From: a virus
Reading direction: 5' to 3' (one strand)
Length of the DNA stretch: 45,525 nucleotides
Virus record (IMG/VR): IMGVR_UViG_3300020473_000049
Span: 1-45,525 of that record
Shown: in pieces, positions 1 to 45,525 of the stretch
How positions within the stretch are numbered: position 1 is the stretch's first letter
Layout: the number at the start of each line of letters is the position of its first letter
The notes under the pieces: generated by a model
Told to the model about the DNA's origin: nothing
Seen by the model: only the letters and a program-made list of their open reading frames with translations
Databases searched by the model: none
Made by a program: the position numbers and the translations under genes

Positions 1-1695
1 GTTGAAGTTAAAGAAGGACTTACAGGCACAGCAAAAAGATCATACGAAAACCTAGATAAAACAAGATTAATAATTAGACACTCAGGCAAAGTTGATGAAA
101 TGATACCTGGTGCTAGATCAAGACAAATACAATCATTATACATTGAAAACGAAGATGGTGAAAGATTCAAATATCCATTAACACACCTAGCAGGTGCAAG
201 AGCAATGACAAGACACGTTGCTAATGGCGGAAGACCACATGATGAATTTGGAGAACACATTGTAAAAACATCAGAAGATATTGCAAAATTAAGTTCATTT
301 TCAAGATATGTTTCAAACAAAGATCAATTAAATGATAATGCAGGTGATATTATTGAACAAACAAAATTAAGTTTAGAAAATTTAAGAGAGTATATGAGAA
401 ATTTATCAAAACAATCTCACTACGAAGCGGCATCTAAAGATTTTAAAACAGCAGAAGACCAAATATTAGATGATGAAACTGTAAACAAATTAAGAGAAAA
501 ATTTACACTGAAAAATTTAGACAACAGAGTAGAAGATGCACTTCCTATTATCGATAGAATAATGGCTGAATTTGAAAAAACAAAAACTGCAGAACCAGTA
601 GTAACAGAATTAGATCCAGGTGACGAACCAATTGATGCACCTGTTGAGCCGGCAGTTGATCACGCAATGGTTGTTAAAAAGTTTTTAGCAGATCCTGACA
701 GCAAAATTTTACTTAATAAAAATATGCCAGATGAGAAAAGAATGATGCCTAAAAATGCTGGCCCAGAAGATACAAAAATTATGACAACACTTTCAGATAT
801 TGCTTCTAGAATGTTAACACAAACTCCAGATGAAGACAGAGTGGCAAACTTTGCTTCTAGAGTTGCAGATCAAATGAGTCAAACTGGACAACCTTTTGAT
901 CCTAAAGATCCAGATGCAGGAAAAAATAGAGATATTGCAAAAGCATTAGTGGCAAAATATCAAAGAACATCTCAAGAAATTGACCCAGCAGAATTTAAGG
1001 CTAAAAAAGATATTAAAGGAAGAGCAAAAGAAACTGAAACATTTGAGTCATGGGTAGACGAAGTTACTAACGAATACGACACAAAGCCAAGAGACGAAGA
1101 AGATAGAAGAGCAAAATTAAAAGCATTACAAGATATACAAATGACTCCAGGAGCAATGAAAGATCCTGCTATGAGAAAAGAAGTTTTAAAACGTAGAATG
1201 GAATTACAAAAAGATAAAGAACCAGCATTTGCAGGCGAAGAAGTAACTTTTGAAGACATTAAACCTTATGTTTCAATGTACAAAGATGATCAAACTGGCA
1301 AAACTGTTTATGATGTATTAGACAAAGATGGTGCATCAGCATTTAAAACAGGTGATTCAAAAGTAGCAATGGCTTATCTTTCAAAAAACTTTAACAAATT
1401 AAAAATGGATAAAGATGAAAGAATTGATCAAGGCATAGCGGCTCAAAAGAAAGATGCTGAAACAAATCCAAATTGGGGTAAAGATAAAGGTCCAGTTGAC
1501 CCAGAATGGGAAGCAGAAAAAGACCACAGAGAAATATCTCGTATAATGAAATACGAAGGTAAAGAAGGTTTAAACGAATCAAGAGCAAAAATAGTATCGG
1601 CTATCAAAGCCAAAGTAGACAGCGACAACGCACAAAACATCGCAGGCGTTGAAGAAGAAATTGCTAGAATTACACAATTAGCAAATTACCAATAA
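1..1695 (+). CDS. large unrecognised phage protein, 5'-truncated by window
   Basis: The reading frame is open from base 1, so the true start lies upstream; the first ATG (position 100) is internal. At least 564 residues are visible, rich in Lys, Glu and Asp, with long predicted helical stretches and no signal peptide or membrane segment. I recognise no catalytic motif. The middle (about 560-680) has a Pro/Glu/Asp-rich linker between two charged halves. It sits just before gp32 and is followed by a late-type octamer rather than joined to gp32. It could be a virion structural or internal head protein, but that is an inference from its size and composition only. Confidence 0.75.
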   Translation, partial: VEVKEGLTGTAKRSYENLDKTRLIIRHSGKVDEMIPGARSRQIQSLYIENEDGERFKYPLTHLAGARAMTRHVANGGRPHDEFGEHIVKTSEDIAKLSSFSRYVSNKDQLNDNAGDIIEQTKLSLENLREYMRNLSKQSHYEAASKDFKTAEDQILDDETVNKLREKFTLKNLDNRVEDALPIIDRIMAEFEKTKTAEPVVTELDPGDEPIDAPVEPAVDHAMVVKKFLADPDSKILLNKNMPDEKRMMPKNAGPEDTKIMTTLSDIASRMLTQTPDEDRVANFASRVADQMSQTGQPFDPKDPDAGKNRDIAKALVAKYQRTSQEIDPAEFKAKKDIKGRAKETETFESWVDEVTNEYDTKPRDEEDRRAKLKALQDIQMTPGAMKDPAMRKEVLKRRMELQKDKEPAFAGEEVTFEDIKPYVSMYKDDQTGKTVYDVLDKDGASAFKTGDSKVAMAYLSKNFNKLKMDKDERIDQGIAAQKKDAETNPNWGKDKGPVDPEWEAEKDHREISRIMKYEGKEGLNESRAKIVSAIKAKVDSDNAQNIAGVEEEIARITQLANYQ

Positions 1696-1710
1696 TAGTA
1701 GTAGACATTT

Positions 1711-1718
1711 CATAAATA
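1711..1718 (+). promoter_or_regulatory. T4-type late promoter octamer (CATAAATA) upstream of gp32
   Basis: CATAAATA differs from T4 TATAAATA at the first base and fits the NATAAATA form known for T4-like marine phages. It lies in the 102-nt gap between the first gene and gp32, about 80 nt before the gp32 start. No convincing -35 element is present, as expected for a sliding-clamp-activated late promoter. The assignment is by motif only. Confidence 0.5.
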
Positions 1719-1783
1719 TAGTAGTATATTATACGTAATGTGTGATATACATTTAGGCACATTAAAACAAACATAGGCAAAAT

Positions 1784-1789
1784 AGGAGG
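1784..1789 (+). promoter_or_regulatory. strong Shine-Dalgarno (AGGAGG) of gp32
   Basis: A full AGGAGG lies 8 nt before the gp32 ATG. It is one of the few perfect ribosome-binding sites in the window, consistent with a protein needed in high amounts, and it fixes the start at 1798. Confidence 0.85.
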
Positions 1790-1797
1790 CTTACATT

Positions 1798-2775
1798 ATG
1801 GCTACATTGGCTGAAATAAGAGCGAAGTTAAAATCCCAAGAACCTAATCGCTCAGGTTCACAAACAGGCGGAGACAACGCCATCTACCCACACTGGAACA
1901 TATCAGAAGGCTCAGAAGCAGTTGTTAGATTCTTACCAGATAAGGATCAAGGCAATACATTTTTCTGGACTGAAAGAAATATGATCAAACTACCTTTCGC
2001 AGGTGTTAAAGGTCAAACTGATTCAAGACCAGTTACAGTACAAGTTCCTTGTATGGAAATGTATGGAAAAACTTGTCCAGTTCTAACAGAAGTTAGACCA
2101 TGGTTTAAAGACAAAAGCATGGAAGATATGGGAAGAAAATATTGGAAAAAGAAAAGTTATATTTTCCAAGGTTTTGTTGTCAACAATCCGTTATCTGAAG
2201 ACACAACACCAGAGAATCCAGTTAGAAGATTTATTATTGGACCTCAAATCTTTAACATTATCAGAAGTGCGTTACTTGATCCAGAGATGGAAGAGTTACC
2301 AACTGACTTTGTAAAAGGTGTTGATTTTAGAATTAACAAGACAACTAAAGGCGGTTATGCTGATTATTCTACATCAAAATGGTCTAGAAGAGAACGTGCT
2401 CTAGACGAAGCAGAAAGATCTGCAATTGATAAGTTTGGTTTACATAACTTAGGTGACTTTAGACCAAAAGAACCAACTGAAGCAGAAGTTAAAATAATCA
2501 AAGAATTATTTGAAAAATCTGTAGACGGTGAGGCTTATGATCTTGAAAAATATGGACAATACTTTAGACCTACAGGAAGTTTTGCAAGTCAAGTATCTGT
2601 ACCAAAAGCAGATAGACCTGCTCCAGTGGAAAAGACTGCTGATCCGGTAAATGCTGAAGTTAAAACTGAAGCACAACCAGTACCAGCGGCTCAACCAGCA
2701 CAACAACCAGCAGGTGATAGTGCCAAGAGAGCAGAAGATATCTTAAAACTTATAAGATCAAGACAAGCGAAGTAA
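1798..2775 (+). CDS. 32: gp32-like single-stranded DNA-binding protein
   Basis: 325 residues, close to T4 gp32 (301). It coats ssDNA during phage replication and recombination and coordinates UvsX, UvsY, primase and helicase loading. The N-terminal basic segment (residues 1-20) matches the cooperativity domain. The core carries conserved motifs (VVRFLPDKD, FFWTERNMIKLPFAG) and a Cys pair C85-x7-C93 in the zinc-binding region; a third Cys, present in T4, is absent from the whole protein. The C-terminus (about 270-310) is a Pro/Ala/Gln/Glu-rich tail, as expected for the partner-binding region, but ends in a basic helix. A strong AGGAGG fixes the start. uvsX and uvsY follow, as suits a recombination block. 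Confidence 0.93.
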   Translation: MATLAEIRAKLKSQEPNRSGSQTGGDNAIYPHWNISEGSEAVVRFLPDKDQGNTFFWTERNMIKLPFAGVKGQTDSRPVTVQVPCMEMYGKTCPVLTEVRPWFKDKSMEDMGRKYWKKKSYIFQGFVVNNPLSEDTTPENPVRRFIIGPQIFNIIRSALLDPEMEELPTDFVKGVDFRINKTTKGGYADYSTSKWSRRERALDEAERSAIDKFGLHNLGDFRPKEPTEAEVKIIKELFEKSVDGEAYDLEKYGQYFRPTGSFASQVSVPKADRPAPVEKTADPVNAEVKTEAQPVPAAQPAQQPAGDSAKRAEDILKLIRSRQAK

Positions 2776-2788
2776 TCTGACATTTTAC

Positions 2789-2820
2789 CAAGGCCTTAAT
2801 TGTTGACAGTTGAGGCCTTG
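2789..2820 (+). terminator. hairpin after gp32, overlapping the -35 of the next promoter
   Basis: CAAGGCCT (2789-2796) and AGGCCTTG (2813-2820) are perfect inverted repeats, extendable by three pairs (one G-U) to an 11-bp stem with a 10-nt loop. No U-tract follows, so it is a weak intrinsic terminator, an mRNA 3' protector, or an operator. The loop contains the TTGACA of the downstream promoter. Confidence 0.5.
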
Positions 2821-2831
2821 TGTATTATAAT
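2803..2831 (+). promoter_or_regulatory. consensus sigma70 promoter for the uvsX operon
   Basis: TTGACA (2803-2808), 17-nt spacer, TATAAT (2826-2831): both hexamers and the spacing are perfect consensus. It would be read by host RNA polymerase early in infection. Expected transcription starts near 2838, just before the 32-codon gene at 2841. Confidence 0.88.
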
Positions 2832-2840
2832 AAGGATAAT

Positions 2841-2939
2841 ATGAAAAACGAAATTAAAAAAGCAATCGATTGGATATTGTACAAACAAATACCTGCTTGG
2901 GTAATAATTGTAATAATCATCCTTTGGATTTTAATATAA
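2841..2939 (+). CDS. 32-residue single-span membrane peptide
   Basis: A short charged N-terminus (MKNEIKKAIDW) is followed by a hydrophobic helix rich in Val and Ile running to the stop, giving one membrane span with a cytoplasmic N-terminus. It is the first gene after the consensus promoter and ends 6 nt before uvsX. The predicted transcript start leaves almost no leader, so it may be translated leaderless; AAGG at 2832-2835 would then lie outside the mRNA. Function unknown; it could also be a leader peptide for uvsX. Confidence 0.45.
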   Translation: MKNEIKKAIDWILYKQIPAWVIIVIIILWILI

Positions 2940-2945
2940 AACATT

Positions 2946-4004
2946 ATGACAAAACCATTTGACGCAACAAAATTTAGAAAGAGTATTACGAAATCAATTT
3001 CAGGATTAGGTATTGGATTTAGCGATCCTACAGACTGGATTTCAACAGGAAATTACGCATTAAACTATTTGATGACTAGTAATTTTAAAAAAGGAATACC
3101 GTTAGGCAAAGTAACTGTACTTGCAGGAGAATCAGGAGCAGGTAAATCTTACATAGCATCAGGTAACATTATTAAAAATGCACAGGATCAAGGTATATTT
3201 GTTATACTAATTGATACAGAGAACGCATTAGACGAACAATGGCTACAAGCATTAAAAGTAGACACATCAGAAGATAAACTTATGAAATTAAGTATGTCTA
3301 TGGTTGATGACGTAGCAAAAACTGTTTCAGAGTTTATGAAAGGTTACAAAGAGCAACACGCAGACAACAAAGAAGGTGCACCTAAAGTACTATTTGTTAT
3401 AGACAGTTTGGGTATGTTACTAACACCAACAGATGTTAATCAGTTTGAAGCAGGTGAGATGAAGGGTGATTTAGGTAGAAAACCTAAAGCATTAACGGCA
3501 CTTGTAAGAAACTGTGTTAATATGTTTGGAAGTTGGAACGTAGGACTTATAGCAACCAATCACACATACGCATCACAAGATATGTTTGATCCAGATGATA
3601 AGATATCAGGAGGACAAGGATTTATATATGCATCAAGTATTGTAGTTGCAATGAAAAAATTAAAACTAAAAGAAGATGAAAAAGGCAACAAAATATCTGA
3701 CGTAAGAGGTATAAGAGCGGCTTGTAAAGTTATGAAAACGAGATATGCTAAACCGTTTGAGGGTGTACAAGTTAAAATTCCATACGATACTGGTATGGAT
3801 CCTTATAGTGGACTAGTTGATTTATTTGAGAAAAAAGGAATACTAGTACAAACAGGAAATAGATTAAAATACGTCGATCCTACAGGAAAAGAACACATTG
3901 AATTCAGAAAAGCCTGGGTTGGAGCCAAATTGGATATGCTAATGGATGATTTTGATAAATTATCTAGTGCATCATCACAAGATGATCCACCCGAGGCAGA
4001 ATAA
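2946..4004 (+). CDS. uvsX: UvsX RecA-like recombinase
   Basis: 352 residues. This ATP-dependent strand-exchange protein forms filaments on ssDNA for recombination-dependent replication and repair. Walker A GESGAGKS lies at 61-68, Walker B VLFVIDSLG at 148-156, and a Gly-rich loop (SGGQGFIYASS) near 220 is a DNA-binding L2-type loop. The length fits T4 UvsX (391) and the shorter marine phage versions. It is the main gene behind the consensus promoter, and its stop overlaps the next ATG by one base (TAATG), so translational coupling is likely. There is no clear Shine-Dalgarno sequence. Confidence 0.95.
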   Translation: MTKPFDATKFRKSITKSISGLGIGFSDPTDWISTGNYALNYLMTSNFKKGIPLGKVTVLAGESGAGKSYIASGNIIKNAQDQGIFVILIDTENALDEQWLQALKVDTSEDKLMKLSMSMVDDVAKTVSEFMKGYKEQHADNKEGAPKVLFVIDSLGMLLTPTDVNQFEAGEMKGDLGRKPKALTALVRNCVNMFGSWNVGLIATNHTYASQDMFDPDDKISGGQGFIYASSIVVAMKKLKLKEDEKGNKISDVRGIRAACKVMKTRYAKPFEGVQVKIPYDTGMDPYSGLVDLFEKKGILVQTGNRLKYVDPTGKEHIEFRKAWVGAKLDMLMDDFDKLSSASSQDDPPEAE

Positions 4005-4249
4005 TGGTAGAAATGACACACGATGATATCGAACGTATATGGGACTCAGTTGTACACTTCATTCCTGAAAAACAAAAATTAGACGCCGCAGTTGACTTTG
4101 TAAAAACTCTTGAAAGTATGGGAGTTGAAGAAGCAGAGATAAAAGCAATAGGAGAATACGATCCAAAATTAGAAGAAGCGGTTAATACAGTTTTTGAGGA
4201 ATACGAAGAGGAAGACGAAACTTATAACGATCGGTATGAAGATGATTAA
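4004..4249 (+). CDS. small acidic protein between uvsX and uvsY
   Basis: 81 residues, strongly acidic at the C-terminus (alternating Glu, Asp and Tyr over the last 20 residues). It starts on the last base of the uvsX stop and overlaps uvsY. No known domain is recognised. The acidic tail recalls gp32-type or DNA-mimicking tails that bind ssDNA-site proteins, so a role with UvsX or UvsY is plausible but unproven. Confidence 0.7.
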   Translation: MVEMTHDDIERIWDSVVHFIPEKQKLDAAVDFVKTLESMGVEEAEIKAIGEYDPKLEEAVNTVFEEYEEEDETYNDRYEDD

Positions 4250-4703
4250 TTGGTATAGTGAAGTAGCAAGAAACTTAGATAAAATTCCTGATTGTATCAA
4301 TTATTTTGATACTGAATTACAAAACGCAAAAAAAGAAGTTAGAATATACGGTAATCTAGAAAAAGCATCAGCGGCATTACCCGGTATAGTTGAGCATAGA
4401 TTTAATCAATTACAACAAATAGAAGCAATACTTGAGTACCTTAATATTGAATTACGTAGAACAAGATCAAAATCATTTAAAAAATTCTTAGAAAATTATA
4501 ATAGAGCATTGTCCAGCAGAGATGCAGAAAAGTATGTTGATGGCGAACAAGACGTTGTTGATATGGATAAAATTATTAATGAATTTGCATTATTAAGAAA
4601 TCAATGGTTAGGCATCACAAAAGGATTAGATCAGAAACAATGGCAAATCACAAACATTGTTAAACTGAGAGTAGCAGGAATGGAAGATGCCGATATCAAA
4701 TAG
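4236..4703 (+). CDS. uvsY: UvsY-like recombination mediator
   Basis: 155 residues from ATG 4236 (an in-frame ATG follows at 4242). UvsY displaces gp32 and loads UvsX on ssDNA. Support comes from position (uvsX, small gene, uvsY), length near T4 UvsY (137), and the pattern of helices: a basic RIYGN-like segment, an I/L-rich helix with paired Arg (LNIELRRTR), then a YVDGEQDVV...DKIINEFALLRNQW segment resembling the T4 C-terminal half. It overlaps the acidic gene by 14 nt and the next gene by 17 nt. The call rests on synteny and motif resemblance. Confidence 0.75.
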   Translation: MKMINWYSEVARNLDKIPDCINYFDTELQNAKKEVRIYGNLEKASAALPGIVEHRFNQLQQIEAILEYLNIELRRTRSKSFKKFLENYNRALSSRDAEKYVDGEQDVVDMDKIINEFALLRNQWLGITKGLDQKQWQITNIVKLRVAGMEDADIK

Positions 4704-5322
4704 AATAATACTTACAGACGTAGACGGAGTACTGTTAGAATGGGAGAACCATTTTACTGAATGGATGTTACAACGTTCTTACTTTGAAACTCCAGTTGGA
4801 GAAGGATATGTTGGTAAAAAAATTTATCCATATACGTTGTTAGATGACAAAGAAAATACTTACGAAATGGCAGAAAGATTTGGTCTAACTAAAACAGAAG
4901 TAAGAAAAGAAATTAGAGAATTTAATAAAAGTGCTTGGATGGCAACACAACCACCTATGCCTGGCTCACAAACTTGGGTAAAATTATTACACGCAGAAGG
5001 TTGGACATTTATTCCTATAACATCACAAACATCTGATATTCCAGCACAAGAAATACGTAAAAGAAGACTAGAAGAATTGTTTGGTGATGTTTTTTACAAC
5101 TATCATATACTTGATACAGGATCAGATAAAGATAATGCACTTGCAGAATTTCACGGTACAGGATTATATTGGGTTGAAGATAAACCAAAAAATGCTCAGG
5201 TAGGATTAAATTATGGATTAAAAGTATTATTATACGACCATCCTTATAACCAAGATTTTAATCACCCTCAAATTACCAGAGTAAATAATTGGGAACAAAT
5301 ACACAAAATATTAGTAAAATGA
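4687..5322 (+). CDS. HAD-family phosphatase / 5'-deoxynucleotidase-like
   Basis: 211 residues. Motif I TDVDGVLLEW (about 10-19) holds the nucleophile and acid/base Asp pair of the HAD superfamily; ITSQTS (about 113-118) is the Thr/Ser motif II, and VEDKPKNA near 173 gives the Lys and Asp of motifs III/IV. Similar phage proteins are annotated as 5'(3')-deoxyribonucleotidases, which would salvage host nucleotides. The start overlaps uvsY by 17 nt and the stop overlaps the next ATG (ATGA). The substrate cannot be read from sequence. Confidence 0.8.
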   Translation: MPISNRIILTDVDGVLLEWENHFTEWMLQRSYFETPVGEGYVGKKIYPYTLLDDKENTYEMAERFGLTKTEVRKEIREFNKSAWMATQPPMPGSQTWVKLLHAEGWTFIPITSQTSDIPAQEIRKRRLEELFGDVFYNYHILDTGSDKDNALAEFHGTGLYWVEDKPKNAQVGLNYGLKVLLYDHPYNQDFNHPQITRVNNWEQIHKILVK

Positions 5323-5993
5323 AAATATACGTAGGTCACGATAGTAGAGAAGATATAGCATATCAGGTTTGCGAACACAGTATAAAAAGAAGAGATCCAT
5401 CTGCAGAAGTTATTGCTTTAAAACAAAGACAAATGAGAGAGCAAGGGATTTATACAAGAGCAGTAGATAAACTTGCAACAACTGAATTTACATTTACAAG
5501 GTTTTTTGTACCATACCTAAACGATTACAAAGGCTGGGCAGTATTTTGTGACTGTGATTTTTTGTGGAAAATACCTTCACATGAACTTGTAAAATATTGT
5601 GATAATTCCAAAGCAGTGGTTTGTGTACAACATGATTACAAACCTAAAGAAGGAACTAAAATGGATGGGCAAGTACAAACTGTATACCCAAGAAAAAATT
5701 GGAGCAGTATGGTCCTTTGGAATTGTGAACATCCAAAAAATAAAATATTAACACCTGAATTATTAAACACAGAGTCTCCAAAATTTTTACACAGATTTAG
5801 TTGGCTAGAGGATAATGAGATTGGATCTTTACCATTAGAGTACAATTGGTTGGTTGGTTGGTACAAAGAACCTAAAGACGGTACTCCTAAAGTATTGCAT
5901 TACACATCTGGTGGTCCGTGGTTTGATGGATACCGTGATTGTGAATACGGCGATGATTGGAAGAAAGAACTTATAAATCTCTTTTCATCATAA
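5319..5993 (+). CDS. GT8-like glycosyltransferase (GT-A fold)
   Basis: 224 residues from ATG 5319, which overlaps the previous stop as ATGA; a longer frame reaching 5289 is less likely. The N-terminus MKIYVGHDSREDIAYQVC and the metal-binding FCDCDF (DxD, about 81-86) are typical of GT-A enzymes that use nucleotide sugars. The C-terminal H-Y-T-S-G-G-P-W-F segment is a common acceptor/metal-binding end. A (TTGG)4 tract at 5846-5861 lies in the coding region. It probably transfers a sugar to DNA, LPS or a virion protein; the substrate is unknown. Confidence 0.8.
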   Translation: MKIYVGHDSREDIAYQVCEHSIKRRDPSAEVIALKQRQMREQGIYTRAVDKLATTEFTFTRFFVPYLNDYKGWAVFCDCDFLWKIPSHELVKYCDNSKAVVCVQHDYKPKEGTKMDGQVQTVYPRKNWSSMVLWNCEHPKNKILTPELLNTESPKFLHRFSWLEDNEIGSLPLEYNWLVGWYKEPKDGTPKVLHYTSGGPWFDGYRDCEYGDDWKKELINLFSS

Positions 5994-6424
5994 TGAATTG
6001 GGACAAATTAAGAAAAGCACACCTACGTAAAGAACCTGTTGAATTTATATATGCATCAGGCATAGTAAAACTCGATGAGTACGATAGACTTTACGAAAAT
6101 CAAAATAATTTAGAACATCAAGTTTGGAAAGATTTTTATAAAAAATATAAAGTAGATTATAAATTTTATAAAGATTTAACAGAGTTTGATAAAGACAAAG
6201 AAATAATTTGTTTATGGTTTTTTAGAGAAAGAGCAGATAGATATGCAGGCGCCGATATAGATATTGATGGCAAACTTATTACATATACTAGTAATACATT
6301 TTTAATTACAAAATCTAAAAAAATAAAAATACTTACAAAGAATAAACATTGGCCTCATAGACCATTTTTACAATTGGATATAAATGAAAAAACTTTTGAC
6401 AAAATGGTAGAAAAGTTAAGATAA
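5993..6424 (+). CDS. conserved-looking phage protein, unknown function
   Basis: 143 residues from ATG 5993, sharing one base with the previous stop (TAATG). Rich in Lys, Asp, Tyr and Phe with mixed alpha/beta character (FDKDKEIICLWFFRERADR; TYTSNTFLITKSKKIKIL). No catalytic motif is recognised. It lies between two enzymes that modify glycans or proteins in the same tightly coupled run and may act with the glycosyltransferase upstream. Confidence 0.7.
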   Translation: MNWDKLRKAHLRKEPVEFIYASGIVKLDEYDRLYENQNNLEHQVWKDFYKKYKVDYKFYKDLTEFDKDKEIICLWFFRERADRYAGADIDIDGKLITYTSNTFLITKSKKIKILTKNKHWPHRPFLQLDINEKTFDKMVEKLR

Positions 6425-6433
6425 GTATTGTAT

Positions 6434-6688
6434 ATGGCAAATCATAAAGACAGAATGTTGCAAAAAATAGAGCAATTAGGATTAATTGTTATCCATACTG
6501 AGATTGCACCATACGGTCCAGGAACTCGTAGATACATGGTGGGAAAACATATAGAAGAACCTAAAAGATCTCATCAAATGGGCAGTGGTAAATGGCAAAT
6601 GACGCAGGGCAAACAGGAATGGCTTACTCCAGAACCATTGACAGGCATAGAACTTGAAGAGTGGTTATCGGAGTATGAACGAAGGTAA
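6434..6688 (+). CDS. small basic protein, unknown function
   Basis: 84 residues from ATG 6434; an in-frame TTG at 6428 is possible. Basic N-terminal half (MANHKDRMLQKIEQLG) and a Trp/Glu-rich C-terminus (LTGIELEEWLSEYERR). No domain recognised. The next gene overlaps its end by 14 nt. Confidence 0.65.
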   Translation: MANHKDRMLQKIEQLGLIVIHTEIAPYGPGTRRYMVGKHIEEPKRSHQMGSGKWQMTQGKQEWLTPEPLTGIELEEWLSEYERR

Positions 6689-7295
6689 AAAATTTTTAGA
6701 AAACTGTTTAACATCCGAAGTTGTACACGATCCGTGGCCACACCAGGTACTTAACAACACATTAAGCACAGATACATTTACAAAGTTACGAGATCAGTGT
6801 ATTGAAAAATTAAATTTTAAAACAACTGAATTACATCATATATTTCCAGACGATTTCAAAAAATGGGGAATAGATTTTTACGACGAAACAGTTGATATAT
6901 GCACAACTCTTTTAAAAAATATAAAAGAAGTTTGTGGAGTTTATCCAAAACATAGAACTTATCCATATCTAGGAGTGAATGCACATATATCTGTAACTCC
7001 TCCTTTACCTTATAAATTTCATATACATCAAGAAGGTTTAGAAAAAATTTGGAGTTCTGTAACTTATATTACACCAGAAAAAAACGTTGGTACTAAAATG
7101 TACAATGCACAATTTAAAAGTGCTTTTGTTAAAGAGGCTCCGTGGGTGCCTAATAACACATTTATATTTTGTGGACAAGAAGGATACACATGGCATTCAT
7201 ATGAAAGTGACCAAGAAACGAATAGAATAACATTAAATCTTTTTATTCAAAAGACACGTAAAAATAAATGTTTTATTGAGTTTACTGATCTTTAA
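6675..7295 (+). CDS. 2OG-Fe(II)-oxygenase-like protein
   Basis: 206 residues from ATG 6675. It shows the double-stranded beta-helix pattern of 2-oxoglutarate/iron oxygenases: a KFHIHQEG segment (H118-x-E120) as possible metal ligands, a distal His in YTWHSY (H174), and an Arg ten residues later (RITLNLF, R184) placed to bind 2-oxoglutarate. HxE instead of HxD is tolerated in some members. It probably hydroxylates a protein or sugar. It is one of three such proteins in the window and ends in a 14-nt convergent overlap with the glycan island. Confidence 0.65.
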   Translation: MNEGKKFLENCLTSEVVHDPWPHQVLNNTLSTDTFTKLRDQCIEKLNFKTTELHHIFPDDFKKWGIDFYDETVDICTTLLKNIKEVCGVYPKHRTYPYLGVNAHISVTPPLPYKFHIHQEGLEKIWSSVTYITPEKNVGTKMYNAQFKSAFVKEAPWVPNNTFIFCGQEGYTWHSYESDQETNRITLNLFIQKTRKNKCFIEFTDL

Positions 7296-7989
7296 TAAGA
7301 TCTTGTAGTGCTTTTATATCTGTTCTTAAATGTCTTTGAACTTTATCCCAAACAAAATTATCTCTATTATTAATGTTTAAGTTATGACGCACTTGTTTTC
7401 CAGTTTCGTCAAACATCTTTTTTGCTTTAAAAACCACTGTAGGCAAATAAAGACATCTGTTAAGTTTACGAGCAACTTTCTGAGTATATGAATCAACGTG
7501 CCAATGCCAAAAAAATGGTGGTGCCAAATATCCTAAAGTATTAATCCAATTTTTATGCACAGCAAAGTGAGCCGCTGGTAGGACTTCGTCTGACCATAAT
7601 GTAGGTTTATCTAATTTAAATTTTTTTGTGCCCTTCCATCTTCCATCGCTTGGCACTACCATTAAAATTTTATCATCATACTTATTAAATTGATCTACAA
7701 TTAATTGATCCCAGTGTTCTGTTTGCACTTGTACATCATCGCCCATTAACATTACAATATCATGTTTGGCTTTGTCTGCTAATAGGTTCCAACTAAAACA
7801 AGTCGACTGGTTTGGTCCTACAACATAATATTTTTTAGGTAATAATTCTTTATACCTTGGCAAGTGTTCGTCGTCATCATTAAGATAAAATAAAATTTGA
7901 ATATCGTTTTTTGCGGTACTTTCTGCAGTATCAACTAAACGTCTTGCAAGTTCAGGACGGCCACGAGATGGACAACTGAAAGAAATCAT
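7282..7989 (-). CDS. GT2-like glycosyltransferase
   Basis: 235 residues from ATG 7989, which overlaps the epimerase stop as ATGA; a TTG at 8007 is in frame but less likely. The N-terminus MISFSCPSRGRPELARRLV and the MLMGDDVQV segment (metal-binding Asp pair) are typical of GT-A family 2 enzymes; the PPFFWHWHVDSYTQK segment supplies the acceptor loop. It is the last gene of the leftward arm of the glycan island and should elongate a polysaccharide. It converges with the 2OG gene; a small GATCTT/AAGATC hairpin spans the overlap. Confidence 0.85.
   Translation of the reverse strand: MISFSCPSRGRPELARRLVDTAESTAKNDIQILFYLNDDDEHLPRYKELLPKKYYVVGPNQSTCFSWNLLADKAKHDIVMLMGDDVQVQTEHWDQLIVDQFNKYDDKILMVVPSDGRWKGTKKFKLDKPTLWSDEVLPAAHFAVHKNWINTLGYLAPPFFWHWHVDSYTQKVARKLNRCLYLPTVVFKAKKMFDETGKQVRHNLNINNRDNFVWDKVQRHLRTDIKALQDLIKDQ
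7287..7302. terminator. short symmetrical hairpin at a convergent gene junction
   Basis: GATCTT-TAAT-AAGATC: a 6-bp stem and 4-nt loop spanning both stop codons. It has no U-tract and is weak, but is placed to stall transcription from either side. Confidence 0.3.
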
Positions 7990-8990
7990 ATCAATTTGTT
8001 TTTCCAAGTTTCTGGTGTATGTTCGTTTATTATTTCTAATGGCAAATGATACTGAAACTTTTTTGTACCTCTTGTTCTTATGTAATCAGCAGTCTTTTTT
8101 ACTGCTTGTCGCATATTAGTTGAGGTGTTATATCCTAACAACTCCCTTGCTTTATCTGACGAACAAGTTGCTAGTTTAACTTCTTTGGGTCTATCTTTAT
8201 GATGTATTGGATCTAAGTTAACTCCTGTTTCGTTTGCACAGGCTTCAGCAAGTTCGTTAATAGTAACAGGTTCTTCGTCTGGTCCAATGTTTACAACTTC
8301 ACCAACAACATTATCCTGAAAGGCAAGTGCGTTTAAACAATACAAGCAATCATCTATATAACTAAAACATCTTTTTTGTTCTCCGTCTCCGTATATAATT
8401 GGTTGCTTACCTTGTAGCATTCTGTTTAACATAATTGACATTACGTTTCTAAATGGGTCATCATATTTTTGTCTAGGGCCAACAATGTTGTGTGGCACAG
8501 CAATAACGTACTCAACTCCGTGTGTGTCACATAAATTTTTTAATACTTCTTCTCCGGCTTTCTTTGCAATACCATAAGGATCTTGTGGACGACATTCGTA
8601 AGTTTCTTTGTATGGTACTTCGTCATGATGTCCATATCTCGCCATACTAGAGCAATACACAATACGTTTTACTTTGTTTCTTATTGCCGCAGTTATAGTT
8701 GTAACAGATGCTTCAAAAATATTTCTTGTAACTAACACTGGAGAAAACACTGATAGTCCTTCATAGGCAGTTGCCGCAGTGTGATATACTATATCACACC
8801 CTTCCATTGCTTTGGTTAAGTTTTCTAAATCACAACAGTCTACTTGGTGGAACTCTACATCCTGAGGCACGTTATCTGTGTAACCACCTATCATATTATC
8901 ATTACCAGCAACGGTATGACCTTGTGATATCATTAAATCTGCTAAATGAGAACCTAAAAATCCTGCAACGCCTGTTATGAAAATTTTCAT
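7986..8990 (-). CDS. NAD-dependent sugar epimerase/dehydratase (extended SDR)
   Basis: 334 residues. The Rossmann motif GVAGFLGSH (7-15), catalytic YGIAKKAGE (YxxxK), a Ser in YCSSMARYG, and the C-terminal GDGEQKRCFSYIDD and NIGPDEEPVTI blocks are those of UDP-glucose 4-epimerase-type enzymes. It converts a nucleotide sugar for the transferases in this island; donor and product are not readable. The start at 8990 is preceded at 5 nt by TTTAAATA, and there is no Shine-Dalgarno sequence. The stop overlaps the GT2 start as ATGA. Confidence 0.9.
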   Translation of the reverse strand: MKIFITGVAGFLGSHLADLMISQGHTVAGNDNMIGGYTDNVPQDVEFHQVDCCDLENLTKAMEGCDIVYHTAATAYEGLSVFSPVLVTRNIFEASVTTITAAIRNKVKRIVYCSSMARYGHHDEVPYKETYECRPQDPYGIAKKAGEEVLKNLCDTHGVEYVIAVPHNIVGPRQKYDDPFRNVMSIMLNRMLQGKQPIIYGDGEQKRCFSYIDDCLYCLNALAFQDNVVGEVVNIGPDEEPVTINELAEACANETGVNLDPIHHKDRPKEVKLATCSSDKARELLGYNTSTNMRQAVKKTADYIRTRGTKKFQYHLPLEIINEHTPETWKNKLI

Positions 8991-8995
8991 ATATC

Positions 8996-9003
8996 TATTT
9001 AAA
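8996..9003 (-). promoter_or_regulatory. late-type octamer TTTAAATA, 5 nt before epimerase ATG
   Basis: Minus-strand TTTAAATA followed by GATAT and the start codon. It belongs to the recurring NNTAAATA-N5/6-start pattern in this window; promoter function is inferred. Confidence 0.45.
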
Positions 9004-9006
9004 AAT

Positions 9007-9633
9007 TTATTTTTTGCTGAATACTTTATCTGGCCAATGATTTAATAATAATCTAAATCCTTTTTTTATAATATAATTTTCTACTTCTAAATTATTAGTA
9101 CCATATTTTTTTGTATTATTGTTTAATTCAATCATTAAATATTTGGTATTTTGTAAAGTTTTTTCTGCACCTTTTAACACTTCCATTTCATATCCTTCAA
9201 CATCTATTTTAATTACATCAACACTTTTTAATCCTAAACTATCAACGGTAATCATTGGTATATCACCTTTGCCCATTACTCTTTTAGCCTGTGTAAAGTC
9301 GTCGTCTGAAAGAGAAACTGTTTTATTTTCTGAGCCAACTGCCAACTGCCAGGTTTCAACATCTTCTGATACATTTTTATTTAGACATTTATAATGAAGA
9401 GGGTCTGGTTCAAAAGCAATTATTTTTTCAGAAAAGTTGTTCATGGTCATGGTCCATGTGCCTACCCATGCTCCAATATCTAAAATACAATTAAATTTTT
9501 TCTTTCTTTTTGAACAAAAAGTTGCAAATTTTTCTAAACACGTACTTTGTGAAAATGAATCTCCCGCTTTCCATTTTTCTAAATGCACATCGTTTGCTGG
9601 TACCCAAAAACCATTTACTTTTTCAATAGTCAT
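9007..9633 (-). CDS. FkbM-family SAM-dependent methyltransferase
   Basis: 208 residues. SAM motif I ILDIGAWVGTW (about 50-60), the acidic motif IIAFEPDP, and the FkbM hallmark IDVEGYEMEVLKGA (about 141-154). These enzymes O-methylate sugars of glycolipids, polysaccharides or natural products. It is part of the leftward arm, separated by one base from the upstream sulfotransferase stop. CTTAAATA ends 6 nt before the ATG and there is no Shine-Dalgarno sequence. Confidence 0.9.
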   Translation of the reverse strand: MTIEKVNGFWVPANDVHLEKWKAGDSFSQSTCLEKFATFCSKRKKKFNCILDIGAWVGTWTMTMNNFSEKIIAFEPDPLHYKCLNKNVSEDVETWQLAVGSENKTVSLSDDDFTQAKRVMGKGDIPMITVDSLGLKSVDVIKIDVEGYEMEVLKGAEKTLQNTKYLMIELNNNTKKYGTNNLEVENYIIKKGFRLLLNHWPDKVFSKK

Positions 9634-9634
9634 A

Positions 9635-10264
9635 TTAACTATTTAAGTTTGGGTAAAACTTGGACAAATAATCTATATCGTCCTTGTATAATTTACGAAT
9701 ACGATTTTCTTGCTGTTTTGTTATTGTTATGTCTGGGTTTGTTCTTCTAAGTTTGCCTTGTGGTTTATAATCTGGAAATTTACTTTGTACTTTTCCAGGG
9801 CCTTTTAAAAGTCTTTCAAATGTAAAAATATGATCAAACTTTGCTCCAGGCTCACACAGCCAATCAACTTGTGGCATATAGTTTGCTCTTACTCTACCTA
9901 GTTCAAATTCATCTAGCATATCGTCTATACTTTTCCAACCGTGTCTTTTTGCAGTATTTTTTACAAGTGAGAACCATTTCCAAGAACTTATTATTCTATC
10001 AACTGGTTCTCTAACGATTGTTATTTTTTTATAATCAGATACATCTGCATTAATTTTTTTAAATTGTTTAAGCAGTCCTACAAGTTTTCCATGTCTTCCA
10101 CACTCAACTTTTTTTCCATTTTTTCTATTGAACAAAAATTTATTTTGAATGTAACTTATTTCTCCAGAAGAATCTTTATTTGAACGCCAAGAATAACCAA
10201 ACCACGATCCGCCTGTCCTAGGAATATGGACAAAAATTATTTTTGAAAAACTATCAACCTGCAT
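9635..10264 (-). CDS. sulfotransferase (family 2 type)
   Basis: 209 residues. KIIFVHIPRTGGSWF (8-22) is the 5'-phosphosulfate (PAPS) loop, and KITIVREPVDRIISSW (about 80-95) is the 3'-phosphate-binding motif with its Arg and Ser. These enzymes transfer sulfate from PAPS to a carbohydrate. It lies between an SGNH protein and a methyltransferase, with an 11-nt overlap upstream. It implies that host PAPS is used to sulfate the island's glycan, or a protein. Confidence 0.85.
   Translation of the reverse strand: MQVDSFSKIIFVHIPRTGGSWFGYSWRSNKDSSGEISYIQNKFLFNRKNGKKVECGRHGKLVGLLKQFKKINADVSDYKKITIVREPVDRIISSWKWFSLVKNTAKRHGWKSIDDMLDEFELGRVRANYMPQVDWLCEPGAKFDHIFTFERLLKGPGKVQSKFPDYKPQGKLRRTNPDITITKQQENRIRKLYKDDIDYLSKFYPNLNS
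9640..9647 (-). promoter_or_regulatory. late-type octamer CTTAAATA before FkbM gene
   Basis: Lies inside the end of the upstream gene, 6 nt before the FkbM ATG on the minus strand. Same arrangement as the other NNTAAATA sites. Confidence 0.35.
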
Positions 10265-11018
10265 TTATAATTTTTTTGGCTAATGGCAACAGTTTTAAAC
10301 CCCACTGTTTTTGCCCTTCAATATTAGGATGTTCATCAATTTCTGAAACAGATAATCCTGATTTTTTACACCACCCGTGTTGGGATTCATCGAATGTTCC
10401 GTTTAACTTGTAATAATGATTTTGATCTACGTCTTTTAAAAAAGCCTTACATTCTTTTGTTAATGGTTTGTCAAAGCCATTCCATAATGCATTAAAAATT
10501 AAATAAGGTACATTATTATTTTTAAAATAATTTTGCATATAAATTATTTGCATTACAGTTCTAATTTGCAATTCTTCTTCTATTGCGGGTTTATATTCAT
10601 CTTTCCATGGATCAAATATTAAATCTTTATATCTTGCACCTTCTCCAGGAGCAACCATTTTCCATGTGTGCCAATGTGAATTTTCTCTTCTTGTGGTTAA
10701 CCCTTCACGTCTATTGTAACTTGTTAATCCTATTAATACAAATGCGTTTTGTAAATTTGCTTGAAGTACTTTTCTAAATATCATTTCATTACTTGCACCG
10801 TTCTGTGCAACTTTTTTATATTCTAATTTAAGTTTATCTGCAAGAAATTTCCCACAAGTTATAGGTTCTTGTGGTATAAAATTATATTTTTCTGTAACTT
10901 TTTTTTCTCCTATTTTATCTATATGTGGTGCAACATTTCCTGGCAACCCTGGAACAAAATGTGGCACACCGTTGCCTACTCCAAATGAACAACCATAATG
11001 TATTAATTTCTTTAACAT
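10254..11018 (-). CDS. SGNH/GDSL hydrolase-like protein (copy 1)
   Basis: 254 residues. Block I HYGCSFGVGNG carries the candidate Ser nucleophile (S11), QNGASNEMI gives a block II/III Gly/Asn, VLIGLTSYNRRE resembles the G-x-N oxyanion region, and SEIDEHPNIEGQKQWG holds a D-x-H dyad (D228, H230). Family members esterify or de-esterify (often acetylate or deacetylate) carbohydrates. It is coupled to the GT-B gene upstream by a TAATG overlap. The set recurs at 11805 and 35372. Confidence 0.7.
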   Translation of the reverse strand: MLKKLIHYGCSFGVGNGVPHFVPGLPGNVAPHIDKIGEKKVTEKYNFIPQEPITCGKFLADKLKLEYKKVAQNGASNEMIFRKVLQANLQNAFVLIGLTSYNRREGLTTRRENSHWHTWKMVAPGEGARYKDLIFDPWKDEYKPAIEEELQIRTVMQIIYMQNYFKNNNVPYLIFNALWNGFDKPLTKECKAFLKDVDQNHYYKLNGTFDESQHGWCKKSGLSVSEIDEHPNIEGQKQWGLKLLPLAKKIINAG

Positions 11019-11830
11019 TAAAGTACACCTTTATCCATTAGTATTTCAATTGCTACTCCGTTAGTAAATTCTTCTGGAGTAAATTGTTGATAGGCTAGAC
11101 TGTATAACCAGTCTTCACAACCAACAAAGAAAGGATTTTCAATGTCTGCAAGTTCTTGGCCACCAACTTCTTTGGCAAAACTTTTTTCATCACATATAAC
11201 AGGTATGCCCATACATTGTGCTTCAACTGCCGCAATTGAACAACTTGTAACTAAACACCAAGCATCTTTTAAGTCCTCTGACAACGGAACTTTTGCTTCA
11301 CTAGGACCTGATGTTCCTCGACCACGTGGCTTTTCTCTAATCTTTATTGGTCTGTCTGTGTATCTTTTAATTTGTTCTACTATTTCTTGTGTCCAGTTTG
11401 GCCTATCTAAATAATTGTGTATACCTGCACTGCTAGGACAAACTAAAACATTTTTACCTTTAAAATTGGGTGCTCTAACTTTCATTCCAAACTTTTCAAA
11501 CCTATCAGACTTACACCCTTTAATATATTTTACGTGTATTCCATTTTTGCAAATACGCCAATAATGATTATTAGGTTTTAAGTTATTGTTATTAAATCTA
11601 CCAAAATATGGTGTGTCTGTAAACCAAAATTGATGTTTTCTTTCTTCTAATTTTTTTACTAATTGTACATTGTTATTAACAAATCCCCAAAACATTGAGT
11701 TTGGTGCAGGATCAATTTCTATACTATTATCTTTTACTGTAACTTTTTCTGGCCAAGTTTTTTCAACTCCGTTAAACACTTCCCAGGCCTTGCTATTTGG
11801 ATTATTAAATGGTGCGTAAATTGTTAGCAT
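11018..11830 (-). CDS. GT-B-like polysaccharide transferase, paralogue 1
   Basis: 270 residues. The C-terminal half has the signature shared by four proteins in this window: R-x-K-P (IREKPRGRG), then CLVTSCSIAAVEAQCMGIPV, then ELADIENPFF and LAYQQFTPEEFTNG. This resembles the nucleotide-sugar-binding domain of capsule/Kdo transferase-type GT-B proteins, where Ser/Thr and Gly residues bind the donor. An N-terminal domain (FWFTDTPYFGRF...HYWRICKNG) is also shared. It overlaps its neighbours by 1 and 26 nt. Donor and acceptor unknown. Confidence 0.7.
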   Translation of the reverse strand: MLTIYAPFNNPNSKAWEVFNGVEKTWPEKVTVKDNSIEIDPAPNSMFWGFVNNNVQLVKKLEERKHQFWFTDTPYFGRFNNNNLKPNNHYWRICKNGIHVKYIKGCKSDRFEKFGMKVRAPNFKGKNVLVCPSSAGIHNYLDRPNWTQEIVEQIKRYTDRPIKIREKPRGRGTSGPSEAKVPLSEDLKDAWCLVTSCSIAAVEAQCMGIPVICDEKSFAKEVGGQELADIENPFFVGCEDWLYSLAYQQFTPEEFTNGVAIEILMDKGVL

Positions 11831-12476
11831 CTATAAATTCTTTCAATTGTTTTGCCCAAAGTCCGTGTCCTTTAGTGCTAGGATGTGGATCTTTAGGACT
11901 TACTACAAGTTCGTTTTCTTGTATAAACTCTAAATGACTTTGCTCTGGTTTAAAAAATCTTTCCATATGTATTGCTTTAGAAAATGTTTTAAAATCACTA
12001 ATATTAGAATTAACATAATTTGGTAGAGAATTATACATCACATAAGGAATTTTATGTAGTTCAAAATAATTTTGTAAATCTAAAACATTATCCAAATATT
12101 TCATTATTAATGTATTTTCTAAATCCCAACCTATTTGTTTTTTAATAAAATCTCCGTGATCAGTTAATTTCCAACTACGCCAAGTTAAATCCATATTAGG
12201 CATTCTTCCTTTTTTCCAACCATCGTTAGTAACATAATCATTTCTCATCATACTAGACCAACCAATTACAGCAAAAGTATCTTTATATCCATTTTGCTCA
12301 AACCATAATTTTGTTGTAAAACTAATACGTTCATTACCTCTTCCGCCCATAGCAAGGTTTGTTGCAACTTTCAAATCCATAAGTGTGGCTAATTCAAGGC
12401 CAGAATGAGTATGTACTCCGTCTTTAGGTCTAGGTGTTAAAAATGAACAACCATTAATGAATAGATTGGTAAGCAT
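11805..12476 (-). CDS. SGNH/GDSL hydrolase-like protein (copy 2)
   Basis: 223 residues. FINGCSFLTPRP places the candidate nucleophile at S11, AMGGRGNERI supplies block II Gly and Asn, FAVIGWSSMMRND fits block III, and SPKDPHPSTKGHG gives D196-x-H198. Likely an O-acyl esterase or transferase acting on a surface sugar. It is the first gene of the leftward arm, directly behind a sigma70-like promoter, and it overlaps the GT-B paralogue downstream by 26 nt. Confidence 0.7.
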   Translation of the reverse strand: MLTNLFINGCSFLTPRPKDGVHTHSGLELATLMDLKVATNLAMGGRGNERISFTTKLWFEQNGYKDTFAVIGWSSMMRNDYVTNDGWKKGRMPNMDLTWRSWKLTDHGDFIKKQIGWDLENTLIMKYLDNVLDLQNYFELHKIPYVMYNSLPNYVNSNISDFKTFSKAIHMERFFKPEQSHLEFIQENELVVSPKDPHPSTKGHGLWAKQLKEFIDANNLRTI

Positions 12477-12516
12477 AACTTAATAATTATAGTATAGTTA
12501 TTCGCAAATTGCAAAC
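12477..12516. promoter_or_regulatory. divergent promoter region of the glycan island
   Basis: The 40-bp gap between the two arms. Minus strand: TTGCAA (12509-12514), 17-nt spacer, TATAAT (12486-12491), a perfect -10 with a 4/6 -35. Plus strand: TATAGT (12488-12493) with a weak TTGGTA at 12466-12471 (16-nt spacer). The two -10 elements overlap, so the arms may compete for polymerase. Activity is predicted from motifs only. Confidence 0.6.
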
Positions 12517-13599
12517 ATGAAAAACATTGATTCAATTAAATATTTTTTAGATAGGTGGGAAACAGTAGACAACAGTTATGACTTTTCGGTACCTTATCAT
12601 GAAGACATTGATCCACATTTTACAAGTTTACCAACGTTTGTAGCAGAATTTCATAATTGCAAAATACATAGTTGTCCACTACTTGCAACAATGAGTCAAA
12701 AACTTATTACCAATTACATTTGGGGACTGACACACAGTCGGAAATTTAAACCTAACAAATCACACAAACTTTGGAGCGACTGGGGGGATCATGTAGACGT
12801 AGAGTTGCCACCTGTAACCCAAGAGTTTGGTGAAAGATACACTTACGTATGGTTGCCTATTGATAAAGAAAGTGCTAATAATCCATGGCACATATGGATT
12901 GATGTTATATCTAAATTTAGATTAATGGAAAAAAGATGGTCTACAGATTTTACAAAATATTGTTTTATTATTGCAAACGAAAGCAAATATCTTAACAAAG
13001 TAATTAAAGAAATAATTCCAGAAGTAAAAGTTGTTGTGATGCCAAAAAACGAAGTATGGCAATTCAAACATTTGCTTGTACCTAGTTTAAGTAATTCAAA
13101 GGACGGTGTTATTACTCCGCACCTAGCACCGTGGTTACGACATTTCAAAGGAACAACAGGACTAAAAGGCATTACGCCTCATAGAAAAATTATTGTATTA
13201 CGTCCAGGAGCAAAATCAAGAAAACTTATTAATTCTGATGAATTAATACTGGCATTAAAAGGTTGGGAAACTGTTGCATTAGAAAATATGACTATTAAAG
13301 AACAAATGAAAACTTTTGCTGAAGCAACACACATTGTTGCGGCTCACGGTGCAGGGTTAGTAAACTTACTATGGTGTAATCCTGGAACAAAAGTGATGGA
13401 AATACAAGATCCTAAAATGATACACAAAAAAGTTTATCCTATTCTATCACATCATTTAGGATTAAAACACGAATTATATTTGGCAAAAACAGTACCAATA
13501 TCGATGGAAAAAAATAAAAAACCGTCTGGTATAAAACGATTTAGCGACCTAATAAACTTTAAAGTTAACGTTCCGGATTTAATTAGACATTTAGATTGA
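12517..13599 (+). CDS. GT61-family glycosyltransferase
   Basis: 360 residues. The diagnostic AAHGAGLVNLLWCNPGTKVMEI block (about 273-294) is the GT61/DUF563 signature. Before it lie KIIVLRPGAKSRKLIN and FAEATHIV, also standard for the family. Known GT61 members transfer xylose, arabinose or GlcNAc to polysaccharides, glycolipids or proteins. It is the first gene of the rightward arm. The following gene starts at or within its stop. Confidence 0.88.
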   Translation: MKNIDSIKYFLDRWETVDNSYDFSVPYHEDIDPHFTSLPTFVAEFHNCKIHSCPLLATMSQKLITNYIWGLTHSRKFKPNKSHKLWSDWGDHVDVELPPVTQEFGERYTYVWLPIDKESANNPWHIWIDVISKFRLMEKRWSTDFTKYCFIIANESKYLNKVIKEIIPEVKVVVMPKNEVWQFKHLLVPSLSNSKDGVITPHLAPWLRHFKGTTGLKGITPHRKIIVLRPGAKSRKLINSDELILALKGWETVALENMTIKEQMKTFAEATHIVAAHGAGLVNLLWCNPGTKVMEIQDPKMIHKKVYPILSHHLGLKHELYLAKTVPISMEKNKKPSGIKRFSDLINFKVNVPDLIRHLD

Positions 13600-13619
13600 T
13601 TGAAAGTATAATAAAAACT

Positions 13620-14381
13620 ATGTATTCTTTATTACAAAAACGTCCACAAGTACAAAGTGAACCATATCCTCACGTGGTAATTGAAGAAGCATTACCTTGG
13701 GATTTATATGAGGAATTAGAAAATACTTTTCCAGAAAAACAAATTTTAGATACACAACCATTCGACGATGGAATATGTTATAGAATGAAAGCAAACATAA
13801 TGCTTGACCAAAAATTTCAACCTGAAATATGGCGTAAGTTTACTGAATATCACACTTCTGCTGAATGGTTCAATGAAGTTAACGAACTTTTTAAAGACTA
13901 TATGCCAAAGGTGTTGCACAAAAAATTTACTACTAACGACCTAGGTGCTAGAGGTTGGGCAGATAAAAATAAAAATATCTGGACTGATTGCCAAACAGTT
14001 ATGCATAAACCAATAACTGAAACAACATCTCGTACTCCTCACATCGACAACCCAATGGAAATGTGGGCAGGATTAATGTATATGCCTTACAAAAATGATG
14101 AAAGTATTGGCGGAGAGTTTCAATTACACAATGTAAAAAATAAAGTTTCTAAAGTTGATATGACTAAAGGAAGACAAGTATTTGACGAAGACTTAGGACC
14201 TGTTGTTAAAACTATTCCTTATAAAAGAAATACGTTTGTTATGTTTGCTAATAACTCTACAAATACAGTACACAGTGTTTCTAAAAGAATTAGTCCAACT
14301 ACCTATAGACGTAGTGTGAATATTATTGGTGAATTTAAAAGAGGTTTTGCTAAAATGTATGAGGTGCAAGAAATAAGATAA
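13620..14381 (+). CDS. 2OG-Fe(II) oxygenase, prolyl-4-hydroxylase-like
   Basis: 253 residues from ATG 13620; an in-frame TTG at 13596 overlaps the previous stop and would add eight residues. PHIDNP provides the H141-x-D143 iron ligands, TVHSVS the distal H218, and YRRSVNI the 2-oxoglutarate-binding Arg (R230 or R231). This full facial triad supports an active dioxygenase that hydroxylates a protein or glycan. It is coupled to the GT-B paralogue downstream (TAATG). Confidence 0.82.
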   Translation: MYSLLQKRPQVQSEPYPHVVIEEALPWDLYEELENTFPEKQILDTQPFDDGICYRMKANIMLDQKFQPEIWRKFTEYHTSAEWFNEVNELFKDYMPKVLHKKFTTNDLGARGWADKNKNIWTDCQTVMHKPITETTSRTPHIDNPMEMWAGLMYMPYKNDESIGGEFQLHNVKNKVSKVDMTKGRQVFDEDLGPVVKTIPYKRNTFVMFANNSTNTVHSVSKRISPTTYRRSVNIIGEFKRGFAKMYEVQEIR

Positions 14382-15196
14382 TGAATTACGCAGTAAGAAC
14401 TGAACGTGTTAAAACTGAAAAATATGTTGAAAGTGCGGCTCGAGGAATGCCAAATTGTAAATTAACAAACTACGAAACAGTTTTAAGTACAACAGATTTT
14501 GATAAAGTTGTCTTTATGGGAGTATTACGAGGCACACATTTAGTTTACAAACACGCACAAAACAACAAAAAAGATTTTTACTACATTGATAGACCTTATT
14601 GGGGAGAAAGTAGAGCAACACCTTATTGGATGAGATGTGTAAAAAACGAACACGTTAAAACTTTTGTTGATCATAAACCAGATGACAGGTTTAAAAAAAC
14701 ATTTAAAGGAGAACTTAAACCGTTTCATAAAAATGGCAAATATGTATTAGTTGTACCGCCTAGTCATGCTATGGCAAAAATGTTTAATGGCAAAGATTGG
14801 CTAGACAACACATTAAAAATTTTAAAAGAAAATACAGATAGAGAACTTGTAGTAAGAGAAAAACCTTATAACCCTGCGGCAATAATAGACGGAGAAGGAA
14901 AAATGGTGCCTGGCAAAAGTGAAAATAATCAACCAGCAAAACCTTTTGAGTGGGATAAGGTTCATGCAGTTGTAACATTTAATAGTTCAATTACAATTAA
15001 AGCATTAACAAACGGTGTACCTGCTTTTGCAAACTTTGATAACCCATGCTTACCAATATGTGAACAAGACTTTAGTAAAATAGAAACACCTAGATATGAA
15101 GATCCAAGACCTGTATTAAACAGTCTTGCTTATAATCAGTTTACACAAGAAGAATTTAGAAACGGTTACTATTTGGAGGTATTAGATGGCAGATAG
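14381..15196 (+). CDS. GT-B-like polysaccharide transferase, paralogue 2
   Basis: 271 residues. It shares the paralogue signature: FYYIDRPYWGESRATPYWMR N-terminally, VVREKPYNP (RxKP), then AVVTFNSSITIKALTNGVPAF, FSKIETPRYEDPRPV and LAYNQFTQEEFRNG. The order and spacing match the proteins at 11018, 15997 and 19632. Presumed donor-binding GT-B domain; it probably adds a sugar to the island's glycan. The next gene begins 11 nt before its stop. Confidence 0.7.
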   Translation: MNYAVRTERVKTEKYVESAARGMPNCKLTNYETVLSTTDFDKVVFMGVLRGTHLVYKHAQNNKKDFYYIDRPYWGESRATPYWMRCVKNEHVKTFVDHKPDDRFKKTFKGELKPFHKNGKYVLVVPPSHAMAKMFNGKDWLDNTLKILKENTDRELVVREKPYNPAAIIDGEGKMVPGKSENNQPAKPFEWDKVHAVVTFNSSITIKALTNGVPAFANFDNPCLPICEQDFSKIETPRYEDPRPVLNSLAYNQFTQEEFRNGYYLEVLDGR

Positions 15197-16007
15197 AGTT
15201 AAACCACACGTGGTTGAAAGAGTAAAAATAATAAGACAATGGGAAAAAGATATGGGCCTATTAGAAGCAAAAGACATAGGCTTTAAAAAATATCACAACT
15301 ATTATGCACCTCAAAAATTAATAAGACAATCTGAGGCTGTGTTAAGTTTTGGAGTAGGTGGAGATTGTAAATTTGAAAAATTATTACTACACGAAAACGA
15401 CCAAATAAAACTTGCTATGTTTGATCCTACACCGTATACAGTATACAATATAAAAGGCATTATTAGATCTAATGGAAGAAAAGAAATAGATGATATTGAT
15501 AGGAACAAATGGCTGTCTACAAAAATACAATTTTTTCCATGGGCATATAGTCATACCCCAGGTGAACAAAAATTTTATTACGATCCTAACAGAGAAGAAG
15601 AACATAATACACATTTAAGAGAAAATAAACTTCAACATTTAACACAAAGTTTTTCTCTAATAAAACAAAACGAAAAGTTTAAATCAGTAAATGTTGAAAC
15701 TAAAAATATAAGAACTATAATGAAAGAATTAGAATGGGATTCTGTAGATATTGTTAAAGCGGATATCGAAGGACTTTGGAAAGAGATAAGTGACGAAATA
15801 TTAGACAATAACATTAATATTAAAATGTTAGCAACTGAATTTGAACTTATATTTGATGATATTCATACTTCGTTAGCAAAAGCAAAAGCAGTTGTTGAAA
15901 AATTTAAACAGCATGGTTACGATGCATTTTTAAACAGAAGAAGAGACAAACTAATGTTAGAAATGTTATTCATTAGGAAAGATTTAAAATACACATATGA
16001 AAGTTGA
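15186..16007 (+). CDS. FkbM-like SAM-dependent methyltransferase
   Basis: 273 residues. AVLSFGVGGDCKFE is a degenerate SAM motif I, KLAMFDPTPY is motif II with the acidic residue, and VDIVKADIEGLWKEI corresponds to the IDVEGxE hallmark of FkbM enzymes. GGAGG (15175-15179) stands 6 nt before the ATG, one of the better ribosome-binding sites in the island. It likely O-methylates a sugar. It is longer and more divergent than the copy at 9007. Confidence 0.72.
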   Translation: MADRVKPHVVERVKIIRQWEKDMGLLEAKDIGFKKYHNYYAPQKLIRQSEAVLSFGVGGDCKFEKLLLHENDQIKLAMFDPTPYTVYNIKGIIRSNGRKEIDDIDRNKWLSTKIQFFPWAYSHTPGEQKFYYDPNREEEHNTHLRENKLQHLTQSFSLIKQNEKFKSVNVETKNIRTIMKELEWDSVDIVKADIEGLWKEISDEILDNNINIKMLATEFELIFDDIHTSLAKAKAVVEKFKQHGYDAFLNRRRDKLMLEMLFIRKDLKYTYES

Positions 16008-16983
16008 AATTTTTAGAAGAACAGTAAAAGATAGACGTAGAGGTGCTAGTTGGGACCTACTAAAATACATGGCAGAAGGTATAAAGGCTTGTGGAGATGA
16101 ACCTGTTATTGTAAACGAAAATATGGAAGGCCAATGGCAAAAAGACGAAATGGAGCCACACACAAAGATAGGTTGTATGTTTGGTTATGGTGGATCAAAA
16201 CAAATGCACCACACTAAAGGCAGACGAAGAGATTTAGTTGAACGTGCAAAGAAAAAAGGCATTTACATTATTACATTTGACGGAGGCATATTATCTAGTT
16301 TTGGAAACACAATAACAGATCCTAACCACCATTGGCGTGTAGCATTATATTCTCCAATGAACAACGGAAACTTTTTAAGTGATAACAGTCCGCCTGATAG
16401 ATGGGAACGAATGAAAAAAATATGGAATATAAACTATGCTCAGTGGAAAAAATTAAATCCTAATGATCCAATACTTTTTGTTTTACAACCTAGTGATAAC
16501 TGGTCTATGAACGAACTTGATCCTATAGAATGGTTTAAAGATGTTTACAAGAAACTTCGACCTTTAACAAAAAGAAAATTTATAGTTCGGCCACATCCAA
16601 ATCACGTTGCGGCAATGGAAAAACGATTAGACGAATTTCCTAAAGACGGTGTAGAAGTTATAATTGGCCAAAAGTTTTTTAAAGGAGATGAAAAAAAGTA
16701 CTATAGATTTAATTACCAAGACGCATTAAATAATTGTCATGCTGTTGTTACTCACAATTCTACTGCCTGCATCGACTCTTGCATTCGTGGAATACCTACC
16801 TTTGTTACCTCAGATCTTGCACTTGCTTGGCCTGTAGCCAATAAAGATTTATCTAAAATTGAAAACCCAGAATACCCAGACAGAGACCAGTGGGTATACG
16901 ACTTAGGTTACAAACAATGGACAGAAAAAGAAGTTAGAGACGGTACAGTATTCAAACGTTTTAAAACAAAATTAGGATTATAA
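15997..16983 (+). CDS. GT-B-like polysaccharide transferase, paralogue 3
   Basis: 328 residues, the longest of the four paralogues. FIVRPHPNHVAAME (RxHP), AVVTHNSTACIDSCIRGIPTF, LSKIENPEYPDRDQW and LGYKQWTEKEVRDG are in the same order as in the others. The RPHP plus HNST pattern is that of capsule export-associated Kdo/sialyl-type transferases. An N-terminal extension carries a Gly/His-rich FGYGGSKQMHH segment. It overlaps the methyltransferase by 11 nt and is followed after one base by the AsnB-like gene. Confidence 0.75.
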   Translation: MKVEIFRRTVKDRRRGASWDLLKYMAEGIKACGDEPVIVNENMEGQWQKDEMEPHTKIGCMFGYGGSKQMHHTKGRRRDLVERAKKKGIYIITFDGGILSSFGNTITDPNHHWRVALYSPMNNGNFLSDNSPPDRWERMKKIWNINYAQWKKLNPNDPILFVLQPSDNWSMNELDPIEWFKDVYKKLRPLTKRKFIVRPHPNHVAAMEKRLDEFPKDGVEVIIGQKFFKGDEKKYYRFNYQDALNNCHAVVTHNSTACIDSCIRGIPTFVTSDLALAWPVANKDLSKIENPEYPDRDQWVYDLGYKQWTEKEVRDGTVFKRFKTKLGL

Positions 16984-16984
16984 T

Positions 16985-18769
16985 ATGTGTGGTATATACG
17001 GAATAACTGATCACGATCCTACTTTTATTCAAAATTATATTAAAACTTGTGACCATAGAGGACCCGACGGAAATAAAGTTTGGTGGGATCCAGACCACAA
17101 TGTAACACTTGGACATAATCTTTTAAGTATTATGGCAAATCCTCAACTATCAATACAACCATGGAAAACACCTAAAGGTAATACACTTGTATATAATGGT
17201 GAAATATTCAACTACTACGAACTAAAAGAAAAGTATAAAGGCAAAGGCTTTGCTGGTATTACAGGTTGTGATACAGAACTACTTGCTTGGGGACTAGACG
17301 AATTTGGATTGAGTTTTATAGAAGAGATAGATTCAATGCACGGGTTTGCTTACTATGAACCAAAGAAAAAACAAATTACATTAAGCAGAGATCATGCAGG
17401 AATAAAACCTGTGTACTATGCTGAAGTAAAACAAGGATTAGTGTTTGGTTCTGAAATAAAAGGTATGTTAGACAAAGTTCCTGGGTCAAGATCAGTTGAT
17501 AAACTAGCAATGAGTTGTTTAGCACACACAGGAATAAATGCTACACGTAATACAGTGTTTGGTAATATTAAAAAATTATTAGCAGGTGAAACACTAGTTT
17601 ACGATATACCAAATAAAAGAATCAAAAATATTAAAAGAATTTTTATAAAACCAAATAGCACTGAAAAGTTTAATCCAGAAGAGTTTAGAACAATGGGACA
17701 TAACACAGTTAAAATGTGTAGTATTGGACAAAGAAAAATTGGTGTATTCTTAAGTGGCGGGTTAGATTCTAGTTTAGTTGCACACGAACTTAATAAAATA
17801 ATGCCACCAGCACTTACGTTTACAAATAAAATGAATCCTAATGTTATAACTGAAGAAAATTTTAACAGTGATGCTAATGCGGCAAAAACACTTGCAGAGA
17901 TAGAAGGATACAAACATACTGAAATAGAAATTACTCCACAAAAAATGATTGAGTGTTGGGATGACTCAATGTATTTTATGGAGCAACCTATGTATAATCA
18001 AAGTGTGCCAATGTATTGTTACACTAACAAAGTTTTACACGAACATGGAGTTGTAGTTACAATGGCAGGAGATATGGGAGACGAAATACTAGGAGGTTAT
18101 CCAAAATATTGGAAAATGAAAGGTGCTGATTTTCTTGTAAGGCAAATTGGCAAACCAAAAATTGAATCATGGAGTGACATAGTAAGTTTATGGATGAACA
18201 GGATAAAAAGACCGTTGTTATTAGCAGACATTGGTGGAGACATAGACAAGAACGTAATAAAAGAAGAGATGCTAAAATTGTATCCTGATGACTTATACAA
18301 TCCAAAAGATCCAGTAAACTCTTATATGGCATTAGACTGTGTAACTCAAGTACCAGAAGAATTTTTTAATAGAAACGATAAATTTGGAATGGCTTATGGT
18401 ATGGAAGGACGTTTTCCGTTAGCAACTAAAATGTTTATGCAATATTGTATGAATATTCCAAGCAGTGAAAAAATTGGACCACAAAAAAGTCAAACAAAAC
18501 TTTTAACAAAAATTGCATATAAAAAACATCTACCTACACATATCATTAACAAATACAAAACAGGATGGACTGTTCCAATTGGGTATTGGTTAACAATGAA
18601 TATGAGTAAAGAAATTAAAAAGTTTTATGAATCTCGTTTGGGTGTAATTAATGCACACAACACAACTGCACATTTAAATATTGTTAAGGCAAGTCAAAAA
18701 GCAGGCAAGGCATTGTTACCTGCTTGGATAATTAATGACTGGCTTAAAACTTATAAAATAAAATTATGA
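16985..18769 (+). CDS. AsnB-like glutamine-dependent amidotransferase
   Basis: 594 residues, full length for class B asparagine synthetase. MCGIYG gives the N-terminal Cys nucleophile (C2) of the glutaminase, with RGPDG (about 25-29), YNGEIFN (70-76) and CDTEL. The ATP-pyrophosphatase loop FLSGGLDSSLVA lies near 254-265, and AGDMGDEILGGYPKYW and MEGRFPL follow as in the synthetase. It may make asparagine. In O-antigen loci, homologues amidate sugar uronates, which would suit its place between glycosyltransferases. It overlaps the next gene as ATGA-type. Confidence 0.9.
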   Translation: MCGIYGITDHDPTFIQNYIKTCDHRGPDGNKVWWDPDHNVTLGHNLLSIMANPQLSIQPWKTPKGNTLVYNGEIFNYYELKEKYKGKGFAGITGCDTELLAWGLDEFGLSFIEEIDSMHGFAYYEPKKKQITLSRDHAGIKPVYYAEVKQGLVFGSEIKGMLDKVPGSRSVDKLAMSCLAHTGINATRNTVFGNIKKLLAGETLVYDIPNKRIKNIKRIFIKPNSTEKFNPEEFRTMGHNTVKMCSIGQRKIGVFLSGGLDSSLVAHELNKIMPPALTFTNKMNPNVITEENFNSDANAAKTLAEIEGYKHTEIEITPQKMIECWDDSMYFMEQPMYNQSVPMYCYTNKVLHEHGVVVTMAGDMGDEILGGYPKYWKMKGADFLVRQIGKPKIESWSDIVSLWMNRIKRPLLLADIGGDIDKNVIKEEMLKLYPDDLYNPKDPVNSYMALDCVTQVPEEFFNRNDKFGMAYGMEGRFPLATKMFMQYCMNIPSSEKIGPQKSQTKLLTKIAYKKHLPTHIINKYKTGWTVPIGYWLTMNMSKEIKKFYESRLGVINAHNTTAHLNIVKASQKAGKALLPAWIINDWLKTYKIKL

Positions 18770-19635
18770 AATACAAAGTAATTACAACATTTAAACCTGG
18801 AGACTGGGACAAGTATTCAAAACGAATGGTTGAGTCTGTTTTGCAAAGATGGCCCAACGTTGCAATTACAGTTTACTATCAAGGTAAGCAACCTGTATTG
18901 GACGACAAAAGAATAGATTGGATTGATATTGATAAAGCAAATCCAAACTTACACAATTTTAGAGAAGATTATAAAAATGATCCTGTTGCTAATGGTCAAC
19001 TTGAGGGTATTCCTAATGGCGTAAGACGTTCGCCACGTTTAGCAACTGAAGGCGGTAGAGATGCTTTTAAAGAATCTTATTTGTGGAATGCAGTAAAATT
19101 TAGTTACAAAGTATCATGTATTACACACGCAATAAGAAACAATCAAAATTATGACTATGTTATATGGCTCGATGATGACACATATACATTCAGAGACATA
19201 CCTAAAAGTTTTATAGAAGAACTGTGTCCAAACAACACACTAGTTACATATCTTGGCAGAGAAAATAAAATAGGCAGTAACAAATATCCAGAATGTGGAC
19301 TTGTTTGTTACAATATTAAACATCCATTAGTACAAAATTTTGTTACAGATTGGGAAAAACTTTATACTTCTGCAAGTATATTTGACTTACTTGAATGGCA
19401 TGATTCATTTCTATTTTGGCACATGACTAAAGAATATAAACAAAAACATAATGCAAAAGTAAATGATATTGGTTATTCTAAAGGTGTAAAAGGACATCAT
19501 GTTTTTGTTAATAGTGAACTTGGACTTTACATTGATCACTTTAAGGGAGATAGAAAAACTTTTAAAAGTTCACGTGCAGAAGATATTAGAAAAACACCTA
19601 AAATGACAAAAGTTGATTACTGGAAAAATAAATGA
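18766..19635 (+). CDS. GT-A-type glycosyltransferase (paralogue of the gene at 43857)
   Basis: 289 residues. A conserved core AVKFSYKVSCITHAI is followed by YVIWLDDDTYTF (DxD-like metal site), YLGR, ECGLVCYN and NSELGLYIDHFKG. These blocks appear in the same order in the protein at 43857-44729, so the two are paralogues. They resemble small GT-A transferases of phage and bacterial polysaccharide loci. The start overlaps the AsnB-like stop and its stop overlaps the next ATG. Confidence 0.78.
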   Translation: MKYKVITTFKPGDWDKYSKRMVESVLQRWPNVAITVYYQGKQPVLDDKRIDWIDIDKANPNLHNFREDYKNDPVANGQLEGIPNGVRRSPRLATEGGRDAFKESYLWNAVKFSYKVSCITHAIRNNQNYDYVIWLDDDTYTFRDIPKSFIEELCPNNTLVTYLGRENKIGSNKYPECGLVCYNIKHPLVQNFVTDWEKLYTSASIFDLLEWHDSFLFWHMTKEYKQKHNAKVNDIGYSKGVKGHHVFVNSELGLYIDHFKGDRKTFKSSRAEDIRKTPKMTKVDYWKNK

Positions 19636-20504
19636 AAATAAGTTGTTTTACAAGATACGGACCACTTAATTCTAAACCTATATTTGGTTCTTTAATAAAA
19701 AGTATGCAAGATGCTGGCGATACAGTTCTTATAGATAAAGACGACAACTGTGATGTAGCAGTAATATGGTCGGTGTTATGGCAAGGTAGAATGGCTCATT
19801 ATCGTCCAATATGGGAGAACTACCGAACAAAAAATAAACCTGTTATAGTAGTTGAAGTTGGTGGAATAAAAAGGAACGAAACTTGGAAAATTGGAATTAA
19901 TGGTATTAACAGAGAAGCAGATTTTGTTAACAAAGATGTTGATGGTGAACGTTGGAAAAAATTTAATATAGATCTTAAACCATGGACACACGTAGGTGAA
20001 GAAATAATTATTTGTGGACAACATCACAATAGTCATCAATGGAGAAATAATCCTCCAATGCAAAAATGGTTTGAACAACAAATTACAGAGATAAGAAAAT
20101 ACAGTAAAAGAACAATAGTAATTAGACCACACCCAAGAAATAATATACACATAGACACTAAAAAGTTTGAAAATGTAAAAGTAGTTCATCCTGTTAGAGA
20201 TAGAAATACATATGACGATACCGATTTTAACAAGAGATTAAAAAGTGCTTGGGCCGTTGTTAACTATTCAAGTAATCCTGCTATGCAATCTGTGTTTAAT
20301 GGTGTGCCTGTATTTGTTTCAGAGGCTAGTTTAAGTTATGATGTTGGTAATAAATCACTTGCTAATATTAATAATCCAGAAAGACCAGATAGACAAACAT
20401 GGGCAAATCAGTTAGCATATACTGAATGGTGGCCAGATGAGATAGCAAAAGGTAAACCATGGAAAAGAATTAAAAAACAATTAGAGGAAAAATATTTAAA
20501 ATGA
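19632..20504 (+). CDS. GT-B-like polysaccharide transferase, paralogue 4
   Basis: 290 residues. TIVIRPHPRNN (RxHP), AVVNYSSNPAMQSVFNGVPVF, LANINNPERPDRQTW and LAYTEWWPDEIAKG repeat the family signature. The N-terminal half (ISCFTRYGPLNSKPIFGSL) is closest in layout to paralogue 3. Overlaps of 4 nt on both sides show one operon. It probably transfers a different sugar from its sisters. Confidence 0.75.
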   Translation: MKISCFTRYGPLNSKPIFGSLIKSMQDAGDTVLIDKDDNCDVAVIWSVLWQGRMAHYRPIWENYRTKNKPVIVVEVGGIKRNETWKIGINGINREADFVNKDVDGERWKKFNIDLKPWTHVGEEIIICGQHHNSHQWRNNPPMQKWFEQQITEIRKYSKRTIVIRPHPRNNIHIDTKKFENVKVVHPVRDRNTYDDTDFNKRLKSAWAVVNYSSNPAMQSVFNGVPVFVSEASLSYDVGNKSLANINNPERPDRQTWANQLAYTEWWPDEIAKGKPWKRIKKQLEEKYLK

Positions 20505-21124
20505 CAGATAAAAAGTTTTTAGTACAGTCTTTTAATAAAGTTAAAAGTGTAACAACACTTGATCAATTCTACGAACAATGTAAAAGTTCAATGGATCGTC
20601 ATTGGGAATCTACATATGAGTCTAATAAAGATATTCTTCAAGATAAAAAATGTGTTGACGTTGGGATTTGGTTAGGAATTTCTAATGCTTATGCTTTAGA
20701 AAAATTTAATTTACAAACAACACACGGTATTGATCCAAACAAAGATTTTATAAAAGTGTGTGCCAAACTACTACCAAACACAAAATTTTATAGTACAATA
20801 GACGAAGTAGATGAAACTATTGATACAGATGTTCTTTTTATGCTTGGATTGATTCCGTTTTTTGGAACACAATGGAAAGAACATTTAAATCGTATTTTGC
20901 AAAAAATTAATGCAAACTACATAATTCTTCGTCATCAAACTTATGATGAGACAGAAGGTAGTTTTACAAACCCAAAAGAATATAACGTATTAGGACTAAC
21001 TGATTACAGCACGTCTGCTGATGTAGATGATGTGGTTTGGTTTTTGCAAAACCAAGAATGGCTGTTAACAAAAAAACAAGAAAACGTTTATACATTTAAA
21101 AAATATGGACAGAAAACATTATAA
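20501..21124 (+). CDS. class I SAM-dependent methyltransferase
   Basis: 207 residues. KCVDVGIWLGISNAYALE (about 50-67) is a SAM motif I, THGIDPNKDFI is motif II, and DVLFMLGLIPFFG falls at motif IV. No substrate domain is recognisable. In this island a sugar O-methyltransferase is the simplest reading. It overlaps its neighbours by 4 and 20 nt. Confidence 0.7.
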   Translation: MTDKKFLVQSFNKVKSVTTLDQFYEQCKSSMDRHWESTYESNKDILQDKKCVDVGIWLGISNAYALEKFNLQTTHGIDPNKDFIKVCAKLLPNTKFYSTIDEVDETIDTDVLFMLGLIPFFGTQWKEHLNRILQKINANYIILRHQTYDETEGSFTNPKEYNVLGLTDYSTSADVDDVVWFLQNQEWLLTKKQENVYTFKKYGQKTL

Positions 21125-21884
21125 TCAAGTTAATTGGCGTAGAAAAGCAAGACACAAAGAGCCAATTGAATGGCAACCTTATACGGGTGAAACTATTACT
21201 GTTAATACAATTCTTCGTAAAGGTAAAAAAATTATAGAAAAAGGATACTACGAAGACCGAGTTAAAGCAGTTCCTAGAGGTAATGCTTATATTATAGGAA
21301 ACGGTCCTTCGCGTAAAGATTTTGATTTAACTACGTTAAAAGCAACAGGACAAACCTATGGTTGTAATGCTTTATATCGAGATTTTATTCCAGATTATAT
21401 TTTTAGTATTGATGCACAGGTAACAAATACAATGGTTAAAGACAAAGTATATGAAAAATGTTTTCACTATGCTCCGTCACTTGAAGTTAATCGACACCCT
21501 AAAGGTGGGCCGCCTGTGTTACATTTAATTCCAGACAATCCATATTCCATAAGTGGCAACCAAGCAATTTGGACTGCCTGTGTACACGGACACAAAAATT
21601 TATATCTAATAGGGTTTGACTTTAGAGACTATGGCAAAAATCAACTTAATAACATATACCAAGACACTGAACATTATGGTCCTAGGCATGGTGATACAAT
21701 ATTTGATAATTGGTTAAAATGGTATAGGGATCATCTTAAGCAAAGACCTTATTGTAATTTTACAATAGTCCACGATAATCCGCCTGAATACTTACACAAC
21801 GTACAAACAGGATATGATGTTGGAAATAGTTTTTTAATGACTTATAAAGAGTTTAACGATAAAGTCTTAAACCAACCTGAGTAA
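21105..21884 (+). CDS. Maf/DUF115-like glycosyltransferase-type protein
   Basis: 259 residues. AYIIGNGPSRKDFDL (about 61-75), TYGCNALYRDFIPDYIFSIDAQ and SGNQAIWTACVHGHKNLYLIGFDF match the GxGPS / D-x-D pattern of the MAF_flag10 (DUF115) fold, whose characterised members transfer nonulosonic acids to flagellin. Here it might attach a sugar to a phage or host surface protein. It is the last gene of the rightward arm and converges by 32 nt with the SprT-like gene. Confidence 0.6.
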   Translation: MDRKHYNQVNWRRKARHKEPIEWQPYTGETITVNTILRKGKKIIEKGYYEDRVKAVPRGNAYIIGNGPSRKDFDLTTLKATGQTYGCNALYRDFIPDYIFSIDAQVTNTMVKDKVYEKCFHYAPSLEVNRHPKGGPPVLHLIPDNPYSISGNQAIWTACVHGHKNLYLIGFDFRDYGKNQLNNIYQDTEHYGPRHGDTIFDNWLKWYRDHLKQRPYCNFTIVHDNPPEYLHNVQTGYDVGNSFLMTYKEFNDKVLNQPE

Positions 21885-22320
21885 ACTTATCTCTAAAAGA
21901 ATAAAATTTTTCGTTATGGTTAGAATATGGGTCTTTCATGACTTGCATTTGATATAAATGTACCATTTCGTGTGCTAATGTTTCAATAAAGTCTTTCCAT
22001 TTTGGAAATTTACAATGTAATTCAATTCTAAAGAATACTTCTGTTTTATAGAAGGGAATAATTCTTTGATTGAACGTACCTTTTCTACAATGTCTATTGT
22101 CCCAATCAGCAACACATCTGCCCCAGTCGTGATGTAGTTTCTTAATTTGTATTTCGCAACCACTTAATCTATTGTTGAATAGCAACTGATTTAATCTTCT
22201 ATACCAGTGTGCCGCAACTAACGGAGTGGGTTTATATGCAGTCACTCCTTCTTTAACAGTTAGAGTTCTCTTAAACTGTTTTTTTAGTGTTTTTCTTTGA
22301 CTTTTTACACGTTTTTTCAT
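21853..22320 (-). CDS. SprT-like zinc metalloprotease-domain protein
   Basis: 155 residues. HEMVHLYQ gives the HExxH zinc site (H117, E118, H121) and SNHNEKFYSF supplies the third His (H135), the SprT/Spartan layout. A basic N-terminus (KKRVKSQRKTLKKQFKR) suits DNA or RNA binding. Related cellular proteins cleave DNA-protein crosslinks; a phage version might do so or process phage proteins. It is divergent from the replication operon at 22371, and its end overlaps the glycan island. Confidence 0.8.
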   Translation of the reverse strand: MKKRVKSQRKTLKKQFKRTLTVKEGVTAYKPTPLVAAHWYRRLNQLLFNNRLSGCEIQIKKLHHDWGRCVADWDNRHCRKGTFNQRIIPFYKTEVFFRIELHCKFPKWKDFIETLAHEMVHLYQMQVMKDPYSNHNEKFYSFRDKFTQVGLRLYR

Positions 22321-22323
22321 AGG

Positions 22324-22351
22324 TTGACAAAAATTACCATTATGTTATACT
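22324..22351 (+). promoter_or_regulatory. sigma70 promoter of the HARP-like gene / uvsW operon
   Basis: TTGACA (22324-22329), 16-nt spacer, TATACT (22346-22351). Start of transcription expected near 22358, 13 nt before the first ATG. It drives the rightward replication operon in early infection by motif inference. Confidence 0.78.
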
Positions 22352-22370
22352 ATTAATTATCTAGAAACAC

Positions 22371-23717
22371 ATGAGCGAAATGCATACAGAAAACCCAAAA
22401 ACTATTAACGAAGCACTTAAAATATTAGCATATAATGATTATTTTTGGCACCATGGCCCAAAAACGCCAAATACACTGATTAAGCCTCATCACAAAGATT
22501 TTGAAACTGTAAAATCTCTAGCGGAGGCTCAGTATGCTTGGACTGAAAAACAGGCCAAATTAGCACTGGTAATTCTCAAAAGATACCTAACAAAGTTTCA
22601 AAAACATGGTATGGATATTAAAAGTTTATTAGATAGTCCAAAATATGAAGAGCCTTTTAGGGTAATAAGTTTTGTAAAAAGCATAGAAAAATATATTGAC
22701 GACACAGACGAAGAACCAAAAATAGAACTACGTTTTCCTTACAATAAAAAAATTGTTACGTTAATTAGACATCTAAAAGATAAAAAAGGATTACCGGGTG
22801 GATATGCAAAATACGAAGGTGAATCTAAAGTGTGGACGTTTAAACAAACTGATGTTACAACATATTATCTAACTTTAATTGCAATTAGATACGATTTTAA
22901 ATTTGTTGATCAAACATTACTTGATGATTACTACACAGTAAGAAAAGAAATTGAAGGCTACAAACAACCTAAAGCAAGACTTATTGGAGACCAGATTGTA
23001 ATTGATAATGCATCTGAATCATTAGACGAGTATTGGAATAACAATTTAAAAGATAAAAAAATATTATTACAAGTTGATAGTTTAAAAAACTTTGGTATTG
23101 ATCCTAGAAATATTAAAGTTAAGGCCTGGTCAAAACTAGGTGGCAAAATTGCTCACGGAAGTTATCATAAACTATGGATTGACCGAAACGAATACAGCAG
23201 AGATGATGTACTTGCAGGACTATCAGAACTAGATTGTTTTCCTATTGTTATGCCTGTAAGTGGCGATCCTAATTCAAAAGAAGATGCAGATGAATGGTCA
23301 CAATGGTTAAAAACATTTGAACGCCATGGTATAGAAAACAAAAATATGTCTTTTGGTTTTGATATTAAAGAACCAAAAAAACCAACAGAAGAACACTGCG
23401 AATACAACGATAATATTGTAGGTAAAATGGAAGAATCACAATTCCAAATATTATATGAAGTTCATCAATTGAGTAAACAATTCAAATATATTGACAAAGA
23501 AACAAAAGTAATATTTGTAAGAAATAGAATACCAAGAGCATTAATAAAATCAAAAATAAAACCAAAAGCATCACTAATTGCTATAGGCGGCGGTTATTAC
23601 ACTGCTGGAACAGACAACCTAAAAAGATTTCTTGATTCTTTACCTAAAACGTTGTATTATAATGATCATAGGCCATCAAGTTGGGAATGGCATGATAACA
23701 TTATAATAAAACTATGA
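22371..23717 (+). CDS. HARP-like phage protein preceding uvsW, function unknown
   Basis: 448 residues with no helicase motifs. Two regions (about 118-178: ELRFPYNKKIVTLIRHL, then GYAKYEGESKVWTFKQ) recall HARP-type repeats that in SMARCAL1-like proteins help anneal DNA: a beta strand, a helix and a conserved Trp. It ends 4 nt inside uvsW, so the two are translated together, and it may give UvsW its substrate specificity. This role is an inference; otherwise the protein is unrecognised. Confidence 0.6.
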   Translation: MSEMHTENPKTINEALKILAYNDYFWHHGPKTPNTLIKPHHKDFETVKSLAEAQYAWTEKQAKLALVILKRYLTKFQKHGMDIKSLLDSPKYEEPFRVISFVKSIEKYIDDTDEEPKIELRFPYNKKIVTLIRHLKDKKGLPGGYAKYEGESKVWTFKQTDVTTYYLTLIAIRYDFKFVDQTLLDDYYTVRKEIEGYKQPKARLIGDQIVIDNASESLDEYWNNNLKDKKILLQVDSLKNFGIDPRNIKVKAWSKLGGKIAHGSYHKLWIDRNEYSRDDVLAGLSELDCFPIVMPVSGDPNSKEDADEWSQWLKTFERHGIENKNMSFGFDIKEPKKPTEEHCEYNDNIVGKMEESQFQILYEVHQLSKQFKYIDKETKVIFVRNRIPRALIKSKIKPKASLIAIGGGYYTAGTDNLKRFLDSLPKTLYYNDHRPSSWEWHDNIIIKL

Positions 23718-25183
23718 GTTCGTGTAAATTAGTAATTAAAGACGAAGTAAACGTAAAATTTGAGAATCTAGATCTTAAATGGAGACAACGTTTACACAAT
23801 AAATTCAAATACCAAGTTCCATATGCATTTCATTTACCCTCTGTTAAGTTAGGCAGATGGGATGGTAAAATTGCATTTTTTGGTTTAGGTGGTACAACAT
23901 ATTTGAGTCTTGTTGAACAAATACTTCCTATACTTGAAGAAGCAGGAGTATATGTTGACTTTGAGGATCAAAGAACTAAACACGATTTTCAATTTAATGC
24001 AATAAACAAAGATTATTTGTCTAATATACAATGGCCAGAGAATCATCCATGTGCTGGACAAAATATAGAATTAAGAGACTATCAAGTGGAAACTATAAAC
24101 AAGTTTATAGAAAACCCACAATGTATACAAGAGATCGCCACTGGTGCAGGTAAGACCATTATTACTGCGGCACTGTGCCAGTTGGTTGAACCTTATGGAC
24201 GTACAATAACAATAGTTCCAAACAAAAGTTTAGTTACACAAACAGAAGAAGACTTTCTTGCTTGTAATTTAGATACAGGTGTTTATTTTGGAGATAGAAA
24301 AGAAGTAGGAAGATATAACACAATAGCAACTTGGCAATCTTTAAATGTATTAGAAAAAAGATCAAAAGATCAACACAGCACTGAGTTTAAAGAATTTTGC
24401 GAAGGTATTAATACTGTAATAATAGACGAAGTACATATGGCAAAAGCAGATGTGCTTAAAAGATTATTAACAGGACCATTTGCACACTGCGGTATACGTT
24501 GGGGATTAACAGGCACAGTACCTAAAGCAGAATTTGAATTTATGGGTATTAAAGTTTCTATTGGTGAAGTTATAAACAAACTTCCTGCTAAAGAATTACA
24601 AGACAAGGGTGTACTTGCACAATGCCATGTAAATATTTTACAAACACAAGACCACCCAATGTTCAAAAACTACCAAGAAGAATTAAAATGGCTAACTACG
24701 GATAGCAACAGGATGACCTGGATTGCACAAACTATAAAAGATATTTCTTCATCAGGAAACACACTAATTTTAGTAGACAGAATATCCGCGGGAGAAATAC
24801 TACAAAAAAAATTAAAAGATTCTGTGTTTATATCAGGATCAACTAAAAATACAGAAAGGAAAGAACACTACGATGAAGTGTCTACAACACAAAACAAAAT
24901 CATTATTGCGACTTATGGGGTCGCATCTGTTGGTATTAATATTCCTAGGATATTCAATCTTGTTCTTATTGAACCTGGCAAGTCTTTCGTAAGAGTTATA
25001 CAGAGCATAGGACGAGGTATTCGTAAAGCAGAAGATAAAGACAATGTGCAGATTTGGGATATTACCAGCAGTTGCAAGTTTGCAAAAAGACACTTAACAC
25101 AAAGAAAAAAGTTTTACAAAGAGGCAAATTATCCGTATAATATAGAAAAGATAGATTATGAAAATCCTTACACTGGAAAATAG
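23714..25183 (+). CDS. uvsW: UvsW-like SF2 DNA helicase
   Basis: 489 residues, close to T4 UvsW (503). An N-terminal beta-rich DNA-binding domain (1-110) is followed by Walker A ATGAGKT (142-148), DEVH box (238-241), GLTGT motif III, and the C-terminal VIQSIGRGIRK motif VI. UvsW unwinds R-loops and branched intermediates and helps the switch to recombination-dependent replication. The next ORF begins 26 nt before its stop. Confidence 0.94.
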   Translation: MSSCKLVIKDEVNVKFENLDLKWRQRLHNKFKYQVPYAFHLPSVKLGRWDGKIAFFGLGGTTYLSLVEQILPILEEAGVYVDFEDQRTKHDFQFNAINKDYLSNIQWPENHPCAGQNIELRDYQVETINKFIENPQCIQEIATGAGKTIITAALCQLVEPYGRTITIVPNKSLVTQTEEDFLACNLDTGVYFGDRKEVGRYNTIATWQSLNVLEKRSKDQHSTEFKEFCEGINTVIIDEVHMAKADVLKRLLTGPFAHCGIRWGLTGTVPKAEFEFMGIKVSIGEVINKLPAKELQDKGVLAQCHVNILQTQDHPMFKNYQEELKWLTTDSNRMTWIAQTIKDISSSGNTLILVDRISAGEILQKKLKDSVFISGSTKNTERKEHYDEVSTTQNKIIIATYGVASVGINIPRIFNLVLIEPGKSFVRVIQSIGRGIRKAEDKDNVQIWDITSSCKFAKRHLTQRKKFYKEANYPYNIEKIDYENPYTGK

Positions 25184-25661
25184 AACATACACATTAGAAA
25201 AAATACCTGAATATGTTGATGAACAATTAAGATTTGCTGTAATGGATAATTCAGATCCTGAGAATCCAGATTTCTTTTACATACCTTTAATATTTTTAGA
25301 AAGTTTTAATGCTCCGGCGGCAGTGTTACAAATAGGAAAATATAAAATAAAAATGCCTTTGGATTGGAAAATGTTAATAGGTGAGCAAGGACAACCAGAA
25401 ATGCACGTGCTACCAATCACAAGTTTAAATGATAGAGGGTTTGATGCATTCACATTTAATCCATTATCAAGTGCTAAACCAGATTTCTTTCCTATTGATG
25501 TTGTAGATATTTACACTGAGGTTAAATGGTATTTTCCTAAAATTAAATCAGGACAACTACTTGCTGTTCCTTTAACAAACGGACCAACACCTATTTGTGC
25601 TTATTTTGTAAAAGATATTTCAAGACAATGTGAAATGGTTGATTATGGCTCGGTCTGGTAG
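25158..25661 (+). CDS. uvsW-linked phage protein, unknown function
   Basis: 167 residues, mostly beta-strand in appearance (FFYIPLIFLESFNAPAAVLQIGKYKIKMPL) with no enzyme motif. It overlaps uvsW by 26 nt and the next gene by 17 nt, so it is part of the replication operon. Position suggests an accessory or regulatory role for late transcription or replication, but I do not recognise the family. Confidence 0.7.
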   Translation: MKILTLENRTYTLEKIPEYVDEQLRFAVMDNSDPENPDFFYIPLIFLESFNAPAAVLQIGKYKIKMPLDWKMLIGEQGQPEMHVLPITSLNDRGFDAFTFNPLSSAKPDFFPIDVVDIYTEVKWYFPKIKSGQLLAVPLTNGPTPICAYFVKDISRQCEMVDYGSVW

Positions 25662-25905
25662 AAAGCACGTCAGCATTGAAGCACCGGTAATGAAAATACA
25701 AGGTGCATATGTTTGGATGGATAGATATTGGCCGGTGGATTTGTTTACGTGGATGAGAAAAGAAAAAATGCAATTTACAGAATTAAAAATGAGAAATAAT
25801 AAACTTACACTCTATTTTCCAACAGCAAAAGAGTGTACAATGTTTGGATTAAAATATGACAGAGAAAAGCAAAAGGAAATTTTTCGAACTTCGGAATGGT
25901 CTTAA
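25645..25905 (+). CDS. small basic phage protein, unknown function
   Basis: 86 residues from ATG 25645. Basic N-terminus MARSGRKHVSIE, several Trp (VWMDRYWPVDLFTWMRK) and a strand-rich C-terminus (KLTLYFPTAKECTMFGLKYD). No known fold identified. It overlaps both neighbours and belongs to the same transcript. Confidence 0.65.
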   Translation: MARSGRKHVSIEAPVMKIQGAYVWMDRYWPVDLFTWMRKEKMQFTELKMRNNKLTLYFPTAKECTMFGLKYDREKQKEIFRTSEWS

Positions 25906-26314
25906 AGCAGTAGACTACAGAAACAAAGACTACTACGATAGAATAGACGATCATGAAAAGTCGTTGTATTCTCCTTTTATGTTGATGAGATATGCTTCAA
26001 GTGTTTCATCTAAAGATCCTTTTTATGTTGAACACTATGTAGAAATGGTAAACGAATGTGTTAATAAAAATTTGTTTGCATTATCTAGCAAACACAAAAA
26101 ATTATGCTGGGTATTAACTTCTATGTGTGGAGCATTACAGCAACAATTTCATCCATGGATAAAACCTATGAAACGTGTTTCAAATAAAAGTTTACAACAA
26201 CTAGAACAAATTTATCCAACATGGAATACTGAGGACTTAGAAGCATTAGACAAAGTAATTACAGACAGAGAACTTGAAGAGTTGCTGGAGGCACATGGCA
26301 TCGAATCTAAATAA
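25856..26314 (+). CDS. 62: gp62-like sliding-clamp loader subunit (probable)
   Basis: 152 residues. Its layout matches marine T4-like gp62: an N-terminal helix FFELRNGLKAVDYRNKDY, SPFMLMRYASS, a central LCWVLTSM...HPWIK (basic helix then a Pro-Trp turn), and a C-terminal IYPTWNTEDLEALDKVIT helix pair. gp62 joins gp44 to load gp45 clamp on primed DNA. gp44 is not in the window, so the assignment rests on sequence pattern and replication context. Confidence 0.6.
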   Translation: MTEKSKRKFFELRNGLKAVDYRNKDYYDRIDDHEKSLYSPFMLMRYASSVSSKDPFYVEHYVEMVNECVNKNLFALSSKHKKLCWVLTSMCGALQQQFHPWIKPMKRVSNKSLQQLEQIYPTWNTEDLEALDKVITDRELEELLEAHGIESK

Positions 26315-26981
26315 ATGTACCTATTGCGATAAAGAATTTGCACGAGAAAGAACTTTACAAGTGCATCTTTGCGAACCTAAAAGAAGATATCTACAAAAAA
26401 ATGAGAAGTGGGTGCAGAATGCTTTTATGGTGTTTCAAAGATTTTATCAAATACATCAAAACAATATGAAAGAAAAAACATATGAAGATTTTTGTAGTTC
26501 AGCATACTACAATGCGTTTGTTAAATTTGGTAGATTTATGATGCATATAAATCCACTGTATCCAGAAAAATATATAGACTATGTAATATTATCAAAAATT
26601 AAATTAGATCATTGGGCAAGAGATAATTTATACGAAGCATATCTAATTGATACATTAAAAGTAGAACCGGTTGAGGCGGCACTGCAAAGAAGTATTGCAA
26701 CAATGATGGACTGGGCAGGAGAACAAAATGCACAATGGAGTGACTACTTTAGATTAGTAAACACTAATAGAGCAGTACAACATATACAACAAGGAAAGAT
26801 ATCTCCGTGGATAGTTCTTGGTTGCAACGCAGGAAAAAAAATGTTAAAATCGTTTAGTGACGAACAATTACAATTAACTGCTAGATATATTAGTCCAGAG
26901 TTTTGGAATTCAAAGTTTAAAAGTTATCCAGCAGATTTATTATTTGTACAAGAAACAGCCAAGGAGGCAAAAATTGAGTAG
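26295..26981 (+). CDS. C2HC zinc-finger phage protein
   Basis: 228 residues from ATG 26295. C8-x2-C11-x12-H24-x-C26 forms a zinc finger at the N-terminus, followed by a long helical region with a DNA- or protein-binding look (WVQNAFMVFQRFYQIHQ; FGRFMMHINPLYPEKYIDYV). No homologue is recognised with certainty; comparison by eye with T4 gp59 does not fit well. Its place between a clamp-loader-like gene and a DnaE-like gene suggests a replication function. Confidence 0.65.
   Translation: MASNLNKCTYCDKEFARERTLQVHLCEPKRRYLQKNEKWVQNAFMVFQRFYQIHQNNMKEKTYEDFCSSAYYNAFVKFGRFMMHINPLYPEKYIDYVILSKIKLDHWARDNLYEAYLIDTLKVEPVEAALQRSIATMMDWAGEQNAQWSDYFRLVNTNRAVQHIQQGKISPWIVLGCNAGKKMLKSFSDEQLQLTARYISPEFWNSKFKSYPADLLFVQETAKEAKIE
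26961..26967 (+). promoter_or_regulatory. Shine-Dalgarno AAGGAGG that selects a TTG start
   Basis: AAGGAGG at 26961-26967 lies 6 nt before TTG 26974. There is no in-frame ATG at the right distance, so the ribosome-binding site fixes a non-ATG start. Confidence 0.75.
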
Positions 26982-27216
26982 AGTTAAAATTGATATTGAT
27001 GACGAATTAGATTTTGATTTGGAAGAAGGAGACATGATATTACACATTAAACACACTGGAGAAATTGGTAAAGTGTGTATGCCAGATATGAATTTAAAAG
27101 TAAAAGAAAGTATTGGGTATCATAAAATGTTACAGTGTTTAGAAATTTTAAAGCCTGGTACAAGAAAAGAATTTATTAAGTATCAAGAAAAAAAAACTAA
27201 AAGGACGTTAAACTAA
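26974..27216 (+). CDS. small acidic protein with TTG start
   Basis: 80 residues from TTG 26974, chosen because AAGGAGG sits at the right spacing. The N-terminus is strongly acidic (KIDIDDELDFDLEEGD) and the C-terminus basic (KYQEKKTKRTLN). The stop shares one base with the DnaE-like start (TAATG). No domain is recognised; an ssDNA- or protein-interaction role is only a guess from charge and neighbours. Confidence 0.65.
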   Translation: MSRVKIDIDDELDFDLEEGDMILHIKHTGEIGKVCMPDMNLKVKESIGYHKMLQCLEILKPGTRKEFIKYQEKKTKRTLN

Positions 27217-27806
27217 TGCCTGATGTAGATATAGATTTTTTTGATAGAGACGGTGTATTAAAATTATTTAAACATACTCCTGCATCAATTATCAATGAGA
27301 AAGCAAACGAAAAACATAAAACTGGTGTTTACTTTCATGCAGTACCAGAACATCCAGTAACAGGACACGCAACACTTGATTATAAAAAAGCAGAAGACAG
27401 AGGCTATTTTAAAATTGATTGTTTAAATGTTAATCTTTATAAAAATGTAAAATCAGAACAGGAACTTGTAGAACTAATGATACAAGAACCTAATTGGGAT
27501 ATGCTTAAAGATCAAACAATAGTTGATGAACTATTTCATTTAAATGGTCATTTCAGTATTGTTTCAAAACTACAACCAAAAACTATAGAACAACTTGCGG
27601 CTGTATTAGCAATTATACGTCCAGCAAAAAGATATCTTGTAAATGCACCGTGGGATGATATTTTAAAAGAGGTTTGGATTAGGCCAGCAGATGGCAGTTA
27701 TTTCTTTAAAAAATCACACGCAGTTGCTTATGCACAGGCAATCGTAGTTCAGATGAATTTAATTGCTCGTGATAAATATAGTTTTAGTGCAACACAGGAA
27801 ACGTAA
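27216..27806 (+). CDS. miniature DnaE-like (PolIII alpha fragment) protein
   Basis: 196 residues, far shorter than bacterial DnaE (about 1,160), yet holding its landmarks in order: PDVDIDFFDRDGVLK (the PDxDxDF catalytic-palm motif), GYFKIDCLNVNLY (cf. G-x-x-K-x-D-x-L-G-L), LQPKTIEQLAAVLAIIRPAK (cf. P-x-x-x-x-DL-x-x-x-x-A-x-x-RPG), and FFKKSHAVAYAQAIVVQM (cf. FNKSHA-x-AYA). PHP, most of the fingers and the tau-binding tail are absent. Whether it polymerises or regulates host PolIII is unknown. Confidence 0.7.
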   Translation: MPDVDIDFFDRDGVLKLFKHTPASIINEKANEKHKTGVYFHAVPEHPVTGHATLDYKKAEDRGYFKIDCLNVNLYKNVKSEQELVELMIQEPNWDMLKDQTIVDELFHLNGHFSIVSKLQPKTIEQLAAVLAIIRPAKRYLVNAPWDDILKEVWIRPADGSYFFKKSHAVAYAQAIVVQMNLIARDKYSFSATQET

Positions 27807-27939
27807 ACTCACTAAAAAATCAAAGAACAAGAAATCCAATCATCGCTCAAAGTATAACAGTTATCAGCCGGATAGTCCTTTAACATTACACTATCTTACA
27901 ACAGGTGCTATACTTCCTGAAAAAAAGAAAACTAGATAG
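27787..27939 (+). CDS. possible small lysine/arginine-rich ORF
   Basis: 50 residues from GTG 27787 in a frame other than the upstream gene. N-terminal half very basic (KRKLTKKSKNKK), then a Tyr/Thr/Pro-rich half. No Shine-Dalgarno sequence or late octamer precedes it, and it overlaps the 3' ends of both neighbours. It fills an otherwise empty 125-nt gap. May be a real nucleic-acid-binding peptide or chance. Confidence 0.3.
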   Translation: MQHRKRKLTKKSKNKKSNHRSKYNSYQPDSPLTLHYLTTGAILPEKKKTR

Positions 27940-28306
27940 GTTTTCTAACTAATTGGATAGTTCTTCTTTTTATTCGTTTCTTTGAAATTTCAGAAAGTTT
28001 TACAGTAGGGCCTTCTACTATTTGAATATCTTTTGAATTTAATGTTACTAGAGTTGTACGGAAGTAACGAAAATCTCCTTTAAGGAATATATTAATTGGT
28101 AGTTTTCTATTAGACTCATACCACCAAATTTCACCACATTTCAAAAATCTCATTTTATCCTGCGGACTCATTAATCTACCGTAGTCATAGAAACTTATTA
28201 CATTATTGTCTTGGTTTTGTACAATACCAACATACTCTAAGTCGCCCTTACGTATTAGGCTTAAAAATGGGAATTTATCTCTTAATGTCTTAAAAATTTC
28301 GTTCAT
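27932..28306 (-). CDS. conserved-type phage protein, unknown function
   Basis: 124 residues: FPFLSLIRKGDLEYVGIVQNQDN, CGEIWWYESNRKLPINIFLKGDF and KKRIKRRTIQLVRKPI at the C-terminus. Pattern and neighbourhood suggest a widely conserved T4-like marine phage protein of unknown role. CAGAGG immediately precedes the ATG. It runs against the operons on both sides, with divergent promoters in the 33-bp gap to 28339. Confidence 0.75.
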   Translation of the reverse strand: MNEIFKTLRDKFPFLSLIRKGDLEYVGIVQNQDNNVISFYDYGRLMSPQDKMRFLKCGEIWWYESNRKLPINIFLKGDFRYFRTTLVTLNSKDIQIVEGPTVKLSEISKKRIKRRTIQLVRKPI

Positions 28307-28314
28307 CCTCTGTC

Positions 28315-28332
28315 CATAAATATTGTTAAATA
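28315..28332 (+). promoter_or_regulatory. two late-type octamers before a structural gene
   Basis: CATAAATA (28315-28322) and GTTAAATA (28325-28332); the second lies 6 nt before the ATG at 28339. Late-type promoters fit a structural protein. Confidence 0.5.
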
Positions 28333-28338
28333 TGTACT

Positions 28339-29145
28339 ATGCAAACAATACAAAGGTATTTACTCACAAACTCGGTAATCGTTTACCAAAATGGTTATCA
28401 TGGAAGGAACTCAAAAGTGTACGATAGACGTCTACAGGTGTATAGAGGTGTGTATAACCCAATTACGTTTACCTTTAAAAACGAGGATCAAAAGAAACAG
28501 GACATAGTTGGTAAGACTTATACGTTCAATATTGTAGATACTGAGAGCAAAAAAGCAGTAGTTACAAGAACTTTAAAAATACTAGATGACGGATCAACTA
28601 TAGACAGCAAAGGAACTGCTAGTGTAGAAATCACAGAGGGCGATTTACAACCTTTAGATGCAAAATTTTATGAGTATTCTATACAAGAAGTTCTTACAGA
28701 TGGTAGTACTGTGGTAACTTATGCAGATACAAGTTATGTCAGTGCTGGTACTATTGAAGTGCTAGATGGTGCTTATCCACAGTTTAATGCAAGTACCTCA
28801 GTTACACAATTTACAGGTACTGGTGGACCATTAGCAAAAACATCTGGTTCAATTAATGCTAAACCAGGTACTAACAATAACAAAGCATTACACACGATTG
28901 CTGTATACACTCAAGATTTTGCAGGAGATTTTAAAGTGCAAGGCACAATGGCTTCAAGTCCTGCTGATGCAGATTATTTTGATATTACCTTAGATGGTGA
29001 AGCATCAAGTACTGTATCGTATATTATATCTACAAGCCAAGTTTACTATTATAACTTTACCGGTGTTTACCATTATATAAGAATTAGTTGGGATAATGCA
29101 ACTGATAACACTGGTAAGATTGACAAAATCCTTTATAGACAGTAA
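28339..29145 (+). CDS. virion structural protein, fibre/baseplate-like
   Basis: 268 residues, beta-rich with many Thr, Ser and Gly. The N-terminal part (ITFTFKNEDQKKQDIVGKTYTFNIVD) is like the Ig-type N-terminal domain of phage baseplate/fibre proteins such as BppU. The C-terminal half (KPGTNNNKALHTIAVYTQDFAGDFKVQGTMA ... YHYIRISWDNA) resembles a jelly-roll receptor- or carbohydrate-binding domain. No signal peptide. Late-type octamers upstream support the structural call. Confidence 0.65.
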   Translation: MQTIQRYLLTNSVIVYQNGYHGRNSKVYDRRLQVYRGVYNPITFTFKNEDQKKQDIVGKTYTFNIVDTESKKAVVTRTLKILDDGSTIDSKGTASVEITEGDLQPLDAKFYEYSIQEVLTDGSTVVTYADTSYVSAGTIEVLDGAYPQFNASTSVTQFTGTGGPLAKTSGSINAKPGTNNNKALHTIAVYTQDFAGDFKVQGTMASSPADADYFDITLDGEASSTVSYIISTSQVYYYNFTGVYHYIRISWDNATDNTGKIDKILYRQ

Positions 29146-29148
29146 AAT
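29120..29148 (+). promoter_or_regulatory. sigma70 promoter of the primase/helicase operon
   Basis: TTGACA (29120-29125), 17-nt spacer, TAAAAT (29143-29148, one mismatch). It lies within the end of the structural gene, and its expected start point coincides with the primase ATG at 29156. Confidence 0.7.
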
Positions 29149-29155
29149 ATAAATT

Positions 29156-30223
29156 ATGAACCTGATCCAGAATACAATTCTGACGTCCATACCTGCGAAC
29201 AAAAAGAAAACACCATCTGGGTGGATTTCTTTTAATGCACCTTGTTGCATTCATAACGGAGAGACTCAAGACAAAAAGAAACGTGGTGGTATAATGAATA
29301 GTGCTGACGGCACAATATCTTATCATTGTTTTAACTGTGGATACAAGGCAAGTTATATAGTTGGCAGACGTTTAACTCAACGTATGAGAACTTTTATGAG
29401 TTACATTGGCATACCAAGTGATACAATTCAAAAGTTAGCCATAGAAGCAATACGTCTTGAAGAATCAGGTGGTACTACATTTCAAAAGAAAAAATTTATA
29501 GGTTTTAACAAAACAAAATTGCCAATTAATTCACGTAAGTTAGAATGGTGGCTAGAAAGATTTCCTGATAAAAAAGTTTGGGATGGAGAAAGATATGTTA
29601 ATAAAAGACAATTAACTAATTTACAAAAAGAAAAAATAAATCATTTATTAACTTATTTAGAAGACAGAGGCATTGGTGCTGACTGGTATGACTTTATGTA
29701 TTCATCAGATCCTTTTTTTGATATGCACAATAGAGTTATTATTCCTTTCTTTTGGAAAGGCGAAATAGTTGGATATACAGGAAGAAGATTGCAAGAACAT
29801 TCTTTTAATAATGACAGCGGAATAAAATACTATACTGATGTGCAACCTGGTTACGTTTTTAATATGGACGCACAAGATTGGACAAGAAAATTTGTTATTG
29901 TGACTGAAGGACCATTTGATGCAATTACCGTTTCTGGAGTGAGTGTGTTGGGTTCAGAGGTAAATGATATACAGCGAGAGTTAATTGATGGACTTAATAG
30001 AAAGGTAATTGTAGTGCCGGACAGAGATAAACCAGGTGAAAAATTAGTAGATCAAGCAATGGAGTTTGGTTGGTCTGTTGCTTTTCCAGAATGGGATAAT
30101 AAGGTTGAAGATGTCGCGGATGCTGTGTTAAAATACGGTAGACTGTTTACTATACAATCAATATTAAAAACAACTGAAAGTAGTAAACTAAAAATAGATT
30201 TAAAGAGAAAGATGTATGGCTGA
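29156..30223 (+). CDS. 61: DNA primase, gp61-like
   Basis: 355 residues (T4 gp61: 342). N-terminal zinc site C30, C31, H33, C58, C61; TOPRIM domain with VTEGPFDAI (about 260) and VVPDRDKPG (about 285), giving the catalytic Glu and Asp. It makes RNA primers for lagging-strand synthesis with gp41. The helicase gene starts 8 nt before its stop, so the two are coupled. Confidence 0.92.
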   Translation: MNLIQNTILTSIPANKKKTPSGWISFNAPCCIHNGETQDKKKRGGIMNSADGTISYHCFNCGYKASYIVGRRLTQRMRTFMSYIGIPSDTIQKLAIEAIRLEESGGTTFQKKKFIGFNKTKLPINSRKLEWWLERFPDKKVWDGERYVNKRQLTNLQKEKINHLLTYLEDRGIGADWYDFMYSSDPFFDMHNRVIIPFFWKGEIVGYTGRRLQEHSFNNDSGIKYYTDVQPGYVFNMDAQDWTRKFVIVTEGPFDAITVSGVSVLGSEVNDIQRELIDGLNRKVIVVPDRDKPGEKLVDQAMEFGWSVAFPEWDNKVEDVADAVLKYGRLFTIQSILKTTESSKLKIDLKRKMYG

Positions 30224-31649
30224 TTATAACTTTGATGTACAAAAATTATATTTAGAAATGTTACTAGCAGATGCAGAATCTTTTGCTAGAGCACAAAATA
30301 TTTTTACTCCAGCAAGTTTTGATAGAAAGTTGCAACCTATTGCAAAATTTATTAAAGACTACATGGAAGAATACAAAGTTATGCCTGACGTTGAACAGGT
30401 TAATGCTAAACACGATATTAAATTAAAATCAGCAAAAGATTTAGATCCAAGTCATTTCAATTGGTTACTAGATGAATTTGAAACGTTTTCCAGACATAAA
30501 GCACTTGAACGTGCAATTTTACAGTCAGCAGACTTACTAGAAAAAGGAGACTATGCTCCAGTAGAGGACATGGTTAAACAAGCGGTAAGTGTTGGACTGA
30601 CAAAAGATCTTGGTACAGACTACTTCGAAGATCCAAAAGGTAGATTAGAGAAACTTAAAAACTCTAATGGACAAGTCAGCACAGGTTGGCCAAACATTGA
30701 TAAGAAACTGTTCGGTGGTTTTAACCGAGGAGAACTAAACATTTTTGCAGGTGGATCAGGCGCAGGTAAAAGTTTATTCTTACAGAATCTTGCAGTGAAT
30801 TGGTCAACTGCTGGTTTGAATACTGTGTACATCTCATTTGAATTAAGTGAAGAACTTACTTCTATGAGATTGGATGCAATGATGACTAACATACCAACAC
30901 GTAAAGTATTTCCAGAAATAGATAATGTTGAAATGAAAGTTAAGATGTTAGGAAAAAAATCCGGATTATTGTTTATCAAATACTTGCCAAGTGGTAGTAC
31001 AATATTAGACGTAAGAACATATGTTAAAGAACTTGAACTAAAAACTAAAAAGAAAATTGATTGTATACTGATTGATTATTTAGATTTAATGATGCCAAAA
31101 TCTAAAAGAATATCTCCAGCAGACTTGTTTATTAAAGACAAATATGTATCAGAAGAACTTAGAAACTATGCAGTAGAATCACAAATGTTATTAGCAACTG
31201 CATCACAATTGAACAGAGCAAGTGTTGAAGAAATAGAATTTGATCACTCTCACATAGCAGGCGGACTTTCTAAAATACAAACAGCAGATAACGTAATTGG
31301 TATCTTTACAAGTAGAGCAATGAAGGAACGTGGTAGATATCAAATACAGTTTATGAAAACTAGAAGTTCAAGTGGTGTTGGGCAAAAAGTTGATTTAGAA
31401 TTCGATGTTGACAGTTTAAGAATTAGAGATTTGGCAGAAGAAGAAAACTATAATCAACATAGTAAAACAAAAAATTTAGTATACGATTCGTTAAAACAAA
31501 AATCAAAAGTAAGCACAGATAAAACTGATGCACAACCAAAAGTACCTGATCCTACAAAAGGTGATGACATTGGTAAAGTTAAAGCAACTGTTGAAGGTGG
31601 CAAACTAAGACAACTGCTTAACGAACTTCACTCAGACGAAGAGCAATAA
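30216..31649 (+). CDS. 41: replicative DNA helicase, gp41 (DnaB-like)
   Basis: 477 residues (T4 gp41: 475). N-terminal helical domain (1-130), Walker A GGSGAGKS (179-186), Walker B CILIDYLDLM (about 285-294), ATASQLNR motif H3 and RGRYQIQFMKTRSS motif H4. It unwinds 5'-3' on the lagging strand with the gp61 primase. The C-terminal 60 residues are a charged tail. It ends before a GC-rich repeat/hairpin block. Confidence 0.94.
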   Translation: MADYNFDVQKLYLEMLLADAESFARAQNIFTPASFDRKLQPIAKFIKDYMEEYKVMPDVEQVNAKHDIKLKSAKDLDPSHFNWLLDEFETFSRHKALERAILQSADLLEKGDYAPVEDMVKQAVSVGLTKDLGTDYFEDPKGRLEKLKNSNGQVSTGWPNIDKKLFGGFNRGELNIFAGGSGAGKSLFLQNLAVNWSTAGLNTVYISFELSEELTSMRLDAMMTNIPTRKVFPEIDNVEMKVKMLGKKSGLLFIKYLPSGSTILDVRTYVKELELKTKKKIDCILIDYLDLMMPKSKRISPADLFIKDKYVSEELRNYAVESQMLLATASQLNRASVEEIEFDHSHIAGGLSKIQTADNVIGIFTSRAMKERGRYQIQFMKTRSSSGVGQKVDLEFDVDSLRIRDLAEEENYNQHSKTKNLVYDSLKQKSKVSTDKTDAQPKVPDPTKGDDIGKVKATVEGGKLRQLLNELHSDEEQ

Positions 31650-31681
31650 GCGTCAATTACCAAATATGCGTTTTTTAAAAA

Positions 31682-31697
31682 TTACGCGAATGCGTAA
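31682..31697 (-). terminator. intrinsic terminator for the OMP-like gene (minus strand)
   Basis: TTACGC (31682-31687), loop GAAT, GCGTAA (31692-31697). Read on the minus strand, the stem is followed by a run of Ts, as in a rho-independent terminator for the gene at 31753-32121. The plus strand lacks the U-tract. Confidence 0.5.
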
Positions 31698-31708
31698 AAA
31701 TGCGTAAA
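31689..31708. repeat. tandem 10-bp repeat (AATGCGTAAA x2)
   Basis: Two perfect abutting copies, 31689-31698 and 31699-31708. A third TGCGT-containing stretch lies at 31666-31671, before the first copy. They overlap the terminator stem, in the 103-nt gap between gp41 and the OMP-like gene. Confidence 0.55.
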
Positions 31709-31743
31709 GACGGTCTGTCCTTCTTTGAACTAACCGCCTTTAC
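31704..31743. terminator. larger imperfect hairpin, convergent junction
   Basis: GTAAAG-A-CGGT pairs with ACCG-C-CTTTAC around an 18-nt loop (one A-C mismatch). It lies past the end of gp41 and of the convergent gene and could end or protect either transcript. Confidence 0.35.
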
Positions 31744-31752
31744 AATCTAATA

Positions 31753-32121
31753 TTAGAATTTAATTTTAAATCCTAGTGTAGTGTCTGTATGATCAAGATT
31801 GATATCGAAATCAGATCTGGAGTAAACAGATAATCTGTCGGTCACACCTTTGTCAAAATCTAATTCAAAAGATTCGAACGTGGCGTTCATGCTGTTATCC
31901 ACATCATAATTGACACCAGATGTACCTATTACACCTAATGGTAAACCAATTGAAGAATCCAAATACATCTTATTTGTATTTGCATCAATCGCCTTTTCCG
32001 CACCAAATGTAAAATCTACATCAGCCGCTTCGACAGGAGCGGGTTTTAACACACTCCATAGTATCCCAAGGGCGATTATTACTATCACACCTAGGCCTAC
32101 TTTTTTCTTAGTTATTTTCAT
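31753..32121 (-). CDS. small outer-membrane beta-protein-like exported protein
   Basis: 122 residues. N-terminal basic segment and hydrophobic core (KKVGLGVIVIIALGILW), then VEAADVD, a plausible signal-peptidase site (A-x-A). The roughly 90-residue mature part is made of alternating strands (DVDFTFGAEKAI, NKMYLDSSIGLPLG, RLSVYSRSDFDINL, TTLGFKIKF) and ends in Phe, the C-terminal residue used by beta-barrel insertion. AAGGAG precedes the start. Possibly blocks a receptor or alters the host envelope. Confidence 0.6.
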   Translation of the reverse strand: MKITKKKVGLGVIVIIALGILWSVLKPAPVEAADVDFTFGAEKAIDANTNKMYLDSSIGLPLGVIGTSGVNYDVDNSMNATFESFELDFDKGVTDRLSVYSRSDFDINLDHTDTTLGFKIKF

Positions 32122-32155
32122 ATATAGTATTTCTCCTTTACTGTATCATGAATGT

Positions 32156-32177
32156 GCGACCATCGGCCGATGATCGC
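32156..32177. promoter_or_regulatory. GC-rich 22-bp near-perfect palindrome in leader
   Basis: A perfect 12-bp palindrome CATCGGCCGATG (32161-32172) is flanked by GCGA and TCGC, with one mismatched pair. It sits in the 150-bp gap between divergent genes, 35 nt before the OMP-like start, in otherwise AT-rich DNA. It could be a repressor operator or a leader hairpin. A late-like AATAAATA lies upstream on the minus strand. Confidence 0.5.
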
Positions 32178-32257
32178 TCCGGATTGTAACACTATTTATT
32201 AGGAATTACAACCTATATGTGTATGGATTGGTAAAGTTTTATTGTTGACAAAACCAC

Positions 32258-32265
32258 TTTAAATA
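32258..32265 (+). promoter_or_regulatory. late-type octamer TTTAAATA before radical SAM gene
   Basis: TTTAAATA, then 6 nt, then the ATG at 32272. No Shine-Dalgarno sequence. Part of the recurrent pattern. Confidence 0.45.
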
Positions 32266-32271
32266 GCAGTA

Positions 32272-33354
32272 ATGATTAATGAAAGACTGTTTGAACACTA
32301 CAAAATAGACACTGCGAAGGACCTGAAAATACCAAAGCGATGTCCACGGCCGTTTGACACACTGCTGATAGACAAAAAGGGTTCGTGCTATGCTTGTGAA
32401 TGCACATCGTGGTTGCCACAGAGCATAGGTAATTTACAAATCAAAACACTGCATCAAATTATTAATCGTAATGATATGCGTAAACATCTGCAGAGTTCTA
32501 TCACAGATGGCTCATATCGTTACTGCAACGAGCATCAGTGTTCTTACATAAAAGCCGGTGCTGTATTGCATGGCCAGCCGGAACGCATACAGCATCTAAG
32601 ACTTGCCATAGATGACTCTTGTAATTTAAGATGTCCTAGTTGCAGAAAACAAATGTTGTTTCTCAGCAACTCAGAAGATCCAGAAGATAAAAATAGAGTT
32701 GCTGAATACGAAAGAAGAAAGAAACTCGCTGACAAAATAAACGATTGGTTGGAATCATATTACTATCCATTACAGGTACACATAGGATCAGATGGTGATC
32801 CTTTTGCTTCGCACATATACAGATACTTCATGGAACATACACCCAAACGTGATAATATAAAATATTCAATACTAACAAATGCATTGATGTTTGAATCTTT
32901 TCATACTCGGGTGCCACACGTGATAAAAAATTTAGAAGAACTAGGAGTCAGTATTGATGGTGCATCAAAAGAAACATATGAAAAATTACGACTGGGAGGT
33001 AATTGGGAAAAAATTAATCGTAACTTACAATGCATTTCTGAACTAAAACAAAAACACGACTTTACATTTATTTTACACTTTGTAGTACAAAAAGAGAACT
33101 ATCATGAAATGGAAAAAATTATTGACCTTGCTGAGAAATACGGTGCTGATAATGTTTGGTTAAACAAAATTGAAGATTGGGGAGTAATGAAAAACTTTGA
33201 TGAACAAAATATTTTTACTCCTACACATCCTGATAATATTGATTATAACTTATATCTAAATCAAGTTATTCAACGTATTTGGAAACGTAACGATAGATTT
33301 ATTGAATGTCCTACTTTAATAAGTGAAGAGGTTCGTTATAGAAACAAAAACTAA
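32272..33354 (+). CDS. radical SAM enzyme with N-terminal SPASM-like domain
   Basis: 360 residues. DSCNLRCPSCRK holds the C117-x3-C121-x2-C124 that binds the SAM-cleaving 4Fe-4S cluster; a SIDGASKETYEKLR segment is typical of the SPASM/twitch subfamily barrel. Before it, residues 24-90 (CPRPFDTLLIDKKG, CYACECTSWLPQSIGN, YCNEHQC) look like a SPASM auxiliary-cluster domain, placed N-terminally instead of C-terminally. It likely modifies a peptide, nucleotide or sugar. It converges with the 2OG gene by 44 nt. Confidence 0.82.
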   Translation: MINERLFEHYKIDTAKDLKIPKRCPRPFDTLLIDKKGSCYACECTSWLPQSIGNLQIKTLHQIINRNDMRKHLQSSITDGSYRYCNEHQCSYIKAGAVLHGQPERIQHLRLAIDDSCNLRCPSCRKQMLFLSNSEDPEDKNRVAEYERRKKLADKINDWLESYYYPLQVHIGSDGDPFASHIYRYFMEHTPKRDNIKYSILTNALMFESFHTRVPHVIKNLEELGVSIDGASKETYEKLRLGGNWEKINRNLQCISELKQKHDFTFILHFVVQKENYHEMEKIIDLAEKYGADNVWLNKIEDWGVMKNFDEQNIFTPTHPDNIDYNLYLNQVIQRIWKRNDRFIECPTLISEEVRYRNKN

Positions 33355-33793
33355 ATTGTATTCTAGGATACTTGGCATCCTTGCCTATTTCAACTGTGTG
33401 CATTATATCAGATCGTAACACAATTGGTTTAGTACATTCAACTCTGTCTATTTCGTTTTTATTCTCATCAAACCAAACGTTGTAAGTGTCTTTGGTGTTT
33501 AACACAGGTATATTAATTTTAGCAACCACCGGGGGTTCATCCACGTGAGGTACTGTTTGTATTTCTTCGTTCCACACAGTAAAACTCATATCTCTCACTT
33601 TTAAACCTAAACTATCAAACCAATTTTTAAGTTCTAAGTTGGGTATTGCAAAGTAATTTTTAATTTGTTCTCGTGTGCAAAATGTCCAAAATTCTTTGGG
33701 TTGATTATTTGCCGTAATACCTTTATAATACCCATATAGACTATCTGAGATTTTTTGTAATTTAGGACAATCCAAAATAAAATAAGACTTCAT
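33311..33793 (-). CDS. 2OG-Fe(II)-oxygenase-like protein (third copy)
   Basis: 160 residues. VPHVDEPP gives H83-x-D85, IMHTVEIG gives H132, and YPRIQFSF an Arg (R144) at the 2-oxoglutarate position, the complete facial-triad set in a compact beta-helix, aspartyl-hydroxylase-like. It starts behind TTTAAATA (6 nt). Its 3' end overlaps the radical SAM gene, so transcripts collide. Confidence 0.7.
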   Translation of the reverse strand: MKSYFILDCPKLQKISDSLYGYYKGITANNQPKEFWTFCTREQIKNYFAIPNLELKNWFDSLGLKVRDMSFTVWNEEIQTVPHVDEPPVVAKINIPVLNTKDTYNVWFDENKNEIDRVECTKPIVLRSDIMHTVEIGKDAKYPRIQFSFCFYNEPLHLLK

Positions 33794-33799
33794 ATAACA

Positions 33800-33809
33800 T
33801 ATTTAAATA
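33800..33809. promoter_or_regulatory. palindromic late-type site TATTTAAATA (bidirectional)
   Basis: Reads TTTAAATA on both strands (minus 33800-33807, plus 33802-33809). On the minus strand it is 6 nt from the 2OG gene's ATG. On the plus strand it lies 35 nt before the sulfotransferase-like gene. Confidence 0.45.
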
Positions 33810-33844
33810 CCAATGCTTATGGAAATTACAATATTGGACACAAA

Positions 33845-34387
33845 ATGATACAAGTTATTCAAATAAAAGAAGACCTATTTGTTTACCCAATTTTTAAAAA
33901 TGGCAGTTCTAGTCTAAAGCAGTATGCTAAAAGAAACAAATGTAAAATGCTGTTTAACGAGCAAGTAAGACGTTGTGAAACAATTACAACTTATATCAGA
34001 GAACCAAAGGAAAGATTCATTGCTGGTGTGCATTCCTACATAGCATTTGAAAGAAGAAAAGATCCAAATTTGGATTATGACCAAGTTTTAGAACAAATAA
34101 AAACTAAAGGATTAACAAATGAACATTTTGTACAACAGTTTTGGTGGTTAAATGGTTTAGCAAGATATTACAGTGGTAAAATAAAATTTGAGAACTCTAG
34201 GCAACTGCTTGATCTAATACCAGATAGAAAAATTCCGCATTTAGAATTTCCTGAGATAACACCCGAGCAACACGAAAAAATAGGAGAAATAGAATTTAAC
34301 CTAGCACAAGATTATAAAATTTGGGACAACTATATGGATAAAACAATTAACCTAAAGGATTTATTAAATGTACTGTCCAAGACTTAA
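33845..34387 (+). CDS. sulfotransferase-like protein (short)
   Basis: 180 residues. LFVYPIFKNGSSSLKQYA is a PAPS 5'-phosphosulfate-like loop and TYIREPKERFIAGVHSY the 3'-phosphate motif, as in the sulfotransferase at 9635. It lacks a long C-terminal part. It overlaps the radical SAM gene downstream by 20 nt, so the two probably act on one target. Confidence 0.7.
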   Translation: MIQVIQIKEDLFVYPIFKNGSSSLKQYAKRNKCKMLFNEQVRRCETITTYIREPKERFIAGVHSYIAFERRKDPNLDYDQVLEQIKTKGLTNEHFVQQFWWLNGLARYYSGKIKFENSRQLLDLIPDRKIPHLEFPEITPEQHEKIGEIEFNLAQDYKIWDNYMDKTINLKDLLNVLSKT

Positions 34388-35387
34388 TCACTTTGTAAGA
34401 TTAAACCAAGATGGCACAATAGGTAAGTGCGGACATATGCGTAATGCTATTGGGTTTAAAACTTTTAACGACTTGGACAATAGCAAATGGTTACAAGGAA
34501 TAAAAGACACAATGTCCAAAGACGAATGGCCAGATGAATGCCATCGTTGCCAACAGACAGAAGAAGTAAACGGAACAAGTATTAGAACCAAAAGTATCGA
34601 TAGACACAAACTACTTCATCCTGTTAAAGAAAATTATCTAGTAGTAGGTGGAGTATTAGACAACATATGTAACAGTGCTTGTCAAACTTGTAATTCAAAA
34701 TTAAGCACAAAGATAGGAAGCCTCGAATCAAAAGACTATACACGTATTAATAACTTTGAAAAGTTTTGGCAACTGCCACAAAACAGAATACTGGAAGTAG
34801 ATGTTAATGGTGGTGAACCAACTGCAAGTAAAAATTATAAAAAAATATTAGCAAACCTTCCTACAAATACAAAAATTGTTAGAATGAATACTAATGGTTC
34901 TAGAATGATTAAAGAACTAGAAGCAATACTTAGAAATAGAATTATGGTTATTGTAACATTAAGTTTTGATGGAGTTGGTGATGTTCATGATTATGTACGT
35001 TGGCCAATAAAATGGAAAAATTATATTAAGAGTGTAAAAGCATACAAGCAATTACAAAAACAATTTCCATTATTAAAATTAAACTTTTGGACAACTGTAA
35101 GCAGTCTTAATGTAGAAAACTTGCCAAACATTTTAGATTTTGCTACTGAGAATAATATTGATCACGACTGGGCATTTTTAAACGAGCCTGATGCTTTGAA
35201 TGTAAAATATAAAAACAAACTTACGTTAAATGCTAAAGAGAAATTAAGCAACTCGTCGTATGCAGTGTGTAGAGACATAGCAAATAAGATAGCAATAGAC
35301 AAAGACAATACTGAACAACTTGATCTTTATATTAAAAGACAAGACTATATAAGAAAAATTAATATTAACAATTATCTAAGTTTTTGA
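34368..35387 (+). CDS. N-terminal-twitch radical SAM protein
   Basis: 339 residues. NICNSACQTCNS gives C101-x3-C105-x2-C108 for the 4Fe-4S cluster. N-terminal C3, C21, C58 and C61 form a twitch/SPASM-like auxiliary-cluster domain ahead of the barrel, the layout of the family called 'twitch domain-containing radical SAM'. Later, DVNGGEPT and SFDGVGDVHDY are barrel motifs. AAGGA precedes the ATG. It converges by 16 nt with the SGNH gene. Confidence 0.82.
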   Translation: MYCPRLNHFVRLNQDGTIGKCGHMRNAIGFKTFNDLDNSKWLQGIKDTMSKDEWPDECHRCQQTEEVNGTSIRTKSIDRHKLLHPVKENYLVVGGVLDNICNSACQTCNSKLSTKIGSLESKDYTRINNFEKFWQLPQNRILEVDVNGGEPTASKNYKKILANLPTNTKIVRMNTNGSRMIKELEAILRNRIMVIVTLSFDGVGDVHDYVRWPIKWKNYIKSVKAYKQLQKQFPLLKLNFWTTVSSLNVENLPNILDFATENNIDHDWAFLNEPDALNVKYKNKLTLNAKEKLSNSSYAVCRDIANKIAIDKDNTEQLDLYIKRQDYIRKININNYLSF

Positions 35388-36085
35388 GCAAACCGACTTA
35401 AAAACAATTCAGCAAATGCTTTATGATGTTTTTCGCCATAGTGTATTCCGTCCTGTGCAATATTAGGATCAGTAATTCTATCTCTACGTGCTTCAGGTAA
35501 ATGATGTTTATCCCACGGTGGCCAGCAACTTTTTAATGTTGCATAATCCATTACACTTAATCCTTCTGGCATCTCTCTTGTTTCGTCTGCAAAGCAGTGA
35601 AATGTTTTTGCTGAATTTTTTTCAGCAAACTTTTCAATAAAGAAAAGATTTTTAAGAAAGTTTTGTTTGTCTGTTTCGTCTGTTTCAAATCTATTGTATT
35701 TGTCAGTGCCCATTGTACTAATAGGAATTTGTTCTAAACGTTCTCGTCTACTACTACTGGGCCAGCAACAAATAATAATTTTTGGTTCTAAAATTTTTTC
35801 TGCTCCATACAGTATACGAGTCATTTTATCTGCAGAGCATCCAGGCACAGCAAGATTCCAATAACGTAATAACTTTGTATTGTGTTTTGAAAGATGTGCT
35901 ACCCAATGAGTGTCTTCTGGGTGTCCTACTCCAAACGTATGCGAACAACCAAGTATAACTACATTCTTTTTTCCATCTGGCATAGGATTCCATTCTCGGC
36001 ATCTATATCCATGACTATTAACTTTGATGCCTTCGTTGTTTTCGTTTGCAGGAATTTTTTTATCTGCCCAGTGTCCTATTTCCAT
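35372..36085 (-). CDS. SGNH/GDSL hydrolase-like protein (copy 3)
   Basis: 237 residues. VVILGCSHTFGVG (candidate Ser S48), NLAVPGCSADKMTR (block II), IICCWPSSSRRE (block III) and DGIHYGEKHH (D212, H215) match the SGNH pattern. Copies 1 and 2 lie in the glycan island. A carbohydrate O-acylase or transferase is likely. It starts inside the GTG gene upstream (10-nt overlap). Confidence 0.75.
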   Translation of the reverse strand: MEIGHWADKKIPANENNEGIKVNSHGYRCREWNPMPDGKKNVVILGCSHTFGVGHPEDTHWVAHLSKHNTKLLRYWNLAVPGCSADKMTRILYGAEKILEPKIIICCWPSSSRRERLEQIPISTMGTDKYNRFETDETDKQNFLKNLFFIEKFAEKNSAKTFHCFADETREMPEGLSVMDYATLKSCWPPWDKHHLPEARRDRITDPNIAQDGIHYGEKHHKAFAELFLSRFAQKLR

Positions 36086-36384
36086 ACTCGTAACTTTTTT
36101 AATTTTTTGTTTATCAATCTAGAAATGTACAGTTCCATAAATCCCATTCTGCCTCTATTTGGAAACATATCAGGATACATCATTTTACCAATCATTAGAT
36201 GTTTCTCATCTGCTTTAGCAACTAAAGTTTCAGTACTTGGCCAATATGACCAAATTAATGCTCTGTTATCGCTGAGATATTTTATCAAAGGCGATTCATC
36301 TTTTAGCAAAATTTTTGCTAACCTCACAGGAACATTTTCTTTACCTGCTTTTAGTTTTACCTTATAAAATACTTTAGTCTTCAC
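36076..36384 (-). CDS. basic protein with GTG start, unknown function
   Basis: 102 residues from GTG 36384; there is no upstream in-frame ATG, and TTTAAATA lies 5 nt away. Basic, with VFYKVKLKAGKENVPVRLAKILL and a Trp-rich core (LIWSYWPSTETLVAK). It overlaps the SGNH gene by 10 nt. No domain recognised. Confidence 0.65.
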   Translation of the reverse strand: MKTKVFYKVKLKAGKENVPVRLAKILLKDESPLIKYLSDNRALIWSYWPSTETLVAKADEKHLMIGKMMYPDMFPNRGRMGFMELYISRLINKKLKKLRVWK

Positions 36385-36389
36385 AATGA

Positions 36390-36397
36390 TATTTAAA
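36390..36397 (-). promoter_or_regulatory. late-type octamer TTTAAATA before GTG gene
   Basis: Minus-strand TTTAAATA, then TCATT, then GTG at 36384. Lies between the gene and tRNA-Glu. Confidence 0.45.
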
Positions 36398-36405
36398 TTG
36401 TCTAA

Positions 36406-36480
36406 TGGTAGTCCCTAGGAGAATTGAACTCCTGTTTGCGGTATGAAAAACCGCTGTCCTAACCACTAGACGAAGGGACC
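36406..36480 (-). tRNA. tRNA-Glu (anticodon UUC), CCA encoded
   Basis: The 75-nt cloverleaf on the minus strand starts GGTCCCT, pairing with AGGGACT (G1-U72). The anticodon stem GCGGT/ACCGC encloses loop TTTTCAT with TTC at 34-36. The T-arm has GTTCAATTC. Discriminator A73 and CCA are encoded. It would boost reading of GAA codons, frequent in this AT-rich phage. Confidence 0.93.
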
Positions 36481-36494
36481 GTTTTAATTATGGT

Positions 36495-36896
36495 CTATTC
36501 TGTTGGCGTTTGCGCCATGCAAACATCTAATAGTGTTTTTGTATCGTTTAACTCTTGTTTGGTATTAGCAAGTATTTCAAATACTTCATCTAAGTTTTTT
36601 TCTGCTTCGTTAGACTGTGCTTTCATTCTTCCTAGCATATCATCTAGCATCGTGATCTCACTGTTAGCACCCATCAATGCATCATCGCGAACAGCAATTT
36701 CATCTTGCATAGCATCTACTTGTGCTTGACCTAAACGTCTTACCTGCTCAGTTTCTTCTTGAGAAAAACTAACCTGTGCTTCTAGATCAGCAATTCTTTT
36801 TGAGTTATTAGATATTATGTACAGTAAACACACTACAAGGATAACATATAACCACCCTAGTGGATTACCAAGTTGTTTTATAAGTTTCTTATTCAT
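36495..36896 (-). CDS. membrane-anchored coiled-coil protein (i-spanin-like candidate)
   Basis: 133 residues from ATG 36896; a longer frame runs into tRNA-Ala and is an artefact. N-terminal membrane segment (LGWLYVILVVCLLYIISN, about 13-30), then a continuous coiled coil rich in Gln, Glu and Asp to the end. This is the build of an inner-membrane spanin (Rz-type) used in lysis; small lipoproteins nearby could be outer partners. No sequence homology is claimed. Confidence 0.6.
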   Translation of the reverse strand: MNKKLIKQLGNPLGWLYVILVVCLLYIISNNSKRIADLEAQVSFSQEETEQVRRLGQAQVDAMQDEIAVRDDALMGANSEITMLDDMLGRMKAQSNEAEKNLDEVFEILANTKQELNDTKTLLDVCMAQTPTE

Positions 36897-36918
36897 AACA
36901 CTATTATATCTTTTATAT

Positions 36919-36994
36919 TGGTGGAGCGGGAGGGAATCGAACCCACGACCTCCTGAATGCAAATCAGGCGTTCTCCCGACTGAACTACCGCCCC
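36919..36994 (-). tRNA. tRNA-Ala (anticodon UGC), CCA encoded
   Basis: 76 nt on the minus strand. Acceptor GGGGCGG pairs with CCGCTCC and contains the G3-U70 pair, the alanine identity element. Anticodon stem CCTGA/TCAGG with loop TTTGCAT, TGC at 34-36. T-loop GTTCGATTC, then A73 and encoded CCA. Confidence 0.94.
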
Positions 36995-37071
36995 TGAACC
37001 AGCCATACCAAAAACACCAAGTTCGCCTTAATTACCAAAAAACTCGTAGAGTTGTTTAGAATGTGTTTTTG

Positions 37072-37147
37072 TGGTGCCCCCAGATGGACTTGAACCACCA
37101 ACCTACTGATTACAAATCAGTTGCTCTACCAGTTGAGCCATGGGGGC
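37072..37147 (-). tRNA. tRNA-Thr (anticodon UGU), CCA encoded
   Basis: 76 nt on the minus strand. Acceptor GCCCCCA/TGGGGGC, anticodon stem ACTGA/TCAGT with loop TTTGTAA and TGT at 34-36, T-arm GTTCAAGTC, A73 and CCA encoded. It is the first gene of the three-tRNA block as transcribed. Confidence 0.94.
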
Positions 37148-37152
37148 GTAAA

Positions 37153-37242
37153 CTACATTGCCAATCTAACAAGGAAATAACATAATCCACCAACTATGAT
37201 TGATACTGCTATTATTCCTGCTAGAGTATATAACGTATTCAT
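37153..37242 (-). CDS. 29-residue single-span membrane peptide
   Basis: Short N-terminus (MNTLYTLAG), then a hydrophobic helix (IIAVSIIVGGLCYFLVRLAM) to the stop. It lies just upstream of tRNA-Thr. TATAAT precedes its ATG at 4 nt but no good -35 is seen. It may be a real micro-membrane protein or chance. Confidence 0.35.
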   Translation of the reverse strand: MNTLYTLAGIIAVSIIVGGLCYFLVRLAM

Positions 37243-37403
37243 ATGCATTATAGTACACTATAAACCTGGATAAGTCTACCGTTTAAACGTGCATAGAGCG
37301 GCGTACACGCATGGTAAAGGTGTGTCTGGAGTAACTATATACCCGCTTAGATTACCATTGTTTTTGGGTATGTTCTAGACGCATATCTGGTTTGCATAAA
37401 ACG
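37243..37403. other. non-coding stretch upstream of the late small-gene block
   Basis: No convincing gene on either strand. It holds an inverted repeat TATAGT-AC-ACTATA (37249-37262) and ATACCC (37339-37344) facing GGGTAT (37366-37371). It separates the leftward tRNA block from the rightward gene at 37420 and probably carries promoters for both. Confidence 0.4.
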
Positions 37404-37411
37404 TATAAATA
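37404..37411 (+). promoter_or_regulatory. perfect T4 late promoter octamer TATAAATA
   Basis: An exact match to the T4 late consensus, 8 nt before the ATG at 37420, no -35. One of two perfect copies in the window. Confidence 0.7.
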
Positions 37412-37419
37412 TTTTTTCC

Positions 37420-37596
37420 ATGAGAGATTTAAAAGGATATACACAGTACCAAAAAGCAAAGGCGAAACAATCAAAAGAAATGGGCCTTATGCGATTTCTT
37501 CGTAAAGAAGTAAACATTGGCGGTAATGGTACAAGAGAATACGTAATTAAGGCTGGACCTAATAAAGGACGTATTGCCAAGGGTTTCCAAAAATAA
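37420..37596 (+). CDS. 58-residue basic late protein
   Basis: Begins MRDLKGYTQYQKAKAKQSKE and ends YVIKAGPNKGRIAKGFQK, highly basic with Gly and Lys clusters, no membrane segment. A perfect TATAAATA lies 8 nt before the ATG and no other gene covers the strand. It may be a DNA- or RNA-binding head or host-takeover protein; no family recognised. Confidence 0.6.
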   Translation: MRDLKGYTQYQKAKAKQSKEMGLMRFLRKEVNIGGNGTREYVIKAGPNKGRIAKGFQK

Positions 37597-37625
37597 TATC
37601 ATCAGATTTTACCAACACAATTAGT

Positions 37626-37633
37626 ATTAAATA
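37626..37633 (+). promoter_or_regulatory. late-type octamer ATTAAATA before lipoprotein gene
   Basis: ATTAAATA, about 20 nt before the ATG at 37654, with AAGGGG ribosome-binding site between. Confidence 0.35.
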
Positions 37634-37653
37634 AATGGTCAAGGGGATTGTTA

Positions 37654-37884
37654 ATGAATAAAAAAATTGAAACAAAAGTCATATGGATACTTTTTGTACT
37701 GCTTATCTTTATTGGATTAAATGGTTGTGCAAAAACAAAAGGTCTTGAAACTTCTCAACCGGATCCACAAGTAGAAAAGAAATTGGACGTACCTACTATC
37801 ATGAAAATGGAAGGGATTGCAAATGTATTAGGTTGTATGTTTGCTCCTGGAAGTTGTGAAAAAAAGGTTGATCCAGTAGACTAA
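37654..37884 (+). CDS. small lipoprotein (lipobox LNGC)
   Basis: 76 residues from ATG 37654 (a TTG at 37648 also is in frame), behind AAGGGG at the right distance. Basic N-terminus, hydrophobic core (VIWILFVLLIFIGLNG), then Cys as lipid anchor. The mature part is short with two more Cys (GCMFAPGSC). Its size and lipobox fit an outer-membrane spanin partner or an exclusion lipoprotein. Confidence 0.65.
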   Translation: MNKKIETKVIWILFVLLIFIGLNGCAKTKGLETSQPDPQVEKKLDVPTIMKMEGIANVLGCMFAPGSCEKKVDPVD

Positions 37885-38195
37885 ACTGCTAATCTATCGT
37901 CAGTAAAATCTAGACCTTCTAATTCTTTAGGTTTACCTTTGGGATATGTTGGCTCTATACGAAACTCTTCGCCTGTCTCATCATTTTTGCAACCTGCTAC
38001 TAACCAATCCCATTTAAAGTTTCCATCGTTCACAAATTCCCAAAGGACATCATAAGTTCCTCTGTCAGGATCCATAAGTGTTAGTTCTGCTTTACACTCT
38101 TCCATTGTATCAAATGTTCTTTGCATTTGAAACGTTTGTTGGGTTTCAATAGGACTTTGTCCTATCATGTAGGCCAGTATCAGTATTTTATACAT
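37881..38195 (-). CDS. small exported Cys protein, unknown function
   Basis: 104 residues. The start MYKILILAYMIGQSPIET is a short signal-like segment. The mature part has FDTMEECKAEL and a second Cys in LVAGCKND, a pattern loosely shared with the exported proteins at 39418 and 39746. It converges with the lipoprotein at 37654 by 4 nt and follows the lipoprotein at 38198 by 2 nt. Confidence 0.6.
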   Translation of the reverse strand: MYKILILAYMIGQSPIETQQTFQMQRTFDTMEECKAELTLMDPDRGTYDVLWEFVNDGNFKWDWLVAGCKNDETGEEFRIEPTYPKGKPKELEGLDFTDDRLAV

Positions 38196-38197
38196 GA

Positions 38198-38398
38198 CTA
38201 GTCTTTTTTAGGTAATGATTCACACGCTTCAACTGATGGTTTGTTATCCATAGTTTTATCTTGTATCCAAACCCAAGAGTAACTTACTTGGTCTCCAGAT
38301 ACTTGACATTTTTTTCCAAACACTAGTTCAGGGTTTTTAGGTATAGAACACCCTGTTACAAGCATAATTGAAGCGGTTAATAATGTAAGTAATTTCAT
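38198..38398 (-). CDS. small lipoprotein (lipobox LVTGC)
   Basis: 66 residues. Hydrophobic N-terminus and LVTGC lipobox (C at 17) for lipid anchoring. The mature part is 50 residues with two further Cys and Trp (YSWVWIQDK). It is preceded by a consensus sigma70 promoter and a perfect TATAAATA, so it may be made at both stages. Candidates are o-spanin, immunity or exclusion protein. Confidence 0.65.
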   Translation of the reverse strand: MKLLTLLTASIMLVTGCSIPKNPELVFGKKCQVSGDQVSYSWVWIQDKTMDNKPSVEACESLPKKD

Positions 38399-38403
38399 AT
38401 TGT

Positions 38404-38447
38404 TATTTATATGCGTATATTATATTACAAATTATCCTAACTGTCAA
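38404..38447 (-). promoter_or_regulatory. dual promoter: consensus sigma70 plus perfect late octamer
   Basis: Minus strand TTGACA (38442-38447), 17-nt spacer, TATAAT (38419-38424): perfect sigma70. Downstream TATAAATA (38404-38411) lies 5 nt before the ATG at 38398, a perfect T4 late site. Confidence 0.75.
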
Positions 38448-38450
38448 TAA

Positions 38451-38474
38451 GGTAAATAAGGGTAGTTAAAGGAG
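38451..38474 (+). promoter_or_regulatory. late-type GGTAAATA and Shine-Dalgarno of small-gene run
   Basis: GGTAAATA (38451-38458) and AAAGGAG (38468-38474) precede the ATG at 38481. This could be the divergent promoter for the rightward small-gene run. Confidence 0.4.
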
Positions 38475-38480
38475 AACTAT

Positions 38481-38594
38481 ATGTTTTTAACAATTGGATT
38501 TATTGTTGGCTTCATAGTAGGTTGGTGGGTTAACGAAAAAGTGGAAAACTTAGGAGAAAAAGTTAATCCGTTAAACTGGATAAAGAAGAAATAA
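38481..38594 (+). CDS. 37-residue membrane protein
   Basis: MFLTIGFIVGFIVGWWVNEK is a membrane span with a GxxxG packing motif, followed by a short charged tail. AAAGGAG lies 6 nt upstream. Probably a membrane anchor or lysis-related small protein. Confidence 0.65.
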   Translation: MFLTIGFIVGFIVGWWVNEKVENLGEKVNPLNWIKKK

Positions 38595-38595
38595 T

Positions 38596-38751
38596 ATGTT
38601 TAAGATGCCAAAAATAAAAATGCCTAAAGTCAAGGTACCTAACGTCCTAGGTAAAGCAAAAGATCTAGGAAAAAGTATTACTAAAGAAGTTAGTGGTAAA
38701 GTTAAAGGTGCAGGCAAAGGTATTAAAAATTTGAACCCATTTAAAAAGTAA
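38596..38751 (+). CDS. 51-residue lysine-rich protein with KMP/KVP repeats
   Basis: KMPKIKMPKVKVPNV repeats K-x-P at the N-terminus and is followed by an amphipathic, Lys/Gly-rich stretch (GKAKDLGKSITKEVSGKVKG). Very basic, no membrane span. It starts 1 nt after the preceding stop and ends 12 nt before the next ATG. It looks like a nucleic-acid-binding or membrane-active peptide. Confidence 0.6.
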   Translation: MFKMPKIKMPKVKVPNVLGKAKDLGKSITKEVSGKVKGAGKGIKNLNPFKK

Positions 38752-38763
38752 AGGAGTATTTTT

Positions 38764-38997
38764 ATGTTTGGATGGCTAAAAAAGATCTCGTGGGCGAGTA
38801 TTATTGGTTATGATGACCTAGTAACAAAACCTAAACGAGCACGAGGAAAACGCGGCCGTTATAAAGCGGACGACAAGTCTACTAAAGATTTTAACGAAGC
38901 ATGGGTAGGCGGTAAAGCACCTAAAAAGAAAAAAAGGATATACACAATAAAAGGCAAAAAGTATACACTTAAGAAAAGAATTAATAAAAGAAAATGA
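38764..38997 (+). CDS. 77-residue Lys/Arg-rich protein
   Basis: An N-terminal hydrophobic/Trp segment (MFGWLKKISWASIIGY) is followed by a long basic stretch (KPKRARGKRGRYK; KKKKRIYTIKGKKYTLKKR). AAGGAG lies 8 nt upstream. It could bind nucleic acid or a membrane surface. It overlaps the next gene by 4 nt. Confidence 0.65.
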   Translation: MFGWLKKISWASIIGYDDLVTKPKRARGKRGRYKADDKSTKDFNEAWVGGKAPKKKKRIYTIKGKKYTLKKRINKRK

Positions 38998-39428
38998 AGA
39001 TAAGCGACCAGACATCAATATCAATGCCAATGAGAAACTTGCTGTCCATTGTGGCGGCAGTTGCCGTTGGTGTCTGGGCATACTTTGGTGTCATTGAAAG
39101 ATTAAACAATTTAGAAACTAAAGCACAATTGGCAGAAAAAGATTTAACTCAAGTTAGTGAAAGACTATGGGGCGACATTGAAAAGAATAATGAATTCCGT
39201 ATTAAATGGCCGCGTGGTGAATTAGGTTCTCCACCAGCAGACTCAGAACAATTCATGCTTATTGAACACATAGCAGGTCAATTAGAAAAAATGAGTGAAC
39301 GTATGGAAGACATGATGAACAACGGCGTTAACATTAAACGTTTACAAGAAGATGTAAAAACATTAAGAGCAGACGTTGAAAAATTAAAAGACGGACAAAG
39401 GGAGATTAAAAATTCAAATGGTCACTAG
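38994..39428 (+). CDS. membrane-anchored coiled-coil phage protein
   Basis: 144 residues. The layout SISMPMRNLLSIVAAVAVGVWAYFGVIERLNNLE has a membrane span (about 16-32), then charged coiled coil with FRIKWPRGELGSPPADSEQFMLIEHI in the middle. This pattern, in my recollection, is conserved in T4-like marine phages. Function unknown; an i-spanin-like or tail-tube anchoring role is possible. Confidence 0.7.
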   Translation: MKISDQTSISMPMRNLLSIVAAVAVGVWAYFGVIERLNNLETKAQLAEKDLTQVSERLWGDIEKNNEFRIKWPRGELGSPPADSEQFMLIEHIAGQLEKMSERMEDMMNNGVNIKRLQEDVKTLRADVEKLKDGQREIKNSNGH

Positions 39429-39744
39429 AATATTAGCAACAATAATTATTTCATTAGTATTAATTACAAATTCAATTGCAGGATACACACCAGGTAAAAA
39501 ACATTTAGAAAGAGAAGGCGTAATTGGTTTAATATTATACCTTAACGGCAAAATGATTGAACACGTTTTCAAACCAAACTTATCTGCTTGTATGAAATCA
39601 AAAAGGATAGCACAAAGACAAATGGATTCAAACGGCAAAGCAGAAAGAGTACAGTTCCAATGCAAAATTTTAGTTGCTGATATAGAAGAAGATACTCAAG
39701 CAAAATACGGATTTAGAATAATCAAAGTACACTCTGGACACTAA
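39418..39744 (+). CDS. small exported protein with two Cys
   Basis: 108 residues. Signal peptide (ILATIIISLVLITNSIAG), likely cut after the A-G. The mature part has NLSACMKSKRIAQRQ and VQFQCKILVADI: a C-x(n)-C pair of the kind also seen at 39746. It starts 11 nt before the upstream stop. Periplasmic; role unknown. Confidence 0.7.
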   Translation: MVTRILATIIISLVLITNSIAGYTPGKKHLEREGVIGLILYLNGKMIEHVFKPNLSACMKSKRIAQRQMDSNGKAERVQFQCKILVADIEEDTQAKYGFRIIKVHSGH

Positions 39745-39745
39745 T

Positions 39746-40228
39746 ATGAAAAAGTTTTTGTTTACATTCTTAACAATAATGATTTTGTTTACAACAGTTG
39801 CACTAGCAAACTGTAACGGTTGTGGTGAAGGAGACCATTCGAATCAATGTAATCTAGAACACGATCACGAACATAAACCAGCAGAGAAAATAATGATTGA
39901 AGAACACAAAGACAGTTCATCAGAACCTGAAAATGGTGTTGTGTTTGCAGTTTGTATTTTTGCTATTGCTGAAGATGGAACAAGAGTATTAGTTGATCAT
40001 AGAGCAAGTGAAAACTTATTAGATTGCTTAAAGAACAAAAGAGAAGCAGAAAGAGATTACAGAGATCCAGAGAAAAGAAGTAAAAATTATCCAGGTGCAA
40101 CTGTGTTTACTATGACGTGTGACAAAGTAGATGCTAAAGTTAGAATTAAAGAAGACGGTACTTGGGAAATCCTAGACATAATGGGTCGACACGAAGAAGC
40201 ATACAGAGAAAAAGAATCTTGGGAATAA
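39746..40228 (+). CDS. exported His/Cys-rich protein
   Basis: 160 residues. Signal peptide MKKFLFTFLTIMILFTTVALA; mature N-terminus NCNGCGEGDHSNQCNLEHDHEHK is a His/Cys-rich segment suited to binding zinc or copper. A C-terminal half (LLDCLKNKREAERDY; VFTMTCDKVDAKV) resembles the mature part of the preceding gene. Possibly a metal-binding or host-periplasm effector. It follows the previous gene after one base. Confidence 0.72.
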   Translation: MKKFLFTFLTIMILFTTVALANCNGCGEGDHSNQCNLEHDHEHKPAEKIMIEEHKDSSSEPENGVVFAVCIFAIAEDGTRVLVDHRASENLLDCLKNKREAERDYRDPEKRSKNYPGATVFTMTCDKVDAKVRIKEDGTWEILDIMGRHEEAYREKESWE

Positions 40229-40378
40229 ATGAAATATATTTTCCTAGCACTACTATTAGTAAGTTGTGCTACTGTTAACACAACCTTTATATTACCTAAA
40301 GTAGAAACAGATCCAGAAGAACGTAATGTGTTAATTGCTGTACCAATACTTCCTGTTGCTATTGAGGTTATCAAATAG
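40229..40378 (+). CDS. 49-residue lipoprotein
   Basis: MKYIFLALLLVSCATVNTTF: hydrophobic core and VSCA lipobox with lipid-anchored Cys13, then a short mature chain (about 36 residues) with Pro and Glu. Begins immediately after the previous stop. Its size suits an outer-membrane spanin (Rz1-like). Confidence 0.6.
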   Translation: MKYIFLALLLVSCATVNTTFILPKVETDPEERNVLIAVPILPVAIEVIK

Positions 40379-40582
40379 TCTACGTTGCGATTGATTGTAG
40401 GAACATCCGTTAAACCAATCTTGAGAATCAATATCCATTTTGCATAATTCACATACACCAACCACCCACGAAGGATCATACCATAAAGGTGTTCCAGGAC
40501 CGGGTGTAAGACAATGAGTGTGTAACCAAACTGGTTTACTAGTCATTATGTAGATAAGTTTGCGTTTCTCTAAAGTGTACAT
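40331..40582 (-). CDS. small Cys/Trp-rich protein, unknown function
   Basis: 83 residues from ATG 40582, chosen because TCTAAATA lies 5 nt upstream. It contains Cys (CLTPGPG; VCELCKMDIDSQDWFNGC) in a zinc-binding-like pattern with basic ends. It overlaps the 49-aa lipoprotein gene convergently by 48 nt, which lowers confidence. Confidence 0.5.
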   Translation of the reverse strand: MYTLEKRKLIYIMTSKPVWLHTHCLTPGPGTPLWYDPSWVVGVCELCKMDIDSQDWFNGCSYNQSQRRLFDNLNSNRKYWYSN

Positions 40583-40587
40583 ACTAA

Positions 40588-40595
40588 TATTTAGA
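40588..40595 (-). promoter_or_regulatory. late-type octamer TCTAAATA before Cys-rich gene
   Basis: Minus strand TCTAAATA, then TTAGT, then ATG at 40582. Confidence 0.35.
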
Positions 40596-40641
40596 AATGT
40601 ACATCGCAAAGTTATGTACAGTTATTAATTGCATTTATTGG

Positions 40642-40649
40642 AGTAAATA
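40642..40649 (+). promoter_or_regulatory. late-type octamer AGTAAATA before radical SAM gene
   Basis: AGTAAATA, then 5 nt, then ATG 40655. A GGAG at 40639-40642 is 12 nt from the ATG. Confidence 0.4.
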
Positions 40650-40654
40650 TTGTT

Positions 40655-41683
40655 ATGTACTATTCACCAATCCCTTTGTGTGTTGCGTTTGAACCAATTA
40701 ATTTATGTAATGCACAGTGTTTCTGTTGTCCATACACAGAATTTGCAATGGACAAAACATTTACAAAAGAGAAAATGTCAAAAGAACAAATTACATATCT
40801 TATAGAGGATTGGGCAAAACTATTGAAAGAACATAATATTCCTGCCTGGGGTTCAGCAATATTACCATGGAGGTACTCTGATCCGTTGGTTAATCCTCAT
40901 TTAGAAACAGTTTTAGAACTAGCAGACAAACATAAGATAGTTGTTAGCCTTACAACAAATGCTATATCGTTTGGCAAAAAACAATGTGATCTTTTACAAA
41001 AATACAAACATACATTATCAAAAATATTCATTTCAGTTATAGGATTTACAGAAGAAGAGGTTTGGGAACAAATGAAAGTACGAAGAGAACGAACATTTAA
41101 AAGTTTAAAGTTTGTTAGAGACAACTATCCAGAGATTTCTGGAATGATGGATATTGCAATTAAAAATAGAAGCCAGAAGTCGGCTCCTCCAAAAGTAATT
41201 GAAAAGTATCAAAAACTACTTGCTCGTGGGGGCAGAGCCAAAGCAAAAACGAATTGGATGAGTAATAGATTAGGAAAAGGTGATGACGACTGGACAAAGC
41301 CTACTAATTGGAAACCGTCTGAAGAAAGTTTTGTTAATGGCTGTGGTTTAAGTGCAGGAAAAATATTAAACCGTTTGGAAATAATGGTCAGTGGTAGGGC
41401 GGCTCTTTGTTGTGATATGTCTTACGATCGTAATTTTCCTAAAGAGAAATGGGATATGGGTAGTATATTTGATATTGGTATTAAAGGTGTTTGGGAAAAC
41501 TTAACAAAGTATCACAAACTAATATATGCTCAAGAGTTTTCTAAAGAGAAGTTAGACTTAATATGTAATGATTGTGATCGCTCTGGAATAAACACACTAG
41601 GTTGGACACTAGATAAAACTGTAGGTCATCAAAGAAGACAAAGAAAGAAGTTTCCAACGAAAACTACTGAACAATCAATCTAA
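40655..41683 (+). CDS. radical SAM enzyme with C-terminal SPASM-like Cys
   Basis: 342 residues. NLCNAQCFCCPYTEF gives C18-x3-C22-x2-C25 (plus an extra C24) for the 4Fe-4S cluster. The C-terminus has GCGLSAG, ALCCDMSYD and CNDCDRSG, the Cys spread of a SPASM domain in the standard position, unlike the two enzymes at 32-35 kb. Target unknown (peptide or sugar). It overlaps the next, convergent gene by 9 nt. Confidence 0.85.
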   Translation: MYYSPIPLCVAFEPINLCNAQCFCCPYTEFAMDKTFTKEKMSKEQITYLIEDWAKLLKEHNIPAWGSAILPWRYSDPLVNPHLETVLELADKHKIVVSLTTNAISFGKKQCDLLQKYKHTLSKIFISVIGFTEEEVWEQMKVRRERTFKSLKFVRDNYPEISGMMDIAIKNRSQKSAPPKVIEKYQKLLARGGRAKAKTNWMSNRLGKGDDDWTKPTNWKPSEESFVNGCGLSAGKILNRLEIMVSGRAALCCDMSYDRNFPKEKWDMGSIFDIGIKGVWENLTKYHKLIYAQEFSKEKLDLICNDCDRSGINTLGWTLDKTVGHQRRQRKKFPTKTTEQSI

Positions 41684-41893
41684 GTCTGTTCTAACGATAT
41701 GTTTTCTTAATGCTCTAACAAGTTCTTCAATCTTATCAATACAAGCAATCATATCTTTGTTTGTGATATAATTTGCTCTTTCTTTTAACTTGTCGTACTC
41801 TTTGATTGAGATTTGTACCATTGGACCAAAGTCTTTAACTTCGTTTTCCATTGTGGCATCTAATGCTCTTTGTTTTTCGTCTGAATCGGTCAT
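41675..41893 (-). CDS. small coiled-coil protein, unknown function
   Basis: 72 residues. Charged helices (VQISIKEYDKLKERANYI; IDKIEELVRALRKHI) form a likely two-helix coiled coil; no domain recognised. Sigma70 elements stand 6 nt upstream of the ATG, so the message would be nearly leaderless. Confidence 0.65.
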   Translation of the reverse strand: MTDSDEKQRALDATMENEVKDFGPMVQISIKEYDKLKERANYITNKDMIACIDKIEELVRALRKHIVRTDLD

Positions 41894-41899
41894 AGTGTA

Positions 41900-41928
41900 A
41901 TAATAACAATAACTTACTAGTAGGTCAA
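41900..41928 (-). promoter_or_regulatory. sigma70 promoter of the 72-aa gene
   Basis: Minus strand TTGACC (41923-41928), 17-nt spacer, TATTAT (41900-41905): one mismatch in each hexamer. Six nt separate the -10 from the ATG. Confidence 0.65.
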
Positions 41929-42147
41929 CTAGTTTTTAGAGTGTGGTGGTAATTTTTTTTCTACCCACCAACGATGTTTTCGAGTGACAGGGTCGTATTT
42001 TCTTACTCTTAACTTTTGATTTTTCTTCTCACCTTTACCAGGTTTGAATGCGTAATAATAAAATGCATGGTCCTTTGAATCTGCATCTTCAGGAACAAGT
42101 CTTACTTTTACGTAGGGTCGTTTTGTTTTTGGTTTGTCTTTTGCCAT
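41929..42147 (-). CDS. rpmG: phage-encoded ribosomal protein bL33 homologue
   Basis: 72 residues. The core KVRLVPE ... FYYYAFKPGKGEKKNQ and LRVRKYDPVTRKHRWWVEKKL lines up with bacterial bL33 (E. coli: [22 protein letters not shown]), sharing the KxDPVxRxH block near the C-terminus. bL33 sits near the E-site of the 50S subunit. It has a longer loop and a basic N-terminal tail ([14 protein letters not shown]). AAGGAT lies 8 nt upstream. It is the third gene of the clpP operon, 40 nt inside the previous gene. Confidence 0.85.
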   Translation of the reverse strand: MAKDKPKTKRPYVKVRLVPEDADSKDHAFYYYAFKPGKGEKKNQKLRVRKYDPVTRKHRWWVEKKLPPHSKN

Positions 42148-42293
42148 CTTTTATATCCTTTAATCCAATAATCCTCTTCGCTATGTAAACCTTCTACAAA
42201 CGACTCTAAATGTTCTGCTGGATCTTTAGTTCGTGTGTCTTTCTTTAGTAGTTTCCAAAACTTCTTCTCTCTAGTCTTCTTTGTTATCGTCAT
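42108..42293 (-). CDS. 61-residue basic protein between clpP and bL33
   Basis: From ATG 42293 (a TTG at 42308 is in frame). Basic N-terminus ([20 protein letters not shown]), acidic middle ([20 protein letters not shown]) and Lys/Gln-rich end. It overlaps ClpP by 23 nt and bL33 by 40 nt. No family recognised; likely co-expressed with both. Confidence 0.65.
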
Positions 42294-42873
42294 CTCTATT
42301 AGTAACAATCTTGTCTGCTAGTCCATACTCCACTGCTTCTTGTGGAGTCATAAACTTGTCTCTCTCCATGTCGTCTTTTAACTTTTCTAACGGTTGCCCT
42401 GTTGTCTTCTCATAGATTTTAGTTAATTCATCTTTCCATCTTAATAATTCGTTTGCTCTAATTTGTACATCAGTTGCTTGTCCACTTGCACCTCCTAGTG
42501 GTTGGTGTATCATGTGTCTTGAATGCGGTAACATTAGACGTTTGCCCTTTGTACCAGCAGATGCAAGTAAGGATCCCATTGAACAGGCTTGGCCTAGGAC
42601 AATGGTTTGTATATCGGTGGAAACATACTGCATGGTATCATAAATGGCCATACCAGCAGTAACTAATCCACCTGGGGAGTTGATGTATAAAGTTATGTCT
42701 TTGCTTGAGTCTTGTGATTCTAAAAATAGTAATTGAGCACACAACACTGATGCAGTGTGTTCACCTATTGGTCCTTCTAACATAATAATTCTATCTTTTA
42801 ATAAACGAGAGAAGATGTCATAACTTCTTTCGCCTTTAGATGTTTGTTCTATAACTATTGGTGTTAGTGGCAT
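42271..42873 (-). CDS. clpP: ClpP serine protease
   Basis: 200 residues (E. coli: 207). [14 protein letters not shown] provides Ser98, [12 protein letters not shown] His123, and [11 protein letters not shown] Asp172, a complete catalytic triad. YINSPGG and [10 protein letters not shown] are further ClpP blocks. It forms the proteolytic chamber for Clp ATPases; a phage copy could redirect host ClpX/ClpA or replace turned-over subunits. First gene of an operon with a 61-aa gene and bL33. A sigma70 promoter stands 8 nt before the ATG. Confidence 0.95.
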
Positions 42874-42881
42874 ATGTTTCT

Positions 42882-42910
42882 ATTGTATAGTAAGAAACTT
42901 ATTTTGTCAA
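42882..42910 (-). promoter_or_regulatory. sigma70 promoter of the clpP operon
   Basis: Minus strand TTGACA (42905-42910), 17-nt spacer, TACAAT (42882-42887, one mismatch). Expected initiation is within a few bases of the clpP ATG. It overlaps the end of the epimerase gene. Confidence 0.72.
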
Positions 42911-43840
42911 GACTTGACTCTTAACATATTCGTATGTGTTGCGTAAACCTTCTTCTAAAGGATAGTTTGGTTTCCATCCTGTAAGTTTCATTATCTTGGT
43001 ATTATCAGAGTTTCTTCTCATACATCCTGCAGGTCCCGCCGGTAAGTATTTCTTTTCAATTTTTTTACCGGATATCTTTATTAACTTTTCTGCAAGTGCT
43101 GTCATTGTAATTGCTTCATCAGATCCCATATTAATTGGTATTTGAACATCGTTCTCTATGAGTTTATCCAGTCCAACCATTAGGTCGTCTATGTAACAAA
43201 AAGATCTTAACTGTGTTCCATCTCCCCATATTTCTATTTCTCCTGGGTCATCTGCTTTTAAAATTTTTAAACACGTTGCCGCAACAACTTTAGAGTTTTC
43301 AAATATATCACAATGAGGTCCATACATCGCATGGAATATTGGTAACGCAACTTTCATATTGTAACTCTTTGCATACTCTTGTGCAAGTTGCATATTGTAT
43401 AATTTTTCCATTCCGTATATGTTACCAGCCGGTTGTGCTGGCCATATGTGTTCATCTTCGTTTAGGTCAGGTCCGTTGTGTCCCTGATAATCAGTATTGT
43501 ATATCATTGCAGAAACGGCATATATGAAATGTGAATTATTCTTTGCCGCAAAATCCATTGCTTGAATTGTTTGTATAGGATTGCTTCTGCCTGTTCCTAG
43601 TTGTGCTGAACCAACATTCTTAGAGTTTGGAACGTCTGCTGAAAGATGATATACTCTATCAAAATCATTTTCTATAGATATTCTCTGCTCCATGTCGTGT
43701 CCTACAAACTCGTCTACGTATACTGGATCGCCTACCTTTAGTTTCTTGTCTATGCCTGTGACATGGTGACCTTGTTTCTTTAAATGTTGTGCTAAATTTT
43801 TACCAATGAATCCTTGGCAACCTGTAATAAGAACCTTCAT
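42899..43840 (-). CDS. GDP-mannose-3,5-epimerase-like SDR
   Basis: 313 residues from ATG 43840, chosen because SDRs usually begin MKVLITG and because TGTAAATA lies 5 nt before it (an upstream ATG at 43846 is in frame). GCQGFIGKN binds NAD; YGMEK is YxxxK; WGDGTQLRSFCYIDD, NMGSDEAITM and RNSDN are diagnostic of GME. The catalytic Cys of GME (SSACIY) is Met here (VSAMIY), so the reaction may differ. It feeds GDP-sugars to the glycosyltransferases. Confidence 0.85.
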   Translation of the reverse strand: MKVLITGCQGFIGKNLAQHLKKQGHHVTGIDKKLKVGDPVYVDEFVGHDMEQRISIENDFDRVYHLSADVPNSKNVGSAQLGTGRSNPIQTIQAMDFAAKNNSHFIYAVSAMIYNTDYQGHNGPDLNEDEHIWPAQPAGNIYGMEKLYNMQLAQEYAKSYNMKVALPIFHAMYGPHCDIFENSKVVAATCLKILKADDPGEIEIWGDGTQLRSFCYIDDLMVGLDKLIENDVQIPINMGSDEAITMTALAEKLIKISGKKIEKKYLPAGPAGCMRRNSDNTKIMKLTGWKPNYPLEEGLRNTYEYVKSQVLTK

Positions 43841-43845
43841 GCCCA

Positions 43846-43853
43846 TATTTACA
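43846..43853 (-). promoter_or_regulatory. late-type octamer TGTAAATA before GME-like gene
   Basis: Minus strand TGTAAATA, then TGGGC, then ATG 43840. It supports the inner start codon. Confidence 0.4.
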
Positions 43854-43856
43854 AAC

Positions 43857-44729
43857 TTAATCTTTAAGGGTCTTCCAATATGGGTGGGTTTGTTTGGTAG
43901 TAAGGTCTCTTCTTTTAGAACTCATTTGTGATTTTCTAGAGTAGCCTTTCATATGATCCATGTATTGTCCTAGTTCTGAATTAATAAATGGGTGTCGTGC
44001 TTTCCTGTCGCCTGCCCATCTACCGTCATTTAGATCTTCGTTTTTCATTTTTCCAGCCTGTTCCATTTCAATTCGCACTGCGTCAAACGTAAATGAGTCT
44101 GTGTAACCTGCTATTGGAAAGTGATTTAGGAATCCTTTTTGTATATTAAAGAACAAGTCCTCTGTGTAATATTGTTCCCACCTTTTAAAAAACTCATCTG
44201 CGTACTTGTGGGCAGTGTTAAAAGCATAGTATCCTGTTTCAGAGAATCCTTTTTTGGGTCTTCCTAGGTAAGAAGTAAATGCACTGTCTGGTGTAATATG
44301 TTCTAACCACGACATAGGAATCTTTTCAAATGTAACTATGTCTGCATCTAAGAACCACAACATATCTGGTTTAGTTTTTTGATATGCATCTATACAAGCA
44401 AACACTTTGTAACTAAAACGCACAGCATCGTAAACATATATCGATGTGTCTTTATCAAATGCTTTTTGTTCTTGTGTGTTTTGTTTTATTCTCGGATTAA
44501 GTTTAGGATTGTCCTTGTGTCTGTCTATGAACTCTTGTAACTTTGATTGCTCTTTGCATAAGTTGTAATACTCTGTACGTGGCAAATCAAGTTGTTGCGA
44601 CATATCATCTGGATACAAAAGTATCTTTGCATGACCCGGCCAGTTCTTTACTGTGCTTTGGATGCCTGCTTGTACAGGTTTAGGCCAGTACTTTGGTCCC
44701 CATGTTGTTACAATCGTTAATGATTTCAT
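43857..44729 (-). CDS. GT-A-type glycosyltransferase (paralogue of the gene at 18766)
   Basis: 290 residues. AVRFSYKVFACIDA, MLWFLDADIVTFEKIPMSW (DxD metal site), TSYLGR, ETGYYAFN and NSELGQYMDHMKG follow the same order as the 18.8-kb paralogue. Likely transfers a sugar from a nucleotide donor. It overlaps the DegT-type gene by 4 nt and is followed after 16 nt by the GME-like gene, so nucleotide-sugar synthesis and transfer are one operon. Confidence 0.8.
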   Translation of the reverse strand: MKSLTIVTTWGPKYWPKPVQAGIQSTVKNWPGHAKILLYPDDMSQQLDLPRTEYYNLCKEQSKLQEFIDRHKDNPKLNPRIKQNTQEQKAFDKDTSIYVYDAVRFSYKVFACIDAYQKTKPDMLWFLDADIVTFEKIPMSWLEHITPDSAFTSYLGRPKKGFSETGYYAFNTAHKYADEFFKRWEQYYTEDLFFNIQKGFLNHFPIAGYTDSFTFDAVRIEMEQAGKMKNEDLNDGRWAGDRKARHPFINSELGQYMDHMKGYSRKSQMSSKRRDLTTKQTHPYWKTLKD

Positions 44730-45525
44730 TCTACAAAACTAGATATTACTTCGTATAGTTTATCAATAGGTTCGTTTATAATTTCGCTACCGTTACCTAC
44801 AAAGAATCCGTTATCGTGAATGTCGTCTGCGGCTGTGTAGTCGTTGTTGTCAATAAAGTCTAAGTCTCTCATAACAGGTTGTTTAAGAAAGTTTCTAGAT
44901 GCTAATGGTCTGTTTTGTATTCCTGCTTTGGTTAGTGCGTCAATAACTTCTGCTCTACGTCCTTTTAGTTCTCCGTCTAGTACCATTCCAAATGTAAACC
45001 AACTGCTTGTACCTATTTCTTTTTGTACTCTAACCCAAGACTTATCTGCAAACAAGTTAAGGAACTGATCTTTGTTCTTTAACCTTGCGTCCATAATGTT
45101 GTTCCATTTCTGTAATTGTACAGAACCAATTGCTCCGCTCATCTCTAAAGGCCTAATGTTGTAACCAGGCGTAGCAAAAATAAAGTTGTCATTGAAAGCA
45201 TTGCCGGTCTTTTGATACAGTGTTGAGTTGTCCGGAAGGTCTCTTACCCAACCGTGTGCTCTCATACTTCTCATATAGTCTGCATCGTCTTTGCTGTCAG
45301 TTAACACCATACCGCCTTCCATGGTTTGTATGTGATGACTAAAGAAGAAACTGAATGATCCTGCTAGTCCAATTGAGCCTGTGTACTTGTCTCCGTACTT
45401 GGCACCCATTGACTCGCAGTTGTCTTCTATCAACATTAAATTGTGTTTACGACATATCTCTATAATACTATCGTAATCACAACTGTTGCCCAACAAGTTA
45501 ACTGGCATTATTGCACAGGTGTTAG
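44726..45525 (-). CDS. DegT-family protein, ColD/E1-type dehydratase-like (5' end cut off)
   Basis: The frame is open through the window edge; ATG 45508 is internal, so the N-terminal part is missing. LIEDNCESMGAKYG and the FSFFFSHHIQTMEGGMV block (about 52-68 of the visible chain) are PLP-fold DegT motifs. His takes the place of the Schiff-base Lys (H58), as in the 3-dehydratases ColD and E1, so it probably deoxygenates C3 of a nucleotide-4-keto sugar instead of transferring an amino group. YNIRPLEMSGAIG and the C-terminal domain fit the fold. Confidence 0.82.
   Translation of the reverse strand, partial: NTCAIMPVNLLGNSCDYDSIIEICRKHNLMLIEDNCESMGAKYGDKYTGSIGLAGSFSFFFSHHIQTMEGGMVLTDSKDDADYMRSMRAHGWVRDLPDNSTLYQKTGNAFNDNFIFATPGYNIRPLEMSGAIGSVQLQKWNNIMDARLKNKDQFLNLFADKSWVRVQKEIGTSSWFTFGMVLDGELKGRRAEVIDALTKAGIQNRPLASRNFLKQPVMRDLDFIDNNDYTAADDIHDNGFFVGNGSEIINEPIDKLYEVISSFVE

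What the first reader, a model, noticed from the sequence alone, without database searches (positions are those of the whole stretch)
27216..27806. Miniature DnaE-like protein in a T4-type replication cluster
A 196-residue protein keeps at least four DnaE landmarks in order (PDxDIDF, G-x-x-K-x-D, P-x-x-x-x-x-L-A-x-x-x-x-x-RP, F-x-K-S-H-A-x-A-Y-A) with all the intervening domains removed. T4-like phages use family B polymerase gp43, so a C-family remnant is unexpected. It could be a clamp-, primase- or PolIII-interfering factor, or a new minimal nucleotidyltransferase.
Basis: partly seen in the sequence, partly recalled or inferred. Interest (0 to 1): 0.72.

Follow-up and report, generated by a model that had tools for sequence, protein, structure and literature searches.

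The report
Half of a split phage polymerase
This small viral gene encodes one half of a stripped-down bacterial-type DNA polymerase whose other half is made from a separate, distant gene in related giant phages; the pairing was predicted in 2021 and, as far as I found, has never been tested in the laboratory.

Summary
ORF 27216-27806 (196 aa) is DnaE-related and carries the four landmarks in order. It is the C-terminal half of a known phage-specific split, minimal DNA polymerase III alpha (PHROG 11778), described by Iyer et al. 2021 (PMC7824862) in T4-like "group 2.2" jumbo phages that also encode a family B polymerase. The partner half (PHROG 11127) is encoded 11-224 kb away in all nine reference isolate genomes examined. 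The N-half normally ends 33 residues after the start of its GRGS motif (..EFLK/R stop), and the C-half starts at (M)PDxDIDF. The cut therefore bisects the palm between the nucleotide-binding helix and the catalytic strand. The three predicted catalytic aspartates (D5, D7, D68) are conserved throughout the set aligned, the gene is under purifying selection, and it sits in a conserved uvsW-primase-gp41 cluster. PHP, thumb, clamp-binding and OB regions are absent. Best reading: it pairs non-covalently with the N-half to rebuild a nucleotidyltransferase that does auxiliary DNA synthesis beside the family B polymerase. Pairing and activity are inferred. The window's own marine lineage is known only as fragments of at most 122 kb, and its N-half has not been seen. 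New member of a known, experimentally uncharacterised kind.

The parts
27216..27806 (+). C-half of split mini Pol III alpha (196 aa): DxDxD strand (D3, D5, D7), HKTGVY strand (H34, G37), KxD strand (K66, D68), finger motif (P121...RP135-136, K138), FKKSHAxAYA helix (164-173)
27787..27939 (+). small basic ORF (GTG start, 50 aa) overlapping the 3' end of the C-half in another frame; a like ORF follows the C-half in about 9 of 10 window-clade loci looked at; function unknown
27932..28306 (-). 124-aa convergent gene, PHROG 11637 (unknown function), next to the C-half in 78 of 80 relatives and in all 8 isolate phages compared
28339..29145 (+). putative virion structural protein (phrog_14467), conserved position
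29156..30223 (+). DNA primase (T4 gp61-like)
30216..31649 (+). DnaB-like replicative helicase (T4 gp41-like)
23714..25183 (+). UvsW-like helicase
25158..25661 (+). 167-aa conserved cluster gene, PHROG 11279, unknown function
25856..26314 (+). 152-aa conserved cluster gene, PHROG 11758, unknown function
26274..26981 (+). 235-aa cluster gene, PHROG 11058, with a possible (sub-threshold) N-terminal C2H2 zinc finger; matched in all 80 relatives
1798..2775 (+). gp32-type single-strand DNA binding protein
2946..4004 (+). UvsX-like recombinase

Best explanation
The 196-aa protein is the C-terminal half of a naturally bisected, minimal C-family polymerase. It supplies the catalytic Asp strand (DxDxD), the second Asp strand (KxD) and a reduced finger region. 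A separately encoded N-terminal half of about 175 aa supplies the GRGS nucleotide-binding helix. The two most likely associate non-covalently to rebuild one pol-beta-type nucleotidyltransferase core without PHP, thumb, clamp-binding or OB domains. It probably performs short, auxiliary DNA synthesis (gap filling, repair or recombination-coupled, or lagging-strand work) next to the phage's family B polymerase and its UvsW, primase and gp41 machinery. Shown by sequence: family, split point, conserved residues, co-occurrence of halves in relatives, synteny. Inferred: physical pairing, catalysis, the specific role, and the presence of the N-half in this phage.
For: Family match and profile and fold matches to Pol III alpha; the N-half profile finds E. 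coli DnaE 286-393 at E 2.6e-4, and its model matches only Pol III alpha above probability 0.25. The N-half match in E. coli DnaE ends at 393 (FLN), just before the PDFDVDF motif. GRGS to C-terminus is 33 residues in 112 of 119 N-halves. All 9 reference isolate phages examined carry one N-half and one C-half, including circular 141.6-kb Slickus01 with the halves 11 kb apart. 87 versus 90 of 50,697 phage records match N and C, with nearly the same genus counts. 8 of 9 long contigs from a second C-half group also carry the N-half, and 9 of 25 N-half contigs the C-half. D68, K66, R135, P136 and K138, none used to select sequences, are invariant in 238 C-halves; pN/pS is 0.12. Family B polymerase is found in all 8 isolates tested. 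The neighbourhood is kept at 35-53% C-half identity.
Against: No N-half was found in the window or in window-clade contigs up to 122 kb. A 359-kb and a 191-kb contig have an N-half but no C-half. Loss of the thumb makes ordinary processive synthesis doubtful. No experimental work on either half was found in the papers searched. A DnaQ-like exonuclease is found in 6 of 8 isolates but not in the window-like marine contigs.
Confidence: 0.68

Rival explanations
1. The two halves do form a nucleotidyltransferase, but not a DNA polymerase: for example a terminal transferase, a primer-making or nucleotide-modifying enzyme that kept the C-family core for another reaction.
For: The thumb, clamp-binding and OB regions are missing, and the phages already encode a full family B polymerase and a primase.
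Against: The template-side finger motif (RP, K138) and KSHAxAY helix are invariant or nearly so, and the gene lies in a replication cluster.
Confidence: 0.14
2. The halves are structural or regulatory replisome parts without catalysis, holding the family B polymerase, helicase or clamp loader together.
For: The C-half is encoded beside primase and gp41 and the N-half often near the clamp loader.
Against: All three catalytic Asp and the GRGS motif are retained across deep divergence (the DxDxD and GRGS motifs were partly used to select sequences, D68 was not).
Confidence: 0.1
3. One reading: a decoy that binds host DnaE, DnaN or DnaQ and interferes with host Pol III.
For: It resembles part of host DnaE.
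Against: The C-terminal part of DnaE beyond the KSHAxAY helix, which holds clamp and tau contacts (own knowledge), is absent; nothing points to host binding; active-site residues would not need to be kept.
Confidence: 0.04
4. In the window's marine lineage the N-half has been lost or replaced, and the C-half works alone or with another protein.
For: No N-half in window-clade contigs reaching about 80-99 kb upstream and 22 kb downstream of the C-half. One such contig carries a separate 563-aa single-chain DnaE.
Against: All long contigs of this lineage are fragments; the closest contig with both halves (G016, C-half 60% identical) has them about 230 kb apart; an abundant marine N-half group of at least 422 loci exists on contigs without a C-half, as expected if the genomes are broken in assembly.
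Confidence: 0.1
5. Decaying remnant of a full-length dnaE.
For: Much shorter than DnaE.
Against: Constant length and ends in hundreds of relatives, pN/pS 0.12, conserved gene order.
Confidence: 0.01

Closest known systems
Phage-specific split minimal DNA polymerase III alpha of group 2.2 jumbo phages (Iyer et al. 2021, PMC7824862), PHROG 11778 (C-half) and PHROG 11127 (N-half)
   Same: Same family, same half, same gene neighbourhood; partner encoded far away; family B polymerase in the same relatives.
   Different: This member belongs to an abundant marine lineage known only from fragments; its N-half and family B polymerase are not on the contigs held.
Bacterial DnaE (E. coli and M. tuberculosis Pol III alpha; 2hnh, 5lew)
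   Same: Collinear DxDxD, KxD, RP and KSHAxAY motifs; fold search returns Pol III alpha first.
   Different: 196 aa against about 1160-1184; no PHP, thumb, clamp-binding, OB or tau-binding region; palm cut into two genes.
563-aa PHP-less single-chain phage DnaE in L041 (PF07733 and PF17657; phrog_405-like)
   Same: C-family core without PHP, next to the same helicase gene in a window-clade contig.
   Different: One chain with intact palm and finger domain; it accompanies the C-half rather than replacing it, and was seen in one of 12 window-clade records tested.
T4 gp43 family B polymerase
   Same: Present in the same phages (relatives).
   Different: Unrelated fold; the C-half has no family B match.

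Membership tests
Split minimal Pol III alpha (PHROG 11778 / Iyer et al. 2021) | Sequence match to the C-half family over its full length | tested here: met
   E 7.7e-65, residues 3-187 on profile 8-195 of 197
Split minimal Pol III alpha (PHROG 11778 / Iyer et al. 2021) | Starts at PDxDIDF, with no GRGS nucleotide-binding half in the same chain | tested here: met
   MPDVDIDF at residues 1-8; no PF07733 match in the window
Split minimal Pol III alpha (PHROG 11778 / Iyer et al. 2021) | Mg-binding Asp residues kept | tested here: met
   D5, D7, D68 invariant; equivalence to E. coli D401, D403, D555 rests on the alignment plus my own knowledge of DnaE numbering
Split minimal Pol III alpha (PHROG 11778 / Iyer et al. 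2021) | Separate distant N-half gene in the same genome | tested here: inconclusive
   Met in 9 of 9 isolate phages; not seen for the window lineage, whose contigs are incomplete
Split minimal Pol III alpha (PHROG 11778 / Iyer et al. 2021) | Accompanied by a family B polymerase | tested here: inconclusive
   Met in 8 of 8 isolates; absent from window-clade fragments G001, G002, G008; the window itself was not searched with PF00136
Split minimal Pol III alpha (PHROG 11778 / Iyer et al. 2021) | Phage-specific | tested here: met
Cellular C-family DNA polymerase (DnaE/PolC) | PHP domain | tested here: not met
   Absent from the 196-aa chain; no Pfam PHP hit
Cellular C-family DNA polymerase (DnaE/PolC) | Complete palm in one chain | tested here: not met
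   GRGS half missing
Cellular C-family DNA polymerase (DnaE/PolC) | Thumb domain | tested here: not met
   About 40 residues where 5lew has 141 between aligned segments
Cellular C-family DNA polymerase (DnaE/PolC) | Beta-clamp-binding, OB and tau-binding C-terminal region | tested here: not met
   Chain ends about 18 residues after the KSHAxAY motif aligned at 5lew 773-788
Cellular C-family DNA polymerase (DnaE/PolC) | DNA synthesis activity | not testable with these tools
   Needs biochemistry

The most novel reading that the evidence does not exclude
A polymerase active site naturally cut in two inside its palm: two unlinked, intein-free proteins of 175-200 aa reconstitute a working DNA polymerase with no thumb, PHP or clamp-binding domain, used routinely alongside a family B polymerase by an abundant marine phage lineage, making it among the smallest C-family polymerases known.
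Probability: 0.4. Interest if true: 0.75.

Novelty: new member of a known kind. Interest (0 to 1): 0.5.

Why it matters
A palm domain split at a fixed point and kept for a long time as two distant genes is a rare arrangement. If active, it would show how little of a C-family polymerase is needed for synthesis, and it would give a tractable model for the suggestion of Iyer et al. that minimal Pol III modules resemble ancestral replication enzymes. The abundance of the gene in marine phage contigs, the fixed split point and the near one-to-one co-occurrence of halves make the prediction directly testable.

Tried and rejected
Single-sequence phmmer against the PDB gave nothing; profiles were needed. 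Pfam alone gives only a sub-threshold finger-domain match. A frame-shift or in-contig N-half was considered and rejected: no PF07733 match in the window or in 10 of the 11 other window-clade contigs tested, and the one hit (G008) is a separate 563-aa DnaE. Linking a marine N-half group to the window lineage failed: G021 shares structural genes with window-clade contig G001 at only 56% median identity against 82% for G002, and none of 18 long N-half contigs has a C-half. A further scan for longer window-clade contigs found none above 122 kb. Trans-splicing of the halves by inteins was considered and rejected because N-halves stop directly after EFLK/R and C-halves start at the motif, with no intein sequence. 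Early tblastn scripts failed because of a naming bug and were redone; one dN/dS script stopped on a division by zero and was redone.

Full report
Observation. The ORF at 27216-27806 encodes 196 aa beginning MPDVDIDF. Homology to DnaE is supported by PHROG 11778 (7.7e-65), the long phage DnaE family phrog_405 (9.3e-6), a profile search of the PDB in which M. tuberculosis DnaE1 is found at E 2.6e-4 with collinear segments, and Foldseek of a confident AF2 model (mean pLDDT 90.6), whose nine best PDB matches are all Pol III alpha and whose tenth is another DNA polymerase entry. Foldseek E-values are modest (best 6.1e-3), probably because a small, rearranged core is compared with chains of over 900 residues; the probability is up to 1.00.

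What it is. The family is already described. Iyer et al. 2021 (PMC7824862) report in group 2.2 jumbo phages a phage-specific minimal Pol III alpha split into an N-terminal NTP-binding and a C-terminal Mg- and template-binding protein, encoded by distant genes, beside a family B polymerase. The CBB genome paper had noted a truncated alpha subunit of 172 aa (PMC5259590); one search shows that gene, CBB gp328, to be the N-half, while the C-half is gp287. The window protein is the C-half.

The partner. A PF07733 search of eight isolate phages found one clear N-half in each, matching only model positions about 16-98. The N-halves end in EFLK/R or close variants, and the C-halves begin at (T/P)DxDID. 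From GRGS to the C-terminus there are 33 residues in 112 of 119 N-halves. The N-half profile aligns to E. coli DnaE 286-393, so the cut falls in the short loop between the nucleotide-binding part and the catalytic strand. In 50,697 phage records 90 match the C-half and 87 the N-half, with nearly the same genus composition. Circular 141.6-kb Alishewanella phage Slickus01 also has both, 11 kb apart, so the pair is not confined to genomes above 200 kb.

Conservation. In 238 C-halves D3, D5, D7, H34, G37, K66, D68, R135, P136, K138, H168 and Y172 do not vary. In 192 N-halves GRGS, W81, R108, E112 and H161 do not vary. Sequences were collected with patterns containing DxDxD (and a K-x-H motif) or GRGS, so those columns are partly fixed by selection; D68, K66, R135, P136 and K138 are not. 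Within the window clade median pN/pS is 0.12 with near-saturated synonymous change. The gene order uvsW, small genes, PHROG 11058 protein, C-half, convergent PHROG 11637 gene, structural protein, primase, gp41 is kept in the window clade and, with small changes, in isolates of alpha- and gammaproteobacteria; XacN1 is rearranged.

Window lineage. Its longest known contig is 122 kb. No N-half or family B polymerase lies on the longer contigs tested. G016 (328 kb, C-half 60% identical) has an N-half, a C-half and a family B polymerase. A separate marine N-half group of at least 422 loci sits on contigs that lack a C-half. Genome fragmentation explains both patterns best, but this was not proved. 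That the group is marine is inferred from the sample series and from the relatives, not read from metadata.

How it probably works. The N-half supplies the GRGS helix that in pol-beta-type enzymes holds the incoming nucleotide (established knowledge of the fold); the C-half supplies the two metal-binding Asp strands and a reduced finger region. AF2 places D5/D7 on strand 4-8 and D68 on strand 67-71. Distances could not be measured because coordinates are not returned, and a complex could not be predicted. Without a thumb or clamp-binding region, ordinary processive replication is unlikely; short auxiliary synthesis next to the family B polymerase is the most economical reading. Host interference and gene decay are poorly supported.

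Scores. Family placement as the C-half of the split Pol III alpha is near certain (about 0.95, my estimate). Physical pairing with an N-half and catalysis are likely (about 0.7). The specific role in auxiliary DNA synthesis is the weakest step (about 0.45). The novelty lies in the lineage, the exact split-point statistics and the co-occurrence counts, not in the kind.

Noticed in passing
window 27787-27939 (+): A 50-aa lysine-rich ORF (GTG start) overlaps the 3' end of the C-half in another frame; a similar ORF with a (Y/F)QP(D/N)xPLT core follows the C-half in about 9 of 10 window-clade loci checked.
   Followed up: partly
L041:10451-12142: A 563-aa single-chain DnaE without PHP follows the gp41 helicase gene in one window-clade contig, so that phage carries a C-half and a second compact C-family polymerase.
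   Followed up: partly
window 27932-28306 (-): The convergent PHROG 11637 gene stays next to the C-half in nearly all relatives, including isolates, although it is on the opposite strand; function unknown.
   Followed up: partly
window 22371-23717 (+): A 448-aa protein just upstream of uvsW has no match in Pfam or PHROGs although it is found in 61 of 80 window-clade loci.
   Followed up: no
window about 5000-21900 and 32200-45500: By reading only: many genes look like surface-sugar or small-molecule biosynthesis (asparagine synthase-like 16985-18769, sugar epimerase-like 7986-8990 and 42899-43846, aminotransferase-like 44726-45523, radical SAM-like 32272-33354), plus a ClpP-type protease at 42271-42873.
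   Followed up: no
G014 (locus L126) and G020 (locus L114): Contigs of 359 kb and 191 kb with an N-half but no detectable C-half; incomplete genomes or real exceptions.
   Followed up: partly
G001:C1:89095-89427: A 111-aa gene that lies near the N-half in related marine contigs sits about 10 kb upstream of the C-half in window-clade contig G001.
   Followed up: partly

Follow-up and report, generated by a model that had tools for sequence, protein, structure and literature searches.

Mizuno et al. 2019 (PMC6375957) described virus-borne copies of the ribosomal protein bL33 on more than 10 viral contigs of aquatic origin, and the Microcystis jumbo phage PhiMa05 carries bL33 as one of six ribosomal proteins (bS1, bL21, bL27, bL33, uL11 and uL1; PMC13157829). 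A bL33 gene on a viral genome is thus not new in itself, and an earlier note on this DNA, which names mainly bS21 and bL12 among the ribosomal proteins of viruses, is too narrow on this point. bL33 contacts the E-site tRNA, is loosely bound and is exchanged between ribosomes (PMC6375957). Of the viral proteins tested by Mizuno et al., bS21 and bL12 were incorporated into E. coli ribosomes and HPF was not; E. coli ribosomes carrying the viral bS21 showed about 5% activity in vitro (PMC6375957). Huge phages are known to encode IF1, IF3, S21, L7/L12, EF-G and tmRNA (Al-Shayeb et al. 2020, PMC7162821).

Here we analyse a bL33 homologue in the window, by which we mean the whole stretch of DNA, a 45.5-kb virus record in IMG/VR (Table 1). 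What this locus adds to the published cases is an affinity to SAR11, a gene string with clpP, a divergent, conserved N-terminal tail, and relatives rich in translation genes.

Table 1. Positions of features in the window and in its 328-kb relative G361.
Feature	Position	Strand	Remark
Window
Jumbo/T4-type replication module	1798..31649	plus	context of bL33
ssDNA-binding protein	1798-2775	plus	replication module
UvsX	2946-4004	plus	replication module
UvsW-like helicase	23714-25183	plus	replication module
Primase	29156-30223	plus	replication module
DnaB-like helicase	30216-31649	plus	replication module
tRNA-Glu	36406-36480	minus	
tRNA-Ala	36919-36994	minus	
tRNA-Thr	37072-37147	minus	
orf72, 72 aa	41675..41893	minus	next gene after bL33
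bL33 homologue	41929..42147	minus	intact 72-aa ORF, ATG to stop
orf62, 62 aa	42108..42296	minus	overlaps bL33 5' end by 40 nt and clpP 3' end by 26 nt
Shine-Dalgarno-like AAAGGA	42156..42161	minus	8 nt before bL33 ATG; direct sequence reading
ClpP protease, 200 aa	42271..42873	minus	Pfam PF00574 1.3e-80; PHROGs head maturation protease / ATP-dependent protease families
Sigma-70-like promoter TTGACA-17-TACAAT	42882..42910	minus	11/12 match; 8 nt before clpP ATG
G361
IF-1	24872-25090		
bL31	122661-122894	minus	
bL12	141429-141827		
EF-G	266007-268076		
uL11	268839-269261		
ClpX	273525-274796		
IF3_C (IF3 C-terminal domain)	274997-275350		
bS21	275381-275713		
bL33	327201-327416		

The bL33 homologue and its viral relatives

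The earlier note, which gives no strand, had read 41929-42147 as a phage-encoded bL33 with a basic N-terminal tail, and the C-terminal block that it quoted is found in the translation of the 72-aa minus-strand ORF; the plus strand contains stops. The protein has 22 K+R against 8 D+E, and its N-terminal tail is basic, as the note says; peptides around KYDPITRKHIWWVEK would be specific to the phage. The Pfam search that the note had proposed gave a match to PF00471 (Ribosomal_L33) at 29.3 bits (E 1.1e-6; curated cut-off 25 bits), covering profile positions 1-47 of 47. The score against NCBIfam TIGR01023 (rpmG_bact), a stricter model, was 22.5 bits (E 1.1e-4), narrowly below its equivalog cut-off of 23.95 bits, so that by this model the protein is a bL33 homologue rather than a canonical rpmG equivalog. 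A profile built from 21 viral relatives retrieved bL33 chains of bacterial and mitochondrial ribosomes from the PDB (best E 3.3e-6), and the top PDB matches in both sequence-profile and fold searches were bL33 chains only. The AlphaFold model is of modest confidence (pLDDT 65.8, pTM 0.44); its Foldseek leaders are all ribosomal bL33 (probability 1.00 and TM on the target up to 0.78, but E-values of 0.03-0.3). PHROGs holds no family for the protein. Taken together, these matches bear out the homology claim, and we regard the identification as a bL33 homologue as virtually certain.

Homologues 70-89% identical to the window bL33 occur in at least 26 marine loci in IMG/VR, a figure that overstates the number of independent loci because some are near-duplicates; 15 further viral bL33 loci in IMG/VR are more distant, and a tblastn search against cultured phage records returned no match. 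The core KL[RK].RK[YF]DP..[RKQ][KE]H is kept in all 21 viral relatives, and the C-terminal WWVEKKLPPH is invariant across the phage family. Among the 49 pairs with usable dS (many others were saturated), median dN/dS is 0.086 and the maximum 0.21. The phage bL33 family is under purifying selection, and since the ORF recurs in 26 homologous loci with this median dN/dS, it is not a chance reading frame.

The window represents part of the genome of a T4-superfamily phage, and the core genes of this phage are closest to those of jumbo phages. Its UvsX is 70% identical to that of Sinorhizobium phage Phosso and 68% to that of Agrobacterium phage Atu_ph07, both jumbo phages; for the replicative helicase, the nearest relatives are Pseudomonas phages of the PA5oct kind. 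Thirty of its 65 ORFs have homologues in a 328,149-bp jumbo phage relative (IMGVR_UViG_3300020477_000990, here G361), among which bL33 shows the highest conservation (84.5%). The window also holds many sugar, glycosyl and surface-modification-like genes (4687-21884 and 42899-45508; epimerases, a DegT aminotransferase and an asparagine-synthase-like ORF at 16985-18769) and three radical-SAM-like ORFs (32272-33354, 34368-35387 and 40655-41683, the last with a Pfam score of 34 bits).

Gene order and start signals

In the window, clpP, orf62 and bL33 form a tight overlapping string, and the simplest reading of this arrangement is that they are probably one transcript with clpP first. The promoter-like site before clpP is only suggestive, because the number of promoter matches across the region is not above chance. 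orf62 has homologues in L001, L002, L005 and L007. The link with clpP made in the earlier note is real for the window and for part of the family: in 15 of the 26 related loci, bL33 has clpP upstream of it, mostly within about 130 nt. A universal clpP-bL33 pair was rejected, as bL33 follows a T4-type portal gene in L016 (by Pfam) and in L012 and L017 (by sequence), follows glutamine synthetase and isocitrate lyase genes in L003 and L010, and elsewhere stands among unrelated genes. The glutamine synthetase (GlnII-like) and isocitrate lyase (L003:79-2396, L010:5372-7644) are unusual auxiliary metabolic genes. In L008, a SET-domain protein gene (8228-8695) lies 12 bp downstream of the phage bL33. 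An RlmN/Cfr-like radical SAM methyltransferase homologue, scoring below curated cut-offs, adjoins bL33 in a separate viral group (L058:4070-4924, L062:5216-6067).

After bL33, a TTGACC-17-TATTAT element (window 41900-41928) lies 6 nt before the orf72 ATG, which is leaderless-type spacing. Promoter-like sites peak at exactly this distance from the ATG in 13 genes of G361, 8 genes of a second large relative (G367, 242.6 kb) and 13 genes of the related loci by the stricter count; other distances account for 0-4 genes, and internal ATGs have none at 6 nt. The same peak, though weaker, is present in a SAR11 genome. A leaderless-type promoter, with the -10 hexamer exactly 6 nt before the ATG, also precedes the bS21 gene of G361. 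Shine-Dalgarno-like motifs lie upstream of 51% and 41% of genes in G361 and G367, and the figures for the window and the SAR11 sample are 27% and 12%; these rates are rough because the gene starts are mechanical calls. The idea in the earlier note that phage bL33 might favour leaderless mRNAs finds no direct support: leaderless-type promoters occur in these phages, but the SAR11 genome has them too, and no link between them and bL33 was seen. That the protein selectively favours phage mRNAs we consider unlikely.

Affinity to SAR11 bL33

SAR11 bacteria are among the most numerous on Earth. In a tree that rests on 63 columns, phage and SAR11-type bL33 form a joint clade (support 100/100), and with more SAR11 rows the phage clade (99/96) falls outside the sampled SAR11 crown (SAR11 clade 99/93). 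Identity of the window bL33 reaches 68% to SAR11, 55% to HIMB59-type bacteria and about 36-48% to other outgroup rows. The phage and SAR11 (Pelagibacterales) proteins share a KVRLVPE start, a GEK-type loop and a VEKKLPPHSK tail, of which the unusual PPHSK end is also found in HIMB59-type bL33. They differ in that SAR11 has KYNP where the phage has KYDP, and in that the host form lacks the N-terminal extension: the phage protein is longer by about 6-8 residues at the N-terminus and by 2 ahead of strand 2. At K[YF]xP, all 41 SAR11 rows have N, whereas the phages and all other sampled lineages have D. This split is consistent with an old transfer that preceded the change in SAR11, or with a reversal. 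On this evidence an origin from the SAR11 stem appears very likely.

The bacterial genomes were assigned to SAR11 from gene order and the 16S site of the SAR11 probe SAR11-441R. The site occurs in 6 genomes of the SAR11-type group, closed genomes among them, and in none of 5 contrast genomes; it had no match in 10 others of the group, and some of these assemblies probably lack a 16S gene. Around SAR11 bL33 the neighbourhood, with ORFs read by eye, is chromosomal (plsX, ihf-like, merR-like, bL33, chorismate-mutase-like, heme-synthase-like). By gene affinity, the host of the phage is probably SAR11. As a second host marker, uL11 of G361 is led by SAR11 at up to 67%, too close to the 63% of HIMB59-type bacteria to decide. 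HIMB59-type bacteria had been the best host candidate in a first search, with bL33 identities of 50-54%, and were displaced by SAR11 in the class-wide search and the trees. bL33 also provides a host marker for jumbo phages that would otherwise stay unassigned.

A second viral bL33 group (L053, bL33 at 4959-5165; L054, bL33 at 5001-5201) resembles HIMB59-type bacteria. It is likely related to HIMB59-type bL33, with a tree placement that is not firm, and its sequences suggest another, separate acquisition of the gene.

Translation-rich relatives and the proposed role of phage bL33

Besides portal, terminase, tail sheath and baseplate genes, G361 carries five ribosomal proteins (uL11, bL12, bL31, bL33 and bS21) and also encodes ClpP. 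Its bL31 and bL12 genes are flanked by genes that are also present in the window. About 16 tRNA genes were found, the terminal one repeated at both ends; this 75-bp repeat is a tRNA-Ala gene and could reflect either a complete circular assembly or an assembly stop at a repeated tRNA. The permuted tmRNA belongs to the alphaproteobacterial family RF01849 (131.6 bits; L248:14937-15228, about 94.9-95.2 kb in G361), with the ARAGORN tag ADENLALAA. G367 encodes bL33, bS21, bL12, uL11 and an IF3 C-domain.

We propose that an ancient transfer from a SAR11-lineage (Pelagibacterales) bacterium gave rise to the phage bL33, that large marine phages of one T4-superfamily group have retained it, and that it is probably made together with ClpP from one transcript. 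During infection the phage copy would probably replace or top up host bL33 on 50S subunits, because bL33 is loosely held near the E site, and the ribosomes may thereby stay active, or become more active, in making phage proteins. Homology, the intact ORF, purifying selection, SAR11 affinity, the clpP string and the co-occurrence with other ribosomal proteins in large relatives are directly supported elements of this proposal; expression of phage bL33 and its effect on translation are predicted. By analogy with other viral ribosomal proteins, incorporation into host ribosomes seems likely, and the reading as a whole, in which a SAR11-derived viral bL33 is exchanged into host 50S subunits to sustain phage translation, reasonably probable. 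Counting against this reading are the altered phage form (the N-terminal extension and D for N), the modest-confidence model and the precedent of viral HPF.

The long N-terminal tail and the WW (against WF or EF) near the C-terminus might instead make phage bL33 a ribosome poison that enters host 50S subunits and lowers host translation or marks ribosomes. Both the divergent tail and the WW motif are conserved in the phage family, and the activity loss with viral bS21 (PMC6375957) would be a parallel, although that loss may reflect species mismatch. A phage needs ribosomes until infection ends, several relatives place bL33 between the T4-type portal and apparently later structural genes, where a shut-off would come late, and EF-G, IF-1, tmRNA and tRNAs in the large relatives speak for translation support; we therefore hold poisoning to be improbable. 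The link to clpP, which is upstream in 15 loci and part of the overlapping string in the window, would also be explained if the bL33 fold had an extraribosomal use in which it binds RNA or protein as a small factor, such as a ClpP/ClpX adaptor. In other loci bL33 persists with no clpP nearby; the protein is conserved at the positions that mark ribosomal bL33 and has stayed close to the SAR11 form, which leaves such a use improbable as well.

Phages often sample host genes, and bL33 might be a functionless passenger or a relic of host DNA; this is highly improbable given purifying selection (dN/dS about 0.09), several genomic positions across the 26 loci and a single monophyletic clade. A metagenomic fragment record might also be non-phage sequence or an assembly artefact, ribosomal proteins often being treated as cellular contamination. 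The replication module in the same 45.5 kb supports the phage origin of the contig that the earlier note had assumed, and together with the ORFs common to a 328-kb record with virion genes and the adjoining T4 portal gene in L016 it makes this explanation exceedingly remote.

Beyond exchange into host 50S subunits, large phages infecting SAR11-type bacteria might build phage-specialised ribosomes with their own, mostly exchangeable ribosomal proteins (bS21, bL12, bL31 and bL33, with uL11), accompanied by EF-G, IF-1, the IF3 C-domain and a tmRNA of alphaproteobacterial type. Such a set might change which mRNAs are translated in a host with few Shine-Dalgarno starts; we offer this as a tentative and rather doubtful extension. 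Phage remodelling of ribosomes becomes easier to test through the connection to SAR11 and through the many translation genes of the relatives. If large SAR11 phages do replace peripheral ribosomal proteins, they would offer a direct and testable case of viral ribosome remodelling on the scale of the ocean.

Compared with described systems, the window bL33 resembles that of Mizuno et al. 2019 (PMC6375957) in its occurrence on aquatic viral contigs, inferred host-to-virus transfer, purifying selection and predicted ribosome exchange; the main text of that study does not mention a SAR11 source for the gene, a string with clpP or a large set of translation genes. The huge phages of Al-Shayeb et al. 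2020 (PMC7162821) have most of the translation classes seen in G361 and G367, and L33 is not mentioned in the main text. PhiMa05 (PMC13157829) is likewise a jumbo phage with bL33 and other ribosomal proteins, and shares uL11 with G361, but its bL33 has a Vampirovibrio-like source and its set of ribosomal proteins is another. Pelagiphage HTVC008M, a SAR11 myovirus, differs in that its bS21 is a 30S protein, and offers the parallel of a host-derived ribosomal protein entering ribosomes (PMC6375957).
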